The position numbers were made by a program, and so were the translations under genes. This document shows, one piece after another, positions 1-64,000 of a stretch of 64,000 nucleotides of DNA. The notes below the pieces were generated by a model that was not told the DNA's origin, searched no databases, and worked only from the letters and a program-made list of their open reading frames with translations. Source of the stretch: Chelatococcus asaccharovorans (GTDB taxonomy: Bacteria; Pseudomonadota; Alphaproteobacteria; Rhizobiales; Beijerinckiaceae); contig NZ_QJJK01000010.1 in the NCBI RefSeq assembly GCF_003201475.1, positions 1 through 64,000 on the forward strand. The letters run 5' to 3'. Position 1 is the stretch's first letter, and each line of letters begins with the position of its first letter.

Positions 1-1
1 C

Positions 2-100
2 TCCTGGATCGACGCCTACAACACCCGACGACCCCACTCGGCCCTCAACGGCATCCCGCCATTCCAGAGGCTGAACAACCTTCTTGGAAACGACATCTAG
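2..100 (+). pseudogene. C-terminal fragment of an IS3/IS481-type transposase
   Basis: An open frame entering from the left edge encodes 32 residues ending in a TAG stop at 98-100. It carries the motif YNTRRPHSALNG, typical of the end of the integrase catalytic core in IS3/IS481-type transposases. The upstream part lies outside the window, so it may be a whole gene or a remnant. No terminal inverted repeat follows it. Its stop interlocks with the opposite-strand stop of the thiolase (TAG read from 99-97), so the right end of the element is missing or was lost when the junction formed. The family call is sound; the exact IS is not determined. Confidence 0.75.
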
Positions 101-1275
101 AGCCGCTCGATGGCCAATGCGATTCCCTGGCCGCCGCCGATGCACATCGTCACCAGACCCCGGCGCCCGCCGGTCCGTATCAACTCGTGCAGGGCCTTGA
201 TCACGAGGATGACCCCGGTCGCGCCGACGGGATGGCCGAGCGCGATCGCGCCGCCATTCGGGTTCACCCGCGCCGGATCGAGATCGAGGGCCCGCGTCAC
301 GGCGACGGCCTGGGCCGCGAAGGCCTCGTTCGACTCGACGACGTCGAAATCCGCCACGGCGAGGCCGGTCGCCTGCAGCAGACGCTGGACCGCGGGTACG
401 GGCCCGAGTCCCATGACATCGGGGCTGACACCGGCCACGGCATAACCGACGAGGCGCGCCAAGGGCTCGCAGCCGGCCTGCCGTGCGGTCTCTGCGCGCG
501 CCAGAACCAGCGCCGCAGCCCCGTCATTGATGCCCGAGGCGTTTCCGGCCGTCACGGTTCCGTCCTTCCGGAAGACTGGCCGCAAGCCCGCAAGCGCCTC
601 GGCGGAGGTCTGCTTGGGATGCTCGTCGATGGCGAACTGCAGCGGTCCCTTGCGCGTCTTGACCTCGACCGCGACGATCTGATCCGCGAAGCGGCCCTCG
701 GCCTGGGCGCGGGCGGTCCGGCTCTGGCTTTCCAGGGCGAAGGCGTCCTGGTCGGCGCGGCTGATACCGTGGCGGGCCGCCACATTCTCCGCCGTGATCC
801 CCATGGCGCCGCTCCCGAAGGGACATGTCAGCGTGCCCGACAGCATATCGACCATCACCGCATCGCCCATCTTCTGGCCGAAGCGTGCGGAGGGAAGATT
901 GTAGGGCGCGCGCGACATGCATTCGGCCCCGCCCACCAGGGCGAAATCCGCCTCCCCGAGCAGCAGCGCCTGGGCGGCGGAGACGATCGCCTGCACGCCG
1001 GAGCCGCAGAGGCGGTTCACACTCATCGCCGTCGCCGTTTCCGGAACGCCTGCCCCCATCGCCGCGACGCGGGACAGATACATGTCCCGCGGTTCGGTGT
1101 TGATGACATGGCCGAACACCGCCGTGCCGATCCGCTCCGGCGGAAGCCCGCAGCGCTCGATCGCCGCCCGTGCGGCGACGACCCCCAGTTCATGGGGCGC
1201 GAAGCCGGAGAGGGCACCGCCGAAGCCGCCGATCGCCGTACGAGCGCCGGCGAGGACCACGACCTCCCGCATCAT
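97..1275 (-). CDS. Acetyl-CoA acetyltransferase / 3-ketoacyl-CoA thiolase
   Basis: A 392-residue thiolase, the usual family length. The nucleophilic Cys90 sits in NRLCGSG, His348 in GHPVGATG and Cys378 in CIGGGQG, so the catalytic set is complete. Thiolases cleave 3-ketoacyl-CoA with CoA to release acetyl-CoA, or run the reverse condensation. I start at the ATG at 1275. It overlaps the upstream ligase stop (ATGA) and has a GGAGGA ribosome site seven bases ahead; longer in-frame starts lie inside the ligase gene. It is the last gene of the nine-gene aromatic operon, where it probably releases acetyl-CoA from the degraded side or ring products. Its final codon and stop lie on the border with a transposase remnant, so the last residues may not be native. 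Confidence 0.93.
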
Positions 1276-2966
1276 GCCTGTTTCCTCCAGCCGCCCCGGC
1301 CGGGCTCGTCGACCGAAACGCCGAGCTTGGCCGCGATGTCGGCGCGCAGGATGGCCTTGTCGAGCTTGCCGACGCGCGTCACCGGCAAGGCTTCTATGGT
1401 TTCGACCCGCTCGGGCCATTTGAACTTGGCAAGCCCCTGGCTCTCCAGAAAGGAGCCGAGCTCAGCGACGGTGGGAGCCTGCTGGCGCTCCCTCGGCACG
1501 ATATAGACGCAGATCCGTTCGCCGAGCGTCGCATCCGGCATGCCGATGACCGCGCATTGCAGCACGGCCGGATGCGCGACCACCGCGGTCTCGAGCTCTT
1601 CGGCGTTGACCTTCTCATGGCCGCGATTGACCAGATCCTTGTTGCGCCCCGAAAAGGCGTAATAGGTTTCGCCATCGATCCGGCGCCTGATCAGCAGATC
1701 GCCGGACCGATAAAAGCCCTGTGCATCGACGCATTGCGCATTGCGGTCCGGGGCATTGTAATAGCCGGCGAAGGTATAGGGTCCGCGGCAGACGAGTTCG
1801 CCGGGCTCGTCGTCCTCGACCTCCTCATCCGTGCCCGCCCGGACCAGGCGGACTTCGTCGAAAGCGGACATCGGCCGGCCGACACCCCAGTCGATGACCT
1901 CCTCCGGATCGTCGAGATGGGTGTACATGTTCACTCCCTCGGTCATGCCGAACATGCTGTGGCTCGGTAAGCCGAATTTGGTCCGGAAAACCCGTGCCGC
2001 ATCGGGCGACCAGACGGCCCTGACGCGGTCCAGCGTCGCGAGTCCCCGGTCCAGCATGGTCTCCAGCCGGGGCAGCAGCGGCCGGATCAAGCCCAGCCAG
2101 GTCGGCCGAGCGCGGCGTAGGATGTCGCCCCAGGCCTCCGGCGTCATCTCTGCCGGAATCGCGAAGGCCGCACCGCTGAGCAGGGTCGGCCCCCAGAAGC
2201 AGACCATGCAGGCATTGTGGATCATCGGCATCGGCATGAACATCACATCCTCCGCTGTATAGCCGAGCGTCTGCGCCGTAAGCAGCATGTTCAGCAGATA
2301 ATCGTTCGACATGCGCGGAATGATCTTGGGCACGCCGGTGGTGCCACCCGAAAGCTGGAATACGCAGACCTGGAACGGATCATGCTCGATCGCCTCCACC
2401 GTCCGGCGCGCGGCCTTCGGATCCGTCGCGGCGAGCAGGTCGTCGAAGGACAGGCAGCCGTCGCGGCGGCCGCGAAGCACGATCACATGCCGCATGGTCG
2501 GAATCTCCGCCGTCATCTTCAGTGCGAAGGCCGGCAGATCCGCCTTCGGGTCGTCGCCTTGAACGATGTGGATGCGGGCATCGGCGTGGCAGCCGAGATA
2601 GCCGATCTCGTGCTCGCGATGCGAGGCGAGGGTGCAGACCGGAATGACGCCGGCCTTGAGACAGCCGATGAAGGCGAACAGAAGCTCGCGGCAATTGCCG
2701 CTCTGGAAGAGCGCGCGCTCCTGCGGCTTGATCCCGAGCCCAATCAGGGCGGCGCCGAAACGGTCGCTGATCTCGTCGAGCTCGGCATAGGTCACGTCAC
2801 CTTCGGGGGTGTAAAGGGCGATCCGCGCGGCGTGCCGGGCGAAGGACCGGCGGAAGGCCGTCGCCAACGATTCGAGCGGCAGCGCGCCGGCCTCGACATA
2901 ACGGCGCAGACGCTCGGGGTCCGCGTAAACGACGCCGGGCAGCGGATTTCTCACCTGGTTCTGCAT
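1272..2966 (-). CDS. Aryl-acid AMP ligase (EntE/DhbE-like acyl-CoA synthetase)
   Basis: A 564-residue ANL-superfamily adenylating enzyme. The phosphate loop [10 protein letters not shown] is at 205-214, the adenylate motif GMTEG lies mid-protein, and the C-terminal lysine in VGKLDK is at about 534. The pair His250-Asn251 in MPMIHN matches the position where, in EntE/DhbE-type 2,3-dihydroxybenzoate or salicylate ligases, the asparagine contacts the ortho-hydroxyl. This favours an ortho-substituted benzoate as substrate. The ribosome site GGGAGG is seven bases before the ATG. It lies second to last in the operon headed by an SdgC-type monooxygenase and is the likely activating enzyme that makes the aryl-AMP or aryl-CoA. 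The adenylating activity is firm; the substrate is inferred. Confidence 0.88.
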
Positions 2967-3029
2967 GGTTCAACCTCCCTCGGTCCTGTTTTTTATCGAT
3001 CGCATCGGTCTGCCGGCCGGCTCGGCCGG

Positions 3030-4289
3030 TCAGCGGAAGCGTTCCTCCAGCCAATCGCGGATCAGGGTCGCGGCGATCTCCTGTCCGGGACGCTCGTCCG
3101 GCTCGAGCGGCTGGCCGTGATGGTTTCCGCGCACGGAGTGACGGCGCTTGTCCGGCGCCGCGACCGACGCGAAGATCGCGTCCAGCTCCGTGCCGAACAC
3201 GGTGTTGTCGCCGGAATATCCGATGATGAGCGTCGGCTGATGGATGGCGGGGCCGCAGCGCTCGAAGGATGCGTTCGACGACAGTCCCGACCAGGTCGAG
3301 AGCCAGCTCTCCGGGGTGCAGACCCGCGCGAATCCGATGCTGCCGAGATTCGAGGCGTAAGGGTCGGCGCCCCAGACCGTGCCCCAATGCCGGTCCGACG
3401 GATCGAGCGAGAGATCGTAGCACCGCAGATCAGCGTTGGTCCGCCAGACTTGGAACACGCCGCCGAAAGCGGCGCGGCGCGGATCGCCGCCCTGCCCGGA
3501 CTTGATCAGCTTGCGCTCCTCCAGCCGGGCCTGAATCAGCCCGCGGGCGCGGGCATCGATCCGCGCGACGCGCTCCGCCTGTGCCGCCCGATAGCGGGCG
3601 ACGAAATCGGCGGTGTAGCGCGCGCCTCCCGGCGGCGGCTCGAAACCATTGGCCGGCGAAAACGGATCGAGCGCCGGATCAACCGACATCGCATCGTCTT
3701 CATCGGTGACGGAAGGGTCGATCAGGTTTTGCAGGAGCTTGCCCTGTCCGGGGTGCGGCGCGAGCCCGATCAGCCCATCGACCCGCGGCAGATGGGCTTC
3801 GGCGAGCCCCGTCGGACGGCCGCCGGGGCTGCGGGCAATCCGCTGCGTCCCCGTGGCTTCCGATTGCTGGATGTAGAAGGCGAAGAGCGCGGCTCCGCCG
3901 GAATTGCCGAGCAGCACGATACGCGCGAAGCCGGCCTCGCGCAGGAAGGCGAGCCCGGCGGCGAGATCGAGCAGGGCGGTTTCATGCTCCAGCCTGATGT
4001 CGTTGCCGACGCTGCGCGCGCCCTGAACCCAGCAGGCATAGCCGGCCGCAACCAGATGCGGCACCATGTAATGCGTCAACAGCAATTCGCGCGGATGCAT
4101 GATGACGATGGCGGTGGTTTCCCCTCCGCGCGCATGAAGGCAACCGACGATCTGGGCGCCGTCCTCCGTGGCGAGTGGCATCACCCGGCTGCGCATGGTT
4201 TCAGGCAGGAGCGCGGGGTTCCAGGAGGCGCCCCGCAGCCCCGCGGTCACCCTGCGCTCGATCTTCCCCGCTTGTGACTCGGTGCTCAT
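3030..4289 (-). CDS. Alpha/beta hydrolase family protein
   Basis: A 419-residue alpha/beta hydrolase. The nucleophile elbow is GNSGG, in a strand-turn-helix context (IVLLGNSGG). An acid-region strand (LIIGYSGDNTVF) and a late GNHHG supply the other catalytic candidates. It has no signal peptide, so it should be cytosolic. I start at the ATG at 4289 (MSTES), with GGAGAAG upstream; an earlier in-frame ATG would run back into the preceding small gene. It sits 25 bases after the small gene and 63 bases before the ligase in the aromatic operon. A ring-cleavage-product (C-C bond) hydrolase or an ester/thioester hydrolase is plausible, but nothing in the sequence fixes the substrate. Confidence 0.75.
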   Translation of the reverse strand: MSTESQAGKIERRVTAGLRGASWNPALLPETMRSRVMPLATEDGAQIVGCLHARGGETTAIVIMHPRELLLTHYMVPHLVAAGYACWVQGARSVGNDIRLEHETALLDLAAGLAFLREAGFARIVLLGNSGGAALFAFYIQQSEATGTQRIARSPGGRPTGLAEAHLPRVDGLIGLAPHPGQGKLLQNLIDPSVTDEDDAMSVDPALDPFSPANGFEPPPGGARYTADFVARYRAAQAERVARIDARARGLIQARLEERKLIKSGQGGDPRRAAFGGVFQVWRTNADLRCYDLSLDPSDRHWGTVWGADPYASNLGSIGFARVCTPESWLSTWSGLSSNASFERCGPAIHQPTLIIGYSGDNTVFGTELDAIFASVAAPDKRRHSVRGNHHGQPLEPDERPGQEIAATLIRDWLEERFR

Positions 4290-4314
4290 CGCAGGCTCTT
4301 CTCCGTCATCGCCG

Positions 4315-4593
4315 TCAATGTCCCTGGTCGGGGAGGATCGGCAGGTTGGTTGGCGCAAGACGCAGCTTTCCGGGAGAAAAATGCGTGATCCGCCCATCCA
4401 GGCCGCCCGTCAGGCAGCCGAACCAGACCGCTTCGCCGAGCTTCGTCGCGGCGCGGTCGATTTCGATCTCTTCATGGAATTCGATGAAGGTGTAGCCGGC
4501 GACGACGTCATGGACCGTGCAGGCGGGATCCCGGCGGGCATTCTCGACCAGGGACCGGAAATCGGGGACGTCCAGAACATAGAAGCCGCTCAT
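4315..4593 (-). CDS. Small conserved-looking protein of unknown function in the aromatic operon
   Basis: A 92-residue protein that I do not recognise as a named family. It is acidic to neutral, with no membrane segment, signal peptide or cysteine-metal motif. A central stretch rich in Glu and aromatic residues (YTFIEFHEEIEID) and a GCLTGGLDGRI segment suggest a small folded domain. Its ATG overlaps the stop of the VOC gene (ATGA), so it is translationally coupled to it. That makes a role as partner or subunit of the VOC protein, or as a ligand-binding accessory protein, worth considering. The coding call rests on the coupling and on the absence of a better frame. Confidence 0.6.
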   Translation of the reverse strand: MSGFYVLDVPDFRSLVENARRDPACTVHDVVAGYTFIEFHEEIEIDRAATKLGEAVWFGCLTGGLDGRITHFSPGKLRLAPTNLPILPDQGH

Positions 4594-5207
4594 CGCGCCG
4601 TCTCCCTTCCCGAGAGGGCGGCGTCCTGCCGGGCTCGCACGAGTTCGCCCTTGGCCCGCCAGAACTGCTCGATATTCGTCCAGCCTTCCGCTCCTTCGAG
4701 CCGCAGCGCCGCTTCGATCGTCAGCTCAGCATCGACCGCGTCGATCTGCTCGACATCGCGCAGCGAGCGCGTGATCTCGAGCGGATAGCCGTTCGGATCC
4801 CGGAAATAGATCGATTCGATGATTTCATGGGTGATGAACTGGCTGACCTTCACGCCGGCGTCCTGCAGACGTTTCTGCCATGCCAGAAGTTCAGCCTCGG
4901 TCGAGACCCGCCAGGCGGTGTGGTTGGCCAGCGACATGTAGCCGCGCGGCACTTTCAGCTCCGGCGGCTGCTCGGTGCCGATGTAATGGAAGAAGGCGAT
5001 CAGGCTTTCATTGCCGCTGTCGAAGAAGAAATGCAGGAAGTCCGCATGCTGTTCATCGACGCGGCCCCAACCTTTCGCTGTCACCGCGTGGACGAGGGGC
5101 AACCCCATGATGTCGCGGTAGAAGTGAACCGTTTCCTTGAGCTTCCAAGTCGGATGGGCGGTGTGGTCGACGCCGTTGAGCCGCAATGTTTCCGGATGGT
5201 TCGACAT
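4590..5207 (-). CDS. VOC-superfamily metalloprotein (extradiol dioxygenase-like)
   Basis: A 205-residue vicinal-oxygen-chelate protein. It has one paired beta-alpha-beta-beta-beta module and a longer C-terminal tail. His15, His96 and Glu144 (in YPLEITR) sit where VOC enzymes such as type I extradiol dioxygenases place a 2-His-1-carboxylate metal site. The ribosome site AGGAGG is seven bases before the ATG. It overlaps the next small gene and follows the HMG-CoA-lyase-like gene within a few bases. In this operon it is the only candidate ring-cleavage dioxygenase I can see, but VOC proteins also include isomerases and glyoxalases. The fold is firm; the reaction is inferred. Confidence 0.82.
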   Translation of the reverse strand: MSNHPETLRLNGVDHTAHPTWKLKETVHFYRDIMGLPLVHAVTAKGWGRVDEQHADFLHFFFDSGNESLIAFFHYIGTEQPPELKVPRGYMSLANHTAWRVSTEAELLAWQKRLQDAGVKVSQFITHEIIESIYFRDPNGYPLEITRSLRDVEQIDAVDAELTIEAALRLEGAEGWTNIEQFWRAKGELVRARQDAALSGRETAR

Positions 5208-5208
5208 C

Positions 5209-6195
5209 TCATGTCCTCCTGATTGTCTCGTTGTAACGCTCTCGCGGCGCGGCCTCGGAGCCGAACGTCACGGCGCGCTTCGTCCAGTCTTCCAGCAGCC
5301 GGGCGCGCGGGGCGGTTCGCAGATGGCCGGCGGCGGCGGCCGGCCCGAGCGCGGCGACGCGGTCCGCCGCCGCCAGCAGCCGTGCCGGATCGAGCCCCGT
5401 CTGCAGACCTTCGCACGCGAGCGCGAAGGCGACATCCTCGGAAGCCGCATTGCCGGTGGCGCCGGGGGCGAAAGGGCAGCCGCCGAGGCCGCCCGCTGCC
5501 GCGTCGAAGACTCTGACGCCGCTTTCGGCGGCAGCGAGCACATTGGCGATCGCAAAGCCGTAAGTGTCATGCGGATGGAAGGCGACTCCGCCCGCGCCGC
5601 TGCCGCGCATGGCCTGATCGAACAGGGCGCGGACCTGAGAGGGAAATGCGCGCCCCGTGGTGTCGCAGAGACAGATCTCCGCGTGAGGCGCAAGGGTCAG
5701 GACCTGCCGCATCAGCTCGAGCGTGCGCGCCATCGGCACGGCTCCCTCGAACGGGCTGTCGAAGCTCGTCGCCAGATCGATGCGAAGATGCGCCAGCTCC
5801 GCGTCATGCTCGGCGACTAGGCCGGCGAGCTCGGCGACGGATCGCGCGGTATCGCAGCCGACATTGGCGCGGTTGTGCCGCTCGCAGACGGACAGGACGA
5901 AGACGAGTTCGCGCAGGCCGGCCGCAATCGCCGCGGCGGCGCCCCGGCGATTGGGCACCAGCGCGGCGGGGCGGCAAGCGTCGAGCCGCGGCAGGCAAGC
6001 TGCGGCAACGGCCGCCGCATCGGTCATCTGCGGCAGAGCACGCGGGCTGACGAAGGCGCCGATCTCCATGCGCGCGAAGCCGGCCGCCGCGAGCGCCTCG
6101 ACGATCTCGATCTTCTCCTGCGTCGGCACGATGTCGCGCAGAGACTGGAAGCCGTCGCGCGGCGCGACCTCGACCACCGTCACATCGACCGTCAC
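5209..6195 (-). CDS. Hydroxymethylglutaryl-CoA lyase family protein
   Basis: A 328-residue HMGL-like TIM-barrel enzyme. It shows APRDG near the start (Arg13, Asp14), the metal-binding His207-x-His209 in FHPHDTYG, and the flexible catalytic-cysteine loop GLGGCPFAPGATGN (Cys240). These are the catalytic elements of HMG-CoA lyases, which split 3-hydroxy-3-methylglutaryl-CoA-like thioesters into acetyl-CoA and a ketoacid. The start is a GTG at 6195 that overlaps the CoA-transferase stop (GTGA). Next to a family III CoA-transferase it probably cleaves a hydroxy-acyl-CoA made by that enzyme, as in side-chain or citramalyl-type pathways. The natural substrate is unknown. Confidence 0.88.
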   Translation of the reverse strand: MTVDVTVVEVAPRDGFQSLRDIVPTQEKIEIVEALAAAGFARMEIGAFVSPRALPQMTDAAAVAAACLPRLDACRPAALVPNRRGAAAAIAAGLRELVFVLSVCERHNRANVGCDTARSVAELAGLVAEHDAELAHLRIDLATSFDSPFEGAVPMARTLELMRQVLTLAPHAEICLCDTTGRAFPSQVRALFDQAMRGSGAGGVAFHPHDTYGFAIANVLAAAESGVRVFDAAAGGLGGCPFAPGATGNAASEDVAFALACEGLQTGLDPARLLAAADRVAALGPAAAAGHLRTAPRARLLEDWTKRAVTFGSEAAPRERYNETIRRT

Positions 6196-7331
6196 CGCTC
6201 GTCCACCCTGTGTTGATCGGCACCGACCGCCCTGGCCGCGTGAGCGAGCCGCCCGGGATGGTTGCGCAGACGCGGGACCAGACCCGGCGTGGCGATCCGA
6301 TCGCCATCGTCGCTGCTGACCTCCGCGATCGCGCCGCGCGCTTGAAAATGCGGGTCTGCGACGATGTCGGCGATCGAATTGACCGGGCCTGCGGGAACGC
6401 CAGCCGCCGCCAGGATCGCCAAGGCGGGCTCCAGCGCCCTTGCGCCGGCCCAGGCGGAGATGATGTCGTCGAGCGCGGCGCTATGACCGATTCTGGCCTG
6501 GTTGGTGGCGAAGCGCGGGTCGGCGGCGGTGCCCTCCTGCCCCATGGCGGCGCAAAGGCGACGGAAGATCGGTTCGGAATTGGCCGCGATCGACAGATGG
6601 CGGCCATCGGCGGTCGTATAGATTCCGCTCGGCGCCGCGCGCAGATAGCGATTTCCGGCGCGTTCCGTGACGCGGCCGGCATGGGCATATTCCGGCAGGA
6701 GCGCCTCTGACAGGCTGAACAGCCCTTCGACCAGCGATACGTCGATATGGTCGCCGCGCCCGTCGCGCCTGCGGGCCTGGAGGGCGGCGAGCGTCCCGAA
6801 GGCGGCGTACAGCGCCGCAATCTCGTCGCCCACCGACAGCCCGACCCGCACCGGCGGCCGGTCCTCATAGCCGGTGACGTACCGAAAACCGCTGATGCCC
6901 TCGGCAATATGGCCGAAGCCGGGACGCTCCGCCTTGGGGCCGTCCTGTCCGTAGCCCGAGATCGAAACATAGATCAGCCCGGGATGTTCCGCGGCGAGCT
7001 CGGCATAGCCCATCCCCCAGCCCGCCATCACCCCGGGGCGGAAATTCTCGATGACGGCGTCGGCGCCGAGGATCAGCTCGCGAGCGCGAAGGCGGTCATC
7101 GCGTTGCCGCAGATCGAGGCAGACGAAGGATTTGTTGCGGTTATGCGATTTGAACCACCAGGAGGTGCCGTCGGGAGCAAGCTCGCCCCAGCGGCGCAGA
7201 TGGTCGCCCTCGGGCGGCTCGATCTTGACGACATCGGCGCCGAAATCGGCCAGCAGACGCGCGGCCGCCGGCGCCGCGACAGTGGAGCCCAGTTCGATGA
7301 CGCGGATGCCGTCGAGGGGAAGCGCTTTCAT
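6192..7331 (-). CDS. Family III CoA-transferase (CaiB/BaiF)
   Basis: A 379-residue class III CoA-transferase. It opens with the typical LDGIRVIELG. Asp169 in VGLSVGDEI aligns with the catalytic aspartate (Asp169) of formyl-CoA transferase, which forms the acyl-anhydride and thioester intermediates. I start at the ATG at 7331, which overlaps the thioesterase stop (ATGA); the frame stays open far upstream, but that part runs antiparallel-free through the thioesterase gene and is not native. It overlaps the following lyase by four bases. The enzyme should move CoA between carboxylic acids without ATP, probably charging a pathway acid for the HMG-CoA-lyase-like enzyme. Confidence 0.9.
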   Translation of the reverse strand: MKALPLDGIRVIELGSTVAAPAAARLLADFGADVVKIEPPEGDHLRRWGELAPDGTSWWFKSHNRNKSFVCLDLRQRDDRLRARELILGADAVIENFRPGVMAGWGMGYAELAAEHPGLIYVSISGYGQDGPKAERPGFGHIAEGISGFRYVTGYEDRPPVRVGLSVGDEIAALYAAFGTLAALQARRRDGRGDHIDVSLVEGLFSLSEALLPEYAHAGRVTERAGNRYLRAAPSGIYTTADGRHLSIAANSEPIFRRLCAAMGQEGTAADPRFATNQARIGHSAALDDIISAWAGARALEPALAILAAAGVPAGPVNSIADIVADPHFQARGAIAEVSSDDGDRIATPGLVPRLRNHPGRLAHAARAVGADQHRVDER

Positions 7332-7822
7332 GGATTCCGCTCCTCGCCGGGAGCAGCGTCGGCCTGCCGCGCGTAAGCCTCCAACCTCTCGCGCAGAGCT
7401 TGGGGGATGGCGCAGGCGCGCCGAGTCGCCGGTTCGATGACGATTGGGGTGAGAGCAGCCGAAAAGCAGGGCTCCCCGCTTTCGACATGCCGGGCCTCCA
7501 GCGCGAGATCGAAGGTTCGGGTGCGCAAGGCTCCGACGCGCATCTGCATGTCGAACCATTCTCCCGGCCAGAGCGAACGGTGAAAGGTGAGATTCAGCGC
7601 CTTCATCGGCAGCCCCCATCCGGCGCCGTCCAGGGCCTGATGCATCGGCGCACCGAGCAGATGGCTGATCAGATACTCGAAACCGCTGAGCGCATAATCC
7701 GAGAACCGCGCCGTGTAGACGACACCCGCCGGATCGCATTCTCCCCAGCGGACCCGCCGCCGAACCGTCACGGGACGGGTGCGGAGAAGATATTCGTCGC
7801 CATGGCTGGAGATGTCGGCCAT
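7328..7822 (-). CDS. 4-hydroxybenzoyl-CoA thioesterase-like hotdog protein
   Basis: A 164-residue acyl-CoA thioesterase of the 4HBT hotdog group. The diagnostic motif is GECDPAGVVYTARF, with the catalytic carboxylate at Asp30. I start at the ATG at 7822, which shares one base with the monooxygenase stop (TGATG); a GTG one codon earlier is also possible. Its position directly after the aromatic-CoA monooxygenase suggests that it releases the hydroxylated free acid from its CoA ester, as expected in a salicylyl-CoA to gentisate type route. The thioesterase family is clear; the acyl group is inferred. Confidence 0.88.
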   Translation of the reverse strand: MADISSHGDEYLLRTRPVTVRRRVRWGECDPAGVVYTARFSDYALSGFEYLISHLLGAPMHQALDGAGWGLPMKALNLTFHRSLWPGEWFDMQMRVGALRTRTFDLALEARHVESGEPCFSAALTPIVIEPATRRACAIPQALRERLEAYARQADAAPGEERNP

Positions 7823-8976
7823 CACGCGCCAACCGTCTCGAGACGTCTGTCGGAGAATGTGCCGTATCGATCGACGAAACGGGGAAATTCCTGGCTCAGC
7901 CGCTCATCGGAGATACGGCCGGTCCGCTGGAGATAGTCGAAGACGAGATCCACCGGCCCCAGCCTCGCCATGCGATCCGGGAAGGTCTCATACCAGGTGA
8001 AGCTGCCTTCGGTGGCGTCGAGCATCTTCTGCTTCTGGGGCGCGCGGATCGCCTCGAAGGCGCGAAAGGTCGCCTGCACGTCGTCGGGATGGTCCTTGAG
8101 CGCATCGGCAAGCGCGATGGAGTCTTCCATCGCGATGCGGGTTCCGGATCCGATTGATGGATGGGCGCTGTGCAGGGCGTCGCCGATCAGAACGGTGTTG
8201 CCCGCATGCCAGCGACTGCAGCGGATCACCGGCAGATTGCGCCAAATGGAGTGGTTGGAGAGCAGCGGTTCGCCGCGCAGTTCCGGCTCGAAGATCCGTT
8301 CGGCGAGGGTCTGGCGCTCGCGGTCGCTCATCGCCGCCAGACCGCAGCGTTGCCAAGTCGCAGCGTCGCATTCGATCACGACTGTGCTCATGGCTTCGCT
8401 GTAGGGATAGGCGACGGCGATGAAATGACCTTGTCCCGCTTTGCGGAACACCAATACGGGATAGGGGAAATGTCGCTTCGTGCCATACCAGGCCATGCGG
8501 CTCGAGAGCGTGCGCGTCGTCGCGCCGAAAGCCGCCTCGTTGCCAGCGCGAACGAGCGAGTTGATGCCGTCGGCCCCGACGATCATGTCGGCGTCGAGCG
8601 CGTTCGCCTCGACCCGCCTTTCGTAATGGACCTGGACCCCGGCTTCCTCGCAGCAATCCTGAAGGATGTTCAACAACCTCAGCCGAGGCACCGCCCCGCC
8701 GAACGCCACCCCCTCGATGAAAACGGAATCCTCGCGATGGCGCAGGATTTGATGCCGCGTCACATACATCGCTGCCGAGAGGCGCGCGAAGGAATCAGGA
8801 TCCGCCCGCTCCATCCGCGACAGGCCGCGATCGGCCAGCACGATTCCGAAGCCATAGGTGGCGTCGCACGGATTCTGCTCGAAAACCTCGATCTCGCAAT
8901 GGGGAAGACGCTTTTTCGCCAGCAGCGCAAAGTAAAGCCCGGCCGGCCCGGCTCCGATAACCTTGATCTTCATCAT
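7822..8976 (-). CDS. FAD-dependent aromatic-CoA monooxygenase (salicylyl-CoA 5-hydroxylase / 2-aminobenzoyl-CoA type)
   Basis: A 384-residue single-component flavoprotein hydroxylase. The dinucleotide fold GAGPAG is at 8-13, a GADGINS motif follows mid-protein, and the second FAD motif GDALHSAHPSIGSGT begins at 265. That last form, with SIGSG and MEDSIALADAL, is characteristic in my memory of SdgC (salicylyl-CoA 5-hydroxylase) and of the N-terminal half of 2-aminobenzoyl-CoA monooxygenase/reductase, rather than of free-acid hydroxylases. GAGGA lies five bases before the first of two adjacent ATGs (8976, 8973). It is the first gene of the nine-gene operon and defines its theme: hydroxylation of an ortho-substituted benzoyl-CoA. 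Confidence 0.86.
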   Translation of the reverse strand: MMKIKVIGAGPAGLYFALLAKKRLPHCEIEVFEQNPCDATYGFGIVLADRGLSRMERADPDSFARLSAAMYVTRHQILRHREDSVFIEGVAFGGAVPRLRLLNILQDCCEEAGVQVHYERRVEANALDADMIVGADGINSLVRAGNEAAFGATTRTLSSRMAWYGTKRHFPYPVLVFRKAGQGHFIAVAYPYSEAMSTVVIECDAATWQRCGLAAMSDRERQTLAERIFEPELRGEPLLSNHSIWRNLPVIRCSRWHAGNTVLIGDALHSAHPSIGSGTRIAMEDSIALADALKDHPDDVQATFRAFEAIRAPQKQKMLDATEGSFTWYETFPDRMARLGPVDLVFDYLQRTGRISDERLSQEFPRFVDRYGTFSDRRLETVGA

Positions 8977-9398
8977 TCAGTCCTCGGCGGGCGAGCGGCA
9001 TGGTCGCGGCCGCCGCGCGGACTCGATCCGCGCATGCGTGAAACCCGCCATGTCTCGGGCAGAGCGTCACGCCAATCCGCTGAACACGATGCTCCCTGCA
9101 TAGGCGAAACCCCACCCGCCGCTCTCTTGTGAAGGAGGCAGTCGATCGGACATCGACTTCATCGACTATTATTCGACTCTCGTGTCGAGTCAAGCGACTT
9201 GCGATCGCGCCCGTGATCCGTGCGGGTCGCCAGGGGCCGCTGTGCGGCGCATAGCGCCGAGGGCGACCGGATCTCGGTCTGTTGGGAAGCCGGTCCGACC
9301 GGACTCTGCCGGCCAAGTTGTGATGTCCGGGCGCGCCGGCGCACGCGCCGAGGCGGACCAGCCCGGTTTGGCTCCGGCGAGAGGCCTGCGAACCGGCG
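8977..9398. other. Intergenic region ahead of the aromatic operon
   Basis: No gene is supported here. The stretch near 9130-9195 is richer in A+T than its surroundings and repeats the motif TCGAC several times. It holds the best promoter candidate for the leftward operon (separate entry). The part nearest 9398 is GC-rich and featureless to my reading. Confidence 0.5.
9166..9193 (-). promoter_or_regulatory. Candidate promoter with an embedded inverted repeat for the aromatic operon
   Basis: Reading leftwards, TTGACT (9193-9188) and TAATAG (9171-9166) are 16 bases apart, a fair sigma-70 match. Between and around them TCGAC and GTCGA form a short inverted repeat, a plausible TetR-type operator. 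The neighbouring TetR gene is broken, so the operator may now be unoccupied. There is no experimental support. Confidence 0.35.
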
Positions 9399-9758
9399 CT
9401 ATGGTTCGGAAGGCCCATAGAAGTGCAGGAACAACTCGATCGCAGCCTCGATCTGCGCGTCGATCTCGGCGCGGCGCGGCGGGGTTGCCGGCAGCAGCAG
9501 GCCACGGATGTCGAGATCGCCTCTCACGATGCTGAGAAACTGGACCGCGGCCAAGGCCGGGTTCGCAACCCGCAGCCGGCCGGCCTCATGCGCTTCTGCG
9601 AGAAGCTTCGCGAGACGCTCCGTGAGGGCCCTCGGGCCGCTTTCGAAGATCGCCGCTCCGATCGCCGGAAATCGCGGCACGACGCCGATGACGGCGCGCT
9701 GCAGGAACATGGTGTGCTCCGACAGGAAGATCTCGACGAATTTCGTGGCGACGCTCCT
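9399..9758 (-). pseudogene. TetR-family regulator, N-terminal DNA-binding domain lost to an IS6 insertion
   Basis: The open frame covers about 120 residues matching the C-terminal ligand-binding helices of TetR/AcrR regulators (FLSEHTMFLQRAVIG..., ending at a stop at 9399). The frame runs without interruption up to 9758, two bases short of the terminal repeat of an IS6-family element at 9760. The helix-turn-helix half is absent and is not found on the far side of the element. An internal ATG at 9710 could still yield a DNA-binding-dead fragment. The gene is upstream of and co-oriented with the aromatic operon, so it was probably its repressor. Loss would leave the operon constitutive or controlled by another factor. 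Confidence 0.82.
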
Positions 9759-9759
9759 C

Positions 9760-9835
9760 GGTTCTGTCGCAAGCGAGGAAATGAGTCAATGAACGTCTGC
9801 TTTGGCCCGTTCGTCAGTAGGCGAGGATTCCGAAC
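9760..9835. repeat. 76-bp inverted copy of the IS6 right end, remnant of an older IS copy
   Basis: Starting with GGTTCTGTCGCAA at 9760, this segment matches the reverse complement of 10657-10582 with about four mismatches over 76 bases. It then stops abruptly where the intact element begins at 9836. It includes a few codons' worth of the C-terminal end of a second transposase copy in opposite orientation. The simplest reading is an earlier IS6 copy, inserted in the TetR gene, that was later truncated by arrival of, or an adjacent deletion by, the present copy. Confidence 0.85.
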
Positions 9836-10657
9836 GGTTCTGTCGCAAACTCTTCGGTAATGACGGCGAGGGCATGAAGGCTCCTTGGTTTCGGGGAGTT
9901 CGCCATGTTCAAGGGTCGTCATTTCGACCGGTCCGTGATCCTGCTGTGTGTACGCTGGTACCCCGCCTACAATCTCAGCCTGCGTGATCTGGAAGAGATG
10001 ATGGCGGAACGTGGCCTGAGCGTCGATCACTCCACTGTGCATCGCTGGGTCGTCCGCTTCGCGCCGCAGCTCCCGGAGCGCTTCAACCGGCGCAAGCGGG
10101 CCGTCACCGGCAAGTGGTACCTGGACGAGACCTACATCAAGGTCCGCGGTCAATGGATGTATCTCTACCGGGCCATCGACAGTGCAGGTGACACGGTGGA
10201 GTTTTTCTTCAGCGAACGCCGCGATCTGATGGCTGCCAAGCGCTTCCTGCGCAGGGCGTTTCAGCGCCATGGCCGCCCCGAGCGGATCGTCATCGACGGT
10301 AGCCAGACCAATCGCGAGGCGGTCATTGCCTGCGATGGCGAAAGCCGGCTGCGTGATCATTCACGACGAAATCTGACGCCGATCCGCATTCGGCAGAGCC
10401 AGTACCTGAACAACCGCATCGAGCAGGATCATCGGCGTATCAAGCGCCGCATCGGATCAATGCTCGGCTTCAAGTCGCAGGCGAGCGCAACAATCATCCT
10501 GTCCGGCATCGAGATGATCCACATGATGCGCAAACGTCAGGCGAGATATGCCTACAATCCCCATCCCTCGATCGTCGAGCAGTTCGGAATCCTCGCCTAC
10601 TGACGAACGGGCCAAGGCAGACGTTCACTAACTCATTTCCTCGTTTGCGACAGAACC
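9836..10657 (+). mobile_element. IS6-family insertion sequence (822 bp)
   Basis: The terminal sequence GGTTCTGTCGCAAA at 9836 is inverted at 10657, bounding one transposase gene. The length and the ends (compare GGCACTGTTGCAAA of IS26) fit the IS6 family. There is no 8-bp target duplication: left of the element is the older IS remnant and right of it a dispersed palindromic repeat. This is expected if the copy arrived by intramolecular replicative transposition with deletion. It separates the TetR remnant from the SRPBCC gene and probably caused the loss of everything that once lay between them. Confidence 0.88.
9905..10603 (+). CDS. IS6-family transposase
   Basis: A 232-residue DDE transposase, full length for the family. 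Asp74 (LDETYIKV), Asp131 (VIDGSQTNREAV) and Glu173 (NNRIEQDHRRIKRR) form the catalytic triad. An N-terminal helix-turn-helix (LRDLEEMMAERGLSVDHSTV) precedes it. Frame and active site are intact, so the element may still be active. IS6 enzymes form cointegrates and move neighbouring DNA, which suits the rearranged surroundings: a second end in inverted orientation to the left and a truncated regulator. Confidence 0.93.
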   Translation: MFKGRHFDRSVILLCVRWYPAYNLSLRDLEEMMAERGLSVDHSTVHRWVVRFAPQLPERFNRRKRAVTGKWYLDETYIKVRGQWMYLYRAIDSAGDTVEFFFSERRDLMAAKRFLRRAFQRHGRPERIVIDGSQTNREAVIACDGESRLRDHSRRNLTPIRIRQSQYLNNRIEQDHRRIKRRIGSMLGFKSQASATIILSGIEMIHMMRKRQARYAYNPHPSIVEQFGILAY

Positions 10658-10688
10658 AGATGGAATCGTCTGATGCCATATAAGTCTA

Positions 10689-10743
10689 TGGATTTGCTCG
10701 TTAATTTTTGAGCGGAGCAAGTCCGCAAAAGACGGACTTGTTC
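10689..10743. repeat. Dispersed palindromic repeat, left flank of the SRPBCC gene
   Basis: About 55 bp containing ATTTGCTCGTTAATTTTTGA followed by the stem CAAGTCCG/CGGACTTG (10718-10725 and 10733-10740, seven-base loop). A close copy in opposite orientation lies at 11241-11297, so the SRPBCC gene is bracketed by inverted repeats. Related copies occur at 58795-58912 and, in part, at 47574-47593. Confidence 0.75.
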
Positions 10744-11183
10744 TACCGCGCCTTGACGGCCTTCTCCAGGGCGACGATTCCCGCTGCGAAGGTATCCTGT
10801 CCGACCTGCTGGCGAATGCGCGCCTCGTCCTCCGGGCCGACGTCGAAGGTGGCGTACCATTCCACGAAGGTCTTGTTGCCTTCAGTAATGGGCTTGACCG
10901 CGAAAGTCGCCACATAGTTCTCGATCGGCATCGGCGAGACGAGGATGTTATAGGTGAAGCTGCGGTCGAGATCGGAGAAGGACAGCAGACGTTCGCGCAG
11001 GTGGCCGCCTGCAGTCGTCGTGAAATTACGGACGCAGCCGACCTGATCACTCGGCTTGCCATCCTCGACGTCGCTTTTCGCAATCAAGGGATGCCACTCG
11101 CCGTGACCATTATAGTCACGCGCATAGGCCCAGACCTTGTCGACGGGCGCGTCGATGATTCCGCTGACATAAACCTTGGCCAT
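10743..11183 (-). CDS. SRPBCC-family (START/Bet v 1-like) protein
   Basis: A 146-residue protein of the SRPBCC fold. The opening VYVSGIIDAPVDKVWAYARD is the usual first strand and helix of polyketide-cyclase-like proteins. The end, EARIRQQVGQDTFAAGIVAL, is the long C-terminal helix that caps the ligand cavity. I start at the ATG at 11183, with GGGAGA upstream; an earlier ATG has no ribosome site. It has no signal peptide. It stands alone as a single gene between inverted dispersed repeats and next to an IS6 element, so its present neighbours say nothing reliable about its role. It would bind or convert a hydrophobic ligand. Confidence 0.85.
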   Translation of the reverse strand: MAKVYVSGIIDAPVDKVWAYARDYNGHGEWHPLIAKSDVEDGKPSDQVGCVRNFTTTAGGHLRERLLSFSDLDRSFTYNILVSPMPIENYVATFAVKPITEGNKTFVEWYATFDVGPEDEARIRQQVGQDTFAAGIVALEKAVKAR

Positions 11184-11240
11184 CGCGTTTTCTCCCGCAG
11201 TCTTGTTGCTCGAATAGGTTTGGTTCGTTCCAGGATCTCC

Positions 11241-11297
11241 AGAGCAAGTCCGTCTGTTGCGGACTTGGCTCGGCTCCAAAATTAACAAGCAAATTCA
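11241..11297. repeat. Dispersed palindromic repeat, right flank of the SRPBCC gene (inverted copy)
   Basis: The stem CAAGTCCG (11245-11252) and CGGACTTG (11260-11267) encloses a seven-base loop and is followed by CCAAAATTAACAAGCAAATT. Read on the minus strand it matches 10689-10743 closely. The two copies face each other across the SRPBCC gene. Confidence 0.75.
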
Positions 11298-11305
11298 GCG
11301 GCTCT

Positions 11306-11407
11306 AGAGCATTTTCGAGCGAAGTGGACACCGGTTCGCGTGAAGAAAATGCGCTAAAACAAAGACATGGAGCATTTTCGCGATTCGGAGAAACGCGAAA
11401 ATGCTCT
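11306..11407. repeat. Second type of intergenic palindromic repeat
   Basis: AGAGCATTTTCG at 11306 recurs inverted as CGAAAATGCTCT at 11396-11407. An internal AGCATTTTCGCG near 11371 gives further pairing, so the unit can fold into a large cruciform. I recall similar GAGCATTTTCGAGCGAAGTGG-like units as a common intergenic repeat in Hyphomicrobiales genomes. Its right end contributes the stop codon of the adjoining TIM-barrel gene (TAG read from 11408-11406). Confidence 0.7.
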
Positions 11408-12251
11408 AGGACACGTCGCCGCCCGTGCGACGGATCGTCTTGAAATGCCGCGTCTGCTCGGTGAGCGCGATCTCCGAGGGCAGGCGCTCCATGCTGCTGG
11501 CGCCGTAGAAGCCATGACAGGCCGGGCATCGGTCGAGCACATAGCGCGCGTCCTCCGGTGTGGAAATCGGCCCGCCGTGGCACAGGATGATGACGTTGTC
11601 GCGAACAGCACGTGCAGCGGCCGCAATCGCGGCGATCCGCGCGACGCAGTCGTCGAGGGTCAGGGCGGTCTCCGCACCGATGGCGCCACCCGTCGTCAGC
11701 CCCATATGGGCAACGATGATGTCGGCGCCAGCTTCGGTCATGGCGCGGGCATCATCTTCGTTGAACACATAAGGTGTCGTCAGCATGTTCTTGGCATGGG
11801 CCAACCGGATGAGATCGACCTCCAGGTCGTAGCCCATGCCGGTCTCTTCCAGATTGGCGCGGAAGACGCCGTCGATCAGGCCGACGGTCGGGAAATTCTG
11901 CACCCCGGCGAAGCCGATGGCTTTCAGATGATCGAGAAAGCTGTCGAAATGGCAGAATGGATCGGTGCCGTTCACACCCGCCAGAACGGGCGTGTGCCGC
12001 ACGACCGGGAGGACCTCGCGGGCCATGTCCACGACGATCTCGTTGGCATTGCCATAAGCGAGAACGCCGGCGAGAGAACCACGCCCTGCCATGCGGTAGC
12101 GGCCTGAATTGTAAATGACGATGAGGTCGATGCCGCCGGCCTCCTCACATTTGGCCGACAGACCCGTGCCCGCCCCGCCGCCGATGATGGGCTCGCCCCG
12201 CGCGATCATGGCCCGGAAGCGGGCGAGGAGGTCTTGTCTATCAACGGCCAT
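11406..12251 (-). CDS. TIM-barrel 'phosphoenolpyruvate hydrolase' family protein (PF09370-like)
   Basis: A 281-residue protein with the hallmarks of the TIM-barrel signal-transduction/PEP hydrolase-like family: [30 protein letters not shown] near the start and [17 protein letters not shown] in the second half. The ATG at 12251 overlaps the preceding Tm-1-like gene by 11 bases. In the plant protein Tm-1 these two domains are fused in one chain. Here they are separate, overlapping genes, which supports a physical or functional pairing. The biochemical role of the pair in bacteria is not established to my knowledge. The stop codon is supplied by a palindromic repeat, so the last residues may vary between strains. 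Confidence 0.85.
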
Positions 12252-13461
12252 GACTGGCACTCCGGACTGCATCTTCAAGCTCTTGGACGACGATATCCGC
12301 AAAGGCTTCGTCATTGATGGCGTGGGGGACACGCATGATCCTTCGTCGCTTCGTCTGCTTTACGGTGCGCTCCAGCGCATTGAAGAGGGCGGCGTCCGCC
12401 TCGGGATCATGGAACGCCTGGCCGGGCGCATCGAGCAGGGAGACCCCGCCGAGGGGCAGGAGGAAGCGGACCTCGCCCTCGCAGCGGTTGAGCCGTTCGC
12501 CGATCCACTCGCCCATGCGGGCGTTCTCGTCCGCTGTCGTGCGCATGAGCGTCACCTGCGGGTTGTGGTGATAGAACAGCCTGCCCGCATAGCGCTCCGG
12601 CACCGTCTCGGGCGCGCCGAAATTCACCATGTCGAGCGCGCCGCAGGACCCGACATAGGGCACCTTTGAGCGCGCGATCGCACCGAACCGGTCGTCCGTA
12701 CAGGGGAAGATGCCACCCATCAGCCGATCGCAGACCTCGGTGGTGGTGAGATCGGCGACCGCGGCGAGAAGCCCGGACGAGGCGAGCTTTTCCATGGACT
12801 GGCCACCGGTGCCCGTGGCGTGAAAGACGAGGCAGTCGTACCGTGCCGCAAGACGTTCGGTCACCGCATTCACGCAGGGCGTGGTGACGCCGAACATGGT
12901 GAGGCCGACGGCCGGCCTGGTTTCGGCGTGGTTGTCCCGCTTCGGGCGATGGCGCGCCATGCCGGCCATCGCATGGGCGGCATTGGCCAGAACCACGCGC
13001 GCTATGCGGTTGAGCCCGGCGATATCCGTCACGGAATACATCATGGCGATGTCGCTCGGGCCGACATAACCGGCGACCTGGCCCGAGGCGACCGTCGAGA
13101 CGATCAGCTTCGGGACGCCGATCGGCAGTGCCCGAAGGGCCGGCGCAACCAGCGCCGTGCCGCCCGAGCCGCCGATGCCGATTACGCCGGCGACATCATT
13201 GCGGCTGGCGAGGAAGCGCTGGAATGCCTCCGCCATGGCGGCGACGGCCGTGCCGCGGTCACCGGTGAAGACCGCTTCAGTGCCGCCGGGATGGTGGCCG
13301 GCGATCTCGCGGGCGGATATGTCGGCCGCCCCGCCATGCGGCAGGGTCGAGAGATCGGCCGTAACAGCCGCAACGCCGTCTGCACGGACGAGATCGCGGA
13401 TATAGGCGAGCTCGGCGCCCTTGGTGTCGGCAGTACCCACCACATAGACGCGGCCGGTCAT
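12241..13461 (-). CDS. Tm-1-like ATP-binding domain protein (UPF0261)
   Basis: A 406-residue member of the Tm-1-like/UPF0261 family. Typical segments are [16 protein letters not shown] at the N terminus, [21 protein letters not shown] mid-protein and [14 protein letters not shown] further on. The family binds ATP, and its best-known member is the tomato antiviral Tm-1. It overlaps the ThuA gene (ATGA at 13461) and the TIM-barrel gene, forming the downstream end of a sugar-importer operon. In bacteria it usually travels with the TIM-barrel partner, as here. A metabolic role in processing the imported compound is likely but unspecified. Confidence 0.88.
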
Positions 13462-14180
13462 GGGATCGGCTCCATGGGAGCGACGCGCTCGTTGACGAAG
13501 GCCTGTTGCGCAATCGCATCCGGCCTGGCCCAGCGGATCCCGTTGGCGATCACGTGGATGACCGTCGGATCATGATAGGTGGGAAAGGTTTCGTGCCCCG
13601 GCTGGAAATAGAAGATGCGGCCGAGGCCCCGCTTGTAGCAGCAGCCGCTGCGGAACGCCTCGCCGCCCTTGAACCAGCCGAGGAAGACGATCTCGTCCGG
13701 CGCCGGCACGGCGAAGGGCTCGCCATACATTTCCTCCCGTTCGAGCGTGAAATGGGCCGGAATGCCGGCTGCAATCGGGTGGGAGGGATCGACCGTCCAG
13801 ATGCGTTCGCGCTCGCCGTCGGCGCGCCATTTCAGGGTGCAGGGGGTCCCCATCAGGCGTTTGAACACCTTGGAGAAATGCCCGGAGTGCAGCACGACGA
13901 GGCCCATGCCCGCATGGACCCGCGCGCAGACGCGCATCGCGAGGTCGTCGCTGACCTCGTCATGGTGACGGTGCCCCCACCAAACGAGCACATCCGTCTG
14001 GTCGAGGACTTCATCCGGCAGGCCCTGCGCCGGTTCGTCGAGCGTTGCGGTGCCGATCTCTCCGAGGTCGTGGTGGGAGAGCCCCGCCCGCAAGGCCTCG
14101 TGGATCCCCTGCGGATAGATTGCTGCCACGGCCGGATTGGCTTTCTCGTGGCGATATTCGTTCCAGATGGTCACGCGCAT
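13458..14180 (-). CDS. ThuA-family protein
   Basis: A 240-residue ThuA-like protein with a glutamine-amidotransferase-like fold. Telltale segments are [34 protein letters not shown] and [15 protein letters not shown]. ThuA with ThuB takes part in trehalose and disaccharide use in Sinorhizobium through 3-keto derivatives; no ThuB dehydrogenase lies next to it here. The ATG at 14180 follows the second permease gene by 13 bases, with GGGA nine bases upstream. Position in the operon suggests that it acts on the sugar carried by the importer. Confidence 0.88.
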
Positions 14181-14193
14181 GGCAGGCGTCCCT

Positions 14194-15033
14194 TCATTTC
14201 AGCGCACCAGCCGTCAGGCCGGCGACGATTTTCCGCTGCATGATGAGGAAAAGGATGATGACGGGGGCGACGAAGACCGAGGAGAAGGCCATCACACGAT
14301 GCCAGTCCGCATATTCGGCGCCGACGAAGCTGTAGATGCCGACCGTCGCCGGCTGAAGCTCCTGGTCGCTCATCAGGGTCAGCGCATAGACGAACTGGCC
14401 GTAGGCCTGCACGAAGGCGAGCGTGCCGACGACGATGAGCGGCGTGCGCATCAAGGGAAGCACGATGCGCCAGAAGGTCTGCCAGCTGTTGCAGCCATCG
14501 ACGCGGGAGGCTTCCTCAAGCTCGATCGGCACCTGGCGGAACATCGGGCGCAGCACCACCAGCGCAAAGGCCAATGTCTTCGAGGTTGTCGCCAGAATGA
14601 CCGCCGCGAAGGTATTGAGGATATCGAGTGCCCGGAAGATGATGAACATCGGCGTCGCCAGCAAGGCCTCGGGAAAGACTTGCAGCATCAGCACCGTGAC
14701 CAGGGCAACATCGACAAGCCGGTTGCGCAGGCGGCTCATCGCATAGGCGCCCATGGCGCCCATGACGAGCGTGAGAATCGTCACCGGCGCGGCGATGGCG
14801 ATGCTGTTGCGCAAATAGCGGAGGACGTTCTCCCGGGCGAAGACATGGGCAAAGGCCTCGAGCGTCGGATTTTGCGGAATGAGCGTCGGCGGATTGGCGA
14901 AGATCTCCGCCGAGGTCTTGAGCCCCGACGTGAACATCCAGTAGATCGGGAAGAGATAAAGCGCGACGCCGCAAATCGCGATCAAGGTATAGGGCCAGCC
15001 GACACGCGGCGCGGTCGCGATACGGACGCTCAC
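14194..15033 (-). CDS. Carbohydrate ABC importer permease (MalG/UgpE type)
   Basis: A 279-residue inner-membrane permease with six predicted membrane segments. The cytoplasmic EAA loop appears as [22 protein letters not shown], the form used by sugar importers of the MalG group. The start is a GTG at 15033 overlapping the partner permease's stop (GTGA). Together the two permeases would form the channel of a type I importer fed by the binding protein at 16012-17253. No ABC ATPase gene is present in the operon, so it must borrow a shared ATPase encoded elsewhere. Confidence 0.92.
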
Positions 15034-15914
15034 GATACCGCCTCCTTCTTGAGCGTGCGCACGTAAACGAGCGCGACGACGAAGACGATCACGAAGGAAA
15101 AAGTACCGATCGCGGAGCCGATACCGAATTTGAACTGCTGGAAGGAGAATTGGTATGACAAGAGCGGCAAGACGTTGCTCGCGTCCAGCGGCCCGCCCTG
15201 TGTCATCGCGTAGATGAGGTCGAAGGCCCGCATGGTGTAGATCGTGACGAGGCAGGCGACGGCGAGAAGGGTCGCGGTCAGGCTCGGCAAGGTGATGTAA
15301 CGGAACCGCGCGACCGCACCCGCACCGTCGAGCGCGGCCGCCTCATAGAGTTCGCGCGGGATGGCGATGAGGGCGGCGGCGATCAGGATCATGCTGAAGG
15401 GCATGCCGAACCAGATATTGGCGATCGTCACCGAGGTCAGGGCGATACGCGGATCCGACAGCCAGTGCACGCCGGCGTCGACCAGGCCGAGCGACGTCAA
15501 GGCCGCGTTGGCGAGACCGTATTCGGTCGCGAAGATCCATTTCCACAAGGCGCCGACCACGAGCGCGGGCAGCATCCATGCCGCGAGCAAGAGGCCGCGC
15601 AGCAACCCCGCGCCGGGAAACTCCCGCGAGAAGAACAAGGCCACGGAGAGGCCGATCACGATCTGCGCGACAACATTGACGCCGACGAAGAGGATGGAAT
15701 TGATGAAGACCTTGCGGAATGACGGATCCGCGATGACCTCACGGTAGTTATCCAGCCCGATGAAGGGGCGGATCATCGACGAGATGTTCCCCAGGTTCAC
15801 ATCCTGCACGCTCATCACGAGGTTGTAGAACACGGGAAAACCGATGAGCGCCACGAGATACGTGACGGGTATTGCAAGGAATACATAAAGAAGCGGCTGT
15901 TGAGCCTTTGCCAT
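15030..15914 (-). CDS. Carbohydrate ABC importer permease (MalF/UgpA type)
   Basis: A 294-residue permease with an N-terminal membrane anchor and a six-segment core. The EAA loop is YEAAALDGAGAVARFRYITLPSL, as in MalF/UgpA-type sugar permeases. I start at the ATG at 15914, which has GGAG about seven bases upstream; a TTG one codon earlier is possible. It lies about 100 bases downstream of the binding-protein gene and is coupled to the second permease. The substrate is probably a sugar or polyol. Confidence 0.92.
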   Translation of the reverse strand: MAKAQQPLLYVFLAIPVTYLVALIGFPVFYNLVMSVQDVNLGNISSMIRPFIGLDNYREVIADPSFRKVFINSILFVGVNVVAQIVIGLSVALFFSREFPGAGLLRGLLLAAWMLPALVVGALWKWIFATEYGLANAALTSLGLVDAGVHWLSDPRIALTSVTIANIWFGMPFSMILIAAALIAIPRELYEAAALDGAGAVARFRYITLPSLTATLLAVACLVTIYTMRAFDLIYAMTQGGPLDASNVLPLLSYQFSFQQFKFGIGSAIGTFSFVIVFVVALVYVRTLKKEAVS

Positions 15915-16011
15915 CAATCAGCTCCGGAAGCGGCCGGCCGGAAAGGTGATCCGGCCGGCGCGAGCTTTGGCGAGTAAGGGCCCCACCGGACAGGCGAGGC
16001 TGCCCAGCGGG

Positions 16012-17253
16012 TCAGAGTGGGGTTTTTGCGAGAATGGGCTGGATCTTCTTGGCCGCGTCCTGCAGCGCCTGCGCCGATGGTTTCGCGCCGGTCAACGCCT
16101 CCTGGATCGCCGTCTGCAGCGCCTTCGAGATATCCGGCCATTGCGGATGGGGTCCACGCGCCTTGGCCGATTGCATCTGCTCGCGATAGATGCCGTAGGC
16201 CTGCGGCCACCGCGGGTTCTCGACCTTCACATCGGTGCGCGGCGCCAGACGCCCCGTCTTCCAACCCTCGTTCAGGATCTTCGGGTCTGACATGAACTCG
16301 ATGAATTTGAACGCGCCCTCGGGCTGCTTGGCGCCCTTCGGCACGACGAAGACATAGCCGCCGAGCGCCGACGCCGCGATGTTCTTGTCATCCTTCACGG
16401 GCAGCAGGGTCAGACGCCAGTCGAACTTGGCCTCCTTCTCCATGCGCGGCAGTTCCCACGGGCCGCCGAAGGCGATCGCCGTATTCCCGGCCATGAAGGT
16501 GTTGGCGACCTCGTATTGACGCTGGTTGATGACGTCCTTGGAGATGATGCCCGCCTTCATCATGTCGACGAGAAAATCCAGGGCTGCGGTGGCCTCGGGC
16601 TGGTCCAGCTTGTCGATCGAGCCGCCGGCCTGCGTCAGGAACGGGAGAAACTGGAACACGCCCTCCTCAGCCTGAATGGCGCTGAAGCCGAAGCCATAGA
16701 CGTTCTTGGCGGGATCGCGCAGCTTCTCGGCCGCCGCCCTCAGCTCAGACCAGGTGCGCGGCGGCTTGTCCGGGTCGAGCCCCTTGGCGCGGAACATGTC
16801 GGCGTTGTAGTACAGCGCGAGCGTATTGGCATCGCGCGGCACTCCGAAGGTCTTGCCCTGCCACTGCGCCGAAGCCCAGGGGCCCTCGAAGTAGAGGCCG
16901 GGCTTGACGATCTCCGACTTGGCGACGAGAGGCGACAGGTCGGTCAGCGTGCCCTGGCCGGAAAAGCTCGCAACGACAGGATTATCGAGCGTGGCGAGAT
17001 CCGGCACCGAGCCCGTGGCGGTCGCCTTGATCAACTCGGTGACCATGGATGTCGCGGGCACCACGCGCGCCTCGATGCGATATTCGTCCTGCGCCTTGTT
17101 GAAGGCTTCGATACCACCGTAGATCATATCGGTGTCGAGGTTGAACACATGCCACAGCGTGACCGTCTTGGGCGCAGCCATGGCGGTCGTGGCGACCAGG
17201 GATAAAGCGGCCGCGACGGACAAAAGCCCCGCGGACAATCGTTTTGATCTCAC
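16012..17253 (-). CDS. Sugar ABC importer substrate-binding protein
   Basis: A 413-residue extracellular binding protein of family 1. A Sec signal peptide covers about residues 1-26 (hydrophobic SAGLLSVAAALSLVATTAMA, then APK). The mature part begins VTLWHVFNLDTDM and contains LYYNADMFRAKGLDPDKPP, typical of maltose/glycerol-3-phosphate-type binders. The start is GTG with GGGAGGA five bases ahead. It is the first gene of the operon (binding protein, two permeases, ThuA, Tm-1-like, TIM-barrel). The 218-base gap upstream should carry the promoter, though I could not single out a convincing one. Confidence 0.92.
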   Translation of the reverse strand: MRSKRLSAGLLSVAAALSLVATTAMAAPKTVTLWHVFNLDTDMIYGGIEAFNKAQDEYRIEARVVPATSMVTELIKATATGSVPDLATLDNPVVASFSGQGTLTDLSPLVAKSEIVKPGLYFEGPWASAQWQGKTFGVPRDANTLALYYNADMFRAKGLDPDKPPRTWSELRAAAEKLRDPAKNVYGFGFSAIQAEEGVFQFLPFLTQAGGSIDKLDQPEATAALDFLVDMMKAGIISKDVINQRQYEVANTFMAGNTAIAFGGPWELPRMEKEAKFDWRLTLLPVKDDKNIAASALGGYVFVVPKGAKQPEGAFKFIEFMSDPKILNEGWKTGRLAPRTDVKVENPRWPQAYGIYREQMQSAKARGPHPQWPDISKALQTAIQEALTGAKPSAQALQDAAKKIQPILAKTPL

Positions 17254-17471
17254 TGCAGTCCTCCCGATTTTATCGTTGTGCGCGGAGCATGGCAGGGGTG
17301 TCCCACCCGCCGCAATGATCCGCTGATGTCTTTTGGGAAATTATGGGTAACACCGCCCTCTCGTGATCGCTCTCGCGAAAGCCGGCGGCCCCCCTCCGCG
17401 GCCGTAGCATTTGCGCGGCCGTGGCGCGGCTCTTTCTCAAGATAGGCTGCCACGCCGTGGACGGCGGAAGT

Positions 17472-17819
17472 TCACTCCGGCAACCGCCGCGCATAATAGG
17501 TGATGCGCGCCTGCGCATTGCTTGCCGTGCCGATTGCGTCGAGATCGTCCGCCGACAGGACATGAACGAGATAGGCATTCAAACCAGCCGCTCGGAACTT
17601 CCGTCCAATCTCATCATAAACGAGCGCTCTGGAGCCCATGCTGCCACTCAGGATCACAACGGCCGGACATGTCGCATTCTCACAATTTCCGAAGTTCTCG
17701 ACAAGAATCGGTCCGCGCGGCGTTGGCACAGTGATTTGCTGACGAGATGGCTGCGCGTTAGCCGCTGCGGTAAGCAGATAAATAGTGAAATCGGCAATAG
17801 TGACAATGAATGAACGCAT
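17472..17819 (-). pseudogene. Truncated secreted alpha/beta hydrolase (dienelactone-hydrolase-like)
   Basis: The 115 residues hold a signal peptide (to about residue 22, NAQP), the first strands of an alpha/beta hydrolase and an early GSMGSRALVYDEIG oxyanion-region segment. They end at NAQARITYYARRLPE. The nucleophile elbow, acid and histidine parts of the fold are missing, and I find no continuation in the frames downstream (17254-17471). It is therefore the 5' part of a broken gene. The AT-rich gap at 17820-17859 and the low-GC neighbours suggest a recently acquired segment. Confidence 0.65.
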
Positions 17820-17859
17820 GTAAAAATATTTGTTTCTTCTGTTGCAAACTTACGGATCC

Positions 17860-18585
17860 CTAATCGAGAGACTTACCCTCGGAAGGAAGATTGTTCTCTT
17901 CCCAATCCTTCTTCGGAATAGGTTCTCCCATGAGAAATTCAAAAGCGGCGACCTTCTTATGATCCGAGGATAGGACACACTTGAATCGCAACCTATACCA
18001 ATCCTGCTTGCTATGCAGCGCGGCGCCGTCTGCCGAGAGGGAGTTTCCTGATAATTTCGGGTCGGCCATAGCATAGGCCACGACACGATCTGGCTTGAGG
18101 TCCTCGCTCCATGCTCCGACCTGAGCCATCGCTTCTAGCCCGCAAAGCTGCTCGATCCGCTCGGCCGGCGCCAGTGTTGCTAGTTCCTCTTTGGCCTTCC
18201 GGCTCCGAGGATTGGCGAGCACCTCCTCCGACAACATGCGTGATGGCTTCACCATCGCCGGCGTCTCGTCATGCGGGCGAACCTCGGGCGGAACGGCCTC
18301 TGGAACCGCTGGCGTCTTTAGCGTCGCGCCCGGCTTGTCCGCCGGCACGCCCTCATCTTGCCGTGTAGGAGGAAGATCAGGTTGCCGCGCCGACTTCTCC
18401 TGTTGTTCGGTTTGGGGCGGAGGAAGAATCACGATTTCCACCTCCACAGCCTGTTCCGGCTGCTCGGGCAGTTTAGGCGCGGTGGGCAAAAGCAGGATGA
18501 AAACACCCATCAGGATGTGAAGGAGCACGGACCCCGCAAGGCCCCACCTGCTGAATCTGTCCTCCGTCCGCGCAGCCGATCTCAT
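17860..18585 (-). CDS. DUF930 / TonB-like inner-membrane-anchored protein
   Basis: A 241-residue protein with one membrane anchor near the N terminus (GLAGSVLLHILMGVFILLLP). A proline- and charge-rich linker follows (about 40-115), then a C-terminal domain starting near MLSEEVLANPRSRKAKEEL with EQLCGLEAMAQV, which I recognise as the DUF930 domain of Hyphomicrobiales. Topology would put the folded domain in the periplasm, similar in layout to TonB. The function is unknown. It lies nine bases after the serine-hydrolase gene and is probably cotranscribed with it. Base composition is lower in GC than the catabolic operons. Confidence 0.78.
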   Translation of the reverse strand: MRSAARTEDRFSRWGLAGSVLLHILMGVFILLLPTAPKLPEQPEQAVEVEIVILPPPQTEQQEKSARQPDLPPTRQDEGVPADKPGATLKTPAVPEAVPPEVRPHDETPAMVKPSRMLSEEVLANPRSRKAKEELATLAPAERIEQLCGLEAMAQVGAWSEDLKPDRVVAYAMADPKLSGNSLSADGAALHSKQDWYRLRFKCVLSSDHKKVAAFEFLMGEPIPKKDWEENNLPSEGKSLD

Positions 18586-18594
18586 ACCAGCGCG

Positions 18595-19623
18595 TCAGGG
18601 GGCAGCAGCGACGAGCGAGCGTAGGAAATCAACGAAATGGCTCGTCCGCTGCCGTCCCGCTGTTTGCGCAGGGTCCACGGTCTGCACGACGACCAGGCGC
18701 TTGGATGGAACGATGGCGATGTGCTGGCCGCCATAGCCGGATGCAACCGCCGCGCCGGAACCGAACACTTGCGGATTCAGCGTCCACCAAAGATAGCCGT
18801 ATCCCATACTTCCCCGATCGGTACGAGAGAAAGGTGTGGTCGATGCCTTTACCCACGCGGCGGAAATGATCTGTCTGCCGCTCCATCGCCCGCCGTCGAG
18901 ATACAATTGACCGACGCGAGCAAGGTCACGCGCGCTCATCCTGAAGCGATAGGCCGGGTGGACCGAAGATTTTTCGAGGGAGTAACGGCCGTCCGATGCT
19001 GAAAAGTCTTCCATGCCGATCGGCAAGGCGACGCGTTGATAGAAGCTCTGGAAAATATCCTCTCCGGTTCGCTGCCTGTAGATCGTGCCAAGCGCGTTGA
19101 AATCCCAGTTGTTATAGAACCAGAATGAGCCGTGGGCGTGGCTTCCGCGTTGGGGTCGTTTCTGCCGAATATCGGTGGTTTCATGGGCTGCGACGTGGTA
19201 AATTCCTGACCGCGCCATAAGCAAATCCCGCACCGTCGCTTGCTTCTCGGTCGCCGTGAGGGCTGGTGGCTTATCGTCTATGCCCAGCTCGGCCAGCGTG
19301 CTGTCGAGCCTGATCCGGTGTTCCGAAACCGCGATGCCATAGAGGGCGCTCAACAGGCTCTTGCGGACGGAGGCGACGTCTACCTTACGGCGAGTGTCGC
19401 CCCAGCTGGCAATGACCTTGCCACCCTGCATCACCATGATGGCGGTCGTCTTGCGGTCTGCCATGGCGTAGTCGCGGGCGGCATTCAACCTCTCGATAGA
19501 CCAACCAGCCGAAGTCGCATCGGCGCTCTGCCACGACTGCGCGTTCGCAACGGCTATGAGCGCCAAAAAGAATATGGCGATGCACATAGACGAGACTATC
19601 GTCAGCTTATCAGTTTTCGGCAT
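18595..19623 (-). CDS. Secreted serine hydrolase, beta-lactamase/class C (DD-peptidase-like)
   Basis: A 342-residue protein with a signal peptide to about residue 28 (ALIAVANAQS). The SxxK pair is Ser85-Val-Arg-Lys88, the YxN motif is Tyr170-Asn-Asn172 and a late SGYGGQH supplies the third motif. The catalytic set of the beta-lactamase/esterase group (DUF-style 'serine hydrolase') is complete. I start at the ATG at 19623; a longer frame enters the resolvase gene. It overlaps the resolvase by 14 bases, so it may be a passenger behind the recombinase. Whether it is an esterase, a DD-peptidase or a beta-lactamase cannot be told. Confidence 0.85.
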   Translation of the reverse strand: MPKTDKLTIVSSMCIAIFFLALIAVANAQSWQSADATSAGWSIERLNAARDYAMADRKTTAIMVMQGGKVIASWGDTRRKVDVASVRKSLLSALYGIAVSEHRIRLDSTLAELGIDDKPPALTATEKQATVRDLLMARSGIYHVAAHETTDIRQKRPQRGSHAHGSFWFYNNWDFNALGTIYRQRTGEDIFQSFYQRVALPIGMEDFSASDGRYSLEKSSVHPAYRFRMSARDLARVGQLYLDGGRWSGRQIISAAWVKASTTPFSRTDRGSMGYGYLWWTLNPQVFGSGAAVASGYGGQHIAIVPSKRLVVVQTVDPAQTAGRQRTSHFVDFLRSLVAAAP

Positions 19624-20251
19624 TCGATCGCGCCTGTTGCTGCAGACCCAGAAGCCGCCTGCCATGGTCCCTGAGTTCGCCTTTCGGGTCGACGTATCGG
19701 TAGAGAGTCACGCGCTCGATCCCAAGCTCCTTGCAGAGATCGGAGACAGATGTATCGCGTTGCGCCATGGAGGCCTGTGCAAGACGCACTTGCGCTTTTG
19801 TAAGGGCGAATTTGCGGCCACCTTTCCTGCCTCGTGCTCTTGCGCCGGCGAGACCTGCCATGGTGCGCTCACGGATCAGGTCACGCTCAAACTCGGCCAA
19901 GGTCGCGAAAACGCCGAACACCATGCGGCCGGATGCGGTCGTCGTGTCGATCTGAGCACCCTTTCCTGTCAGCACCCGCAGACCGATATTCTGATCCGAT
20001 AGATCCTTCACGGTGTTGACGAGATGGGCGAGCGACTGCCCGAGGCGATCTAACTTCCAGACCACCAGCACATCGTCGGCACGCAAAGATTTAAGGCAGG
20101 CGGCTAGACCAGGCCGATCATCGCGGCTGCCGGACGCGCGATCCACATAGATGTTGTCCTGTTCTACGCCGACGGCGCGCAGGGCATCGTGTTGCAGGTC
20201 GAGGGACTGCGAGCCATCGCCTTTGGAAACGCGGGCATATCCGATCAGCAT
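19610..20251 (-). CDS. Serine recombinase of the resolvase/invertase family
   Basis: A 213-residue small serine recombinase. MLIGYARVS places the nucleophile at Ser9. Arg-rich LVVWKLDRLGQSLAHLV and EFERDLIRERTMAGLAGARARGRKGGR follow as in Tn3-type resolvases, and a C-terminal helix-turn-helix (SVSDLCKELGIERVTLYRY) binds the site. No Tn3 transposase is in the window, so it is either an orphan resolvase or a plasmid multimer resolution enzyme. Its site would be expected in the 380-base gap just upstream (20252-20632). Confidence 0.92.
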   Translation of the reverse strand: MLIGYARVSKGDGSQSLDLQHDALRAVGVEQDNIYVDRASGSRDDRPGLAACLKSLRADDVLVVWKLDRLGQSLAHLVNTVKDLSDQNIGLRVLTGKGAQIDTTTASGRMVFGVFATLAEFERDLIRERTMAGLAGARARGRKGGRKFALTKAQVRLAQASMAQRDTSVSDLCKELGIERVTLYRYVDPKGELRDHGRRLLGLQQQARSNAEN

Positions 20252-20632
20252 GTTTCTTAAACGGTGGTTTGAAGCGACGCAGCGGTCACGATCGATTTGT
20301 TCGCTGGAAATGTATCTCAACCCGCTTCATAAACAAAGTATCTTGAACATCATCTAATTTTGAAAAAGTAACAACGATGCCGCGTCGCTCTAACTGATCG
20401 GCGAAAGGACGCGCTTTGCGCATGCCGACCTCGCAGTCGGATAGACAACGACGATCGCGCAGCGGCGGCCGCCCTTCTGCATGCGCGGCTGGAACCTTTC
20501 CGGCCTCTATCCCTTTTTATGGTCTGATGCAGGCAGGAACGCCACGTCGGCCGATCATTCACGGCGCGGGGGGTGCCAGAACGATCTGGAAGCACTAGAA
20601 TCATGCAGTCAATGTCCGCATGAGGTCGTCCA
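20252..20632. other. Divergent intergenic region between resolvase and osmoprotectant operon
   Basis: No gene is supported. The side near the resolvase (20252-20370) is AT-rich and is the natural place for a res site and the resolvase promoter, though I could not lay out three subsites by eye. The side near 20500-20632 leads into the importer operon, whose first ATG has GAGG about seven bases upstream. Confidence 0.45.
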
Positions 20633-21544
20633 ATGAAGCTGTTCATGAAATTGTTTGCCGTCGGGCTTATTCTTGGTGCTTCGACCTTTGCCGCGCGGGC
20701 TGACGTCGTCGTCTCGTCGAAGATCGACACCGAAGGCTCGGTCCTCGGAAACATCATCCAGATCGCGCTGAATGCCAATGGCATCAAGACGCAGGACCGC
20801 ATCCAGCTTGGTGCGACCCCCGTCGTGCGAAAGGCCATCACCGCTGGCGAGATTGACATCTATCCGGAATATACCGGGAATGCCGGCTTCTTCTTCAACA
20901 AGGCGGACGACCCCTTGTGGAAGGATGGCGCCAAAGGTTTTGAGGCCGCCAAGACGCTTGACTATGATGCGAACAAGATCGTCTGGCTCGATCCGGCCCC
21001 TGCCAACAACACTTGGGCGATCGCTGTCCGCAAGGACGTGGCCGAGCCTAACCAGCTCAAAACCATGTCGGATTTCGGCAAATGGGTGGCCGGCGGCGGC
21101 AAGGTCGTGCTCGCGGCGTCATCGGAGTTCGTCAACTCGGCGGCAGCGCTTCCGGCATTTCAAGCGGCTTACGGCTTCACGATGAAGCCGGACCAGTTGA
21201 TCGTGCTGTCGGGCGGCGATACCGCGGCCACGATCAAGGCCGCGGCGGAAAAGACGAACGGCGCGAATGCGGCGATGGTGTATGGGACGGATGGCGGCAT
21301 CGCGCCGTCGGGTCTCGTCGTTTTAACCGACGACAAGGGCGTCCAGCCGGTCTATGCGCCCGCCCCCATCGTCCGCGAAGCTGTGTTGAAGGCCAATCCG
21401 CAGATCGCCGATATCCTGAAGCCGATCTTTCAGTCGCTTGACCTGACGACGCTCCAGGCCCTCAACGCACGGGTGCAACTCGGCGGCGAACCAGCCAAGG
21501 CGGTGGCCAGCGACTATCTGAAAAAGAAGGGCTTCGTGAAGTAG
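20633..21544 (+). CDS. Glycine betaine/osmoprotectant ABC importer substrate-binding protein (OsmF/YehZ type)
   Basis: A 303-residue binding protein. The signal peptide ends near residue 22 (TFAARA), and the mature part starts VVVSSKIDTEGSVLGNIIQIAL. The segment EIDIYPEYTGNAG is typical of OpuC/YehZ-type quaternary-amine binders. It heads a four-gene operon with the order binding protein, permease, ATPase, permease, the same as yehZYXW in E. coli. Such systems import betaine-like compounds, sometimes with low affinity. GAGG precedes the ATG; a second in-frame ATG lies four codons later. Confidence 0.92.
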   Translation: MKLFMKLFAVGLILGASTFAARADVVVSSKIDTEGSVLGNIIQIALNANGIKTQDRIQLGATPVVRKAITAGEIDIYPEYTGNAGFFFNKADDPLWKDGAKGFEAAKTLDYDANKIVWLDPAPANNTWAIAVRKDVAEPNQLKTMSDFGKWVAGGGKVVLAASSEFVNSAAALPAFQAAYGFTMKPDQLIVLSGGDTAATIKAAAEKTNGANAAMVYGTDGGIAPSGLVVLTDDKGVQPVYAPAPIVREAVLKANPQIADILKPIFQSLDLTTLQALNARVQLGGEPAKAVASDYLKKKGFVK

Positions 21545-21574
21545 CGGTCTCGGGCGTTGCAGACGAAATCGCGG

Positions 21575-22759
21575 ATGCCCGACACGACGCGATCGCGCGC
21601 GAGCAGCGTCCGCCCATCTCTGGACCGGCTTGGGGCGCTCGTCACGCTCTGTGTCGTTCTGGCCCTGTGGCTTGCACCTTTCGTCAGCGTCCGCGCCAAC
21701 CGCATCGTCGCGGGTCAGCCGCTCACCGCAATTGAAGCCCTGCCCGTGTCTGCCGCGGCTGCGCTTTGGGCCGTGGTCCTCATCGTCGCGGCGGTCGCGC
21801 TTCTGGTGCGTTCGCCATGGATCCGCCTGATCACCTCCGTGGGCGGACTTCTCTCGCTATCTGTGACCGTGGGTTTCGCCGCATCGGTATTGACGCCGGC
21901 CGGCGACAGCTTCGCCCGCGTTTCGCCTGCGTCAGGGTTCTGGTTCCTGACGTTGGGGATGGCTTTGCTGGCGGCGGATTCGGTCACGCGCCTCAACTTC
22001 ACGCCCGGTTTGCGCCTTGCCGCGCTCGCGCTCGCAGCGCTGGCCCTCTGGCTGGTCATCGCATCCGGGGCCTGGGACGATCTGTCCCTGATGAAGGAAT
22101 ACGCCAGCCGCTCGGATAGTTTCGGCGGCGCGGTACGCCAGCACCTCGTGCTTGCGCTCGGCTCGCTCGCTGGCGCGGTCATCACCGGCGTGCCCCTCGG
22201 CATCCTGTGTCATCGCCTGCCTGCGTTGCGGGCGCTGATCTTACCGGCCCTCAACGTCATCCAGACCATCCCGAGCATCGCCTTGTTCGGCATCCTCATG
22301 GTCCCTCTCGGCTTTCTCGCGGCAACCGTTCCGCTTGCTTATGCGATGGGGGTGCGCGGCATCGGCACGGCTCCCGCCGTCATCGCGCTGTTCCTCTATT
22401 CCCTTCTGCCGATCGTGGCCAACACGGCAGTCGGGCTGGCGCAGGTATCACCGTCGGTCGTGGATGCCGCGCGCGGCATGGGGATGTCGCGATGGCAGCG
22501 ACTGTTCGCTATCGAAATTCCCCTCGCCTTGCCGGTCGTTCTGGCCGGCATACGGATCGTGCTTGTCCAGAACCTGGGACTTGCTGCGGTGGCAGCCCTG
22601 ATCGGCGGCGGCGGCCTCGGGACATTCATTTTCCAGGGCATCGGCCAGACCGCCATCGACCTCGTGCTCCTTGGCGCGCTTCCCATCGTCCTGATGGCCT
22701 TTGTCGCCGCCATCGTCCTCGATGCCATGGTCGACCTCGCGGGAGGAGCCCGGGCGTGA
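21575..22759 (+). CDS. Osmoprotectant ABC importer permease (YehY type)
   Basis: A permease of about 394 residues. The N-terminal half (to about 200) carries extra membrane segments. The C-terminal half is the conserved core, with PALNVIQTIPSIALFGILM and an EAA-type loop AARGMGMSRWQRLFAIEIPLALP. This long YehY-like architecture matches the system's second permease position. I take the ATG at 21575; a TTG at 21557 is also open and neither has a strong ribosome site. It overlaps the ATPase gene by four bases (GTGA). Confidence 0.9.
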   Translation: MPDTTRSRASSVRPSLDRLGALVTLCVVLALWLAPFVSVRANRIVAGQPLTAIEALPVSAAAALWAVVLIVAAVALLVRSPWIRLITSVGGLLSLSVTVGFAASVLTPAGDSFARVSPASGFWFLTLGMALLAADSVTRLNFTPGLRLAALALAALALWLVIASGAWDDLSLMKEYASRSDSFGGAVRQHLVLALGSLAGAVITGVPLGILCHRLPALRALILPALNVIQTIPSIALFGILMVPLGFLAATVPLAYAMGVRGIGTAPAVIALFLYSLLPIVANTAVGLAQVSPSVVDAARGMGMSRWQRLFAIEIPLALPVVLAGIRIVLVQNLGLAAVAALIGGGGLGTFIFQGIGQTAIDLVLLGALPIVLMAFVAAIVLDAMVDLAGGARA

Positions 22760-23694
22760 TTGCAATCGAGCATCTCACGAAACGTATCGGCGAGACGACC
22801 CTTGTCGACGATGTGTCGATGGTCGTCGACACCGGCACGATCACCGTCGTCGTCGGCACCTCGGGCGCCGGAAAATCCACCCTGCTGCGCATGATCAACC
22901 GGCTGATCACCCCCACCTCCGGCCGGGTGCTCATCGACGGCCAGGACACGATGGACATCCCCGAGGACCGGCTGCGGCATCGCATCGGCTATGTCATCCA
23001 GGGCAATGGCCTGTTTCCCCACCGGACCGTTGCCGGCAATATCGCGACCGTGCCCCGGCTGCTCGGTTGGGATCAAAAACGCATCAGGCGGCGCGTTGAA
23101 GAGCTTCTCGACCTGTTTCAGCTCGATCCCGCCGAGTTCGCCAACAAGTTTCCGCGGCATCTTTCAGGGGGGCAGCAGCAGCGCGTGGGCGTGGCGCGCG
23201 CCCTCGCCGCCGAGCCCCGCCTGCTGCTGATGGACGAACCCTTCGGCGCCCTTGACCCGATCATCCGGGGAAAGGCGCAGGCTGATCTCATTGCGATCCA
23301 GCGGCGCTTCGGCACGACCATCGTGCTCGTCACCCATGATATGGAGGAGGCGTTCCACCTCGGGGATCGCATCGCCGTCATGAATGACGCGCAGCTGCTG
23401 CAGTATGATACGCCGGCTCAATTGCTGACCCGACCGGCGGCGGGCTTCGTAGAGCGTCTGGTGGGATCGAGCGATCGGCCTTTTCGTCTCCTGTCGCTCG
23501 CCAAGGTGCGCGATGCGATGGAGCCGGGTGACGCGCCGGGGGAGCCGATCGATCCCGACGTCAACCTCAGGGACGCGCTTTCGCGGCTCATCTGGGCAGG
23601 CGCCGACAGACTGCCGGTTGCCCACGGGAACGACACGGCGACGGCCCACATCAGCGTTTCCGGTATCTTGTCCCATGGCCGGCCGCCCCAATGA
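22756..23694 (+). CDS. Osmoprotectant ABC importer ATPase (YehX/OpuCA type)
   Basis: A 312-residue ABC ATPase. Walker A GTSGAGKST is at 34-42, followed by the Q-loop YVIQGNGLFPH, the signature LSGGQQQR, Walker B LLLMDEPFGALDP and the switch VTHDM. A short C-terminal extension after residue 240 resembles a degenerate CBS region, as in OpuCA-type ATPases. The start is GTG at 22756, overlapping the permease stop; the open frame before it belongs to the permease in another phase. It powers the importer encoded by the flanking genes. Confidence 0.93.
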   Translation: MIAIEHLTKRIGETTLVDDVSMVVDTGTITVVVGTSGAGKSTLLRMINRLITPTSGRVLIDGQDTMDIPEDRLRHRIGYVIQGNGLFPHRTVAGNIATVPRLLGWDQKRIRRRVEELLDLFQLDPAEFANKFPRHLSGGQQQRVGVARALAAEPRLLLMDEPFGALDPIIRGKAQADLIAIQRRFGTTIVLVTHDMEEAFHLGDRIAVMNDAQLLQYDTPAQLLTRPAAGFVERLVGSSDRPFRLLSLAKVRDAMEPGDAPGEPIDPDVNLRDALSRLIWAGADRLPVAHGNDTATAHISVSGILSHGRPPQ

Positions 23695-24449
23695 AATATG
23701 TCGGCGCCATCGGGCGAGGGCTGATCCTTGTCCTGCTCCTCATCTTCATTCTCACGCCCGATTCGTTCGCCCCGCTCTTCCGCCCGCTGACCGAGAACAA
23801 CGCCCCGCCGATCTATAACCAGGGCTCGCTGCTGTCTCTCACGCTTTCGCATCTCGCGATCGTTGTGAGCGCGACCGCCGCGAGCGCGATCCTCGCGGTC
23901 GGTCTCGGCATTCTCGTCACGCGGCGATCGGGTCTGGAATTTCTTCCCCTGTCACGCAGCCTGGTCAATATCGGGCAGACGTTCCCACCCGTCGCCGTTC
24001 TGGCGATTGCAGTTCCCCTCGTTGGCTTTGGAGAAAAGCCAACCTTTATCGCCCTTTTTCTTTACGGCCTTCTGCCGATATTCGAGAATACGCTCAGTGG
24101 ATTGACCCAGGTCCCGCGTGTCACGCTCGAGGCAGCCCGAGGCATGGGGATGAGCCCGGGCCGCCGTCTGTGTCTCGTGGAACTGCCCCTGGCCCTTCCG
24201 GTCATTCTTGCGGGCATCCGCATATCCACGATCATCAATCTCGGCACCGCGACGATCGGCTCGACGGTCGCGGCCAAGGGGCTCGGCGAAGTCATCATCG
24301 CCGGTCTGCAGTCGAACAACCTGGCCTTCCTGCTCCAGGGCGGGCTCGTCGTGGCGATGCTCGCCGTTCTTGTCGACGGCGCCCTCAGCGCAGTCGAACG
24401 CCTCGCCGCCTCGCGGCTCGGCGGCGATGACACACCAAAAGCGTCCTGA
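23691..24449 (+). CDS. Osmoprotectant ABC importer permease (YehW type)
   Basis: A 252-residue core permease with six membrane segments. The EAA loop is EAARGMGMSPGRRLCLVELPLALP and the segment NIGQTFPPVAVLAIAVPLVG precedes it. The ATG overlaps the ATPase stop (ATGA). It is the last gene of the operon. Immediately downstream lies a fragment of an ScpB gene on the opposite strand, marking the edge of the module. Confidence 0.92.
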   Translation: MKYVGAIGRGLILVLLLIFILTPDSFAPLFRPLTENNAPPIYNQGSLLSLTLSHLAIVVSATAASAILAVGLGILVTRRSGLEFLPLSRSLVNIGQTFPPVAVLAIAVPLVGFGEKPTFIALFLYGLLPIFENTLSGLTQVPRVTLEAARGMGMSPGRRLCLVELPLALPVILAGIRISTIINLGTATIGSTVAAKGLGEVIIAGLQSNNLAFLLQGGLVVAMLAVLVDGALSAVERLAASRLGGDDTPKAS

Positions 24450-24543
24450 TGACGCTCGTCAGGATAAGACTGACATGGTCCAGGCAAGGGGACTGCCGTC
24501 CGTGGCGAACTTTAAAAATGTCGGCCAGAACCTTGTCCTTGCT

Positions 24544-24669
24544 GAGGAGCCCTGCGTCCTCAAGCGCCTCCCTATCAGGCAGGTCGCGCAGCGTGCCGAA
24601 GCCGAAATGCGACAGGAATTCCTTGGTGGTTATGGAGGTGTAGGGGGCGCCGGGCTGGGGACTGCGCGG
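24544..24669 (-). pseudogene. Fragment of an ScpB-like gene
   Basis: Forty-two codons read [15 protein letters not shown]...[26 protein letters not shown]. They align almost residue for residue with the C-terminal part of the intact ScpB-like protein at 44674-45360 (RSPQAGAPYTYVTTKAFLSHFGF...). The flanks do not continue the similarity. It is diverged rather than a fresh duplicate, so it probably came with another repABC-type plasmid that carried its own DUF1403/ScpB module. It marks a recombination scar between the osmoprotectant operon and the VapBC genes. Confidence 0.8.
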
Positions 24670-24765
24670 AATTGATTGCGTCGGGTGAGGCCCCATACAT
24701 GTTTCGGGGACGCCCCCAGTCCTGTCACCGATCACATTTCGCATTGCGGGGCCGATATGTCGTGA

Positions 24766-24789
24766 GTAGAATGATAGATAAAATTCTAC
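24766..24789. promoter_or_regulatory. Inverted repeat ahead of vapBC, candidate autoregulatory operator
   Basis: GTAGAAT (24766-24772) and ATTCTAC (24783-24789) are separated by ten bases, about 20 bases before the antitoxin start. VapBC complexes usually bind such palindromes in their own promoter. Confidence 0.5.
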
Positions 24790-24809
24790 CTTTAAGGATC
24801 CAGACCTTT

Positions 24810-25058
24810 ATGAGCCTCAATATCAAAGACCCCGAGGCGCATCGGCTGGCGCAGGCAATCGCCCGCGTTACCGGGGAAAGCATGACGCGCATCGTCACAG
24901 AAGCCCTGCGCGAGCGGTATGCACGGATCGAGCGCAGCAAGGGCAAGGCCAGCGTTCAGGAACTGTTGGCGATCGCCGACCGCGCCGCGGCGCATGTGAA
25001 GCGGCCCTATGTCGATCACGCGGATCTTCTCTATGATGAGAACGGTCTGCCGAAATGA
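24810..25058 (+). CDS. VapB-type antitoxin (type II toxin-antitoxin)
   Basis: An 82-residue protein. The N-terminal part, [40 protein letters not shown], is a ribbon-helix-helix-like 'PSK/VapB' DNA-binding domain, and the tail ([16 protein letters not shown]) is the usual toxin-neutralising peptide. I start at 24810 because the family begins exactly with this motif; the longer frame upstream is not homologous. It overlaps VapC by four bases (ATGA) and lies behind an inverted repeat. Confidence 0.88.
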
Positions 25059-25441
25059 TCATCGACACCTCGGCTATCGTCGCGATCCTCTACCGGGAGG
25101 ACGAGGCTAAAGACTTCGTGCAGCGCATTCACGACGCCGATGTCATCCGCATCAGCGTGGCGAACCATGTCGAGCTCTCGATGGTGATCGAAAACCAGCT
25201 CGGCCCCGAAGGCATGCGGCAGGCCGAGGCTTTCTTTCGGCGCGCCGGTATCACCATCGAGCCGGTCACGATCGAGCATGGCGAGCTTGCCCGGCAGGCG
25301 CTTCTTGACTTCGGCAAGGGCCGGCACAAGGCCGGACTGAACTATGGCGACTGCTTCGCCTATGCCCTGGCCAAGGCCACCGGCGAGCCACTCCTGTTCA
25401 AGGGGAACGACTTTAGCCAAACCGACATCGCCGCCGCATGA
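25055..25441 (+). CDS. VapC-type PIN-domain ribonuclease toxin
   Basis: A 128-residue PIN-domain protein. The acidic metal site is complete: Asp4 ([11 protein letters not shown]), Glu40 (HVELSMV), Asp99 ([11 protein letters not shown]) and Asp119 (KGNDF). VapC toxins cleave tRNA or rRNA when freed from VapB. The pair can stabilise a plasmid by post-segregational killing, and this pair sits in an accessory segment of a repABC replicon. Its stop overlaps the start of a broken third gene. Confidence 0.92.
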
Positions 25442-25640
25442 GCAAGCCGTCCCGCAAACCGACCGAGCCGCTGCGGACCCGCCACGTGTTCCTCGACACC
25501 GAGGTCTATCGCCATGCCGGATCATGCTGCATTTCACCGACATCACGCTTGCCGAGATCCGGCGACAGCTCGCCGAGCAAACCCTGGCGAAGGCAACTGA
25601 GGCGAAGCCTCTGGCACCCGACTTCAATCGCATGTCGTAG
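25438..25640 (+). pseudogene. Broken PIN-like (DUF4935-type) gene behind vapC
   Basis: The frame opening at 25438 encodes RTRHVFLDTEVYRHAG, which looks like the first strand of DUF4935/PIN-like proteins with the catalytic Asp. After about 28 codons the similarity moves to the frame of 25524-25640 (LHFTDITLAEIRRQLAEQ), which matches the continuation of that family. Both pieces are short and the rest of the protein is missing, so the gene has at least one deletion or frameshift and is truncated. The family call is from memory of these motifs. Confidence 0.55.
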
Positions 25641-25649
25641 ATCGCAGGA

Positions 25650-25961
25650 CTAAGCGCCGCTGCGGCCACGGCAGCTTGCCATGTTGTGAACATGGACATG
25701 ATGGCCGGGCTCGATGACGGCTGTGGCCACGCCGATGCGCTGGCCGTATTTGCGGACGTCGCCACCGGTCTCGTGCCTGGACAGGGCGAGCTTGTGCCCC
25801 ATGGGGATGGGCGCGGCCAGACGCACCACCTGAATGGCATCGCCGACGCGCACCCGCGCCTCGCCTTCGATGTCGCGCAGGGCCACGGCGACGCTGTCGT
25901 GGGGGTGGATGGCCATGGCGTTCCATCCCGTCGCGCCGGGGGTGTTCTCGGATTCGGCCAT
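25650..25961 (-). CDS. UxaA/SuyA-type small subunit (SAF domain)
   Basis: A 103-residue SAF-domain protein. The motif HVHVHN at 88-93 and the segment IPMGHKLAL are typical of the N-terminal domain of altronate dehydratase (UxaA) and of the separate small subunits in split members of this family. One split member is sulfolactate sulfo-lyase SuyA. The start ATG shares one base with the stop of the large-subunit gene (TGATG), so the two are co-translated. It would form a complex with the protein encoded at 25961-27157, an iron- or other metal-dependent dehydratase or lyase on a hydroxyacid. Confidence 0.85.
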   Translation of the reverse strand: MAESENTPGATGWNAMAIHPHDSVAVALRDIEGEARVRVGDAIQVVRLAAPIPMGHKLALSRHETGGDVRKYGQRIGVATAVIEPGHHVHVHNMASCRGRSGA

Positions 25962-27157
25962 CAGAACGACCCTCCGAAACGCGCGAAGCACTCGTCGCCC
26001 TCGTCGAAGATCTCGCCCCATGTCGCGGTCCCACCCGCGACGTCGAGGAGATAGTCGAAAAGGCTGTCAGCCATGGCGGCAAGCGAGGCCTGGGCCAGAA
26101 ACAGCGGGCTCGCATCGAAATCGATCTGCGCCGCAAGGCGCTCTGTGGTGGCCGGATGGCCGCTGATCTTGATGGTCGGCGCCACATGGCTGCAGAAGCT
26201 GTTGCCCGGCCCGGTGGTGAACAGCATGATCTGCGCCCCGGCCGCGGCAAAGCCCGTCAGCGATTCCGGGGAGAAGCCCGGCCCGTCCATCACATGCAGG
26301 CCGGTGCAAGGCGGCGGCGCGGCGAAGGCCAGCACGGAGCGTATCGGCCGCTCGCCCGCCTTGGCGATCGCCCCCAGCGACTTCTCCTCGATGGAGGAGA
26401 GCCCGCCGCGCACGTTCTCATGGCCGGGATTGTTATAGAGGAGGTCGACGCCGAGCGCCGCGACAGCGCGCTCCCGTTTGGCGACGGCCTCGACGATGGC
26501 GGCGCCGACGACGCCGTCGATCGCCCGTTCCGCCAGCACATGCTCGGCGCCCAGCCACTCCAGCGTCTCGCCGATGACGGCGGTGCCGCCGCAATCGACG
26601 AGGCGGTCGGCGAGTGCCCCCGCGAGCGGGTTGCTCACCAGCCCCGACGTCGCATCGGAATGCCCGCATTCGATCCCGACGAACAGCTCGGCGACGGGGA
26701 CCGGGACGCGCCGTTGCGTGGACAGGAGACGCGCCAGCTCGCCGCCGCGCCGCACCGCCAGTGCAGTCAGCGCCAGCGCATCCTCATGGACATCGTCGAG
26801 GGTGGCGATGGCGACGGCCTTGCCGGAGCGGGCCGCAATCGCCTCCGCCACGGCGTCGGCACTCGGGCGGTCCACGCCAACGATCAGCGTCGCGCCGCTA
26901 TTGGGGTGGCTGCCGAGGCCGACGAGCTGCGCGAAATGCATGTCCTTGTCGGGGCCGAGCTGCCCACGGCCGTAAGGCGTCGCCGCGAGCTTGCAGCCGG
27001 GCAGCGCCTGGGCAATGCGCCGTGCCGTCGGCGTTATGAGGCCGTTAATGCCGAGGACGAGCAGCGTGTTGCGCACGCCCGCCCGGCCCACCGGCCTCAG
27101 GTAGCCGAGGAATTCCAGCTGTTGGCGGCTCGGCTTGTCGGGCGATATGCCCCCCAT
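25961..27157 (-). CDS. UxaA/SuyB-type large subunit (galactarate/altronate dehydratase family)
   Basis: A 398-residue protein matching the C-terminal catalytic part of UxaA/GarD. It starts EFLGYLRPVGRAGVRNTLLVL, contains GIECGHSDATSGLVSNP and ends with TIKISGHP followed by a helical tail. The ATG at 27157 has GGAGGA five bases ahead; an earlier ATG has none. In the fused enzyme UxaA both parts lie in one chain, so the split arrangement here is like SuyAB, which removes sulfite from sulfolactate, and like other split hydroxyacid dehydratases. With a sulfonate-type importer and a YihU-like dehydrogenase nearby, a sulfonate substrate deserves a test. A sugar acid is the alternative. Confidence 0.87.
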   Translation of the reverse strand: MGGISPDKPSRQQLEFLGYLRPVGRAGVRNTLLVLGINGLITPTARRIAQALPGCKLAATPYGRGQLGPDKDMHFAQLVGLGSHPNSGATLIVGVDRPSADAVAEAIAARSGKAVAIATLDDVHEDALALTALAVRRGGELARLLSTQRRVPVPVAELFVGIECGHSDATSGLVSNPLAGALADRLVDCGGTAVIGETLEWLGAEHVLAERAIDGVVGAAIVEAVAKRERAVAALGVDLLYNNPGHENVRGGLSSIEEKSLGAIAKAGERPIRSVLAFAAPPPCTGLHVMDGPGFSPESLTGFAAAGAQIMLFTTGPGNSFCSHVAPTIKISGHPATTERLAAQIDFDASPLFLAQASLAAMADSLFDYLLDVAGGTATWGEIFDEGDECFARFGGSF

Positions 27158-27218
27158 GGTGTCCTCCGTCGTGTTTGTGTTGGGCGCGGCGCCCATCGCC
27201 CCGCAGGGCTGGGCCGGC

Positions 27219-28079
27219 TCAGCCGGCGAAGGCGGGTTCGGCGAGCCCGCGCACGCCTGGCTCGAAGGCGAGCACGGCGCCTGCCAGCGGTTCGGCCGCC
27301 CGCTGGGCCGGGCTCAGGCCCTGGGTCGCCGTCGTGATGAACAACGTGCCGAGATCCGCGCCGCCAAAGCTGCAGGAGGTCGGATTGCTGACCGGCAGCG
27401 GCACGAGCCTGTCGAGGCGCCCATCCGGGGAAAATCGCGCCAGCAGGCCGGCACCGAACCGCGCATTCCAGATGAAGCCCTCGGCGTCGACGGTGGCGCC
27501 ATCGGGCTTGCCTGCCACCTCGCCTGCCGGCACGAAAGCACACCGCCGGTGGGACACCCCCTCCTCCGCACCGAGCTCGAGGCAATCGATGGCGCCAACG
27601 GCCGAATCGGCAATATAGGCGCGGTCGCCGCCGGGTGAGAAACAGAGCGCATTCGGGACAGTCAGGCCGTCGAGAACCCGCGTCAGGGCGAGATGGCGAT
27701 CGACCCTGTAGACGCTGCCGGTCCGCTCCCGGCCGAAGTCCCACATGGTGGTAAACCAGATATTGCCCTGGCGATCGCAGCGCGAATCGTTGATGCGATT
27801 GCCGGCGTGGCCCTCGTCGACCGGCAGCAGCGGTTCCAGGCGCCCCGTGGCGATCGTGAAGGCATGGAGGCCGGATTTGAGGCCGAGAATAAGCCCGCCC
27901 GCCTGGCGCAGCATCACGGCTCCAACCAGTTCCGGCAGCGGCCAGCGCGTCACCACGCCGCTCCCCGCCAGCCGACATAGCGACGGTGCGCGGATATCGA
28001 CCCAGTAAAGCGCCTCCTCCGCCACCGACCACACGGGCGACTCGCCCAGCGTGTCGATCGGCTCCGTCACCGCCCTCAC
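27219..28079 (-). CDS. SMP-30/gluconolactonase/LRE family lactonase
   Basis: A 286-residue six-bladed beta-propeller lactonase. Metal-ligand positions are visible: Glu in LGESPVWS, Asn-Asp in AGNRINDSRCD, Asn in TVPNALCFSPGG and Asp in AYIADS. These enzymes open sugar lactones to aldonic acids with a divalent metal. The start is a GTG overlapping the LacI regulator's stop (GTGA). With the UxaA-type genes downstream and dehydrogenases across the region, it fits the second step of an oxidative sugar pathway. Confidence 0.9.
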   Translation of the reverse strand: MRAVTEPIDTLGESPVWSVAEEALYWVDIRAPSLCRLAGSGVVTRWPLPELVGAVMLRQAGGLILGLKSGLHAFTIATGRLEPLLPVDEGHAGNRINDSRCDRQGNIWFTTMWDFGRERTGSVYRVDRHLALTRVLDGLTVPNALCFSPGGDRAYIADSAVGAIDCLELGAEEGVSHRRCAFVPAGEVAGKPDGATVDAEGFIWNARFGAGLLARFSPDGRLDRLVPLPVSNPTSCSFGGADLGTLFITTATQGLSPAQRAAEPLAGAVLAFEPGVRGLAEPAFAG

Positions 28080-29143
28080 GACGCGGTCTCCCGGCGCAGC
28101 GTGGCGGGCGTGGCGGTGGAGCCGCGCTTGATGATCTCGAAACCCATGTCCACGACCCGTTGCTCCACGTCCTTGCCGGCAATGCGATCGAGCAACATCG
28201 TGCCGGCCCGGCTGCCGATCTCGAAGCGCGGGATGCGCACCGTCGTCAGCGAGGGATTGAGGTTTTCGGCGATCTCGAGGCCCTCGAAGCCGGCGATGGC
28301 AAGATCATCCGGCACGCGGATGCCGAGCCGCTGCGCCTCGAACAACGCACCCGCCGCGATGAAGTCGCCCGTGCAGAACAGAGCATCCACATCCGGCCGC
28401 TCGCCAACCAGGACACGCAATTGCCGGCCGGCCGCTTTCAGATCCATCTCGAGCTCCGCGACGAAACGCGGATCCGTATCGAGGCCGAAATCGCGCACCG
28501 CGGCCCGATAGCCGGCCTGACGCTCGACCTGGCGTTCGTTGTCCTTGGTGAAGGTGGTGAACAGGGCCACGCGGCGATAGCCCTGCTCGGCGAGCATGCG
28601 TGTCACTTCATAAGCCGCGTCGAAGTTTGAAAAGCCGACCGCCATATCGATCGGATCCTCGGGCAGGCTCGCGATCTCGACCGTCGGGATAGCATTGTCG
28701 CGGAGCATCTTGCGCGTCTTGGCCGTGTGGGTCGCGCCCGTGAGATAGACGCCATCGACCCGGCGCGCGAGGAACTCCGCGACGATCGTCTCCTCGCCCT
28801 CGGGAATGAAATCACTGTTGCCGAGCAGGAGGTGGTAGCCGCGCGCCTTGAGGGCGCGGCTGAAGCCCTCGGTGAAATCGGCAGCGATGGAGTTGCGCAG
28901 GGTCGGGATCACGGCGCCGATGGTCATCGTCTGGTTGGACGACAGGTTGCTCGCGACGCGGTTCGGGATATAGCCCGTCGCGGCGATCGCCGCCGCGATC
29001 TTCTCGCGGGTTTCGATCGAGACGCGATGCGGGAACGACAGCGCGCGGGACACCGTCATGGGAGCCACACCCGCAAGCCGTGCGACATCGCGGATACCGG
29101 CCCGCTTGACCCGTCGCCCTGAAGATCCCGAGACGTTTTCCAT
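28076..29143 (-). CDS. LacI-family transcriptional regulator
   Basis: A 355-residue regulator. The N-terminal helix-turn-helix IRDVARLAGVAPMTVSRAL with the hinge helix (RVASNLSSNQT) is followed by a periplasmic-binding-protein-like effector domain (IGAVIPTLRNS through the C terminus). I start at the ATG at 29143 (GGAATGGGC spacing); 29149 is an alternative. It heads the leftward operon regulator, lactonase, UxaA pair and faces the ABC importer operon. The GntR-type palindrome at 29179-29194 lies just ahead, so it probably represses both operons until a pathway sugar acid binds. Confidence 0.92.
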   Translation of the reverse strand: MENVSGSSGRRVKRAGIRDVARLAGVAPMTVSRALSFPHRVSIETREKIAAAIAATGYIPNRVASNLSSNQTMTIGAVIPTLRNSIAADFTEGFSRALKARGYHLLLGNSDFIPEGEETIVAEFLARRVDGVYLTGATHTAKTRKMLRDNAIPTVEIASLPEDPIDMAVGFSNFDAAYEVTRMLAEQGYRRVALFTTFTKDNERQVERQAGYRAAVRDFGLDTDPRFVAELEMDLKAAGRQLRVLVGERPDVDALFCTGDFIAAGALFEAQRLGIRVPDDLAIAGFEGLEIAENLNPSLTTVRIPRFEIGSRAGTMLLDRIAGKDVEQRVVDMGFEIIKRGSTATPATLRRETAS

Positions 29144-29178
29144 GCCCATTCCACGCTCACGTCTCTTGACGCTATTGA

Positions 29179-29194
29179 ATGTTACCGGTACCAT
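29179..29194. promoter_or_regulatory. LacI/GntR-type operator in the divergent promoter region
   Basis: ATGTTACCGGTACCAT is a 16-base palindrome with a single mismatched pair and a central CCGG. It closely resembles the ATGTTACCGGTAACAT-type operators of GntR/IdnR and other LacI-family regulators. It sits 36 bases upstream of the LacI start and about 40 bases before the rightward importer gene, ideally placed to control both. Confidence 0.8.
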
Positions 29195-29234
29195 CAAAGG
29201 CAATTCAAGAAAAATCGTTTGGGAGGGGCCTTTT

Positions 29235-30107
29235 TTGGCGGCTCAGCAAGACAACGGCCTGACCGTTCAGCCGGCGAGAACCGCCGCGCAGCCGGGCGCG
29301 GCTACGCCGGGTTGGCCGACATCGGCAGACCAGCGCATCTGGACGGCGCTCGGTGCCGTCTTCATCTATCTGCGCTCCATGGCGGTATTTCTCGTCATCT
29401 GGCACCTCGGCTCGCGCTGGGTCGGCAATGCGATCCTCCTGCCCTCACCCATCGACAGCGCGGAGGCGCTGGTCGAGTTGTTCGCCGACGGCGAAATCTT
29501 CGACAACGTGACGGCGAGCCTGTCGCGCCTCGGCGTCAGCTTCGGGCTGGCGATCGTCCTCGGGGTCTCGCTCGGCTTCGCCATGGGCATGAATCGCACG
29601 ATCTACGCCATGGTCGATCCGATGGTCGAGCTGCTGCGGCCGATCTCGGGCATCGCCTGGATCCCCCTCGGCATGTTCATCCTCGGCGTGGGCGAGGCCC
29701 TGCCGACGGCGATCATGTTCTACGGGGCCTTTTTCCCGATCGTCATCAACACGGTGGTCGGGGTGCAGGCGGTCAATCCCGGCCTCGTCCAGGCGGCGCG
29801 GGTGCTCGGCGTCAGCCAGCGCGCCATCGTACGCCATGTCATCTGGCCGGCAGCGCTTCCCAATATCCTGGTCGGTGCGCGCCTTGGTGCCGGGGCGGGC
29901 TGGATGGCGATGGTCGCCGCCGAGCTGATCGGCGCGCCGTCGGGCCTCGGCTTCGCCATCGAGTGGTACCGCGAGCTCCTGATGACGCCGAAGGTCCTCG
30001 CCTTTGTCTTCATCATCGGGCTGCTCGGCTATCTCCTCGATCGGCTGCTGCGCGGCCTGCAGCGCAGGCTCACGCCGTGGGCGCAAGCCGGCGGAGGCCT
30101 CACATGA
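29235..30107 (+). CDS. Sulfonate/nitrate/taurine-type ABC importer permease 1
   Basis: A 290-residue permease of the SsuC/TauC group. It has six membrane segments and the loop QAARVLGVSQRAIVRHVIWPAALPNI. I start at the TTG at 29235. GGGAGGGG lies six bases upstream, and the next ATG is more than 50 codons in, inside the first membrane segment. Earlier ATGs lie within or before the operator, beyond the regulatory region. It is the first gene of the importer operon controlled by the LacI operator and overlaps the second permease (ATGA). Confidence 0.88.
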   Translation: MAAQQDNGLTVQPARTAAQPGAATPGWPTSADQRIWTALGAVFIYLRSMAVFLVIWHLGSRWVGNAILLPSPIDSAEALVELFADGEIFDNVTASLSRLGVSFGLAIVLGVSLGFAMGMNRTIYAMVDPMVELLRPISGIAWIPLGMFILGVGEALPTAIMFYGAFFPIVINTVVGVQAVNPGLVQAARVLGVSQRAIVRHVIWPAALPNILVGARLGAGAGWMAMVAAELIGAPSGLGFAIEWYRELLMTPKVLAFVFIIGLLGYLLDRLLRGLQRRLTPWAQAGGGLT

Positions 30108-30874
30108 GCCTTCACCTGCGCCTCCGGCCGTTCATCCTGCCGCTCCTGCTGCTCGCCCTCTGGCAGATCGCCGCGATGGCCTATGCGCAGACCAGCCGCA
30201 TGCCCGTTCCCGGCGACGTCCTGACCATGGGCTGGACGCTCGTGTCGAGCGGCGAACTGCCGCTGGCCCTGCTGCAGAGCCTGAAGCGGGTGCTGCTCGG
30301 CTTTGCCTGCGCCGCCTCGCTCGCTCTCGTCGTCGGGACGGCGATGGCCGCGTTCGAGCCCATCGGCCGCAACCTCGATCCGATCGTCGAGAGCTTCCGG
30401 CCGATCGCCCCGATCGCGCTCCTGCCGCTGGCGATCCTCTGGTTCGGCACCGGCACGCCCGCCGCGGCGTTCATCGTCGGCTACGCCGCGTTCTTCCCGA
30501 TGCTGGTCAATACCATCCACGGCGTGCGCAGCATCGACCAAGGCGTCATTCGCGCGGCGCGCACGCTGGGTGTCAGCCGCTTCACCATCCTGCGCACCGT
30601 GGTCCTGCCGGGCGCCTTGCCGAACCTCTTTGTCGGGGCGCGCCTGGCGCTCGGCGTCGCCTGGACGTCGATCATCGCCGCCGAACTCGCCGTCGGCGCC
30701 AAGGCGGGCGGCGGCGGGTCGGGCGGCATCGGCCAGATGATGTTCGTGTTCTACGCCTACAGCGTCGACCTGTCGGGGATCATCGTCTGCATGATCGGCG
30801 TCGGCCTCGTTGCCCTGATCATCGACCGCGGCGTCCGCGCCCTCGAATTCTGGATGCTTCCATGGAAACGCTAG
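30104..30874 (+). CDS. Sulfonate/nitrate/taurine-type ABC importer permease 2
   Basis: A 256-residue permease of the same SsuC/TauC group as its neighbour. The loop IRAARTLGVSRFTILRTVVLPGALPNL is clear. Two different permease genes in tandem suggest a heterodimeric channel, whereas SsuC-type systems usually use a homodimer. The ATG overlaps the first permease stop, and the gene overlaps the ATPase start by 13 bases. It lies in the inner membrane. Confidence 0.9.
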   Translation: MSLHLRLRPFILPLLLLALWQIAAMAYAQTSRMPVPGDVLTMGWTLVSSGELPLALLQSLKRVLLGFACAASLALVVGTAMAAFEPIGRNLDPIVESFRPIAPIALLPLAILWFGTGTPAAAFIVGYAAFFPMLVNTIHGVRSIDQGVIRAARTLGVSRFTILRTVVLPGALPNLFVGARLALGVAWTSIIAAELAVGAKAGGGGSGGIGQMMFVFYAYSVDLSGIIVCMIGVGLVALIIDRGVRALEFWMLPWKR

Positions 30875-31695
30875 AAAAAATGACGCCCAAGATCTGTCTC
30901 GGCGGCATCACAAAAGAATATATCGCGCCGCGCACCGGGCAACGCACGCTGGCGATCGCGGATGTGTCGCTGGATGTCTTCCAGGGCGAGTTCCTGTGCA
31001 TCGTCGGCCCGTCCGGCTGCGGCAAGAGTACCATCCTCAACATGATCGCCGGCCTGGCGCGCCCCTCCCGCGGCGAACTGGTGATGGACGGCAAGCCCAT
31101 CCGCGATCCCGGCGCCGAGCGTGGCGTGGTGTTCCAGGATTACGCCCTGTTTCCCTGGAAGACCGTGCGCGAGAACATCGAGTTCGGTCCGCGCTATCGC
31201 ACCGCCGGGCCGTTGTCGGCGAGCGAGCGTGACCGGATCGTGCGCCACTACATCGATCTCGTGTCCCTGACCGGCGCCGAAAACAAGTATCCGCACGAAC
31301 TGTCGGGCGGCATGCGGCAGCGCTGCGCCTTCGCCCGGGCGCTCGCCAACGAGCCCGAGGTCCTGCTCATGGACGAGCCCTTCGCGGCGCTCGACGCGCA
31401 GACGCGCCTCATCCTGCAGGAAGAGCTTCTCAGGATCTGGGGCGAAGAATTGCCGCGCGCCGCGCGCAAGACCGTCGTGTTCATTACCCACGGCATCGAC
31501 GAGGCCGTGTACCTGGCGGACCGGGTGGCGGTGATGAGCAACAATCCCGGGCATATCAAGACGATCATGACCGTGGATCTGCCGCGCCCGCGACGCGAGA
31601 GCCTGCGCGCGACAGCCGAATTCCAGAAGCTCGCCGACGCGATCTGGCAACTCATCCGGCATGAGGCCTACGAGGCCACCATCGACCGGCACTGA
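30862..31695 (+). CDS. Sulfonate/nitrate/taurine-type ABC importer ATPase
   Basis: A 277-residue ATPase of the SsuB/TauB group. It shows Walker A GPSGCGKST, Q-loop VVFQDYALFPWKTVREN (the FPW form is typical of this group), signature LSGGMRQR, Walker B LLMDEPFAALDAQTR and switch FITHGIDEA. I take the ATG at 30862 that overlaps the permease end; an ATG at 30880 is possible. It energises the two permeases and the binding protein downstream. Confidence 0.93.
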   Translation: METLEKMTPKICLGGITKEYIAPRTGQRTLAIADVSLDVFQGEFLCIVGPSGCGKSTILNMIAGLARPSRGELVMDGKPIRDPGAERGVVFQDYALFPWKTVRENIEFGPRYRTAGPLSASERDRIVRHYIDLVSLTGAENKYPHELSGGMRQRCAFARALANEPEVLLMDEPFAALDAQTRLILQEELLRIWGEELPRAARKTVVFITHGIDEAVYLADRVAVMSNNPGHIKTIMTVDLPRPRRESLRATAEFQKLADAIWQLIRHEAYEATIDRH

Positions 31696-31759
31696 ATGGA
31701 CAACAAGCACCGCACCAATGCGGTTCATGGGAGGAAGGTTCATGGGAGGAACAGGAACA

Positions 31760-32983
31760 ATGAAGAACAGCCATTTCACGCGACGGCAGCTTATTGCCGC
31801 CGCCGGCGCCGCAGGCGTCGCCACGCTGGCCGCGCCGCGCATCGCGCGCGCGCAGGATGCGACCATCTCGGTCGGTCGCCAGCCCTGGGCGGCCGGCAAC
31901 TCGCCGATCACGCAACACATGATCGACAACAAGCTGTTCGAGAAGAAAGCGAAGGAACTCGGCTACCAGCTCACGGTCGACTGGCGTGATTACCCATCGG
32001 CGCAGCCCATGGTCGAGGCTTTCGTCAGCAACAATCTCGACCTCGGCATGTGGGGCAATACGCCGATCATCCGCGGGCTCGCGGCCAAGCAGCCCTGGAG
32101 CATCCTCAATGTCGGCGAGGGTCACTTCCGCTTCGTGGTCGCGACCCGGGCCGATTCCGGGATCCGCAACATCCAGGACCTCAAGGGCAAGACCATCGGC
32201 GCCCTGCTGGGTGGCGACCCCTACAACGCCTTCTCGCAGATCATCCTGGCCGAACTCGGCTCGGGCAATCCGCGCGATTTCGACATCAAGATGATCAACA
32301 CGCCGACCCAGGCGCAGGCGGCCACCATCCCGCGCGGCATGGATGCCGCCGTGCTGATCTATCCGGCCTTCCTCAAGGCACAGAAGGAAGCCGGCACGGT
32401 CGGCATCGTCAACTCGTTCGGCTACACCGAGGACCACTACAAGGGGCCGGCCGGCGAGGGCGCGGGGCACCTGCTGGAATCCGTCAAGAAGTCGGCATTC
32501 TATCCCGACGGCTACTATCTGCATCGCTCGTTCTGGATGGCGCGCGACAGCCTGCTCTCGCAGAATCCCAAGCTGGCGATCGCCTTCATGGTGGCGCAGC
32601 AGGAAGCCGTCACCGCCCTTAAGGCCATGACCACCGGCGCCATCTCCGACAGCGTGCAGAAGTATTGGGGGCTGCCCGCCGAGCTCGGCGCCAAGGTCGT
32701 CGAGGACGAGGTGGTGTTCCGGCGCGGCTGGATCTGGCCGACCCAGGGCGACATCGGCGCGATCGTCGAGACGTCGAAATTCATGGTCGAGGGCAAGCTC
32801 ATCCCGGCGCCGCTGGACTGGAAACTGGTGCTCGAGAACGTGGCGAAATCCGCCCCCCTGATGCACCAGGCCTACGAGATGAGCGGATCGAAGCCCCCGG
32901 AGAGCGCCTTCACGGCCAGTGATGCCGCCGATGTCCGCGGCCTCCCGACCTGGGACTACAAGCGCTGGACAGTCAAGAACTGA
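31760..32983 (+). CDS. ABC importer substrate-binding protein, aliphatic-sulfonate/NMT1-like, Tat-exported
   Basis: A 407-residue binding protein. The N terminus MKNSHFTRRQLIAAAG contains a twin-arginine motif and is followed by a hydrophobic stretch and ARAQD cleavage region, so it is probably Tat-exported. The mature part has VGRQPWAAGNSPITQHMID and EAFVSNNLDLGMWGNTP, the pattern of SsuA/NMT1-like binders. GGAGGA is nine bases before the ATG. The family includes sulfonate, taurine, nitrate and thiamine-precursor binders, so the ligand is open; an anionic small molecule is the best general expectation. Confidence 0.9.
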   Translation: MKNSHFTRRQLIAAAGAAGVATLAAPRIARAQDATISVGRQPWAAGNSPITQHMIDNKLFEKKAKELGYQLTVDWRDYPSAQPMVEAFVSNNLDLGMWGNTPIIRGLAAKQPWSILNVGEGHFRFVVATRADSGIRNIQDLKGKTIGALLGGDPYNAFSQIILAELGSGNPRDFDIKMINTPTQAQAATIPRGMDAAVLIYPAFLKAQKEAGTVGIVNSFGYTEDHYKGPAGEGAGHLLESVKKSAFYPDGYYLHRSFWMARDSLLSQNPKLAIAFMVAQQEAVTALKAMTTGAISDSVQKYWGLPAELGAKVVEDEVVFRRGWIWPTQGDIGAIVETSKFMVEGKLIPAPLDWKLVLENVAKSAPLMHQAYEMSGSKPPESAFTASDAADVRGLPTWDYKRWTVKN

Positions 32984-33015
32984 GCATCGGCCTGTTGCCG
33001 AAGAGGAATGCACGC

Positions 33016-33918
33016 ATGGACACGATAGGGTTTCTGGGGCTCGGCACGATGGGCGGCCCGATGGCGCGCAACGTTCTGCGCAAGGGCTACAGCGTCAAGG
33101 GGTTCGATCTCAACCGCGCGGCGGTCGAGGCCCATGTGGCTGCCGGCGGCCAGGCCGCCAGTTCCCTCGGCGATCTCGCCGCAGGGAGCGACGTCGTCAT
33201 CACCATGCTGCCCGACGGCCCGGACGTCGAGCGTGCGGTCCTCGGCGAGGGCGGGCTCATCCACGCCATGCAGGCGGGATCGGTCCTGATCGACATGAGC
33301 ACGATCGACCCGGCGGTCACCCGCCGGGTCGGCGCGGCCCTCGCCGAGAAGGGCATCCTGATGGTCGACAGCCCGGTGGGCAAGACGGTTGATCACGCCA
33401 TCGCCGGGACCTTGACACTGATGGTCGGCGGCGATGCGGCGACGATCGAACGCGTCCGCCCCGTGCTCATGTGCATGGGAGCCGACCTCTTCCATTGCGG
33501 CGGGCTCGGCATGGGTGAGGCGCTGAAGCTGACGAACAACTTCCTCGCCGCCACGATCCTGTCGGCCACGACGGAAGCGCTGGTCATGGGCAAGAAGGCC
33601 GGCCTGTCGCTGGAGCTCATGACCGACGTGATGCGCACGACGATGGCCTGGAACAACCAGTTTGCCATCGCCCTGCCGAAGAAGGGACTGGCCGGGGATT
33701 TCACGGCCGGTTTCATGGTGAAGCTCGGCGAGAAGGACCAGCGCCTCGCCGTCGCCATGGGCAAGGCGCTCGGCGTCGAGACGCCGGTCGGAGCCGCGGC
33801 CTATGCCACATTGACCGAAGCCCGGAATGCAGGCTTCGCCGATCTCGACGTGACGGCGGTGCTGCGGCTGCGCGAGGAACAGGCCGGCGTGACGGTGCGC
33901 CTCAAGCACGATGCATGA
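33016..33918 (+). CDS. Beta-hydroxyacid dehydrogenase family oxidoreductase, YihU (sulfolactaldehyde reductase)-like
   Basis: A 300-residue NAD(P)-dependent dehydrogenase of the 3-hydroxyisobutyrate dehydrogenase family. The Rossmann motif GLGTMGGPM begins at residue 8 and the catalytic Lys171 lies in EALKLTNNF with Asn174. The substrate loop reads DSPVGKTVDHAIAGTL (118-133). From memory this is close to the DVPVGRTSANAITGTL loop of E. coli YihU and unlike the usual DAPVSGG of HIBADH or GarR relatives. The residue number of the catalytic Lys also agrees with YihU, but Arg123 of YihU is Lys123 here. It follows the importer operon and reduces or oxidises a three- or four-carbon acid semialdehyde. 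Confidence 0.82.
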   Translation: MDTIGFLGLGTMGGPMARNVLRKGYSVKGFDLNRAAVEAHVAAGGQAASSLGDLAAGSDVVITMLPDGPDVERAVLGEGGLIHAMQAGSVLIDMSTIDPAVTRRVGAALAEKGILMVDSPVGKTVDHAIAGTLTLMVGGDAATIERVRPVLMCMGADLFHCGGLGMGEALKLTNNFLAATILSATTEALVMGKKAGLSLELMTDVMRTTMAWNNQFAIALPKKGLAGDFTAGFMVKLGEKDQRLAVAMGKALGVETPVGAAAYATLTEARNAGFADLDVTAVLRLREEQAGVTVRLKHDA

Positions 33919-34984
33919 GATGACCCGCCAAGAATTTCCCTCCCCGTTTCCCTCCCCGTCTCCCTCACCGCCCCCCGCCTCGCCCCTGCCGACGCGCCGG
34001 GTCGGCCAGACCGCGCTCGACGTCTCCGTGCTCGGGTTCGGCGCCGCGCCGCTCGGCGGCATCTATCGCAGCATCTCGAATGCCGAGGCGGAGGCGACGG
34101 TGGCGACCGCGCTCGCCAGCGGCCTGCGCTATTTCGATGTGGCGCCGTTCTACGGGCTTGGCCTCGCCGAGCATCGCCTGGGCAGCGCGTTGCGCGAGCG
34201 CCGCGACGAATGCGTCGTCTCGACCAAGGTCGGCCGCTTGCTGCGTCCCCTGAAGGCCGGTGCGCGGCACGCCACCATGTATGTCGACCCGCTGCCGTTC
34301 GAAGTCGCCTTCGACTACAGCTATGACGGCGTGATGCGCTCGATCGAGGACAGCCAGCAGCGGACGGGCTTTGCCACCTTCGACATGGTCTTCCTCCATG
34401 ACGTCAACCGGCGCTGGCTCGGCGACGATGTCGAGCGTCGTTTCGACGAAGCCATGAACGGCGGCTATCGCGCGCTCGATGAGCTGCGCCGCGCAGGGCA
34501 GGTCAAGGCGATCGGCGTCGGCGTCAATGACAGCGAGATGCTCGTGCGCTTCGCCCGCGCCGGCCGGTTCGACGGCTTCATGCTGGCCGGGCGCTACACG
34601 CTCCTGGAACAGACGCCGCTCGATGCGCTGTTTCCCCTGTGCGAGCAGGAGGGCGTCTCGATCATCGCGGCGGCGCCGTTCAACTCGGGCATCCTGGCAA
34701 CAGGGGCGCGCGCGGGGGCGAAGTATTTCTACACCGATGCACCCGCGGACATCGTCGCGCGCACGCGCCGCATCGAGGCTGTCTGCGAGACGCATGGGGT
34801 GCCGCTCATCGCGGCCGCCCTGCAGTTCGCCTTGCGGCATCCCGTCGTCGCCAGCGTCGCGACGGGGTTCAGTTCGCCGGCCGAGGTCGCGACCGGCGCC
34901 GCGATGATGGCTGTCGCCATTCCCCCGGCCTTCTGGGACGAACTCAAGGCGTCCGGGCTGATCCGGAGCGACGCGCCGACGTGA
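33911..34984 (+). CDS. Aldo/keto reductase, D-threo-aldose 1-dehydrogenase (L-fucose dehydrogenase)-like
   Basis: A 357-residue aldo/keto reductase with the full tetrad Asp76, Tyr81, Lys106 and His163. The opening RRVGQTALDVSVLGFGAAPLGG and VGRLLRP match the group that oxidises the C1 of L-fucose, L-galactose or pyridoxal-type substrates to lactones. The first 27 residues are an unusual run of Ser, Pro and Phe dipeptides (SPFPSPSPSPPP) encoded by a C/T-rich microrepeat, not part of the fold. The gene overlaps the preceding one by eight bases. An ATG three codons later is an alternative start. It would supply the lactone for the SMP-30 lactonases nearby. Confidence 0.86.
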   Translation: MHEMTRQEFPSPFPSPSPSPPPASPLPTRRVGQTALDVSVLGFGAAPLGGIYRSISNAEAEATVATALASGLRYFDVAPFYGLGLAEHRLGSALRERRDECVVSTKVGRLLRPLKAGARHATMYVDPLPFEVAFDYSYDGVMRSIEDSQQRTGFATFDMVFLHDVNRRWLGDDVERRFDEAMNGGYRALDELRRAGQVKAIGVGVNDSEMLVRFARAGRFDGFMLAGRYTLLEQTPLDALFPLCEQEGVSIIAAAPFNSGILATGARAGAKYFYTDAPADIVARTRRIEAVCETHGVPLIAAALQFALRHPVVASVATGFSSPAEVATGAAMMAVAIPPAFWDELKASGLIRSDAPT

Positions 34985-35002
34985 ACGGCAGGCCCACGCC
35001 CG

Positions 35003-36709
35003 TCAGGGGCTCGCCTCGCGGAAGCGTCGCGGCGGCTGGCCGCGCGTTCCGGTGCGCACGGCGATGAGTTGTCCGGAGGCCGGCGCCTCGGCCGACAGCC
35101 CAGCCGGCAGGCGGATCCAGGTCGAGGTTACATAGAGCGTCGCCATGTCTTCGCCGCCGAAGGCGCAATTGGTCGGCATGGGGACGGGCAGCACCACCTC
35201 CTCCACCAGCCGCCCCGACGGATCGTAGCGGCAGACGCGCCAGCCGCCGAGGCACGCGACCCAGAGATGATCCTCCGCGTCGACGGTGATGCCGTTCGGA
35301 TTGCCGGGAATATCCGCCGCGGCCAGGAACACGCGGCGGTTGGCGATGGTGCCGGACAGGGCGTCAAAGTCGAAGGCTAGAACGACATTGTTCGCCGTGT
35401 CGGCGAAATAGAGCCGTTGCCCCGCGGTGTCGAAGGCGACATTCTTCGCCATCCCGACCTTGTCGATGTGGCGGTGCACGGCGAGATCGGCACCGACCGC
35501 ATAGAGGCTGCCGCGGCCGATCTCGTGATTGATGGCCATGGTGCCGACCCAGAGCCGGCCCCTGGGATCAACGCCCACCGTGTTGCAGCGGTTGTCTGGA
35601 CGGTCGGCCTCGGGATCGACGAGGCGGCGCTCCACCCCGGTCTCCGGATCGAGCAGAAAGAGACCATGCTGGCCCGCGGCCACCAGCCGATCCTGCTCGT
35701 CGAACGCGATGCCCGCCGTCAGCCGTGGCAGTTCCACGCGGCCCGCCTCGCGCCGGGCGGGATCCCACCAGCGCAACGCCGGCGCCAGCACATCGACCCA
35801 GTAGAGACGCCGGCGGCGGGGGTTCCACACCGGGTTCTCGCCCACGAAGTCGCGTCCCGTCGCCAGGACCTCGACCGCCACGCCGACTGGCTCCTGCGGG
35901 CGCGGTAGGACCGACCGGGTGGCATAGCCCATGCCGATATGGCCCGAGGCCCGGTGGGCGGCTTCCACCAGCGCCCGGCCGGCGTCGTGCAGGTCTTCCG
36001 CCGGGATCTGATCGGTCTCGAACAGGCAGGCGAGCGCACCGATGGGATAACCTGTCTCGTCCAGGATAGCCGAGGCCGCGCCGGCGCGGCCGGACACCGG
36101 CTCGCGCGTCATCACCGCATAGCCGAGCGCCTTGGCGACGCCGAGATCGGCGCGCAGACGGTCCATCGCCGGCTTTTCGACAATCGTCGGGGAGAGATCC
36201 TGCAGAAACGCCTCGCAGCGCTCCTTGGGCAGGGCAGCCAGCATGCTTCGCCCGGCGGCGCTCTCGATGGCCCGTGAGCGTGGCCAGAAGCGCACCAGCC
36301 GCCCGTACGACGGATCGGCATCCTCGAAGTCGAGGACGAAGACATCCTCGTTGTCGAGCACCATGACGCAGATGGTGCGCTGCAGGCGCCGCGCGACACG
36401 CGCCAGTTCGGGCTTGGCCGCCCTGATGATGCTGTTCTGGTCGAGGCTGCGACGCGAGAGTTCCAGCACCCGCATGCCGACGTGATAGGTGCGGGTGCGC
36501 GGATCGTGGCGCACCATGCGGCGGCTCACCAACGCCGCCAGCAGGCGATGCAGGGACGCCCGCGGGATGCCGATCGATTTCTCGAGATCGCGGAAACGCG
36601 GTGGCTGCGGCGCCGTGCCGATGGCGAGCAGGACGTCAAGCCCCCGCAACAGCGCCTGCGCGCCCGGCACATCGGTGTCCTGATCGACCTCAGCAGTTGG
36701 TTCGCTCAC
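35003..36709 (-). CDS. IclR-family regulator fused to an SMP-30 lactonase domain
   Basis: A 568-residue two-part protein. Residues about 15-85 form an IclR winged helix (ALLRGLDVLLAIG through IPRASLHRLLAAL). About 95-260 form the IclR effector domain (SAAGRSMLAALP, EPVSGRAGAASAIL). From about 285 to 560 there is an SMP-30/gluconolactonase propeller, with GENPVWNPRRRRLYWVD, DNRCNTVGVDPRGRLWVGTM, NPNGITVDAEDHLWVA and TNCAFGGEDMATLYVTS. There is no frameshift or internal start that would separate them. It is divergent from the enolase operon across a 106-base gap, so it probably regulates that operon while also binding or hydrolysing the lactone. It converges with the AKR gene at an 18-base gap. 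Confidence 0.88.
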   Translation of the reverse strand: MSEPTAEVDQDTDVPGAQALLRGLDVLLAIGTAPQPPRFRDLEKSIGIPRASLHRLLAALVSRRMVRHDPRTRTYHVGMRVLELSRRSLDQNSIIRAAKPELARVARRLQRTICVMVLDNEDVFVLDFEDADPSYGRLVRFWPRSRAIESAAGRSMLAALPKERCEAFLQDLSPTIVEKPAMDRLRADLGVAKALGYAVMTREPVSGRAGAASAILDETGYPIGALACLFETDQIPAEDLHDAGRALVEAAHRASGHIGMGYATRSVLPRPQEPVGVAVEVLATGRDFVGENPVWNPRRRRLYWVDVLAPALRWWDPARREAGRVELPRLTAGIAFDEQDRLVAAGQHGLFLLDPETGVERRLVDPEADRPDNRCNTVGVDPRGRLWVGTMAINHEIGRGSLYAVGADLAVHRHIDKVGMAKNVAFDTAGQRLYFADTANNVVLAFDFDALSGTIANRRVFLAAADIPGNPNGITVDAEDHLWVACLGGWRVCRYDPSGRLVEEVVLPVPMPTNCAFGGEDMATLYVTSTWIRLPAGLSAEAPASGQLIAVRTGTRGQPPRRFREASP

Positions 36710-36751
36710 GCCTAATCCTTCGTTTGATTCGCAATTTAATGAGAATCCACG

Positions 36752-36780
36752 TTGACAGCAACCAGAATCATCTCATCATA
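36752..36780 (+). promoter_or_regulatory. Candidate sigma-70 promoter for the enolase/SDR/ABC operon
   Basis: A perfect TTGACA at 36752-36757 is followed 17 bases later by ATCATA at 36775-36780. It lies about 35 bases before the ribosome site of the enolase-superfamily gene, in the AT-rich gap shared with the IclR-SMP-30 gene. No convincing IclR operator palindrome is obvious beside it. Confidence 0.5.
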
Positions 36781-36815
36781 TGGAACAAATAAGGGATTGG
36801 GAGGACGATCGTTCC

Positions 36816-38006
36816 ATGCAGGCCCCGCAGTCGCTGACCGTGCGTTCCGTGTCGGCCTTCGTCATTGCCGTCTCGCCGAAAACGAACTGGATCGTCGTCG
36901 AACTTGCGCTCGCCGACGGCCCGTCGGGCTGGGGGGAAGCGACGCTGGCGGGCGCCGAGGAAGCCGTTCTCGCGGAGATCGGCCACGCGCAGACCCTGCT
37001 GGCCGGTGTCGCGTTCTCCGGTCCCGCCGAGGTGACCGGCCGGCTGCGCATGACCCACGCCTCGCAGGCTCGCATGATCGTCATGCGCGCGGTCGAGCAG
37101 GCCGTTCTCGATGCCCTCGCCCGCCGTGCCGGCGTGCCCCTGGCGGCCTTTCTCGGGGGTCCCGAGCGCCAAGCCGTTCCCGTCTACGCCAATATCAACC
37201 GGGGTATCGTCGATCGCACGCCCGCCGGCTTCGCGGCACGGGCCCGCGAGGTCGTCACGGTCGAGGGTTACAAGGCGGTCAAGATCGCGCCGTTCGACGG
37301 CCTCGACTGGAAGCGCTGCGACCACGCCAGCGGGGCACGGCTGCTCGCAGACGGCATCGCGCGCATCGTGGCGGTGCGCGAGGCCGTCGGCCCGGGGGTC
37401 GCCCTGCTGGTCGACTGCCACTCGCGCCTGTCGCCGGTGATGGCGCGCACCGCCCTGCGGGCCCTGGAGAGCGTCGCACTGTTCTGGTTCGAGGAGCCGC
37501 TGGCCGAGGATGCCTTTGACGACCACACCGGCCGGGCCCTGCGCAGCTTTGCCAACGATCGCGGCATCCGTATCGCCGGCGGCGAGCATCTCGCCGGCAT
37601 GACCGAAGCGCGCGACTTCCTGGCGCGTGGCACCTGCGATGCCATCCTGCCCGATCTCCGCTGGACCGGTTTGCGCTCCGGGCTGTCGATCCTGGAACTG
37701 GCCGCTTGCTCCGGCGTCGAGGTCAGCCTGCACAACCCGGTGGGGCCGGTGCTCGACCGCATCAGCGTACAGATGGCAGCCGCCCTGCCCTCCTTCCTCA
37801 TCCTGGAGCGACAGGTGCGCGAAAGCCCGCTGTTCGACGAGATCCGTGGCGGGCCGCAGACACTCGCCGACGGTGCCATCCCCCTCGAAGCGGCGCCTGG
37901 CTTCGGCGCGCCGCCCGACCGCGCCGTCCTGGAGCGCTGTGCCGCCCAGGGCTTCCAACGCCGGGCCAGTCTCGCCGGGGTCGCCGGCGCGGGAGGTGAC
38001 GCATGA
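36816..38006 (+). CDS. Enolase-superfamily sugar-acid dehydratase (mandelate racemase-like)
   Basis: A 396-residue enolase-superfamily protein. Metal ligands are Asp200 (LLVDCHS), Glu226 (WFEEPL) and Glu257 (AGGEHL). The Asp280 (LPDLRW) and His306 (SLHNPVGP) pair forms the general acid/base dyad of the mandelate-racemase subgroup. Lys156 in AVKIA is in place, but the second Lys of the usual KxK is Ala158. Such enzymes dehydrate aldonic or aldaric acids to 2-keto-3-deoxy acids. GGAGGA lies ten bases before the ATG at 36816. It is first in the operon with an SDR and a dipeptide-type importer and overlaps the SDR by four bases. Confidence 0.9.
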   Translation: MQAPQSLTVRSVSAFVIAVSPKTNWIVVELALADGPSGWGEATLAGAEEAVLAEIGHAQTLLAGVAFSGPAEVTGRLRMTHASQARMIVMRAVEQAVLDALARRAGVPLAAFLGGPERQAVPVYANINRGIVDRTPAGFAARAREVVTVEGYKAVKIAPFDGLDWKRCDHASGARLLADGIARIVAVREAVGPGVALLVDCHSRLSPVMARTALRALESVALFWFEEPLAEDAFDDHTGRALRSFANDRGIRIAGGEHLAGMTEARDFLARGTCDAILPDLRWTGLRSGLSILELAACSGVEVSLHNPVGPVLDRISVQMAAALPSFLILERQVRESPLFDEIRGGPQTLADGAIPLEAAPGFGAPPDRAVLERCAAQGFQRRASLAGVAGAGGDA

Positions 38007-38866
38007 CGCTGTCGGTTCATCCGGCGCCGGTTGGCGCCAGCTTTGCGGCCGATCTCGCCGGCCGGCGGGTGTTCGTGACCGGTGCCAGCCGTGGCATCGC
38101 GGCCGCGATCGCCCGCGGCTTCGCCGGCTGCGGCGCGCGCGTGGCGCTGAACTACAGCGCCGATGCTGACCTTCACGCCGGCTTTGCCGAGGCGGCCGCA
38201 GCGCTGTCCGACGACATCAGCCGCATCGGCCCGCCTGCCGTTCTCCTCGAGGCCGATCTCACGCAACCCGACGCCGCGTCTCGCCTCGCCGCGGATGTTG
38301 TCGCCGCCTGGGGTGGCGTCGACATCGTCGTGCTCAGCGCCTCGATCCAGATCCACAAGGACTTTCTCGCGCAGACGCCGGCGGATATCGCCCTGCAGAT
38401 CCAGATCAACCTCATGTCGAATATCGCGATCCTGCAGGGGGTGATCCCCGTCATGCGTCGTGAACGCTGGGGGCGGATCATCACCATCGGCAGCGTGCAG
38501 GAAACGGCGCCCTCGGGCGAGATGCCGATCTATGCGATGACCAAGGGCGCGCAGGAGAACCTCGTGCGCAACCTCGCCCTGCAGAATGCACCGCATGGCA
38601 TCACCGTGAACAACATCGCGCCCGGCCTCGTGCAGACCGACCGCAATGCGTTCCGACGGCGGGATCCCTCAAGCTGGGAAGCGATCGCCGCCGCGGCCAA
38701 CCCGATGGGCCGGGCGGGCCAGCCCGAGGACATCGTCGGCGCGGCGCTGTTTCTCGCCTCGGATGCGGCGTCCTTCGTGACGGGGACCACCATCCAGGTC
38801 ACCGGAGGCGCCCATATCCCGTGGCGCGCCGCTACCGCACGCGGCATCCCCATGCCGACACCCTGA
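38003..38866 (+). CDS. Short-chain dehydrogenase/reductase
   Basis: A 287-residue classical SDR. The cofactor motif TGASRGIA is at 26-33 and the active site Tyr/Lys lies in YAMTK, with an upstream Ser in IGSVQE. A C-terminal VTGTTIQVTGGAHIPW completes the fold. GGGAGG precedes the ATG by about five bases and the start overlaps the enolase gene (ATGA). After a sugar-acid dehydratase, such an SDR often oxidises the 2-keto-3-deoxy acid at C4 or the starting sugar at C1. The choice here is open. Confidence 0.92.
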   Translation: MTLSVHPAPVGASFAADLAGRRVFVTGASRGIAAAIARGFAGCGARVALNYSADADLHAGFAEAAAALSDDISRIGPPAVLLEADLTQPDAASRLAADVVAAWGGVDIVVLSASIQIHKDFLAQTPADIALQIQINLMSNIAILQGVIPVMRRERWGRIITIGSVQETAPSGEMPIYAMTKGAQENLVRNLALQNAPHGITVNNIAPGLVQTDRNAFRRRDPSSWEAIAAAANPMGRAGQPEDIVGAALFLASDAASFVTGTTIQVTGGAHIPWRAATARGIPMPTP

Positions 38867-38924
38867 CGACATGCCCTGACGTCCGCACGCGCCATGGCGG
38901 GCGGGCCCCTATTGCAAGCGAAAA

Positions 38925-38942
38925 GCCCCGTCTGACAGGGGC
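38925..38942. terminator. Intergenic hairpin between SDR and binding-protein genes
   Basis: GCCCC (38925-38929) pairs with GGGGC (38938-38942) over an eight-base loop. A short T-run exists only on the minus-strand reading, so it is not a strong terminator for the rightward operon. It may instead act as an mRNA stabiliser separating enzyme from transporter expression. Confidence 0.35.
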
Positions 38943-38966
38943 GGACAAAGACCAGGAGGAAACCGC

Positions 38967-40727
38967 ATGATTACCCGCCGGACATTCAACGGCCTCGCCG
39001 TTTCCATGGCCGCCCTCGGCACTGCCGCGCCCTCGGCCGTCTTCGGCCAGTCGCCCGCCGCCGTGGCGCGCAACAAGACGCTGATCGTCGCGGTGCAGGC
39101 CGAGGCGCCCGTCTACCGCAACGTCGGGCAGGCCAATCCGTATTCAATCAACAACGAGGACTTCCGCGGCTCCATCATCAACATGTTCGAGCCGCTGTTC
39201 TACTACAACTCCAACAAGAACGAGGTTATCCCGTGGGTCGCCTCAGGGCTCGAGAACAATGAAGACTACTCCTCCTTCACGGTAAAGCTGCGCGATGGCG
39301 TCACCTGGAGCGACGGCAAGCCCTTCACCGCCGATGACGTCGTCTACACGCTCGAAATGCTGATGGCGAACGGCAAGGGCAAGCGCGACCTCACCCAGTC
39401 GTCGGGTGTCGCCGACGCGGTGAAGGCCGTCTCGAAGATTGATCCCCTGACGGTGAAGATCGATCTCACCAAGGGCGATCCGCGCTTTGCTTTCAAATAT
39501 CTGATCAACTACTTCGATATCGGCTTGCAGTGGCTGCCGGCCCACGTCTGGCGCGATGTGCCCGACCCGGCGGCGTTCTCCTTCTTTGACGTCGCCAAGG
39601 GCTGGCCGCTGACCACGGGCCCCTGGAAGGTGACGCGTTTCACCGATAACCAGATCTTCATGGACCGGCGGCCGGAATGGTGGGCGACCAAGGCCGGCCT
39701 TGCGACCATGCCGGCCATGGAGCGTGTCATCACCATTCCCGGCGGCACGCGGGACCGGATGGCCCAGCTCGTCGCCGCAAACCAGGTCGATATCGTCAAT
39801 GACATCCAGATCAGCGAGGTGATGAAGCAACTCGTCACCCAGAACCCGAAGATCACGACGTTTACCGGAAAAGACGCACCCTATGGTGCCAAGGACTGGT
39901 GGCCGACGTCGCTATACTTCAACCACAAGAATGAGAAATGGGCCGATCTCAACGTCCGCCGGGCATTGAACCACTATCTCGATCGCAAGCAGCTCATCGA
40001 CACCGCCTATGCCGGCGCCAGCGAGCCCAAATACGACCCCTACCCCGGCTTCGGCTCGTTGAAGCCCTATATCGATGCCATCCGGCGCATCGCCGACAAA
40101 TACGGCATCGGCCATTTCGACAAGGCCAAGGGCGACGAACTCATGCAGAAGGCCGGCTTCGTCAAGAACGACGCCGGCATCTGGGCCAAGGACGGCAAGC
40201 CCCTTTCGGCAGTCATCGAGGCGATCCCGGTTCTTAATGCCATCGGCCCGGTCGTCGCGCAGCAGCTCAAGAACGCAGGGATCGACGCGAGCTTCCGTTC
40301 CACGCCGGAAAGCCGCGCGATCATGCGCGACGGCAAGTACGACTTGTGCCTTTTTGGCCATCGCGGCTCTATCAGCGACCCTTATGCGACGCTTGAGAAC
40401 TACCATAGCCGCAACGCCCTGCCGGTGGGGCAGCCTATTCTCCTCCCGGCGCGCTGGTCGAATGCCGAGTACGACAGGATCGTCGACGAGGCGTCCAAGG
40501 TGCCGCCGAACGATCCGCGGCTCATGGACCTCGTCAAGGCGGCCATGGAGATCTGGATGCGCGAGGCCGTCGAGGCGCCGATCTCCGAATGGTATCACCG
40601 CGTGCCCATGAACCAGACCTATTGGACCGGCTGGCCGAGCGAGCAGGATCCCTACATGCAGCCGAGTTTCTGGTATACGTCGGGAAGCTTTGGCTATGTC
40701 ATGCCGAAGCTCAAGCCGGCATCCTGA
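38967..40727 (+). CDS. ABC importer substrate-binding protein, dipeptide/oligopeptide (family 5) type
   Basis: A 586-residue family 5 binding protein. The N terminus [17 protein letters not shown] carries a twin-arginine motif and a hydrophobic segment ending near FGQS. Typical internal segments are [27 protein letters not shown]-like text ([14 protein letters not shown]) and [24 protein letters not shown] precedes the ATG. Family 5 binders carry peptides but also oligosaccharides and opines. In this operon with a sugar-acid dehydratase and an SDR, a sugar oligomer or glycoside is plausible. Confidence 0.92.
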   Translation: [586 protein letters not shown]

Positions 40728-40755
40728 TCGTCTTCGCGAGAATTCGGAGGCTCTT

Positions 40756-41757
40756 GTGCCGCTTCGCCTGATAGTGCGACGTCTCGTGATGGTACTGGCG
40801 GTCGTCTGGGCCGCCGGTACCATCAACTTCTTCATTCCACGGATCGCGCCGAAGAACCCGATCGCCGAGAAGCTGACCCAGATGGCTGGGACGTCAGGCG
40901 TCGATCCGACGAAGATCAAGGAAATGGCGGAAGCGTTCAACGTCAAGTTCGGGTTGGACAAGCCGCTCTGGCAGCAATATCTCACCTATCTCCACGACGT
41001 CTTCACGCTCGATTTCGGGCAGTCCATCACCCAATATCCCGTACGCGTCTCGACGCTGATCGGCGGGGCGATGCCCTGGACCATCGGCCTGATGGCGACG
41101 ACGACGCTGATCGCCTTCCTGCTCGGCACCCTGCTCGGGGCCGCGGCCGCGTGGCGACGTGACAGCCGCATCCTGCAGGTGCTGTCGCCGCTGATGATGG
41201 TCTTCTCCGCCATCCCCTTCTACCTCATCGGCCTCGTGCTCATCTATTTCTTCGCGGCCAAGCTCGGCTGGTTTCCGCTGTCCGGCGGCTACGGCATCAT
41301 TTCGATCCCGGACTGGTCGTGGGAATTCGCCGTCGAGGTGCTGTACCACTCGATCCTGCCGGCCTTGTCGATCATCATCGCCTCCATCGGCACCTGGGCC
41401 ATCGGCATGCGCGGCATGATGGTCACCGTCGAGGGCGAGGACTACATGACCTTCGCCGAAGCCAAGGGCCTGCGCCCGGGCCGGCTCTTCCTGCGCTACG
41501 GCATGCGCAATGCCGTGCTCCCGCAGATCACCGCGCTCGCCCTCTATTTCGGACAGATCGTCACCGGCGCGGTGCTGGTGGAGATCGTCTTTGCCTATCC
41601 AGGCGTCGGCACGCTGCTGCTCGACTCCATCAAGCTCTACGACTTCCCGACCATCTACGGCATCGTCTTCATCCTGACCCTCACGGTCGCGCTGTCGATG
41701 CTCGTGGTCGACCTGATCTATCCCCTGCTCGACCCGCGCGTGCGTGTGGAGGCCTGA
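40756..41757 (+). CDS. Dipeptide-type ABC importer permease (DppB-like)
   Basis: A 333-residue permease. It opens with RLIVRRLVMVLAVVWAAGTINFFIPR, the standard first membrane segment of DppB/OppB proteins. The core loop is EAKGLRPGRLFLRYGMRNAVLPQ, followed by LVEIVFAYPGVGTLLLDS. The GTG start at 40756 has CGGAGG six bases upstream; the longer frame is not homologous. It pairs with the DppC-like permease three bases downstream. Confidence 0.93.
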   Translation: MPLRLIVRRLVMVLAVVWAAGTINFFIPRIAPKNPIAEKLTQMAGTSGVDPTKIKEMAEAFNVKFGLDKPLWQQYLTYLHDVFTLDFGQSITQYPVRVSTLIGGAMPWTIGLMATTTLIAFLLGTLLGAAAAWRRDSRILQVLSPLMMVFSAIPFYLIGLVLIYFFAAKLGWFPLSGGYGIISIPDWSWEFAVEVLYHSILPALSIIIASIGTWAIGMRGMMVTVEGEDYMTFAEAKGLRPGRLFLRYGMRNAVLPQITALALYFGQIVTGAVLVEIVFAYPGVGTLLLDSIKLYDFPTIYGIVFILTLTVALSMLVVDLIYPLLDPRVRVEA

Positions 41758-41759
41758 CC

Positions 41760-42668
41760 ATGACCGATCGTGTGGTGCAGATCGCCGAAGAGGCCGACTG
41801 GGGATCGTTGCACGGCAAGCTCTTGGCCTGCGGCCGCTACCTCATCCGCAATCCCTCGCTGATCCTGGGGCTCGCCTTACTGCTCGCGCTGGCGCTGTTC
41901 ACGCTGCTCGGGCGCCTGATGCTCGACGTGAAGCTGGCCGCGCCGCTATCGGCCCCGCCAGCGCAACCGCCGGGGCCGGGGCTGCCGCTTGGCTCGGATC
42001 CGCAAGGCCGCAACCTCATGGCGGTGATGATCGAGGGCACCTGGCTCACCATCCGCACGGGGGTGATCGCCGGTGGCCTGGGTGTCATCGTCGGCAGCGC
42101 CATCGGCTTCATCAGCGCCTATCTCGGCGGCTTCACGGACCGCGCCATCACCTGGTGCGTGGACGTGCTGCTCACCGTGCCGGCCATCCTGTTCCTCGTG
42201 ATGATCTCGGCGGTGGTGCAGACCGGCCTCACCTCCATCGGCATGGCGCTCATCGTCGCCGCGCTTGCCTGGCGACGGCCGGCGCGGCAGGTCCGCAGCC
42301 AGATGCTGGTCATGCGCTCATCCGGTTATGTCGACATGGCGAAGCTCTCAGGGCTTGGGCCGCTCAGGATCATCTTCTTCGAGATCGCGCCCAATCTCCT
42401 GCCGTTCCTCGTCTCGTCCTTCGTCACCGCGGTCGCCGCCGCGATCCTTGCCAGCGTCGGGCTGGAGGCCATGGGGCTCGGCCCGCAGAACGAGCCGACG
42501 CTGGGCATGACGATCTTCTGGATCATGGAGTTCTCGGCGTTCCTGCGCGGCCTGTGGTGGTGGATCCTGCCGCCGGTGGGCATCCTGATCGTGCTCTTCG
42601 TCGGGCTCTATCTCGTCAATGCCGGGCTCGACGAACTCGCCAATCCCCGTCTGCGCAGGAGGGCCTGA
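41760..42668 (+). CDS. Dipeptide-type ABC importer permease (DppC-like)
   Basis: A 302-residue permease with the DppC/OppC pattern. A short cytoplasmic N terminus is followed by the first membrane segment (SLILGLALLLALALFTLLG), the periplasmic PLGSDPQGRN motif and the core loop MAKLSGLGPLRIIFFEIAPNLLP. The ATG follows the DppB-like stop directly. It completes the channel with DppB-like and is energised by the double ATPase downstream. Confidence 0.93.
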   Translation: MTDRVVQIAEEADWGSLHGKLLACGRYLIRNPSLILGLALLLALALFTLLGRLMLDVKLAAPLSAPPAQPPGPGLPLGSDPQGRNLMAVMIEGTWLTIRTGVIAGGLGVIVGSAIGFISAYLGGFTDRAITWCVDVLLTVPAILFLVMISAVVQTGLTSIGMALIVAALAWRRPARQVRSQMLVMRSSGYVDMAKLSGLGPLRIIFFEIAPNLLPFLVSSFVTAVAAAILASVGLEAMGLGPQNEPTLGMTIFWIMEFSAFLRGLWWWILPPVGILIVLFVGLYLVNAGLDELANPRLRRRA

Positions 42669-42672
42669 CCCG

Positions 42673-44607
42673 ATGGAAGCGACGCCCCCCATGGAAGCCG
42701 GGACGATCGACGCCAGGACGATCGATGCCAAGACGCCGACGCCGGCCACGACGAAGCCGCTTCTGGCGGTGCGCGATCTCAGCATCGATTTCTACACGGC
42801 GACCAAGGTTGTGCATGCGGTGCGCGGCGTCTCCTTCGATGTCGCGGCTGGCGAGCGCGTCGGCCTCGTGGGCGAATCCGGATCGGGCAAGACCACGACG
42901 GCGCTCGCGCTGATGCGCATGATCAAGCCGCCCGGCATCGTCACCGGAGGGCTGGCGCAACTGGGCGACATCGACCTGCTGGCGCTGCACGGCCGGCAGA
43001 TCCGCGAGGCGCGCCTGCGCCACGTCTCCTACGTCCCCCAGGGCGCCATGAACGCGCTCAACCCCGTCCTGCGCATCGGCGAACAGATTCTCGACGGGGT
43101 TGCCGACCACGGCGTCCGGCTGACGAGGGCGGAGCAGAAGACACTGGTCGCCACGGTGCTGGAGAGCGTGGGGCTGCCGCAGGCGATCGCGCTGCGCTAT
43201 CCGCACCAGCTCTCGGGCGGCATGAAACAACGCGCCTGCATCGCCATTGCCATCGCCCTGAACCCCAGCCTGATCATCGCCGACGAGCCGACGAGCGCGC
43301 TCGATGTCATCACCCAGCGTCAGGTGATGAAGACGCTGACCAGCGTACAGGAGCGTATGGGCTGCGGATTGATCCTGATCGGTCACGACATGGGCCTGAT
43401 GGCGCAGGTCGCCGACCGGATGATCGTGATGCAGGATGGCCTGATCGCCGAGGATGCACCGGTGCGCCGGCTGTTCCGTCAGCCCGCGCACAGCTATTCG
43501 CGCATGCTCATCGACAGCGTGCCTTCGCTGGGCGAGCGCCGTCAACCCGCCGCTGCCGCCGTAGCGGCCGACGAGACGGGCGCTGCCGCGGAGACACCGC
43601 TCCTTGCCTTCGACGCGGTGGGGAAAACCTTCGGCGGCGGCCTTCTCGGTGGCCCGCCGAAGGTGGCCCTGGCGCCGTGCAGCTTCCTCCTCGAGAGCGC
43701 GGCGCCGCGCATCGTCGCGGTCGTCGGGCAGTCGGGATCCGGCAAGACGACCATGGCGCGGATGATTCTCGGCTTCGAGACGCCGACCACCGGATCGGTG
43801 CGCTATCGCGGGCGCGATCTCGCCCATCTGCCGCCCGACGCCGCGCGGCAGTTCCGCCGCGAGGTCCAGGCGGTGTTCCAGGACCCCTACGGCTCGTTCA
43901 ATCCGTTCTACAAGGTGGACCGTACGCTCGCTCAGCCGTTGGTGAGCTTCGGCCTGGCGCGCGGCCGCAAGGCCATCTATGCGCGCATGGAAGAGGCTTG
44001 CGCCGCCGTCGGGCTCAAGGCCGGCGAGATCCTCGGCCGGTTTCCCCACGAACTCTCCGGCGGGCAGCGCCAGCGACTGATGGTGGCGCGCGCCTTGCTG
44101 CTGAAGCCGCGGCTGATCGTGGCCGACGAGCCGGTGTCGATGGTCGACGCCTCGCTGCGCATGTCGATCCTCGCCAACATGCAGGATCTCAGGACGAAGC
44201 ACGGCATTTCCGTCGTCTATATCACCCACGATCTGGCGACGGCCTACCATGTCGCCGACTACGTGCTGGTGCTGCACGAAGGCCATCTGGTCGAGGCCGG
44301 CCCTCCGGAAGAGGTCATCGAGCACCCGGCGCATCCCTATACGCGCAGCCTTGTCGGCGCCATTCCGTGGCCGGACCCTGACCGGCGCTGGTCCGAGCTC
44401 GATCCGGACCTGCGCGCCTCCTGGTCGGCACCGCCGGTCATCCGCGGTGCCATCACGGGATTTCATCTGCGCGCCGCTGGTAAACTCGATATTAGGGCCG
44501 GAAACCCCTACCCTCAGCCAGAAAACTCTCCTGTTTTCAGGGGGCGAAACAAGAACTGTTCCCGCAGACACGCTAAGACCGGGCGAAGCACGAATGCGTA
44601 TGATTGA
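42673..44607 (+). CDS. Fused double ABC ATPase (DppD-DppF-like)
   Basis: A 644-residue protein with two complete nucleotide-binding domains in one chain, as often found for dipeptide-type importers in Hyphomicrobiales. Walker A GESGSGKTT is at 68-76 and GQSGSGKTT near 352-360. Signatures LSGGMKQR and LSGGQRQR and two Walker B motifs are present. GGAGGG lies about nine bases before the ATG at 42673. The last 49 residues (from FHLRAAGK) no longer resemble the family and are Arg/Asn/Pro-rich, so the native end was probably replaced at the junction with the plasmid-backbone module. Confidence 0.9.
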   Translation: MEATPPMEAGTIDARTIDAKTPTPATTKPLLAVRDLSIDFYTATKVVHAVRGVSFDVAAGERVGLVGESGSGKTTTALALMRMIKPPGIVTGGLAQLGDIDLLALHGRQIREARLRHVSYVPQGAMNALNPVLRIGEQILDGVADHGVRLTRAEQKTLVATVLESVGLPQAIALRYPHQLSGGMKQRACIAIAIALNPSLIIADEPTSALDVITQRQVMKTLTSVQERMGCGLILIGHDMGLMAQVADRMIVMQDGLIAEDAPVRRLFRQPAHSYSRMLIDSVPSLGERRQPAAAAVAADETGAAAETPLLAFDAVGKTFGGGLLGGPPKVALAPCSFLLESAAPRIVAVVGQSGSGKTTMARMILGFETPTTGSVRYRGRDLAHLPPDAARQFRREVQAVFQDPYGSFNPFYKVDRTLAQPLVSFGLARGRKAIYARMEEACAAVGLKAGEILGRFPHELSGGQRQRLMVARALLLKPRLIVADEPVSMVDASLRMSILANMQDLRTKHGISVVYITHDLATAYHVADYVLVLHEGHLVEAGPPEEVIEHPAHPYTRSLVGAIPWPDPDRRWSELDPDLRASWSAPPVIRGAITGFHLRAAGKLDIRAGNPYPQPENSPVFRGRNKNCSRRHAKTGRSTNAYD

Positions 44608-44673
44608 TCTGTAGATGAAGCTGCCGGCTGGTTGAAAGCATTCGGGGATCGCGCCGCTTCACGTCTTCTTCGG

Positions 44674-45360
44674 TCACGTCGCTTCCCCCCACTCATCGGA
44701 ATCGTTCTCTATGGAATCTTGTGTCAATGCAGCTTCGGCGACCGGCATGCCATCTGTCATGGCTCCCTGGCTTAATAGCCCTGAATCCTCGAGCGCTTCC
44801 CTATCGGGCAGGTCGCGCAGCGTATCGAAGCCGAAGTGGGAGAGAAACGCCTTGGTGGTCACATAGGTATAGGGCGCGCCAGCCTGCGGACTGCGTGGAC
44901 CGGCGACGATGAAGCCGAGCGCGCGCAAATGGCCGATCGTGTCGCGGCTGACGTCCTTGCCGAAGATCCGGCCGAGCTCGCCGCGGGTGATCGGCTGGAA
45001 ATAGGCGATCGCCATCAGCGCCAGGCTCTCGGACTGCGATAGCGGTCGCGTCTCGGCCCCGCGTCCTGTCGCAGCCCGGATCGCATCGGCAAAGGCCTTC
45101 CGCGTGCGATGCTGCCAGCCGCCGGCGACGGAGACGAGCTCATAGGGTCGCCCGCGCAGTTCCTCCCGCAGATCGTCGATAATCAGGTCGATATTGCAGT
45201 CGCGGCCGACAACACGCGCGAGGACCGCACGGGCCACCGGCGTCGGCGAGGCGAAGATGACGGCCTCGACGCGGCCCATCCACTCGCGCCAGCGCAGCTC
45301 GGGCGGCAGATCGGCGAGCTCGACATCGAAGGCTTCAGGAGATCGCGCGCGCCTTGCCAT
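44674..45360 (-). CDS. scpB: ScpB-like chromosome-segregation protein of the plasmid module
   Basis: A 228-residue ScpB-like protein with two winged-helix domains: RVEAVIFASPTPVARAVLARV at the front and LALMAIAYFQPITRGELGRIFGKDVSRDTIGHLRALGFI in the middle. ScpB proteins bind ScpA and SMC in chromosome condensation. No ScpA partner is present here. The gene follows the DUF1403 gene by three bases and lies within 6 kb of repABC. From memory, this DUF1403-ScpB pair is common on rhizobial plasmids, so a role in plasmid maintenance is likely. A diverged fragment of another copy lies at 24544-24669. Confidence 0.88.
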   Translation of the reverse strand: MARRARSPEAFDVELADLPPELRWREWMGRVEAVIFASPTPVARAVLARVVGRDCNIDLIIDDLREELRGRPYELVSVAGGWQHRTRKAFADAIRAATGRGAETRPLSQSESLALMAIAYFQPITRGELGRIFGKDVSRDTIGHLRALGFIVAGPRSPQAGAPYTYVTTKAFLSHFGFDTLRDLPDREALEDSGLLSQGAMTDGMPVAEAALTQDSIENDSDEWGEAT

Positions 45361-45363
45361 GGC

Positions 45364-46305
45364 TCAGAGTCCATAGAGGCGGAAGGTGGGACGGCCGGTG
45401 AGTTCGCGGACGGCACCGAGCGCGACCAGGCGCTCGAACAGCCGCCGGCTTGACCGGTCGCTCGCCGCCCTGCCGATCCTGGCCGGCTGCGCGTCCTCGC
45501 ACAGCAGGATCGCCACCATCATGTCGGCGTCCTTGCCGCGCAGTCGCGGCGCCGCTTCGAGGAGCTTTTCTGCGCGGCGCGCGAGGTCACCGTAGAGGTC
45601 TGCCGCCACCGCAGCCCCACGCGCATAGGCGAGATTGCAGGCAACGCGCCATGCACTGTCGCCGTCGCCATGCGCCGCGGCGTGGCGAAGATCACCGCGC
45701 TTCAGATGCGCCGCCAACAGCGGCACCGGCGCCGGCCATTTCAGGCGATGTGCGAGCACCGCGTCGGCGAGCCAGAGCGCGAGCGGCCGGCAGTCGGGCC
45801 GGAACCGCAAGCTGGTTGCGGCGACCGCCGCAGCCGCGCCGACCGGGCTCCCCTGCCCGCGGAGCTGGTCGGTCGCGAAGGCGATGACGTCCTGCAGGGC
45901 TTCGTCGAAGCGGTGCGCCAGCAGCGCGGCGAGGTTGAGTTCCCAGTCCGCCGTGCGCATGACCGATCGATCGCCGAGCCAACGCCATGCCTTCAGGAGG
46001 CGCCCGGCGGGGCCCGGATCGTCGCCGTCGCGCCGGTGATACCAGTGGTCGCGCAGCAGGCCTTCGTCTTCCGTCCGCCCTTCCCGCCATGCCAGCGCCG
46101 CGGCGCAGGCCAGCGCCAGGCGCTGGCGCCAGAGGCTGCCGAGCGGGTGCTCGTGACAGACGATCGGGTTGAGCGCGGACAGCGCCGCGCCGGCAAGAAA
46201 GTCCGTGTCGTCAACGGCTTCGCCGAAGGCTGGCGGCCGCGCCCAGCCGGGAAAGGGCGGAAAGCTGGGAGGGGTGTCCGGAATGATTCGCGCGCGCGAG
46301 GCCAT
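45364..46305 (-). CDS. DUF1403-family protein
   Basis: A 313-residue protein I recognise as DUF1403. It opens with a PPSFPPFPGWARPPAF segment, then DTDFLAGAALSALNPIV and WRQRLALACAAALAWREGRTEDEGLLRD. It is mostly alpha-helical and Ala/Arg-rich, with no catalytic motif I can name and no membrane segment. It precedes the ScpB-like gene by three bases in the same operon and is divergent from the tyrosine recombinase, with the perfect palindrome at 46384-46406 in the shared gap. The function is unknown; the conserved company suggests plasmid maintenance. Confidence 0.85.
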   Translation of the reverse strand: MASRARIIPDTPPSFPPFPGWARPPAFGEAVDDTDFLAGAALSALNPIVCHEHPLGSLWRQRLALACAAALAWREGRTEDEGLLRDHWYHRRDGDDPGPAGRLLKAWRWLGDRSVMRTADWELNLAALLAHRFDEALQDVIAFATDQLRGQGSPVGAAAAVAATSLRFRPDCRPLALWLADAVLAHRLKWPAPVPLLAAHLKRGDLRHAAAHGDGDSAWRVACNLAYARGAAVAADLYGDLARRAEKLLEAAPRLRGKDADMMVAILLCEDAQPARIGRAASDRSSRRLFERLVALGAVRELTGRPTFRLYGL

Positions 46306-46383
46306 GCCGGAGCGTAGCTCAGTGCGGCGCTTTATGCCAGTATCTGAACATGAAACCGCCGCAGCTGTCCGGAATAATTAATG

Positions 46384-46406
46384 TCCGATAATGTTGCATT
46401 ATCGGA
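46384..46406. promoter_or_regulatory. Perfect 10-bp palindrome ahead of the recombinase gene
   Basis: TCCGATAATG and CATTATCGGA flank a three-base centre (TTG). A related direct half-motif (TCCGGAATAAT) lies just to the left near 46368. It sits 24 bases before the recombinase start and about 80 bases before the DUF1403 start. It may be an operator for both genes, or the core binding site of the recombinase itself. Confidence 0.65.
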
Positions 46407-46429
46407 TGTTTTGCACTTTATATAGGAGT

Positions 46430-47575
46430 ATGCGCGAAATCGCCGCCCAGAACCCGCAAATGGACGCTCCGGAGGGCTCCGCGCAGCCTCCGGGCTCGGA
46501 AGAAGGTGTCGATATTTCGCGTCCCCAGCCTTCGGCCGACATGCGCCGGGATCTCCCCTCCCCTCTTCCGGCCGAGTCCGCCGCGCTGCCGGCACATCTC
46601 GAGCGGCTCGCCGGGCGCGCCCGGGATTATGTGGAGGTCGCGAGTTCGGCCAACACGCGCCGGGCCTATCAATCCGACTGGAAGCACTTTTCCGGCTGGT
46701 GCCGGCGCCAGGGCCTCGATCCGCTGCCCCCCTCCCCCCAGTTGGTCGGCCTCTATATCACCGCCTGCGCCTCCGGCACGGTGAGTGGAGACAAGAAGGC
46801 AAATTCCGTGTCGACCATCGAGCGCAGGCTGTCGTCTCTATGCTGGAACTATGCTCAGCGCGGCACGCCGCTCGACCGCAAGGACCGGCATATCGCCACC
46901 GTCCTCGCCGGCATCCGCAACACCCACGCCGCCCCGCCCCGGCAGAAGGAGGCGGTGCTCCCCGAAGACATCCGCGCCATGCTGGAGATGCTCGACCGCG
47001 GCACCCTGCGCGGCCTGCGCGACCGCGCCATGCTGCTGATCGGTTTTGCCGGCGGGCTGCGCCGCTCCGAGATCGTCGGGCTGGACGTTGGCCGCGACCA
47101 GACCGAAGACGGGCGCGGCTGGGTGGAGGTCCTGGACAAGGGCATGATCGTCACCCTGCGCGGCAAGACCGGCTGGCGCGAGGTCGAGATCGGCCGCGGC
47201 TCCGCCGACGCCACCTGCCCGCTCGTTGCGCTGCAGACATGGCTCAAGCTCGCAAGGATCAGCCATGGCCCCCTCTTCCGCCGCGTCACCGGCCGCGGCA
47301 AGGACGTCGGCCCGGAGCGGCTGAACGACCGGGAGGTTGCCCGCCTCGTCAAACGCGCCGCGTTGGCCGCCGGCGTGCGCGGCGATCTTTCCGCGGGCGA
47401 GCGCGCGCAGAAATTCGCCGGCCATTCCCTGCGCGCCGGTCTCGCCTCCTCCGCGGAGGTCGATGAACGCCATGTCCAGAGGCACCTCGGCCATGCCTCC
47501 GCCGAAATGACGCGGCGCTACCAGCGCCGGCGCGATCGCTTCCGCGTCAATCTCACGAAGGCCGCAGGGCTTTAG
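46430..47575 (+). CDS. Tyrosine recombinase/integrase of the plasmid module
   Basis: A 381-residue tyrosine recombinase. A SAM-like core-binding domain (about 60-170, SSANTRRAYQSDWKHFSGWCRRQ) is followed by the catalytic domain with Arg211/212 (GLRRSEIVGL), His332-x-x-Arg335 (HSLRAG), His355 (LGHAS) and the nucleophile Tyr364 (RRYQRRR). All key residues are present. It is of the plasmid-borne type with a long disordered N terminus. The start at 46430 is very close to GGAG, so the ATG at 46460 remains possible. It is divergent from DUF1403-ScpB. It may resolve plasmid multimers. Its TAG stop lies within a dispersed repeat. Confidence 0.9.
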   Translation: MREIAAQNPQMDAPEGSAQPPGSEEGVDISRPQPSADMRRDLPSPLPAESAALPAHLERLAGRARDYVEVASSANTRRAYQSDWKHFSGWCRRQGLDPLPPSPQLVGLYITACASGTVSGDKKANSVSTIERRLSSLCWNYAQRGTPLDRKDRHIATVLAGIRNTHAAPPRQKEAVLPEDIRAMLEMLDRGTLRGLRDRAMLLIGFAGGLRRSEIVGLDVGRDQTEDGRGWVEVLDKGMIVTLRGKTGWREVEIGRGSADATCPLVALQTWLKLARISHGPLFRRVTGRGKDVGPERLNDREVARLVKRAALAAGVRGDLSAGERAQKFAGHSLRAGLASSAEVDERHVQRHLGHASAEMTRRYQRRRDRFRVNLTKAAGL

Positions 47576-47593
47576 AGCAAGTCCGTCCGTCGC
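47574..47593. repeat. Partial copy of the TAGAGCAAGTCC dispersed repeat
   Basis: AGAGCAAGTCCGTCCGTCGC matches the opening of the repeat at 11241-11267 and overlaps the stop codon of the recombinase. A short hairpin-forming stretch (CGTGCTTCGCATGCACG) follows directly, at about 47597-47613. Confidence 0.6.
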
Positions 47594-47634
47594 ATCCGTG
47601 CTTCGCATGCACGAGCCGTCGACGGCGATTAACC

Positions 47635-47662
47635 TTGCATTTATGGAATGCCGATCCATAAT
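47635..47662 (+). promoter_or_regulatory. Promoter for the DUF4143 ATPase, probably giving a leaderless mRNA
   Basis: TTGCAT (47635-47640) and CATAAT (47657-47662) are 16 bases apart. The ATG of the gene begins at 47670, only seven bases after the -10 box. Transcription would start at or next to the A of the start codon. Confidence 0.5.
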
Positions 47663-47669
47663 TGCAGGG

Positions 47670-48839
47670 ATGATCAAGCGCAGAAAAGCCAGCGAGCTCC
47701 GGGAGCTCATCGACAGCAATCCAGCGGTTGCCCTTCTCGGCCCGCGTCAGGTCGGAAAGACGACGCTCGCGCTCGAGATCGGCGAACAGCGGGCATCGAT
47801 CTATTTGGATCTGGAATCGGATGCCGATCGGGCGAAACTCGCCGAGCCGGAGCTTTACCTCTCGCGATACGAAGACCGATTGGTCATCCTCGATGAGGTG
47901 CACCGTGTGCCCGGCCTGTTCCAGAATCTGCGGGGGTTGATCGATCGCGGCCGCCGGAAGGGCCTGCGCAGCGGCCGGTTTCTCCTGCTCGGATCGGCCT
48001 CGATCGATCTGTTGAAACAATCCGGCGAAAGCCTCGCCGGCCGGATCGCCTATCTCGAACTTCAGCCGATCGATGGTCTCGAAGTCAAAACCGAGGAACT
48101 CGACAGGCTTTGGGTGAGAGGGGGATTTCCCGATAGCCTGCTGGCACCGACCGATCGTGTCAGCCAGCGTTGGCGCCTCGATTTCATCCGAACCTATCTG
48201 GAGCGCGACATCCCCATGCTGGGGCCGCGGATTGCGGCCGAGACCCTGCGCCGCTTCTGGACGATGCTCGCCCATCATCAGTCCGGGTTGCTGAACGCGG
48301 CGGAATTCGCCCGGTCGCTCGGTGTCGACGGCAAAACAGTGGCCTCCTATCTCGATCTGATGGTCGACCTGCTTCTGGTAAGGCGGCTCGAGCCCTGGCA
48401 CAGCAACGCCGGCAAGCGATTGGTGAAATCACCCCGCGTCTATATCCGCGATTCCGGACTTGTCCATGCACTTCTCGGGCTGGAAACGCTCGACGACCTC
48501 CTCGGCCACCCGGTCAGCGGACCGAGCTGGGAGGGCTTCGTCATCGAGACCGTGCATGCCGCGATGCCGGATGGCTCCCGAACGAACTTCTATCGCAGTT
48601 CCGCCGGCGCGGAGGTCGATCTCGTCGTGACGCTGCCCGGCGGCCGGCGATGGGCGGTCGAGATCAAGCGCAGCCTCAGCCCGAAGGCCGAGCGAGGCTT
48701 TCATCACGCCTGCGAGGACCTGGAGCCGGAACGCCGCATCGTCGTCTATCCCGGCACGGAGGTCTTTCCCCTCGGCCATGACATCGAGGTGCTTCCCCTG
48801 CGCAAGCTTGGTGAAGCATTGGCAGAGCAAGATCGCTGA
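47670..48839 (+). CDS. AAA+ ATPase with DUF4143 domain
   Basis: A 389-residue protein. The N-terminal AAA_14-type ATPase has Walker A GPRQVGKTT at 24-32 and Walker B LVILDEVHRVPGLF, with a GSASIDLLKQS sensor. The C-terminal DUF4143 domain carries a nuclease-like signature (SSAGAEVDLVVTLPGGRRWAVEIKRS) typical of the restriction-endonuclease-like fold. These proteins are widespread and mobile; their role is unknown, with defence or toxin functions proposed. I start at 47670 from homology to the family start (MIKRR). It sits between the recombinase and repC. Confidence 0.88.
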   Translation: MIKRRKASELRELIDSNPAVALLGPRQVGKTTLALEIGEQRASIYLDLESDADRAKLAEPELYLSRYEDRLVILDEVHRVPGLFQNLRGLIDRGRRKGLRSGRFLLLGSASIDLLKQSGESLAGRIAYLELQPIDGLEVKTEELDRLWVRGGFPDSLLAPTDRVSQRWRLDFIRTYLERDIPMLGPRIAAETLRRFWTMLAHHQSGLLNAAEFARSLGVDGKTVASYLDLMVDLLLVRRLEPWHSNAGKRLVKSPRVYIRDSGLVHALLGLETLDDLLGHPVSGPSWEGFVIETVHAAMPDGSRTNFYRSSAGAEVDLVVTLPGGRRWAVEIKRSLSPKAERGFHHACEDLEPERRIVVYPGTEVFPLGHDIEVLPLRKLGEALAEQDR

Positions 48840-48905
48840 TGTTTGGCTCTGGATAGCGACCTTTCGACGAGCACGGGCGATCGCCCCGGCAACACGCCGT
48901 CCCCG

Positions 48906-50231
48906 CTATTTCTCATGCGGCCTCCGGTTCCGTTTGCCCAAGCCCCGCAGCAGGGTTTCCGAAACCTCGAAGCCACTTGGCTCGCGCCGGGAAGGATGCA
49001 GCGACCCCTTCCCGGCCGCCTCGGCCTGTGACGCGTCGAGCTTCGCCCGGAGGAGCGCCATGATCATCGGCCAGGTCGAGAATTTGCCTTGCCGCGCACG
49101 CTCGGTGAGGCTGCGCAAATAGCCACCGGCGTTATGGATCTGCTCCGATCTCTCATAGATTGCGGCGAGCGTAATCGCGGCCTGCTGTTCCCCCATCGCT
49201 TCACGCGCCTCCCTCCAGGCGCTCGGGCTGATGCCGAGCATCGGTCTGGCGATTTCCACGGCGCCCAATAAATCCCGCCAGTGCCGGATTTGACCGCCTT
49301 GAGCGAGGTCGATCACGCCGGGACAAGCGTCCAGCACGATGCCCAAAGGCAATTCACGTTTTGGCAGGCTCTGCACATTGTCCGTCTGCGCGGCGGCACT
49401 TCCAGCTTCATCTTTCTCGAATGCTGTATTGGATTCAAATTGTGAGTCTGGGTTTGAATTCTGTATGTGACCGCCGGAATGGGACTCATTGGCATCCATA
49501 TTTTGGGTTTTTGTGAATGTTTCCAGAACCTCGCGAGTCTCAACCCATAGGTCGTACAGGCGGGCGCAGACGTCATCGACAAGTGGCCGGGAGGCCCCGC
49601 GCGGCAATTGAAGAATAATCTCCTGATAGGCCTGCTGCACCCTGCCCCAGTTGCCCGGCACATTCTCTTCAATGCCTGCATCGATCATTTTGACGATGTC
49701 GCGGCGCAGCAAGGTCAACCGCTCCCTAGCAACGCGAAGCGCCTTCTTCTCGGCCTGGACCTCCTCGGCGAGTGCCTTGATCTCCTCGGCACGCGCTATG
49801 ATCGGAGACAGATCGAAGCCATAGGCCTGCTCGATCTCCCCTCCCCGTCCCTTGCGAGCGAAGCGCTTACCGTTCGGGCTGTCCCGCCTGACGATCAGCC
49901 CGCATCCGACGAGGACGGCCAGGTGCCGCCGCAAGGTCGTGGCAGGCATGCCGTTGGCGCGCGCCATCAATTGCTCGTTCGACGGCCACACGACCAGTTC
50001 GGCCGCCCCCGTCAGCGCCGTCTCCGGATGAAAGGACAGCAGGGCGTTCAGGATCGCCAGCGAACGATCCGTCGCGCCGAGACGATCGCGCGCCTCGCGG
50101 ATGTGCTGAAAGACCTGCCATTTGTGAACGACCGCCTCGGCAGGGACGGTTCTCGCCGTCATTTGGCTGGCGATTTGGCCAAGCGTCAGCGTTCCCCGCC
50201 CGAAAGGCGTGGTTGCAATGTGCCTCTGCAT
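48906..50231 (-). CDS. repC: Replication initiator RepC
   Basis: A 441-residue RepC of the repABC type. The conserved N-terminal part (FGRGTLTLGQIASQM, VHKWQVFQHIREARDRLGATDRSLAILNALLSFHPE, then WPSNEQLMARANGMPATTLRRHL) holds the winged-helix origin-binding domain. RepC alone starts replication, and the origin lies inside its own gene. An AT-rich block at about 49395-49545 interrupts the otherwise GC-rich frame and encodes a poorly structured linker (about 250-290). It is separated from repB by 158 bases that hold an antisense RNA gene. Confidence 0.95.
   Translation of the reverse strand: MQRHIATTPFGRGTLTLGQIASQMTARTVPAEAVVHKWQVFQHIREARDRLGATDRSLAILNALLSFHPETALTGAAELVVWPSNEQLMARANGMPATTLRRHLAVLVGCGLIVRRDSPNGKRFARKGRGGEIEQAYGFDLSPIIARAEEIKALAEEVQAEKKALRVARERLTLLRRDIVKMIDAGIEENVPGNWGRVQQAYQEIILQLPRGASRPLVDDVCARLYDLWVETREVLETFTKTQNMDANESHSGGHIQNSNPDSQFESNTAFEKDEAGSAAAQTDNVQSLPKRELPLGIVLDACPGVIDLAQGGQIRHWRDLLGAVEIARPMLGISPSAWREAREAMGEQQAAITLAAIYERSEQIHNAGGYLRSLTERARQGKFSTWPMIMALLRAKLDASQAEAAGKGSLHPSRREPSGFEVSETLLRGLGKRNRRPHEK
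49395..49545. other. Putative replication origin (oriV) inside repC
   Basis: This AT-rich stretch within the repC frame includes runs such as TTGGATTCAAATTG and ATATTTTGGGTTTTTG. It matches the established position of the origin in repABC replicons, in the central AT-rich part of repC. No iterons are evident. The assignment is by position and composition. Confidence 0.6.
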
Positions 50232-50297
50232 CTTCTTTCACCTGTCGTTAGGCAAAAGAAATCCACCCGCCGAAAGGCGCTGAGTGTGCTTCAACAC

Positions 50298-50326
50298 TTG
50301 ACGATGATTCTCGGAAATGCGATTCT
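50298..50326 (+). promoter_or_regulatory. Promoter of the antisense RNA in the repB-repC gap
   Basis: TTGACG (50298-50303) and GATTCT (50321-50326) have an exact 17-base spacing and read opposite to repABC. The predicted start is near 50333, directly followed by a short transcript with its own terminator. Confidence 0.65.
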
Positions 50327-50332
50327 CTAGAC

Positions 50333-50384
50333 GCCAATCAAGAGGAAGGCTTCCGGGACACCGTTTCGGGGGCCTTTTTCTTTT
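50333..50384 (+). ncRNA. incA: Counter-transcribed incompatibility RNA (ctRNA/incA) of the repABC operon
   Basis: In repABC plasmids the repB-repC gap encodes a small antisense RNA that represses repC and sets incompatibility. Here a promoter-like pair, a predicted start near 50333 and a terminator ending at 50384 define a transcript of about 50 nucleotides on the strand opposite to repC, consistent in size with known examples. Its target is the repC leader on the minus-strand mRNA. Exact ends are estimates. Confidence 0.72.
50348..50384 (+). terminator. Rho-independent terminator of the antisense RNA
   Basis: An 11-base stem (50348-50358 with 50364-50374, counting G-U pairs) with a five-base loop is followed by TTTTTCTTTT. 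The hairpin is also the likely loop that contacts the target mRNA. Confidence 0.75.
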
Positions 50385-50389
50385 GCGAC

Positions 50390-51379
50390 CTAACCCTTTC
50401 CTTCATTGTTGCGCTGCTTGTATTCGCCATAGAGCCGCTCGAGGCTTTCGGCGACGAACCGGCCGAACTGGGCGCCGCCTTTCGATTTAAAGGCGACCGA
50501 AAAGGAACGTCCGGTATCGGTCAATTCTGCGGCGATCGCCCTATCCTCAGGCTGCCACTTGTCCTTGATCGGCTTTGCGGCGCTGCCCCGGCGCTTCGCC
50601 CTTGCCCTCAATTCCGCATGGAGCTTCTCGAACCGAGCCTCGGAAGCCAGTTCAGAGAAGCCAGGCTGGCCGGCAAGGTCCAAGGCCGCCTGTCTCGCAT
50701 CAGGGCTTTCAACGAGCTGGGCGAACGTGAGCCAGCGATCCCGGCCGATCGTTTTGCAGGAACCGATCGCCACCGCGAGATCTTCTGGAACCCGGCCAGA
50801 CACCGAAAGCATTCGCGTCAACATCGGCGCGTCCACGGCGAGCGCAGCCTGGACCGTGGGCCGGTCATAGCCTTGGTCGACCAGCCGCTGCGCAAAGAGC
50901 GCGCGCTCAATGAAAGACAGATTCTCCCGGGCGGAGTTCTCCTGCCCCTGCGCTATGACATGTTCGGTGTTGGAGATCGTCCGTACGACTGCCCTGACCT
51001 TGCGGCCGAGCTGGCGCGCCGCACGGACACGGCGATGCCCGAAAACGATCTGGTAGCGGCCCGCATCCGCCGGGTGAGGGCGCACGAGGATCGGCGAATC
51101 CTGGCCGCGCTCGCGGATGGCCTCCAGCAGTTCGCCAAAGGCCCCGTCGTCGTCCATCCGGTCCGAAACGAAAGAGCTGTCGACCAGTTCCGGGTCGAGC
51201 TCGATGACGGAGGCACCTTCGATGATCTGATCGGCCCGTGCGGCCTTCTCCGCAAGCTCCCCGATCGACGCAAGCATGTTGCGTGTCGCGCCCCTGGCCG
51301 TATATCCGGACGCCGCAGGCCGCTCCGCTTCGCGGTTCTCAGCCTCCTTGATGTTCTGAAAAATGTTCCGACGGGCCAT
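50390..51379 (-). CDS. repB: Plasmid partition protein RepB (ParB family)
   Basis: A 329-residue ParB-like protein. The N terminus ARRNIFQNIKEAE is typical of RepB. Box I/II includes ELLEAIRERGQDSPILVRPH and QIVFGHRRVRAAR, where CTP-binding motifs of ParB lie. A helix-turn-helix follows (YDRPTVQAALAVDAPMLTRMLSV). It binds parS sites and works with RepA in segregation. The gene lies 77 bases after repA; the gap holds an imperfect parS-like sequence. Confidence 0.94.
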   Translation of the reverse strand: MARRNIFQNIKEAENREAERPAASGYTARGATRNMLASIGELAEKAARADQIIEGASVIELDPELVDSSFVSDRMDDDGAFGELLEAIRERGQDSPILVRPHPADAGRYQIVFGHRRVRAARQLGRKVRAVVRTISNTEHVIAQGQENSARENLSFIERALFAQRLVDQGYDRPTVQAALAVDAPMLTRMLSVSGRVPEDLAVAIGSCKTIGRDRWLTFAQLVESPDARQAALDLAGQPGFSELASEARFEKLHAELRARAKRRGSAAKPIKDKWQPEDRAIAAELTDTGRSFSVAFKSKGGAQFGRFVAESLERLYGEYKQRNNEGKG

Positions 51380-51456
51380 GACTGGCTTCTCGCATCCTTA
51401 TAAGCTGTTGATCCTGCGCGCGAAACAGCGGTTTTGTACGGCTGACAACGGAGCCC

Positions 51457-52641
51457 TCATTCCACCCGCCCCCAGGCCTTGAAGATGAGATCGACGATCT
51501 CGCCATTGACCCCGTCGAGTGATTCCCGGGCCCTGTCGTATGTCGACGACACGAATTCCGAGCGCTCGACTTCGTAGAGGGATTGCTTCGTCAAGCCGGC
51601 GTCGGAAATCGCCGTTGATTTGACCATCGGGTTTTTCAGCATCTGCCTGGCGAACATCGATTGCATGAGCCCGACCATCTCCTGCTGGGGCACGTCACCG
51701 GGCTCATACCGCGTCACGAGATAGCGAAACCAATCCAGCGAAACCTTCACGCCGGCCGCCTCGATGCTCTTGAGGATGTCGCCGAGCATGAGGAGAAACT
51801 GGCTCATGGACATGATGTCGAGCATCTGCGGATGCACCGTGATCAACACGGAGGTCGCCGCAGCGAGTGCGGTCAGGGTGAGATAGCCAAGCTGCGGCGG
51901 GCAATCGATGACGACAACATCGTAGTCGGAATCAACCTCCGCCAGCGCGGATCCGATGCGTGTGTAGAAGGATCGCCCCGCCTTCGAGTCCTTCGCGTGC
52001 ATCGCGATCGGCGTCTCGTACTCATATTCCTGCAGTTCCAGATTGGCGGGCACGATATCGAGCCCGGGGAAATTCGTCGCCCGCCGCACCGCGCTGATCG
52101 ACACGCGTTTCTCGTCATAGCGAAGCGCGTCGTAGAAGGAGGGATTGCCATCCAGCTCGGGCTGAATCCCGAATAGAGCGGTGAGGGACGCCTGCGGGTC
52201 GAGGTCAACGACGAGGACGCGGAAGCCGCGCAGCGCGAGATATTCCGACAGGTGCACGGCGGTTGTGGTCTTGCCTGAACCGCCCTTGAAGTTAACGACC
52301 GAGATGACCTGGAGCTTGTCGGAGCCCTTGCGGCCGGGAAAACGGTCGAGCACGGCGCGAAGCTCGTTCATCTGCGCCGCCGTGTAATATCTGCGGCCCG
52401 TGGGCGTGACGAAGGGCTCCGCGCCCTTTCCCTGAAGATGAAGCTTCTTGATGTAGCTCTGCGAGACGCCGACGAAATCCGCGGCCTCGGCCAGCGAGAA
52501 CCGGCGCAGCGGCTTCTGCGCGTCGGGCGGGAAGTTCTCAAGCCGTAGCAAATCGAGCCGACGCGAGATCTCGCTGCTCTGCTGAAGTATGATGTCAGCA
52601 AAGCTCGTGTCCTGAGTCTGAATGGGCAGAGTCACGCTCAT
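51457..52641 (-). CDS. repA: Plasmid partition ATPase RepA (ParA family)
   Basis: A 394-residue ParA-type ATPase. An N-terminal helix-turn-helix (FSLAEAADFVGVSQSYIKKL, 48-67) is followed by the deviant Walker A KGGSGKTT at 119-126 and Walker B-like VVVIDCPPQLGYLT. RepA drives segregation with RepB and represses the repABC promoter. The gap upstream holds an inverted repeat (52662-52692) suited to autoregulation. As first gene of repA-repB-repC on the minus strand it defines the operon start. Confidence 0.95.
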   Translation of the reverse strand: MSVTLPIQTQDTSFADIILQQSSEISRRLDLLRLENFPPDAQKPLRRFSLAEAADFVGVSQSYIKKLHLQGKGAEPFVTPTGRRYYTAAQMNELRAVLDRFPGRKGSDKLQVISVVNFKGGSGKTTTAVHLSEYLALRGFRVLVVDLDPQASLTALFGIQPELDGNPSFYDALRYDEKRVSISAVRRATNFPGLDIVPANLELQEYEYETPIAMHAKDSKAGRSFYTRIGSALAEVDSDYDVVVIDCPPQLGYLTLTALAAATSVLITVHPQMLDIMSMSQFLLMLGDILKSIEAAGVKVSLDWFRYLVTRYEPGDVPQQEMVGLMQSMFARQMLKNPMVKSTAISDAGLTKQSLYEVERSEFVSSTYDRARESLDGVNGEIVDLIFKAWGRVE

Positions 52642-52661
52642 CGGCCTTCATGGGTGAGTAT

Positions 52662-52692
52662 CGATAAAATTCCCAGTTTCTGGAAATTATCG
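52662..52692. promoter_or_regulatory. Inverted repeat just upstream of repA, candidate RepA/RepB operator
   Basis: CGATAAAATTCC (52662-52673) and GGAAATTATCG (52682-52692) form an imperfect inverted repeat around an eight-base centre, ending about 20 bases before the repA start codon. It is AT-rich against a GC-rich background, as expected for the repABC promoter/operator. Confidence 0.6.
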
Positions 52693-53579
52693 GGACTATC
52701 CTGCGATTCCCCCAAGCCCGCAAGCGGATTGCCAGCGATGCCAGATCGCTCGCCCGCCGCGGTCTGTCCATCGCCGTCCGATGAGATTCATTTTCCTATT
52801 TATAATCAATATGTTGCATAGGCCGAACGCGATTTTTCGGCACGTCCTGCCTCATTGTCGCGCGGGGGCTGCACGTTGATTTCCAGGTTGTTCGTCGTGG
52901 TCCGCGGGTGCTCGTCCTGCGGCCTCGAGCGATTCGGCCGAATCAACGGGCCGCCGCGGTACCCCGTCCTCAGGCCCCATCCATGTTCGAGGTGACAGGT
53001 GTGAAGGGGGAGGGAAGGGGCGTGGAGGGGAGGGGGCGTGGAGGGGAGGGGGCGTGGAGGGGAGGGTCTTGCACCCGACTGCGAGTCCCAAAGTCCGCGT
53101 CGATGCCGGCGATCGGCGACGGTCCCATCTTGGCTCGCGAGGAGGGGGGTGGCGGCGCGGCAGGCGAGGCCCACGGCGCGGGAATTGCGCGGGAGGAGGG
53201 TCCGGAGAAGCGGCAACACGCGGAGCGCGCCGCTCCTGCCTCCGTCGTGGGATTTGTCCCTCAGCCTCTTTGCGCGATTTTGTTACTTATCGCTCAAAAA
53301 TGGAGGCTGCAAGGAACAGATGACCCGAAAAGGCCGCCCCCGGTGATCTCGCGCCAATGTCCTCCTGTGCAGGGGGGAGCGAAGGGGGAGGCGAGGGGAG
53401 GAGGCACCCTTGAGCCACCAGACGCTGAAATGCTCACCTTTTCCGCACGGCGAGGCCGCAGCCTTCACCCTGCCGCCATCGAACGCGACATCCGTGAGCA
53501 TTTGACGGTGAATTGCCCAGATCGACAGCACGCCGCATAACGCCAGCACATTATAGCATGTCAATTTTGTATTTGACCG
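52693..53579. other. Gene-poor region upstream of repABC
   Basis: About 0.9 kb with no gene I can support. It includes an AT-rich patch at 52788-52830, G-rich purine-biased DNA at 53000-53075 with a perfect tandem repeat, and another G-rich stretch at 53370-53405. Open frames here have implausible Pro/Arg/Gly compositions. Confidence 0.55.
53019..53066. repeat. Three perfect 16-bp G-rich tandem repeats
   Basis: The unit GGCGTGGAGGGGAGGG is repeated three times without mismatch, in a longer purine-rich tract. Each unit offers several G-runs, so the plus strand could form G-quadruplexes. Confidence 0.9.
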
Positions 53580-53607
53580 TTGCCGTCGCCGCGACAAAAA
53601 ATATAGC
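53580..53607 (+). promoter_or_regulatory. Candidate promoter for the TctB-TctA operon
   Basis: TTGCCG (53580-53585) and TATAGC (53602-53607) with a 16-base spacer lie about 50 bases before the first gene, in AT-rich DNA. Confidence 0.3.
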
Positions 53608-53659
53608 TAGAATAATATGAGCGGCAGTACGTCGCTTTCACTATGTTTGGGGAACCACA

Positions 53660-54130
53660 ATGAAGGGATATGCCATCCGTCCCGCAAGCGGAAAATCCGC
53701 AGATTTCTTAAGCGGAATACTTTTTTTACTGATCGGAGCATTCTTTTCTATTTACGCATATTCATACCCATTGGGGTCTTCCGCGCGTCTGGGTCCTGGC
53801 GCATTTCCCTTTTACGTCGGAATTCTTCTTTCTGTCATCGGCCTTGTTCTGATTCTGAAATCATGGGCCAGCACGGGCGAGGCGATCCAAGCCTTCAATA
53901 TCAAAAGCCTGGGCCTGATTACGCTGTCGCTGGTCCTGGGCGCCGCCACGCTGACCTCTCTCGGCGTGATCGTCGCGGTGCCGATCACCGTCGTCATCGC
54001 CAGCCTCGCGGCAAGACGCCCACGCGTCGTACCGGTCATCGCGATGGCACTCCTTCTGACGGCATTCACCTATCTCGTCTTCGTCGTCGCGCTCGGCATT
54101 CAGTTGCCGCTCTTTCCCGGGGCCCGATGA
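53660..54130 (+). CDS. Tripartite tricarboxylate transporter small membrane subunit (TctB)
   Basis: A 156-residue protein with four membrane segments. It opens ADFLSGILFLLIGAFFSIYAYSYPLGSSARLGPGAFPFYVG, the standard TctB pattern. It forms the membrane complex with TctA. The 5' part of the gene uses many A/T-ending codons, unlike the GC-rich 3' half. The stop overlaps the TctA start (ATGA). With TctA and the TctC-like binder it makes a secondary importer driven by ion gradients. Confidence 0.9.
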   Translation: MKGYAIRPASGKSADFLSGILFLLIGAFFSIYAYSYPLGSSARLGPGAFPFYVGILLSVIGLVLILKSWASTGEAIQAFNIKSLGLITLSLVLGAATLTSLGVIVAVPITVVIASLAARRPRVVPVIAMALLLTAFTYLVFVVALGIQLPLFPGAR

Positions 54131-55635
54131 TGGACATGCTGTCACATCTGGCGTCAGGCTTTGACACGGCCCTGACGTTGCAGAACATCATGTTCTGTTT
54201 TATCGGCGTGCTGCTCGGCACCGCCATCGGCGTCCTTCCCGGTCTCGGACCGCTGGCGACCATCGCCATGCTGCTGCCGATGACCTATGCGCTTGAGCCC
54301 GTTTCAGCGCTGATCATGCTGTCGGGCATCTACTATGGTGCGCAATATGGTGGCTCGACCACCGCGATCCTTGTCAACCTGCCAGGTGAATCCGGATCCG
54401 TGGTCACCTGCCTCGACGGGCATCAGATGGCGCGGAAGGGTCGCGCGGGCTCGGCGCTCGCGATCGCGGCGCTGGGCAGCTTCTTTGCCGGCACGGTCGG
54501 GACGCTCCTCATCGCGGGCTTTTCGCCCTATCTGTCGCGGATCGCCATGTCGTTCGGCCCCGCGGAATATTTCTCGCTGATGGTGCTAGGCCTGGTTGCC
54601 GCCGTCGTGCTGGCGTCGGGCGGCCTCTTGAAGGCCATTGCTATGATCCTGGTCGGGCTCCTGCTCGGCACCGTCGGCACCGATGTCACGAGCGGCGTCC
54701 AGCGCTTCACGTTCGGGTCCTTCGAATTGGTGGACGGGCTCGAATTCGTGGCGCTTGCCATGGGCCTGTTCGCCTTCAGCGACATCATCGGCAATGCGGC
54801 CGGCAAGGATGAGGAACGCAAGCTGGTCACGGACAATGTCGGGGGACTGTGGCCGAGCCGGGAGGAATTTCGCCTCTCCTGGAAGCCCGTCCTGCGCGGC
54901 ACGGCGCTCGGGTCATTCCTTGGTCTGCTCCCCGGCGGCGGCGCCACGCTGTCGTCCTTCGCCTCCTACATGATCGAGAAGAAGATCTCGAAGACACCGG
55001 AGCGGTTCGGGACCGGCGCGCCCGAGGGCGTCGCCGCCCCCGAGGCGGCCAACAACGCCGGCGCGCAATCCTCCTTCATTCCCATGCTCACCCTCGGCAT
55101 CCCGGGCAACGGCGTCATGGCCATGATGATCGGCGCGATGATGATCCATGACATCGTGCCCGGCCCGCAGGTCATGACCGCCAATGCCGATCTGTTCTGG
55201 GGACTTGTCGCCTCCATGTGGATCGGCAACCTGATGCTGGTGGTGATCAACCTGCCGCTGATCGGCATCTGGGTGAGATTCCTGAAGATCCCCTATTCGA
55301 TGCTTTACCCCGCCATCGTCATCTTCTCGATGATCGGACTTTACACCGTCCAGAACCGTATTTCCGCAATCTACATGGGCGCGGGCTTCGCGGTCGCCGG
55401 CTACATCCTCAACCGGTTGAAATGCGAGCCTGCCCCGCTCTTGCTCGGCTTCATCCTCGGCCCGATGATGGAGGAGTATCTGCGGCGCGCCATGCTGCTC
55501 TCACGCGGCGACCCAAGCGTATTCGTGACGCGCCCGCTCTCTGCGGCGATGCTCTTTCTCACCGCCATTCTCCTTTTCACGATCGTCTCGCCCTTCGTTC
55601 GCAAGAAACGCAAGGAGGTTTTCGTCGAAGACTGA
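54127..55635 (+). CDS. Tripartite tricarboxylate transporter large membrane subunit (TctA)
   Basis: A 502-residue membrane protein with about 12 segments. Conserved TctA motifs are visible: GVLLGTAIGVLPGLGPLATIA, IYYGAQYGGSTTAILVNLPGE, GLLPGGGATLSSFASYMIEKK and a later TLGIPGN. The ATG overlaps the TctB stop. It is the transport channel; the substrate (a carboxylate in known cases) is delivered by the periplasmic binder encoded at 56752-57735. Confidence 0.93.
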   Translation: MMDMLSHLASGFDTALTLQNIMFCFIGVLLGTAIGVLPGLGPLATIAMLLPMTYALEPVSALIMLSGIYYGAQYGGSTTAILVNLPGESGSVVTCLDGHQMARKGRAGSALAIAALGSFFAGTVGTLLIAGFSPYLSRIAMSFGPAEYFSLMVLGLVAAVVLASGGLLKAIAMILVGLLLGTVGTDVTSGVQRFTFGSFELVDGLEFVALAMGLFAFSDIIGNAAGKDEERKLVTDNVGGLWPSREEFRLSWKPVLRGTALGSFLGLLPGGGATLSSFASYMIEKKISKTPERFGTGAPEGVAAPEAANNAGAQSSFIPMLTLGIPGNGVMAMMIGAMMIHDIVPGPQVMTANADLFWGLVASMWIGNLMLVVINLPLIGIWVRFLKIPYSMLYPAIVIFSMIGLYTVQNRISAIYMGAGFAVAGYILNRLKCEPAPLLLGFILGPMMEEYLRRAMLLSRGDPSVFVTRPLSAAMLFLTAILLFTIVSPFVRKKRKEVFVED

Positions 55636-55711
55636 GACCTCGTGACGTATCCGCGACGAGACTGCAGACATTTTCCTTCTTCAACCTGACAGGCATCTAG
55701 AGGCTAAAACT

Positions 55712-56755
55712 ATGCCAGACATTATGGGCGAATACGTCGACAGGCTTGTGACTGTCGAAATGAGAAACCGTGGCATGAACTACGGGATCGTCAAGCAGAT
55801 CTACGAGGCTGCGCGCGAGGAAGGCGGCGGCCGGCCCATTAGCGCCCGTGCTGCCGAGGCCCTGGTCGGCGCCGTCAAGCCGGGCGACGTCGTCTTCATC
55901 GTCACCGGCGCCGGATATTATCCCGAAGTGCCGAATGGCGAGAGCGACGGCCCTCCCGGCGCAGCCGCCCTGGCGCGGGTCATCTACTGGGGGCTCAAGG
56001 CCATTCCAGTCTTCGTGACCGAGGAATGCCATGCGCCCCCGGTGGTCGCGTCGGCAAAGGCCGCCGCCGTCATGGTGCGTGAATTCGAGCTGGCTAAGAA
56101 CCGCCGTATGGGTGGCGCGCTGATCACCGCCCCGAACGACCGCGACAAGACGGCCGAATGGGCGAGGGACATCATCGCTGAATACAAACCTGCCGCCGTT
56201 CTGTCGATCGAACGGCTCGGACCCAACGATCAGGGTATCGTCCACGGTTCGACCGGCGTTCCGAAGAACTGTGTCGACCTTGGCCACCTCTTTATCGAGG
56301 CCAAGAAAAACAAGATCCTGACGATCGGCATCGGCGACAATGGTAACGAGATCGGCTTTGGCCGCATCTATGATTTCATGCGCGATTTCCACCCCTATGG
56401 CCGCGAATGCCAATATCCCGGCGGAACAGGCGTCATCACGGTGATCGACACGGATGTCTTTTTGCCGGCTTCGATCTCCAACTGGGGCGCCTATGGCATC
56501 GCCGCCATGGTCGCGTTCCTCCTGAAGGACCAGGACCTCATCCAGACCCCGGAGATGGAACGCAAGATCCTGGAGGCCTGCCTCGACGCTGGCGGCTGGG
56601 AGATGCGCTACTGCACGTCGCGCTTCATCGTCGACGGCACCGTCGGCGAGAGTTCGATGTCGATCATCCAGCTTCTGCGCGACATGCTGAGGCTGAATAT
56701 TGCCGCGCCGGACCGCGGCCTGTCGCATGGCAAGATGAAGGAGCAGGTTCAATGA
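55712..56755 (+). CDS. D-glutamate cyclase-like protein (DUF4392)
   Basis: A 347-residue protein that I recognise as the DUF4392/D-glutamate cyclase C-terminal family. Motifs include VFIVTGAGYYPEVPNGESDGPPGA, AVLSIERLGPNDQGIVHGSTG and GIGDNGNEIGFG. In animals this domain interconverts D-glutamate and 5-oxo-D-proline. No signal peptide is visible, so it should be cytosolic. It lies between the TctA and TctC genes and overlaps TctC by four bases, so the imported compound is probably its substrate or product. Confidence 0.85.
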   Translation: MPDIMGEYVDRLVTVEMRNRGMNYGIVKQIYEAAREEGGGRPISARAAEALVGAVKPGDVVFIVTGAGYYPEVPNGESDGPPGAAALARVIYWGLKAIPVFVTEECHAPPVVASAKAAAVMVREFELAKNRRMGGALITAPNDRDKTAEWARDIIAEYKPAAVLSIERLGPNDQGIVHGSTGVPKNCVDLGHLFIEAKKNKILTIGIGDNGNEIGFGRIYDFMRDFHPYGRECQYPGGTGVITVIDTDVFLPASISNWGAYGIAAMVAFLLKDQDLIQTPEMERKILEACLDAGGWEMRYCTSRFIVDGTVGESSMSIIQLLRDMLRLNIAAPDRGLSHGKMKEQVQ

Positions 56756-57735
56756 ACAGGAACAGGTTTCTACGCGTTTGCGCGGCTTCGGTGGGCCTTC
56801 TCGCCCTGATGGGCTCTGCGTCGCTCGCTGAAGACAATTATCCGTCCCGGGCCATCCGCATCATCGTGCCCTATGCGCCGGGCGGGCAGGGGGACATCAC
56901 CGCGCGGCTCATCAGCGATCATCTGGCGTCGGCGATCGGCCAGCCGGTCACCGTCGAGAACCGCGCCGGCGCCAACGGCGTCATCGGCATCGACGCGCTG
57001 GCGAAATCGGCACCCGACGGCTACACGATCGGCGTGGTCGTGGCCTCGCATGCCCTGTCTCCGGCCCTCATCAAGCCGCTGCCCTATGATCCGGTCAAGG
57101 ATTTCACGCCGATCACCACAACGGCGATCACGCAGATGGTGATGGTCACGACACCGGCGCTAAAGGCCAACACGGTCCAGGAGTTCATCGACTATGCCAA
57201 GGCGCATCCCGGTGAACTCGCCTATAAGTCCGCGGGGCCCGGCAGCAATTCGCATCTGTTCGGTGCCTGGTTTGCCGATGCCGCAGGCATCGACATGATC
57301 CATGTTCCCTACAAGGGGAGCGGCGATTCCATGCCTGACCTGATGAGCGGCGTCGTTCACATGGGCTTCGATACGCTGCCGGCGGTCAATGGCCATATCA
57401 AGAGCGGCCAGTTGAAGCTGCTGGCGGCCGGCGGGCCGGCGCGCGCTCCGCAATATCCCGATGTGCCGACCGTCGCGGAAGCCGGCATCCCGGGCTTCGC
57501 CGCCAATTCCTGGGGCATGGTGCTTGCGCCGAAGGGCACGCCGGCGCCCGTGGTCGAGCGGCTGAACAAGGAGATCGTGGCCGTTCTCAACAAGCCCGAT
57601 GTGAAGGCCCGTCTCGCCACAATGGGTGCGGAGGCGGTGGCCGATACGCCTGAGGCCGCGCGCAAGATGCTGGAATCCGAGGTGAAACTCTATACCGACC
57701 TCGTTTCCAAGCTGAAGATCGACGTCGCGAAGTGA
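56752..57735 (+). CDS. Tripartite tricarboxylate transporter substrate-binding protein (TctC/Bug family)
   Basis: A 327-residue Bug-family periplasmic binder. A signal peptide of about 25 residues (VCAASVGLLALMGSASLA) is followed by YPSRAIRIIVPYAPGGQGDITAR, the classic start of these proteins, then VENRAGANGVIG and HVPYKGSGDSMPDLMSGVV. Bug proteins bind carboxylates, amino acids or cyclic compounds. Overlap with the DUF4392 gene (ATGA) argues for a glutamate- or oxoproline-like ligand. Confidence 0.93.
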   Translation: MNRNRFLRVCAASVGLLALMGSASLAEDNYPSRAIRIIVPYAPGGQGDITARLISDHLASAIGQPVTVENRAGANGVIGIDALAKSAPDGYTIGVVVASHALSPALIKPLPYDPVKDFTPITTTAITQMVMVTTPALKANTVQEFIDYAKAHPGELAYKSAGPGSNSHLFGAWFADAAGIDMIHVPYKGSGDSMPDLMSGVVHMGFDTLPAVNGHIKSGQLKLLAAGGPARAPQYPDVPTVAEAGIPGFAANSWGMVLAPKGTPAPVVERLNKEIVAVLNKPDVKARLATMGAEAVADTPEAARKMLESEVKLYTDLVSKLKIDVAK

Positions 57736-57843
57736 CCGAACGGACTAGCAGATAAGCCCGTAACGGATGCCCCATTCCGATGGGGTATCCAACACGTCAC
57801 ACGGGCCGTTGCGGCCACGCCGCATCTTCGCCCATAGTAAGGA

Positions 57844-58794
57844 ATGCATTTTATTCCGCGACCGCTGAATGTTCGTCAACTGGAGGCCTTCCGCGCGGTG
57901 ATGCTGACGGGCAGCATGACCGGGGGAGGGCGCTTGTTGTCCATTTCCCAGCCGGCGGTCACCCGGCTGATCCGCGATCTCGAGGCGGAGCTGAAGCTGA
58001 CGCTGTTCCTGCGCGAGGGCACGCAGATCATCCCGACGCGCGAGGGAAAGGAACTCTACCGGGAGGTGGAGCGCCATTTCGTCAGCACCGAGCGCATCCG
58101 GGAAGCGGCCGACGCGATCCGGGAGTTCAATGGGGGACAACTCCGCATCGCCTCCATCCTGGCGCTGTCCACCGCCTGCATCCCGAAAACCGTGGAGCGT
58201 TTCCTGCGCGATTATCCGGGCATGGCGCTCTCGATCCACAGCGGGCAATCGCTGGATATCATCGATCTCGTGGTCAATGGCAGCGTCGATATCGGCTTCG
58301 TGGCCATCCCGCCGGGACGCAACGACCTCATTCATGAGGACGTGCCGGCCTCGGAGGCCGTCTGCCTCGTTCCGCGCCAGCATCCGCTGGCCGCAAAGCA
58401 CGTCATTGGGCCGGCTGACCTGGACGGGCAGGATTTCATCGCGCTCGGCCAGAGCTCGCTCATGCGCCTTGAGCTCAACGCGTTGCTGCAACTGGCGAAT
58501 TCCCATCCTCGCGTGCGCGTCGAAAGCCTCTTTTCCTCGACCGTGGCGTCCTACGTCAACAGCGGCCTCGGCCTCGGGATCGTCGATCCACTGGCGGCAG
58601 CCTTGGCAGACAAGAGCAGAGTGATCGTCCGCAGATTCGCCCCGACCATCCAGTACAGCCTGTCAATCGTCTACCCGCGCCGGACGGAAAAATCCCTGGC
58701 TCTTCGTGATTTCGTGGCTGTATTCCTGAGGGCATTCGAGGAAGAGATCGCCGATACTGAGAAACTCATCACCGCCACACGCAGACTCGCTTAG
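57844..58794 (+). CDS. LysR-family transcriptional regulator
   Basis: A 316-residue LysR protein. The N-terminal winged helix is NVRQLEAFRAVMLTGSMTGGGRLLSISQPAVTRLIRDLEAELKLTLF-like (for example QPAVTRLIRDLE), and the effector domain covers about 90-300. The Gly-rich GGGRLL replaces the usual AARRL. It lies 108 bases after the TctC gene in the same direction and is the likely regulator of the transporter operon. AAGGA precedes the ATG closely. The TAG stop is the first part of a dispersed repeat. Confidence 0.9.
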   Translation: MHFIPRPLNVRQLEAFRAVMLTGSMTGGGRLLSISQPAVTRLIRDLEAELKLTLFLREGTQIIPTREGKELYREVERHFVSTERIREAADAIREFNGGQLRIASILALSTACIPKTVERFLRDYPGMALSIHSGQSLDIIDLVVNGSVDIGFVAIPPGRNDLIHEDVPASEAVCLVPRQHPLAAKHVIGPADLDGQDFIALGQSSLMRLELNALLQLANSHPRVRVESLFSSTVASYVNSGLGLGIVDPLAAALADKSRVIVRRFAPTIQYSLSIVYPRRTEKSLALRDFVAVFLRAFEEEIADTEKLITATRRLA

Positions 58795-58912
58795 AGCCAG
58801 TCCATCTGTCGCGTTTTGACTCCGGTCAAAACGTGACGCGCAAATTCCGCGACTTGGATGGCATCAGGCAATTCTCTCTAAGCCGTTGGATTTACTCGTT
58901 AATTATGAGCCT
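58795..58912. repeat. Dispersed palindromic repeat after the LysR gene
   Basis: It begins AGAGCCAGTCC and ends GGATTTACTCGTTAATT, as in the copies near 10689 and 11241. Internally GTTTTGACTCCGGTCAAAAC forms a hairpin. The unit starts directly at the LysR stop codon. Confidence 0.7.
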
Positions 58913-58955
58913 CACGTCAGGCCGGAGGCACATGTCAATGTTGCTCCACCAGCGT

Positions 58956-59234
58956 TCAGGGGCAAGCATAACCTGTAGCATTCGGTACGCAGCGCACCCC
59001 GTTCGGCAACAGCAATCCGCCGCCCGCATCGCGGCTGACGTAAGCGCCATTGGGAAGCGCAAAGCCTCCACTTGCGTCCGGCGTGACAGTCGTCCCATCC
59101 GGCAGCGTCAGGGTGGCGCCGTTGCGTGTGATCTGCTTCGCCGAAGACGCATCTACGACCGGGCTTGGCCGCTGAGGTGCGCATGCGGAAAGGGCCAATC
59201 CGCAAGCAATCGCGAAAATCAAGTGCTTGCTCAT
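58956..59234 (-). CDS. Small lipoprotein with repeated LPNG motifs
   Basis: A 92-residue protein with a lipoprotein signal: a hydrophobic stretch ending LALSAC, so Cys18 would be lipidated. The mature part contains three spaced copies of an L-P-(D/N)-G motif (LPDGTTV, LPNGAYV, LPNGVRC), suggesting a small repeated beta-structure. It has two further cysteines near the end (RCVPNATGYAC) that could pair. The family is not recognised. It stands alone on the minus strand between LysR and the winged-helix regulator. The ribosome region reads AAGGAGAAAGG, which is strong. Confidence 0.78.
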   Translation of the reverse strand: MSKHLIFAIACGLALSACAPQRPSPVVDASSAKQITRNGATLTLPDGTTVTPDASGGFALPNGAYVSRDAGGGLLLPNGVRCVPNATGYACP

Positions 59235-59476
59235 AGCAATCCCTTTCTCCTTGAAGGTCGTTCGTCGTAGAGCAGACTAACCGGGGTATCTCGGCAATAA
59301 CAGGAAAATTCTTCGATCCGATTGTGCAAAGCTGCCAAGAACGCGCATTCCATTTATCAAGGACCAACCACTGGCGCGGCCCCACACGCATACAACGCGA
59401 TTCAACGGAGAAGGGGCAGATTGGTTCCGCCCTTGCGCTGCGCCTGGGACCGCCGGCCGCCTGTCTCGCTGGCACA

Positions 59477-60028
59477 TCAGCGCTTGGTGCGCACCGGCGG
59501 CGGCGGGATCTGGCGTCGGCTCGCGGCATCACCGACGGCAAAGCGCCCGGCCTGATCGTAGAGCCCCGTCAAAAGTCGCAATATCCGCGCCGCATGACTG
59601 ATCTCGGCGCGGTCCTCGCGGAGATGGCGCAGGCTTGCGAGCAGATACTCCTCGCGGATCTTCAGATAACCCCGGCAGGCGGCTTCGCCGGCCTCGGTCG
59701 GCACATAGCCCTGATGGCGACCCTCGCGCACGGGCATGACCAGGCCGGCGGCGAGAAGCTTTTTGATCGAATAGGCCACGAGATGCATGTCGTCGATGTT
59801 CAGCGTCGCCGCGATTTCGTTCGGCGAGAAGCCACGCGCCCGCGAATGCGTGGCATGCATGACCAGAATGTCCAATGCCTTCAGCCCGCGCACATCGGCC
59901 GAGTTCATGCACATCTCCACCCAGCGGGAGAAGCCGTAGAAGAAGGTGATCATCGTGAACTCAAATTCACTGAGCTCGGTGCTGCTGATGTTGTCGCTGC
60001 CGCGATCCGGCTCGCTCCCGTCACCCAT
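59477..60028 (-). CDS. MarR-like winged-helix DNA-binding protein
   Basis: A 183-residue regulator. A helical N-terminal part leads to a winged helix (RGFSPNEIAATLNIDDMHLVAYSIKKLLAAGLVMPVREGRHQGYVPTEAG-like; the wing is EGRHQGYVPT), then a C-terminal dimerisation helix (CRGYLKIREEYLLASLRHL). This is the MarR layout. It is divergent from the TRAP binding-protein gene across a 235-base gap and is the best candidate to regulate it. The ligand is unknown. The tail is Pro/Arg-rich. Confidence 0.85.
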   Translation of the reverse strand: MGDGSEPDRGSDNISSTELSEFEFTMITFFYGFSRWVEMCMNSADVRGLKALDILVMHATHSRARGFSPNEIAATLNIDDMHLVAYSIKKLLAAGLVMPVREGRHQGYVPTEAGEAACRGYLKIREEYLLASLRHLREDRAEISHAARILRLLTGLYDQAGRFAVGDAASRRQIPPPPVRTKR

Positions 60029-60263
60029 CGATCTTCCCTTCGGCCACTGACCCGACGCAAGGCGACGTCACGCTATCCCGCCATAACCGGCGCTTACGTT
60101 CTCCGCCCAAGGTTGCCAGAGTCGGAACGGCTGTAAAGGGCCCTGTCCGCGCATGTCGCATCACGTCAAGCACCAGATCGATGAGCAAATTATCGAGCAA
60201 TCTGTGGGTTTGCCCCACGGGGGGCCCATAGCTAAGCTTTTCTCACAACGAGGGGAAAACGAC

Positions 60264-61271
60264 ATGAAAAGATTGGCTTTCAGCCTGCTGTGCACCGTAT
60301 GCTCGTTCGTCGGTGCAGGCGCGACCGCTTTCGCCCAGGACAAAGTGGAGTGGCGTTACTTCAGCTATTTCCCGGTCAATGACAACGCAGTGAAACTGAC
60401 CCGCCAGTTCGCCGAGGACGTCGGCACGGCAACGAACGGCCGCCTGAAGATCAATGTCTTCGCCGCGGGCGAGTTGCCCTACAAGGCGCCCGATGTCCTG
60501 CGCGCGGTTGCGACCAACCAGGTCCAGATGGGAGACATGGCGGTGGGCTTCGCGTCCGGCGACGTCCCCGAGCTGAACGTGCTGTCGCTACCATTCCTTT
60601 GTACGTCCTTCGACGCGTTCAAAAAGGCGATCGTCGGCATCGGCCCGGTCGTCGATCAGGTCATCGGCGATCGCTTCAAGGTCGACGTCGCGATGAACTG
60701 GACGATGCCGGCACAGAATTTCTGGTTCAATCGCCCGATCACCAAGTCTACGGAAATCAAGGGCCTCAAGGTACGCACGTGGAATCCCGAGCAGGTGAAT
60801 ATGGTCCAGCTCCTCGGCGGATCTCCGGTGTCGATTTCCTCGGCGGAAGTCATCCCAGCGCTTGAGCGCAAAGTCATCGACGGTGCCATTACCTCGGCGC
60901 TCTCGGCCAATGAATGGCGCGCCTACGAGATCGTTAATACAGGTCTTATGGCCAATTTCGCCATGGGTCACCAGGTCACAATGATCAACAAGGCGGAGCT
61001 GGCCAAGTTGCCTGAAGACCTGCGCACGATATTACTGCGCAAGGTTGACGAATGGGAACCAAAATATATGGAGATGGCCGCAAAGGGGGAGGGCGAGGCA
61101 CGATCCAACCTTTCTGCAAACGGCGTCAAGCTGGTTGATCCCTCCGGCGAAGACTATGCCCACGTTCGCGCGACGATGCTGCCGATGTGGAACGAATGGG
61201 CCAACAAGCACGGCGAAACGGGTAAGAAGCTCCTGGGGCTGGCGCGCGCCGGCTGCATCGGCACCAACTGA
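60264..61271 (+). CDS. TRAP transporter substrate-binding protein (DctP family), orphan
   Basis: A 335-residue DctP-type binder. The signal peptide ends near AFAQD, followed by WRYFSYFPVNDNAVKLTRQFAEDV. The segment NRPITKSTEIKGLKVRTWNP contains the conserved Arg that binds substrate carboxylates in TRAP proteins. GAGGGG lies about nine bases before the ATG at 60264. No DctQ or DctM membrane genes follow within the window, which continues with a PLP enzyme and an oxoprolinase. The partner must be elsewhere, or the binder serves another system. Confidence 0.9.
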   Translation: MKRLAFSLLCTVCSFVGAGATAFAQDKVEWRYFSYFPVNDNAVKLTRQFAEDVGTATNGRLKINVFAAGELPYKAPDVLRAVATNQVQMGDMAVGFASGDVPELNVLSLPFLCTSFDAFKKAIVGIGPVVDQVIGDRFKVDVAMNWTMPAQNFWFNRPITKSTEIKGLKVRTWNPEQVNMVQLLGGSPVSISSAEVIPALERKVIDGAITSALSANEWRAYEIVNTGLMANFAMGHQVTMINKAELAKLPEDLRTILLRKVDEWEPKYMEMAAKGEGEARSNLSANGVKLVDPSGEDYAHVRATMLPMWNEWANKHGETGKKLLGLARAGCIGTN

Positions 61272-61412
61272 CCGCGTCGCGAGGCACCCGGCGTCCAGGG
61301 TGTGACAGGCGCTCCGTCAAGGAACCCTCCGAACCGCTAGATCGGGCCGCCGTAAGGCGTCCCGCGGGCTTGCGCCGCCGCTGAACGCGCGGCGCCATCT
61401 GAAGATCCTTCC

Positions 61413-62474
61413 ATGCCAGATACCGGACCTCACGCCGCGATCGTCGATCTGCGAAGCGACTTGCTGTCGCCGCCGTCACCCGCGGTCGTTGCAGCGATGC
61501 AGGCCGCGCTGGCCGCCGCGCCGGAGTTCGAACTGCGCGGCGACGACCACGAAAGCGCCCTCGAGCGGAAGGCCGCAGCGCTCCTCGGCAAGGAGGACGC
61601 GCTCTTCTTCCCGACCTGCACGATGGCCAATCTCTGCGCGGCGATGCTCGCCGGGCGACAGGGGGGCCTGCTGCTGGTACCGGAAGACTGTCACGTCCTG
61701 ACCTCCGAAGAAGGTGGCGCATCGTCGCTCGCGGGCTTGGACGTGGTCGTACTCCGCGGCGTGATGACGGATCCGGAGCAATGGGCCCGGGCGCTTGCGC
61801 AGGACGATGGATCACGGGCTGGTCCAGCCCTGGTCTGGCTGGAGAACACCCACAACCGGCAGGGCGGCCTGCCGCTGCCGGCGGACCAGACGCGAGCCAT
61901 TGCCGAGATGGCCCGCCACCGTGGGGTCCGCTCCCACCTCGACGGCGCGCGTCTCTTCAACGCGGCCATTGCTCTCGGCGTGCGTCCGGACGCGATCGCC
62001 GCGGGCTTCGACACGGTGTCGATCAGCCTGAACAAGGGGCTCGGCGCACCCGTAGGCGCGATGCTCGCAGGCAGCCGCGACCTGATCCGGCAGGCCGTCA
62101 CAATACGCCAGCGGCTGGGGGGCGGCATGCGGCCGAGCGCAACATTGTGCGCGCCGGCGCTCGCGGCGTTGGACAGCTGGCCGGAGATCGCCCGGGACCA
62201 CGCGCTCGCCCATCTCCTCTGGCGGGAGATCGGCGAAGACGCCGCCATCGCCGAGCCGGCCACCAATATCGTGATGATCCGCCTTGCCGGGGAGGGGGCC
62301 GCGGAGGTGCTGCGCCGGCGGCTCGCCGACACCGGCGTCATGGCCTTGTGCCTGGAGCCGCAGGTGCTGCGTCTCGTCACCCATCGGGGCTTGACCGAAG
62401 CCGGCATCCGCCGCGCCGCGGCGATCATCCGCTCCATCCTTAATTCCTTCCGAGACACAGAGACAACACAGTGA
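61413..62474 (+). CDS. Threonine aldolase/beta-eliminating lyase family PLP enzyme
   Basis: A 353-residue fold-type I PLP enzyme of the low-specificity L-threonine aldolase group. It has VDLRSDLLSPPSPAVVAAM, WLENTHNRQGGLPLP, the cofactor Asp/Arg in HLDGARLFNA and the PLP lysine in SISLNKGLGAPVG. These enzymes split beta-hydroxy amino acids to glycine and an aldehyde. It overlaps the hydantoinase gene by four bases (GTGA), so both act in one pathway, probably on an amino-acid-derived ring compound or its product. Confidence 0.9.
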   Translation: MPDTGPHAAIVDLRSDLLSPPSPAVVAAMQAALAAAPEFELRGDDHESALERKAAALLGKEDALFFPTCTMANLCAAMLAGRQGGLLLVPEDCHVLTSEEGGASSLAGLDVVVLRGVMTDPEQWARALAQDDGSRAGPALVWLENTHNRQGGLPLPADQTRAIAEMARHRGVRSHLDGARLFNAAIALGVRPDAIAAGFDTVSISLNKGLGAPVGAMLAGSRDLIRQAVTIRQRLGGGMRPSATLCAPALAALDSWPEIARDHALAHLLWREIGEDAAIAEPATNIVMIRLAGEGAAEVLRRRLADTGVMALCLEPQVLRLVTHRGLTEAGIRRAAAIIRSILNSFRDTETTQ

Positions 62475-64000
62475 GTGAGCATTTCCGCATCGGCGTGGAT
62501 ATTGGTGGCACCTTCACCGATTTCACACTGTTCGACGACGGCGACCGGATCGCCCGGACCCACAAGAGGCTGACGACGCCGGACGATCCATCGCGGGCGG
62601 TCATCGAAGGAACCGGTGCGATCACGGCCGAGGCCGGCCTGTCGCCGGCCGACGTCGGCACCATCGTCCACGGCACCACGCTGGTCACCAATGCGGTGAT
62701 CGAACGGCGCGGCGTGTCCACCGCCATGCTCGTCACGAAAGGATTTCGCGACCTGCTCGATATCGGCGCCGAGCGGCGCTACGACCTGTTCGACCTGACG
62801 ATCGCCTTTCCGAAACCCGTCGTGCCGCGCGCGCTGCGCATCGAGGTGCCGGGACGGCTCCGCTATGACGGCTCGGAAGTGGAGGCTCTCGACCTGAGCG
62901 CAGTCGAGGACGCCGTGCAGCGCCTTGTCGACACGCATGGCATCCGGTCCGTCGCGATCTGTTTCCTGCATTCCCATGTCGACGCGCGGCACGAAGCGGC
63001 GGCGGCGGACTTCGTCGCCACACGGTTCCCGGATCTCTCCGTCTCCACCTCGTCGGATATCTTTCCCTTCGTGCGCGAATTGGGCCGTTGGACGACGACG
63101 ACGCTCAATGCTTACGTCCAGCCGGTGGTCGACCGCTATCTAAACCGGCTGGAAGGCGGCCTGCGGCAGGCGGGCTTCGCCGGCAAGCTGCTGGTCATGA
63201 GTTCCAGCGGAGGCACGCTGACGCCGGCGATGGCGCGGCGCTATCCCGTTCGCCTCCTGGAATCCGGTCCGGCCGCCGGCGCGCTGATGTCGGCGCGCCA
63301 TGGGTCGGAGCTCGGGCTCGACAGCGTATTGTCCTTCGACATGGGCGGCACCACGGCCAAGGGCTGCTTCGTGCGCGGCGGACGGCCGCTGAAGCGCTAC
63401 GACCTCGAGGTCGCCCGGATCCATGAGTTCCGCCAGGGCAGCGGGCTCACCGTCAAGATTCCCGTGCTCGACATGATCGAGATCGGCGTCGGCGGCGGCA
63501 GCATCGCGCAGGTGGACGACCGCGGCTTGATCGCCGTCGGCCCGGTCAGCGCGGGCGCAGAACCCGGCCCGGCCTGCTACAAGCGCGGCGGCGCGCGCCC
63601 AACGCTCACCGACGCCAACCTGCTGCTGGGTTATCTCGATGCCGGATCGTTCCTGGGCGGCAGCATGAGGCTCGATCCCGAGGCCGCCCGCATCGCCATG
63701 GAGAAGGACATCGCCGCGCAGATGGGCGTCGAGGTCATGCGGACGGCCTTCGGCGTACGTGAGGTAGCCAGCGAGAGCGTGGCCCGCGCCTTCCGCACCC
63801 ACGCCGCGGAGCAAGGCGTGGATCTGCGCAAGTCGGTCATGGTCGCCTTCGGCGGGTCCGGCCCGCTGCACGGGGCGCGGGTGGCCCGGAAGCTCGGCGT
63901 GAGCAGGCTGGTCTGCCCCAACGGCTCCGGTGTCATGTCGGCCTTCGGCCTGTTGTCGAGCCCCCTGGCCTATGAGGTCGTGCGCGCCCGCCGCCTGGCC
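62471..64000 (+). CDS. Hydantoinase/oxoprolinase (HyuA-type), partial at the window edge
   Basis: The first 510 residues of a hydantoinase A/5-oxoprolinase-like protein, open to the end of the window (family length about 690). The GTG start at 62471 overlaps the PLP-enzyme stop. ATPase-fold motifs are visible: VDIGGTFTDFTLF near residue 9, HGTTLVTNAVIERRG, LSFDMGGTTAKG and AFGGSGPLHGARVA. These enzymes use ATP to open lactam rings such as 5-oxoproline or hydantoins, usually with a HyuB partner, which would lie just beyond the window. Confidence 0.92.
   Translation, partial: MSEHFRIGVDIGGTFTDFTLFDDGDRIARTHKRLTTPDDPSRAVIEGTGAITAEAGLSPADVGTIVHGTTLVTNAVIERRGVSTAMLVTKGFRDLLDIGAERRYDLFDLTIAFPKPVVPRALRIEVPGRLRYDGSEVEALDLSAVEDAVQRLVDTHGIRSVAICFLHSHVDARHEAAAADFVATRFPDLSVSTSSDIFPFVRELGRWTTTTLNAYVQPVVDRYLNRLEGGLRQAGFAGKLLVMSSSGGTLTPAMARRYPVRLLESGPAAGALMSARHGSELGLDSVLSFDMGGTTAKGCFVRGGRPLKRYDLEVARIHEFRQGSGLTVKIPVLDMIEIGVGGGSIAQVDDRGLIAVGPVSAGAEPGPACYKRGGARPTLTDANLLLGYLDAGSFLGGSMRLDPEAARIAMEKDIAAQMGVEVMRTAFGVREVASESVARAFRTHAAEQGVDLRKSVMVAFGGSGPLHGARVARKLGVSRLVCPNGSGVMSAFGLLSSPLAYEVVRARRLA

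Follow-up and report, generated by a model that had tools for sequence, protein, structure and literature searches.

A conserved LacI-controlled gene set of Chelatococcus asaccharovorans may encode a new pathway for acidic sugars, sulfur-bearing or otherwise

Ten genes lie between positions 25650 and 34984 of a 64-kb stretch of Chelatococcus asaccharovorans DNA (the window, 64,000 nucleotides), each at the place and in the family given by the initial annotation (Table 1). The genes are real, and their two divergent operons, together with one common conserved operator, constitute one regulon, which is near-complete in four other genomes. The aldose dehydrogenase-like aldo-keto reductase (AKR) and the SMP-30 lactonase proposed earlier were both confirmed as families (PF00248, PF08450).

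Table 1. Features of the regulon and the adjoining second module.
Feature	Position	Strand	Evidence and remarks
UxaS, small SAF-type subunit of split UxaA-family enzyme, 103 aa	25650..25961	-	altronate/galactarate dehydratase N-terminal domain structures
UxaL, large subunit, 398 aa, separate clade beside SuyB	25961..27157	-	PF20629/PF04295, trees, AU tests, residues
SGL1, SMP-30/gluconolactonase-type lactonase	27219..28079	-	PF08450, 245.9 bits
LacI-family repressor, GntR/IdnR-like	28076..29143	-	NCBIfam GntR 305.8 bits (cut-off 400), IdnR 272.3 (cut-off 500); start uncertain
Operator palindrome AATGTTACCGGTACCATC	29178..29195	.	between divergent LacI and permease genes
Perm1, NitT/TauT-type ABC permease	29235..30107	+	PF00528; NCBIfam SaoP, TauC best but below cut-off; TTG start, uncertain
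Perm2, second NitT/TauT-type permease	30104..30874	+	profile matches
ABC ATPase, NtrCD/TauB-like	30871..31695	+	NCBIfam ntrCD 259.6 bits (cut-off 291.8); start 30871 or 30880
SBP, 407-aa periplasmic binding protein, distant SsuA/NMT1 relative	31760..32983	+	profile and structure matches
HIBADH, beta-hydroxyacid dehydrogenase, G-K-T at 122-124	33016..33918	+	NCBIfam, alignment, tree
AKR, aldo-keto reductase	33911..34984	+	PF00248; nearest solved relatives L-galactose dehydrogenases (9w6y, E 4.3e-32)
IclR regulator fused to SMP-30 lactonase domain (second module)	35003..36709	-	PF09339, PF01614, PF08450 in one frame
Enolase-superfamily dehydratase, DgoD-like residues, joins both modules	36816..38006	+	PF13378/PF02746, tree, alignment
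SDR dehydrogenase	38003..38866	+	PF13561; 54% to Sulfitobacter SDR
Second-module ABC importer (binding protein, two permeases, one long ATPase gene)	38967..44607	+	48-63% to Sulfitobacter genes annotated as ABC transporter parts

The single operator shared through LacI, as previously claimed, corresponds to a palindrome whose position is kept, and whose sequence is nearly kept, in four related loci; in L027 and L028 it is perfect AATGGTACCGGTACCATT. Within the window the motif has a single match at up to two mismatches, and such matches were also obtained in 44 of 100 shuffles, so that the site alone is not above chance. It was accepted because it is conserved across the related loci, not because of the match in the window.

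The extent first proposed, ending at 34984, proved too short. The enolase-superfamily dehydratase belongs to the unit, because its counterpart directly follows the AKR gene in Chelatococcus (the two adjoin in L027), where the resulting 11-gene unit is present without the second module. This enzyme falls into a separate clade (support 100/100; the tree excludes pieces shorter than 280 aa, including G288). Membership in the SfcF group was rejected, since L109, recognised as an SfcF homologue by its neighbours, groups with DgoD (100/99), in a clade other than that of the enzyme. In the second module, the IclR-lactonase fusion has counterparts at 86-87% in G002 and G003, and the importer is presumably of the Opp type.

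UxaL carries the domains and conserved core residues of the UxaA/GarD superfamily. The pair had been credited with the same layout as sulfolactate sulfo-lyase (SuyAB); however, the large subunit precedes the small one here, whereas the small one comes first in all five SuyAB-clade pairs inspected. Since small-large split pairs also exist outside the SuyB clade, the split layout was rejected as a marker of sulfonate use. The UxaL and SuyB clades are each supported at 100/100, and the nearest neighbours of UxaL are SuyB and a single Variovorax protein (VarL; 92/98). Placement of UxaL inside the SuyB clade was rejected (AU p 0.001), and so was its grouping with UxaA, GarD and D-idonate dehydratase (p 0.023; a grouping named after the tree had been seen). 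Grouping with a Ponticoccus protein from a rhamnose/fucose-like cluster was weakly rejected (p 0.041), and a sister relation to SuyB was not rejected (p 0.33). The eight groupings, of which the tree itself contained one and seven were tested, were chosen on an already seen tree, and p-values near 0.02-0.04 are therefore only indicative; the deep joins of UxaL are unsure because of the long branches of UxaA, GarD, Ponticoccus and Variovorax. L028, with an early stop in its extended frame, was omitted from these trees, and HalL2 from one later run. Thus the phylogeny by which the initial annotation had proposed to place the pair assigns it neither to SuyB nor to UxaA/GarD. The residues are similarly mixed: UxaL has SuyB letters at six columns (62, 196, 239, 319, 335 and 366), retains letters common to the sugar-acid dehydratases at several columns in which SuyB differs, and lacks several SuyB-typical residues, for example F-P-T-G 313-316, S293 and Y308 (window numbering). 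As far as the sequences compared go, the UxaL and enolase clades are both without a characterised member.

HIBADH has VGKT at 121-124 where YihU has VGRT, as had been noted earlier, and all nine members of its clade carry Lys123 in place of Arg123. GarR, GlxR and LtnD have S-G-G at the position of G-K-T. Lys171, listed earlier as a further point of resemblance, is invariant in all 26 homologues aligned and hence was rejected as a YihU-type marker. Of the residues that we take to bind the sulfonate in YihU (Arg123, Asn174 and Ser178), HIBADH retains Asn174 and has Lys123 and Ala178. Its best NCBIfam model is sulfolactaldehyde 3-reductase (NF012005; 272.2 bits, below the cut-off of 348); identity with YihU was rejected on this score and on the two substitutions. 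In the tree, as the initial annotation had anticipated for a YihU-like enzyme, HIBADH stands apart from GarR, GlxR and LtnD, yet it lies in a branch neighbouring YihU rather than with YihU itself. Also on the YihU side are three proteins encoded in other clusters, in two cases together with CoA-type genes; when L076, L079, L080 and L081 were omitted in a second tree, support for this grouping dropped from 97/95 to 90/94. A scan of viral contigs with HIBADH found no relative. G-K-T has arisen independently in a far-off Rhodococcus dehydrogenase that adjoins SuyAB-, SlcC- and ComC-type genes and an aldehyde dehydrogenase gene. Arg123 (as G-R-L) occurs in three proteins of other contexts; a positive residue here is therefore no proof of a sulfo group, and this recurrence weighs against the anionic aldose favoured below.

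These results bear on the strict form of the earlier scheme, a sulfo-sugar or C3-sulfonate route with UxaLS as a SuyAB-type sulfolyase and HIBADH as a sulfolactaldehyde or DHPS dehydrogenase. The joining of UxaL with SuyB and VarL, its six SuyB letters, the acceptable sister relation, the best NCBIfam model of HIBADH and the Rhodococcus cluster would agree with it. We nevertheless regard it as unlikely: UxaL lies outside SuyB, lacks several of its typical residues and has the reversed gene order, and queries with SlcC, ComC and aldehyde dehydrogenase found no match in the window. Moreover, the host genome carries a SuyAB-SlcC-ComC-type set elsewhere (SuyAB copy L072), so that a second sulfolyase is not needed.

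The importer had been described as sulfonate-type. Two different permeases, an ATPase and a binding protein distantly like SsuA/NMT1 are indeed present, but the system passes no sulfonate model: the binding protein scores 77 bits with TIGR01728 (cut-off 163.5), below what SsuABC or TauABC would demand, and its best solved relative is 3uif (E 2.2e-6). NitT/TauT-type importers carry mostly anions, many of them not sugars, and are unusual for neutral sugars. The last point speaks against an ordinary sugar-acid route, the main rival, in which the AKR would oxidise an L-galacto-, L-fuco- or D-arabino-configured aldose or a uronate, the SMP-30 protein would open the lactone, UxaLS or the enolase-superfamily enzyme would dehydrate the acid, and HIBADH would take a GarR-like step. 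So do the position of HIBADH apart from GarR/GlxR, without their S-G-G motif, and the AU rejections of UxaL with UxaA/GarD/D-idonate dehydratase and, weakly, with Ponticoccus. We still hold this route to be a real, if tentative, possibility, given the L-galactose dehydrogenases nearest to the AKR among solved structures, the sugar-acid dehydratase letters in UxaL and the GntR/IdnR-like LacI. It is also consistent with the UxaA superfamily at large: PMC6336799 describes a D-arabinonate dehydratase with weak activity also on D-altronate, L-fuconate and L-galactonate, and a split pair proposed from gene context as L-fuconate dehydratase. Very improbable, in our estimate, is a substrate that is no sugar but a beta-hydroxy or branched acid, in whose breakdown the AKR and the SMP-30 protein would act on another aldehyde and lactone. 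The importer family and the two proteins from acyl-CoA-type clusters in the branch next to HIBADH would fit, but AKR, lactonase, DgoD-like enolase and UxaA family form a combination typical of sugar acids, and the conserved Chelatococcus unit is without CoA-type genes.

Among 14 UxaL-clade loci (window counted), a UxaS homologue is present in all (G288, on two contigs, included), the window-type enolase in ten, HIBADH in nine, and the NitT-type importer and AKR in eight each. Nine of the ten enolases were placed by the tree, that of G288 only by 41% identity across 61% of its length. The co-occurrence of the two clades in 10/14 loci makes a joint function testable with few purified proteins. 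Three loci of one genus have the enolase and UxaLS without the remaining genes, an observation unfavourable to the anionic-aldose reading.

The earlier statement that no aldolase is visible holds: seven aldolase queries (of 18 queries) had no match within the 64 kb, five of them with a positive control in the search and two (DgoA, YihT) with none. HpcH/HpaI aldolase had no match in the 64 kb and PF03328 none on this contig; the latter has 14 matches elsewhere in the host genome. The aldolase queries matched in only one of the 14 loci (G027, ~15 kb from UxaL), which likewise tells against that reading.

Sulfatases stand beside UxaL in two of the 14 loci (two in L035, one in L036), and two more lie in a Sulfitobacter island; judged by eye, all are without signal peptide. 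The remaining 12 loci, among them the window, yielded none (ten by Pfam search, L027 and L028 by gene lists only), and G002 and G003 have one each ~24 kb from UxaL, outside the defined loci. PF00884 gave 80 matches (two below cut-off) in 13 genomes, Chelatococcus and Phyllobacterium left out, or ~1.1 per Mb by hand arithmetic, and three in ~320 kb made up by the 12 UxaL-clade loci that belong to these genomes, all within two loci; the link between sulfatase and UxaL is statistically weak. The nine host sulfatases were rejected as equivalents of the island ones, being at most 34% identical over long alignments and no more than 39% identical in a stretch of 69 aa. This difference and the 12 loci without sulfatase are further points on the negative side. 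A 450-aa protein beside one of the L035 sulfatases matched no solved structure and no Pfam family.

This rare, conserved gene set seems to serve the import and oxidation of a probably negatively charged sugar. The reading we favour, at a probability of roughly two in five, is a regulon under LacI control by which an anionic aldose is taken up and degraded oxidatively in an Entner-Doudoroff-like manner. It is suggested by the oxidative sugar-route families in one regulon, the intact 11-gene unit in Chelatococcus, the recurrence of enolase, HIBADH, importer and AKR in UxaL-clade loci, the preference of the importer family for anions, Lys123 in the HIBADH clade with G-K-T also in the Rhodococcus SuyAB-type cluster, and the sulfatases of L035, L036 and the island. 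A terminal sulfate ester or sulfonate is the likeliest anionic group, and within this reading a sulfo-type substrate has about two chances in three. The sugar would enter by the NitT/TauT-type importer; the AKR (or SDR) would oxidise C1 to give a lactone, which the SMP-30 protein would open to the aldonate, and the DgoD-like enzyme would dehydrate the aldonate to a 2-keto-3-deoxy acid for cleavage by an aldolase encoded elsewhere. The G-K-T dehydrogenase might then act on the resulting small anionic aldehyde or alcohol, and UxaLS might eliminate an alpha-proton and a beta-leaving group from a 2-hydroxy acid, either the aldonate or a small fragment. The gene families, the common operator, the conservation of the unit and the distinct clades of UxaL and the enolase are observed; every reaction, the substrate, the order of steps and the aldolase elsewhere we infer. 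Decidedly speculative, and improbable in our view, is a bolder variant that places UxaLS beside the sugar-acid dehydratases and SuyAB as the UxaA superfamily's third functional branch, one that expels the sulfate (or a different acid group) of a sulfated 2-hydroxy acid by elimination; a sulfate-ester sugar would then be desulfated by beta-elimination after oxidative breakdown, not by a sulfatase, with the G-K-T dehydrogenase acting on a small sulfated aldehyde.

The sulfo-sugar Entner-Doudoroff-like frame of the initial annotation remains sensible, and possible because UxaL is nearest SuyB and VarL and HIBADH lies next to YihU; its specific form fared less well, as no sulfonate-specific family was recognised, the SuyAB-type set lies elsewhere and the enolase and the sulfofucose-type dehydratase fall into different groups. 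With a sulfated or sulfonated substrate, the organosulfur cycle would gain a new route of uptake and breakdown, whose importer differs in kind from the carbohydrate-type importer within the sulfofucose-type cluster. Should the substrate be a plain sugar acid, two orphan clades would still be assigned, and a SuyAB-like split pair would be no marker of sulfonate use.

A cluster of such make-up was not found described in the literature searched, a body that covered few subscription papers. Among known systems, (R)-sulfolactate sulfo-lyase (reference L046 of Cupriavidus pinatubonensis, identified by its hpsN/hpsO neighbours) shares with UxaLS the split subunits, the core residues and the nearest large branch, whereas UxaL is only 34% identical to it and has no SlcC/ComC partners that we could find. 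UxaA, GarD and the D-idonate dehydratase candidate share the PF20629/PF04295 family and conserved core, but are encoded by one gene rather than two. YihU, a 3-sulfolactaldehyde reductase, shares the larger branch, G-[RK]-T, Lys171 and Asn174 with HIBADH; it differs at positions 123 and 178, and no yih genes were seen in the unit. The sulfofucose Entner-Doudoroff pathway (PMC12421959) likewise combines a dehydrogenase, an SMP-30 lactonase, an enolase-superfamily dehydratase and an ABC importer; the lactonase and aldose dehydrogenase agree by family only. Its homologous cluster in Sinorhizobium mexicanum (L117) differs in a dehydratase that groups with DgoD, an HpcH aldolase, linked SuyAB and a carbohydrate-type importer inside, with a NitT-type importer just after the cluster. 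The carbohydrate-type importer and the dehydratase are also features unfavourable to an anionic aldose here. The plasmid island of Sulfitobacter mediterraneus (L045, L103) has no match to UxaLS or AKR, matches HIBADH at only 31% over 204 aa, and has two sulfatases of its own, two DHDPS-type aldolase genes and an aldehyde dehydrogenase. It resembles the window in its NitT-type importer (31-52%), LacI (39%), enolase (46%), SDR (54%), second-module ABC genes (48-63%) and IclR-lactonase fusion (44%). Enolase, SDR, second-module ABC, sulfatase and DHDPS-type aldolase genes are consecutive there on one strand, with the NitT-type importer adjoining, and the island combines parts of both halves of the Chelatococcus asaccharovorans region.

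The gene cluster is a real, rare and conserved regulon. The window forms the opening 64 kb of a 311.5-kb contig (genome of 7.25 Mb, 40 contigs), and in it a LacI regulator gene is followed, leftward from 29143, by genes for an SMP-30 lactonase and for the large (UxaL) and small (UxaS) subunits of a split UxaA-family enzyme. Rightward from 29235 come genes for two permeases, an ATPase, a binding protein, a beta-hydroxyacid dehydrogenase (HIBADH) and an aldo-keto reductase. Judging from gene spacing, each of the two divergent rows would constitute one operon. A single palindrome lies between them; in Chelatococcus caeni and Candidatus Phyllobacterium onerii the equivalent position is occupied by a perfect 18-bp palindrome, AATGGTACCGGTACCATT, from which the site departs by one base in two congeners of the host and by two bases in the window. 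GntR/IdnR-type repressors bind a similar site, and the LacI regulator scores closest to the models of the GntR and IdnR gluconate/idonate repressors, under both cut-offs. The small UxaA gene is adjoined by a small VapB/VapC-like pair, recognized by eye. Elsewhere in the window, PEP-hydrolase-like, UPF0261-like and ThuA-like genes located by a carbohydrate-type ABC importer presumably make up a separate sugar-type cluster.

The initial annotation placed the bounds of the unit at 25650-34984, which proved too short. The C. caeni locus is ordered enolase, aldo-keto reductase, HIBADH, binding protein, ATPase, second and first permease, with LacI, lactonase, UxaL and UxaS on the opposite strand. 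The enolase-superfamily gene of the window, which lies beyond those bounds, is therefore also a member, because its counterpart sits in the C. caeni unit without the second-module importer (absent from the 21 kb covered there). In the window this gene is the first of a second module, followed by an SDR gene and another ABC importer. The IclR-lactonase fusion preceding it, which may be a regulator able to open or sense its own lactone, recurs at 86-87% identity in two genomes from the host's genus and at 44% in Sulfitobacter. The first and second modules are adjacent in both of these genomes of the host's genus.

Feature coordinates in the window and in the loci compared with it
Feature	Sequence	Position	Strand	Remark
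HMG-CoA-lyase-like gene	window	5209-6195		by eye
Separate sugar-type cluster (presumed)	window	11406-17181		
VapB/VapC-like pair	window	24810-25441		
Single palindrome	window	29178-29195		intergenic, LacI row/permease row
IclR-SMP-30 lactonase fusion	window	35003-36709	-	one frame
Enolase-superfamily gene	window	36816-38006		
Threonine-aldolase-like gene	window	61497-62474		by eye
SuyAB pair with hydroxyacid dehydrogenase and Ldh-type genes	L072, host contig C2	10254-13849		
Rhodococcus koreensis plasmid cluster	L104	7708-15193		SuyAB-clade pair, aldehyde dehydrogenase, MFS transporter, G-K-T HIBADH, SlcC and ComC types
Importer and aldehyde dehydrogenase	L117, Sinorhizobium mexicanum plasmid	15870-19911		
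Protein beside UxaL-clade gene	L034	5361-6482		truncated at contig edge
Protein beside UxaL-clade gene	L035	1122-2474		adjoins sulfatase
Sulfatase	G002, contig C2	1624200-1625204		
Sulfatase	G003, contig C2	438039-439043		

Of 289 genomes from the class, 7 contained a UxaL match at E 1e-60; of 398 from the phylum, 2 did so at E 1e-70, the host included in both cases. The set of UxaL-clade loci comprises 14, with the window; five belong to the host and its near kin and three to one further genus. UxaS homologues are present in all 14, a window-type enolase in ten (nine placed by tree, one, G288, by identity), HIBADH in nine, and the NitT-type importer, the aldo-keto reductase and SMP-30 in eight each (two of the SMP-30 proteins at 38-43%), counts that are lower bounds since several loci end at contig ends or at the analysed stretch. 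Three loci from one genus have adjoining enolase, UxaL and UxaS genes without the remaining ones. In the Phyllobacterium locus, frame extension indicates that the large UxaA gene apparently runs into an early stop, and several neighbours are partial gene calls; this copy may be decaying or the assembly may be flawed. Two proteins of ∼450 aa beside UxaL-clade genes (L034 and L035) are alike by eye; neither had a Pfam match, and the L035 protein also had no solved relative.

The pair had been considered SuyAB-like, with an altronate/galactarate-type dehydratase as the alternative. UxaL shares 34% identity with SuyB of Cupriavidus pinatubonensis, 31% with a D-idonate dehydratase candidate from Paracoccus denitrificans, 28% with UxaA and 25% with GarD. 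In a tree of 38 proteins, 11 window-type sequences form one clade (100/100) and 15 SuyB-type rows another (100/100); the two join, together with a Variovorax protein, at 92/98, and UxaA, GarD and D-idonate dehydratase are placed elsewhere. Placement of UxaL within the SuyB clade was rejected (p 0.001), and so was its grouping with UxaA/GarD/D-idonate dehydratase (p 0.023). Groupings with single proteins from Priestia (p 0.007) and Halarchaeum (p 0.014) were likewise rejected, and that with a Ponticoccus protein weakly so (p 0.041); a sister position to SuyB (p 0.33) and grouping with Variovorax (p 0.50) were not. The alignment columns are mixed: the window clade retains the dehydratase letter where SuyB deviates (columns including 161, 171, 176, 208, 293, 308 and 314), shares the SuyB letter at 62, 196, 239, 319, 335 and 366, and has its own letters at many others. 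PMC6336799 describes a D-arabinonate dehydratase of the UxaA superfamily and proposes a heteromeric L-fuconate dehydratase. A separate SuyAB pair of the host (56% and 68% identical to Cupriavidus) is followed by hydroxyacid dehydrogenase and Ldh-type genes, 61% identical to counterparts in the Sinorhizobium mexicanum sulfofucose-type cluster; this set probably enables the host to use sulfolactate without the window genes.

HIBADH had been likened to YihU. Its best NCBIfam model is sulfolactaldehyde 3-reductase, which it matches at 272.2 bits (cut-off 348), and the top-scoring solved relative is 2-hydroxymethylglutarate dehydrogenase, equalled by sulfolactaldehyde reductase (202 bits each). A window-type clade of nine (95/95), apart from GarR, GlxR and LtnD, and a 47% identical host paralogue adjoin YihU and three proteins from other clusters, two of which accompany CoA-transferase and acyl-CoA dehydrogenase genes; the whole group is supported at 97/95 (90/94 once a Rhodococcus row was added and four long rows were taken out). 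All nine clade members carry Lys123 in a G-K-T motif, found in only the window copy among nine host homologues. YihU has Arg at this position, the three other-cluster proteins G-R-L, and GarR, GlxR and LtnD S-G-G. In addition, the window HIBADH has Ala in place of Ser178 of YihU. The R. koreensis plasmid cluster, a candidate DHPS/sulfolactaldehyde route, combines a SuyAB-clade pair, aldehyde dehydrogenase and SlcC and ComC types with a distant HIBADH in which G-K-T recurs, by eye, at equal spacing; this is a separate instance of the motif, in what resembles a C3-sulfonate context. The aldehyde dehydrogenase of this cluster shares 44% identity with one directly beyond the Sinorhizobium sulfofucose-type genes. 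The enzyme oxidising sulfolactaldehyde in Paracoccus wurundjeri is reported as unknown in PMC12421959.

The importer was annotated as sulfonate-type. Its permeases, ATPase and binding protein are indeed of the nitrate/taurine/sulfonate kind, but none exceeds its family cut-off, and the solved relatives of the binding protein are all distant. A plasmid island of Sulfitobacter mediterraneus encodes a relative of the binding protein (31% identical) along with permeases at 41-44%, an ATPase at 52% and a LacI at 39%. The island also has, in succession on one strand, genes for enolase, SDR, an importer of the second-module type (binding protein, two permeases and ATPase), sulfatase and a DHDPS-type aldolase, and the Sulfitobacter IclR-lactonase fusion adjoins this row.

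Two sulfatases are present in L035, one in L036 and two in the Sulfitobacter island, with no signal peptide evident by eye. None was found in the remaining 12 of the 14 UxaL-clade loci, the window included (gene lists only for the C. caeni and Phyllobacterium loci). In both genomes of the host's genus a sulfatase lies ∼24 kb from the UxaL orthologue; the host match of similar score is on a different contig. Of nine host sulfatases, none lies on the window's contig or is close to those of the Sulfitobacter island. These data suggest sulfated sugars for some relatives but not for the window itself. The absence of a visible aldolase was confirmed: seven aldolase queries (DHDPS, HpcH, KDPGal and tagatose types) gave no match in the 64 kb, nor did eleven others (FAH hydrolases, aldehyde dehydrogenases, SlcC, ComC, sugar-acid kinases), and all 14 genome matches to PF03328 lie outside the window's contig. 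The HMG-CoA-lyase-like and threonine-aldolase-like genes are not sugar-acid aldolases. In another UxaL-clade locus, G027, the same queries matched a hydroxyacid dehydrogenase and an HpcH-type aldolase, the latter ∼15 kb from UxaL; the flank of the Chelatococcus locus yielded an aldehyde dehydrogenase.

As for the Entner-Doudoroff-like sulfo-sugar route suggested initially, protein families and conservation support an oxidative sugar route as its frame, but the strict SuyAB and YihU assignments did not pass the tests of membership, which lowers the claim that the pair is SuyAB more than the claim that it works like SuyAB. The kind of importer and the G-K-T dehydrogenase make an anionic substrate likely; a sulfo group on it is possible.

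When aligned to Escherichia coli DgoD, the window enolase retains the D-x-H motif, both Glu and the later His. PMC12421959 attributes sulfofucose breakdown to an SDR, an SMP-30 protein, a dehydratase of PF13378/PF02746 and an HpcH aldolase, and proposes that SuyAB acts downstream. The S. mexicanum dehydratase was identified from its neighbours (HpcH aldolase, SMP-30, SDR, SuyAB, SlcC and ComC types), a context suggesting its identity with the SfcF homologue that the same paper names for that strain. Immediately beyond these sulfofucose-type genes lie those of an importer of the NitT type and of an aldehyde dehydrogenase. The S. mexicanum dehydratase groups with DgoD (100/99), whereas the window enolase belongs to a separate clade of 13 rows (100/100) that takes in two Sulfitobacter proteins and the enolases adjoining UxaL and UxaS in other loci.
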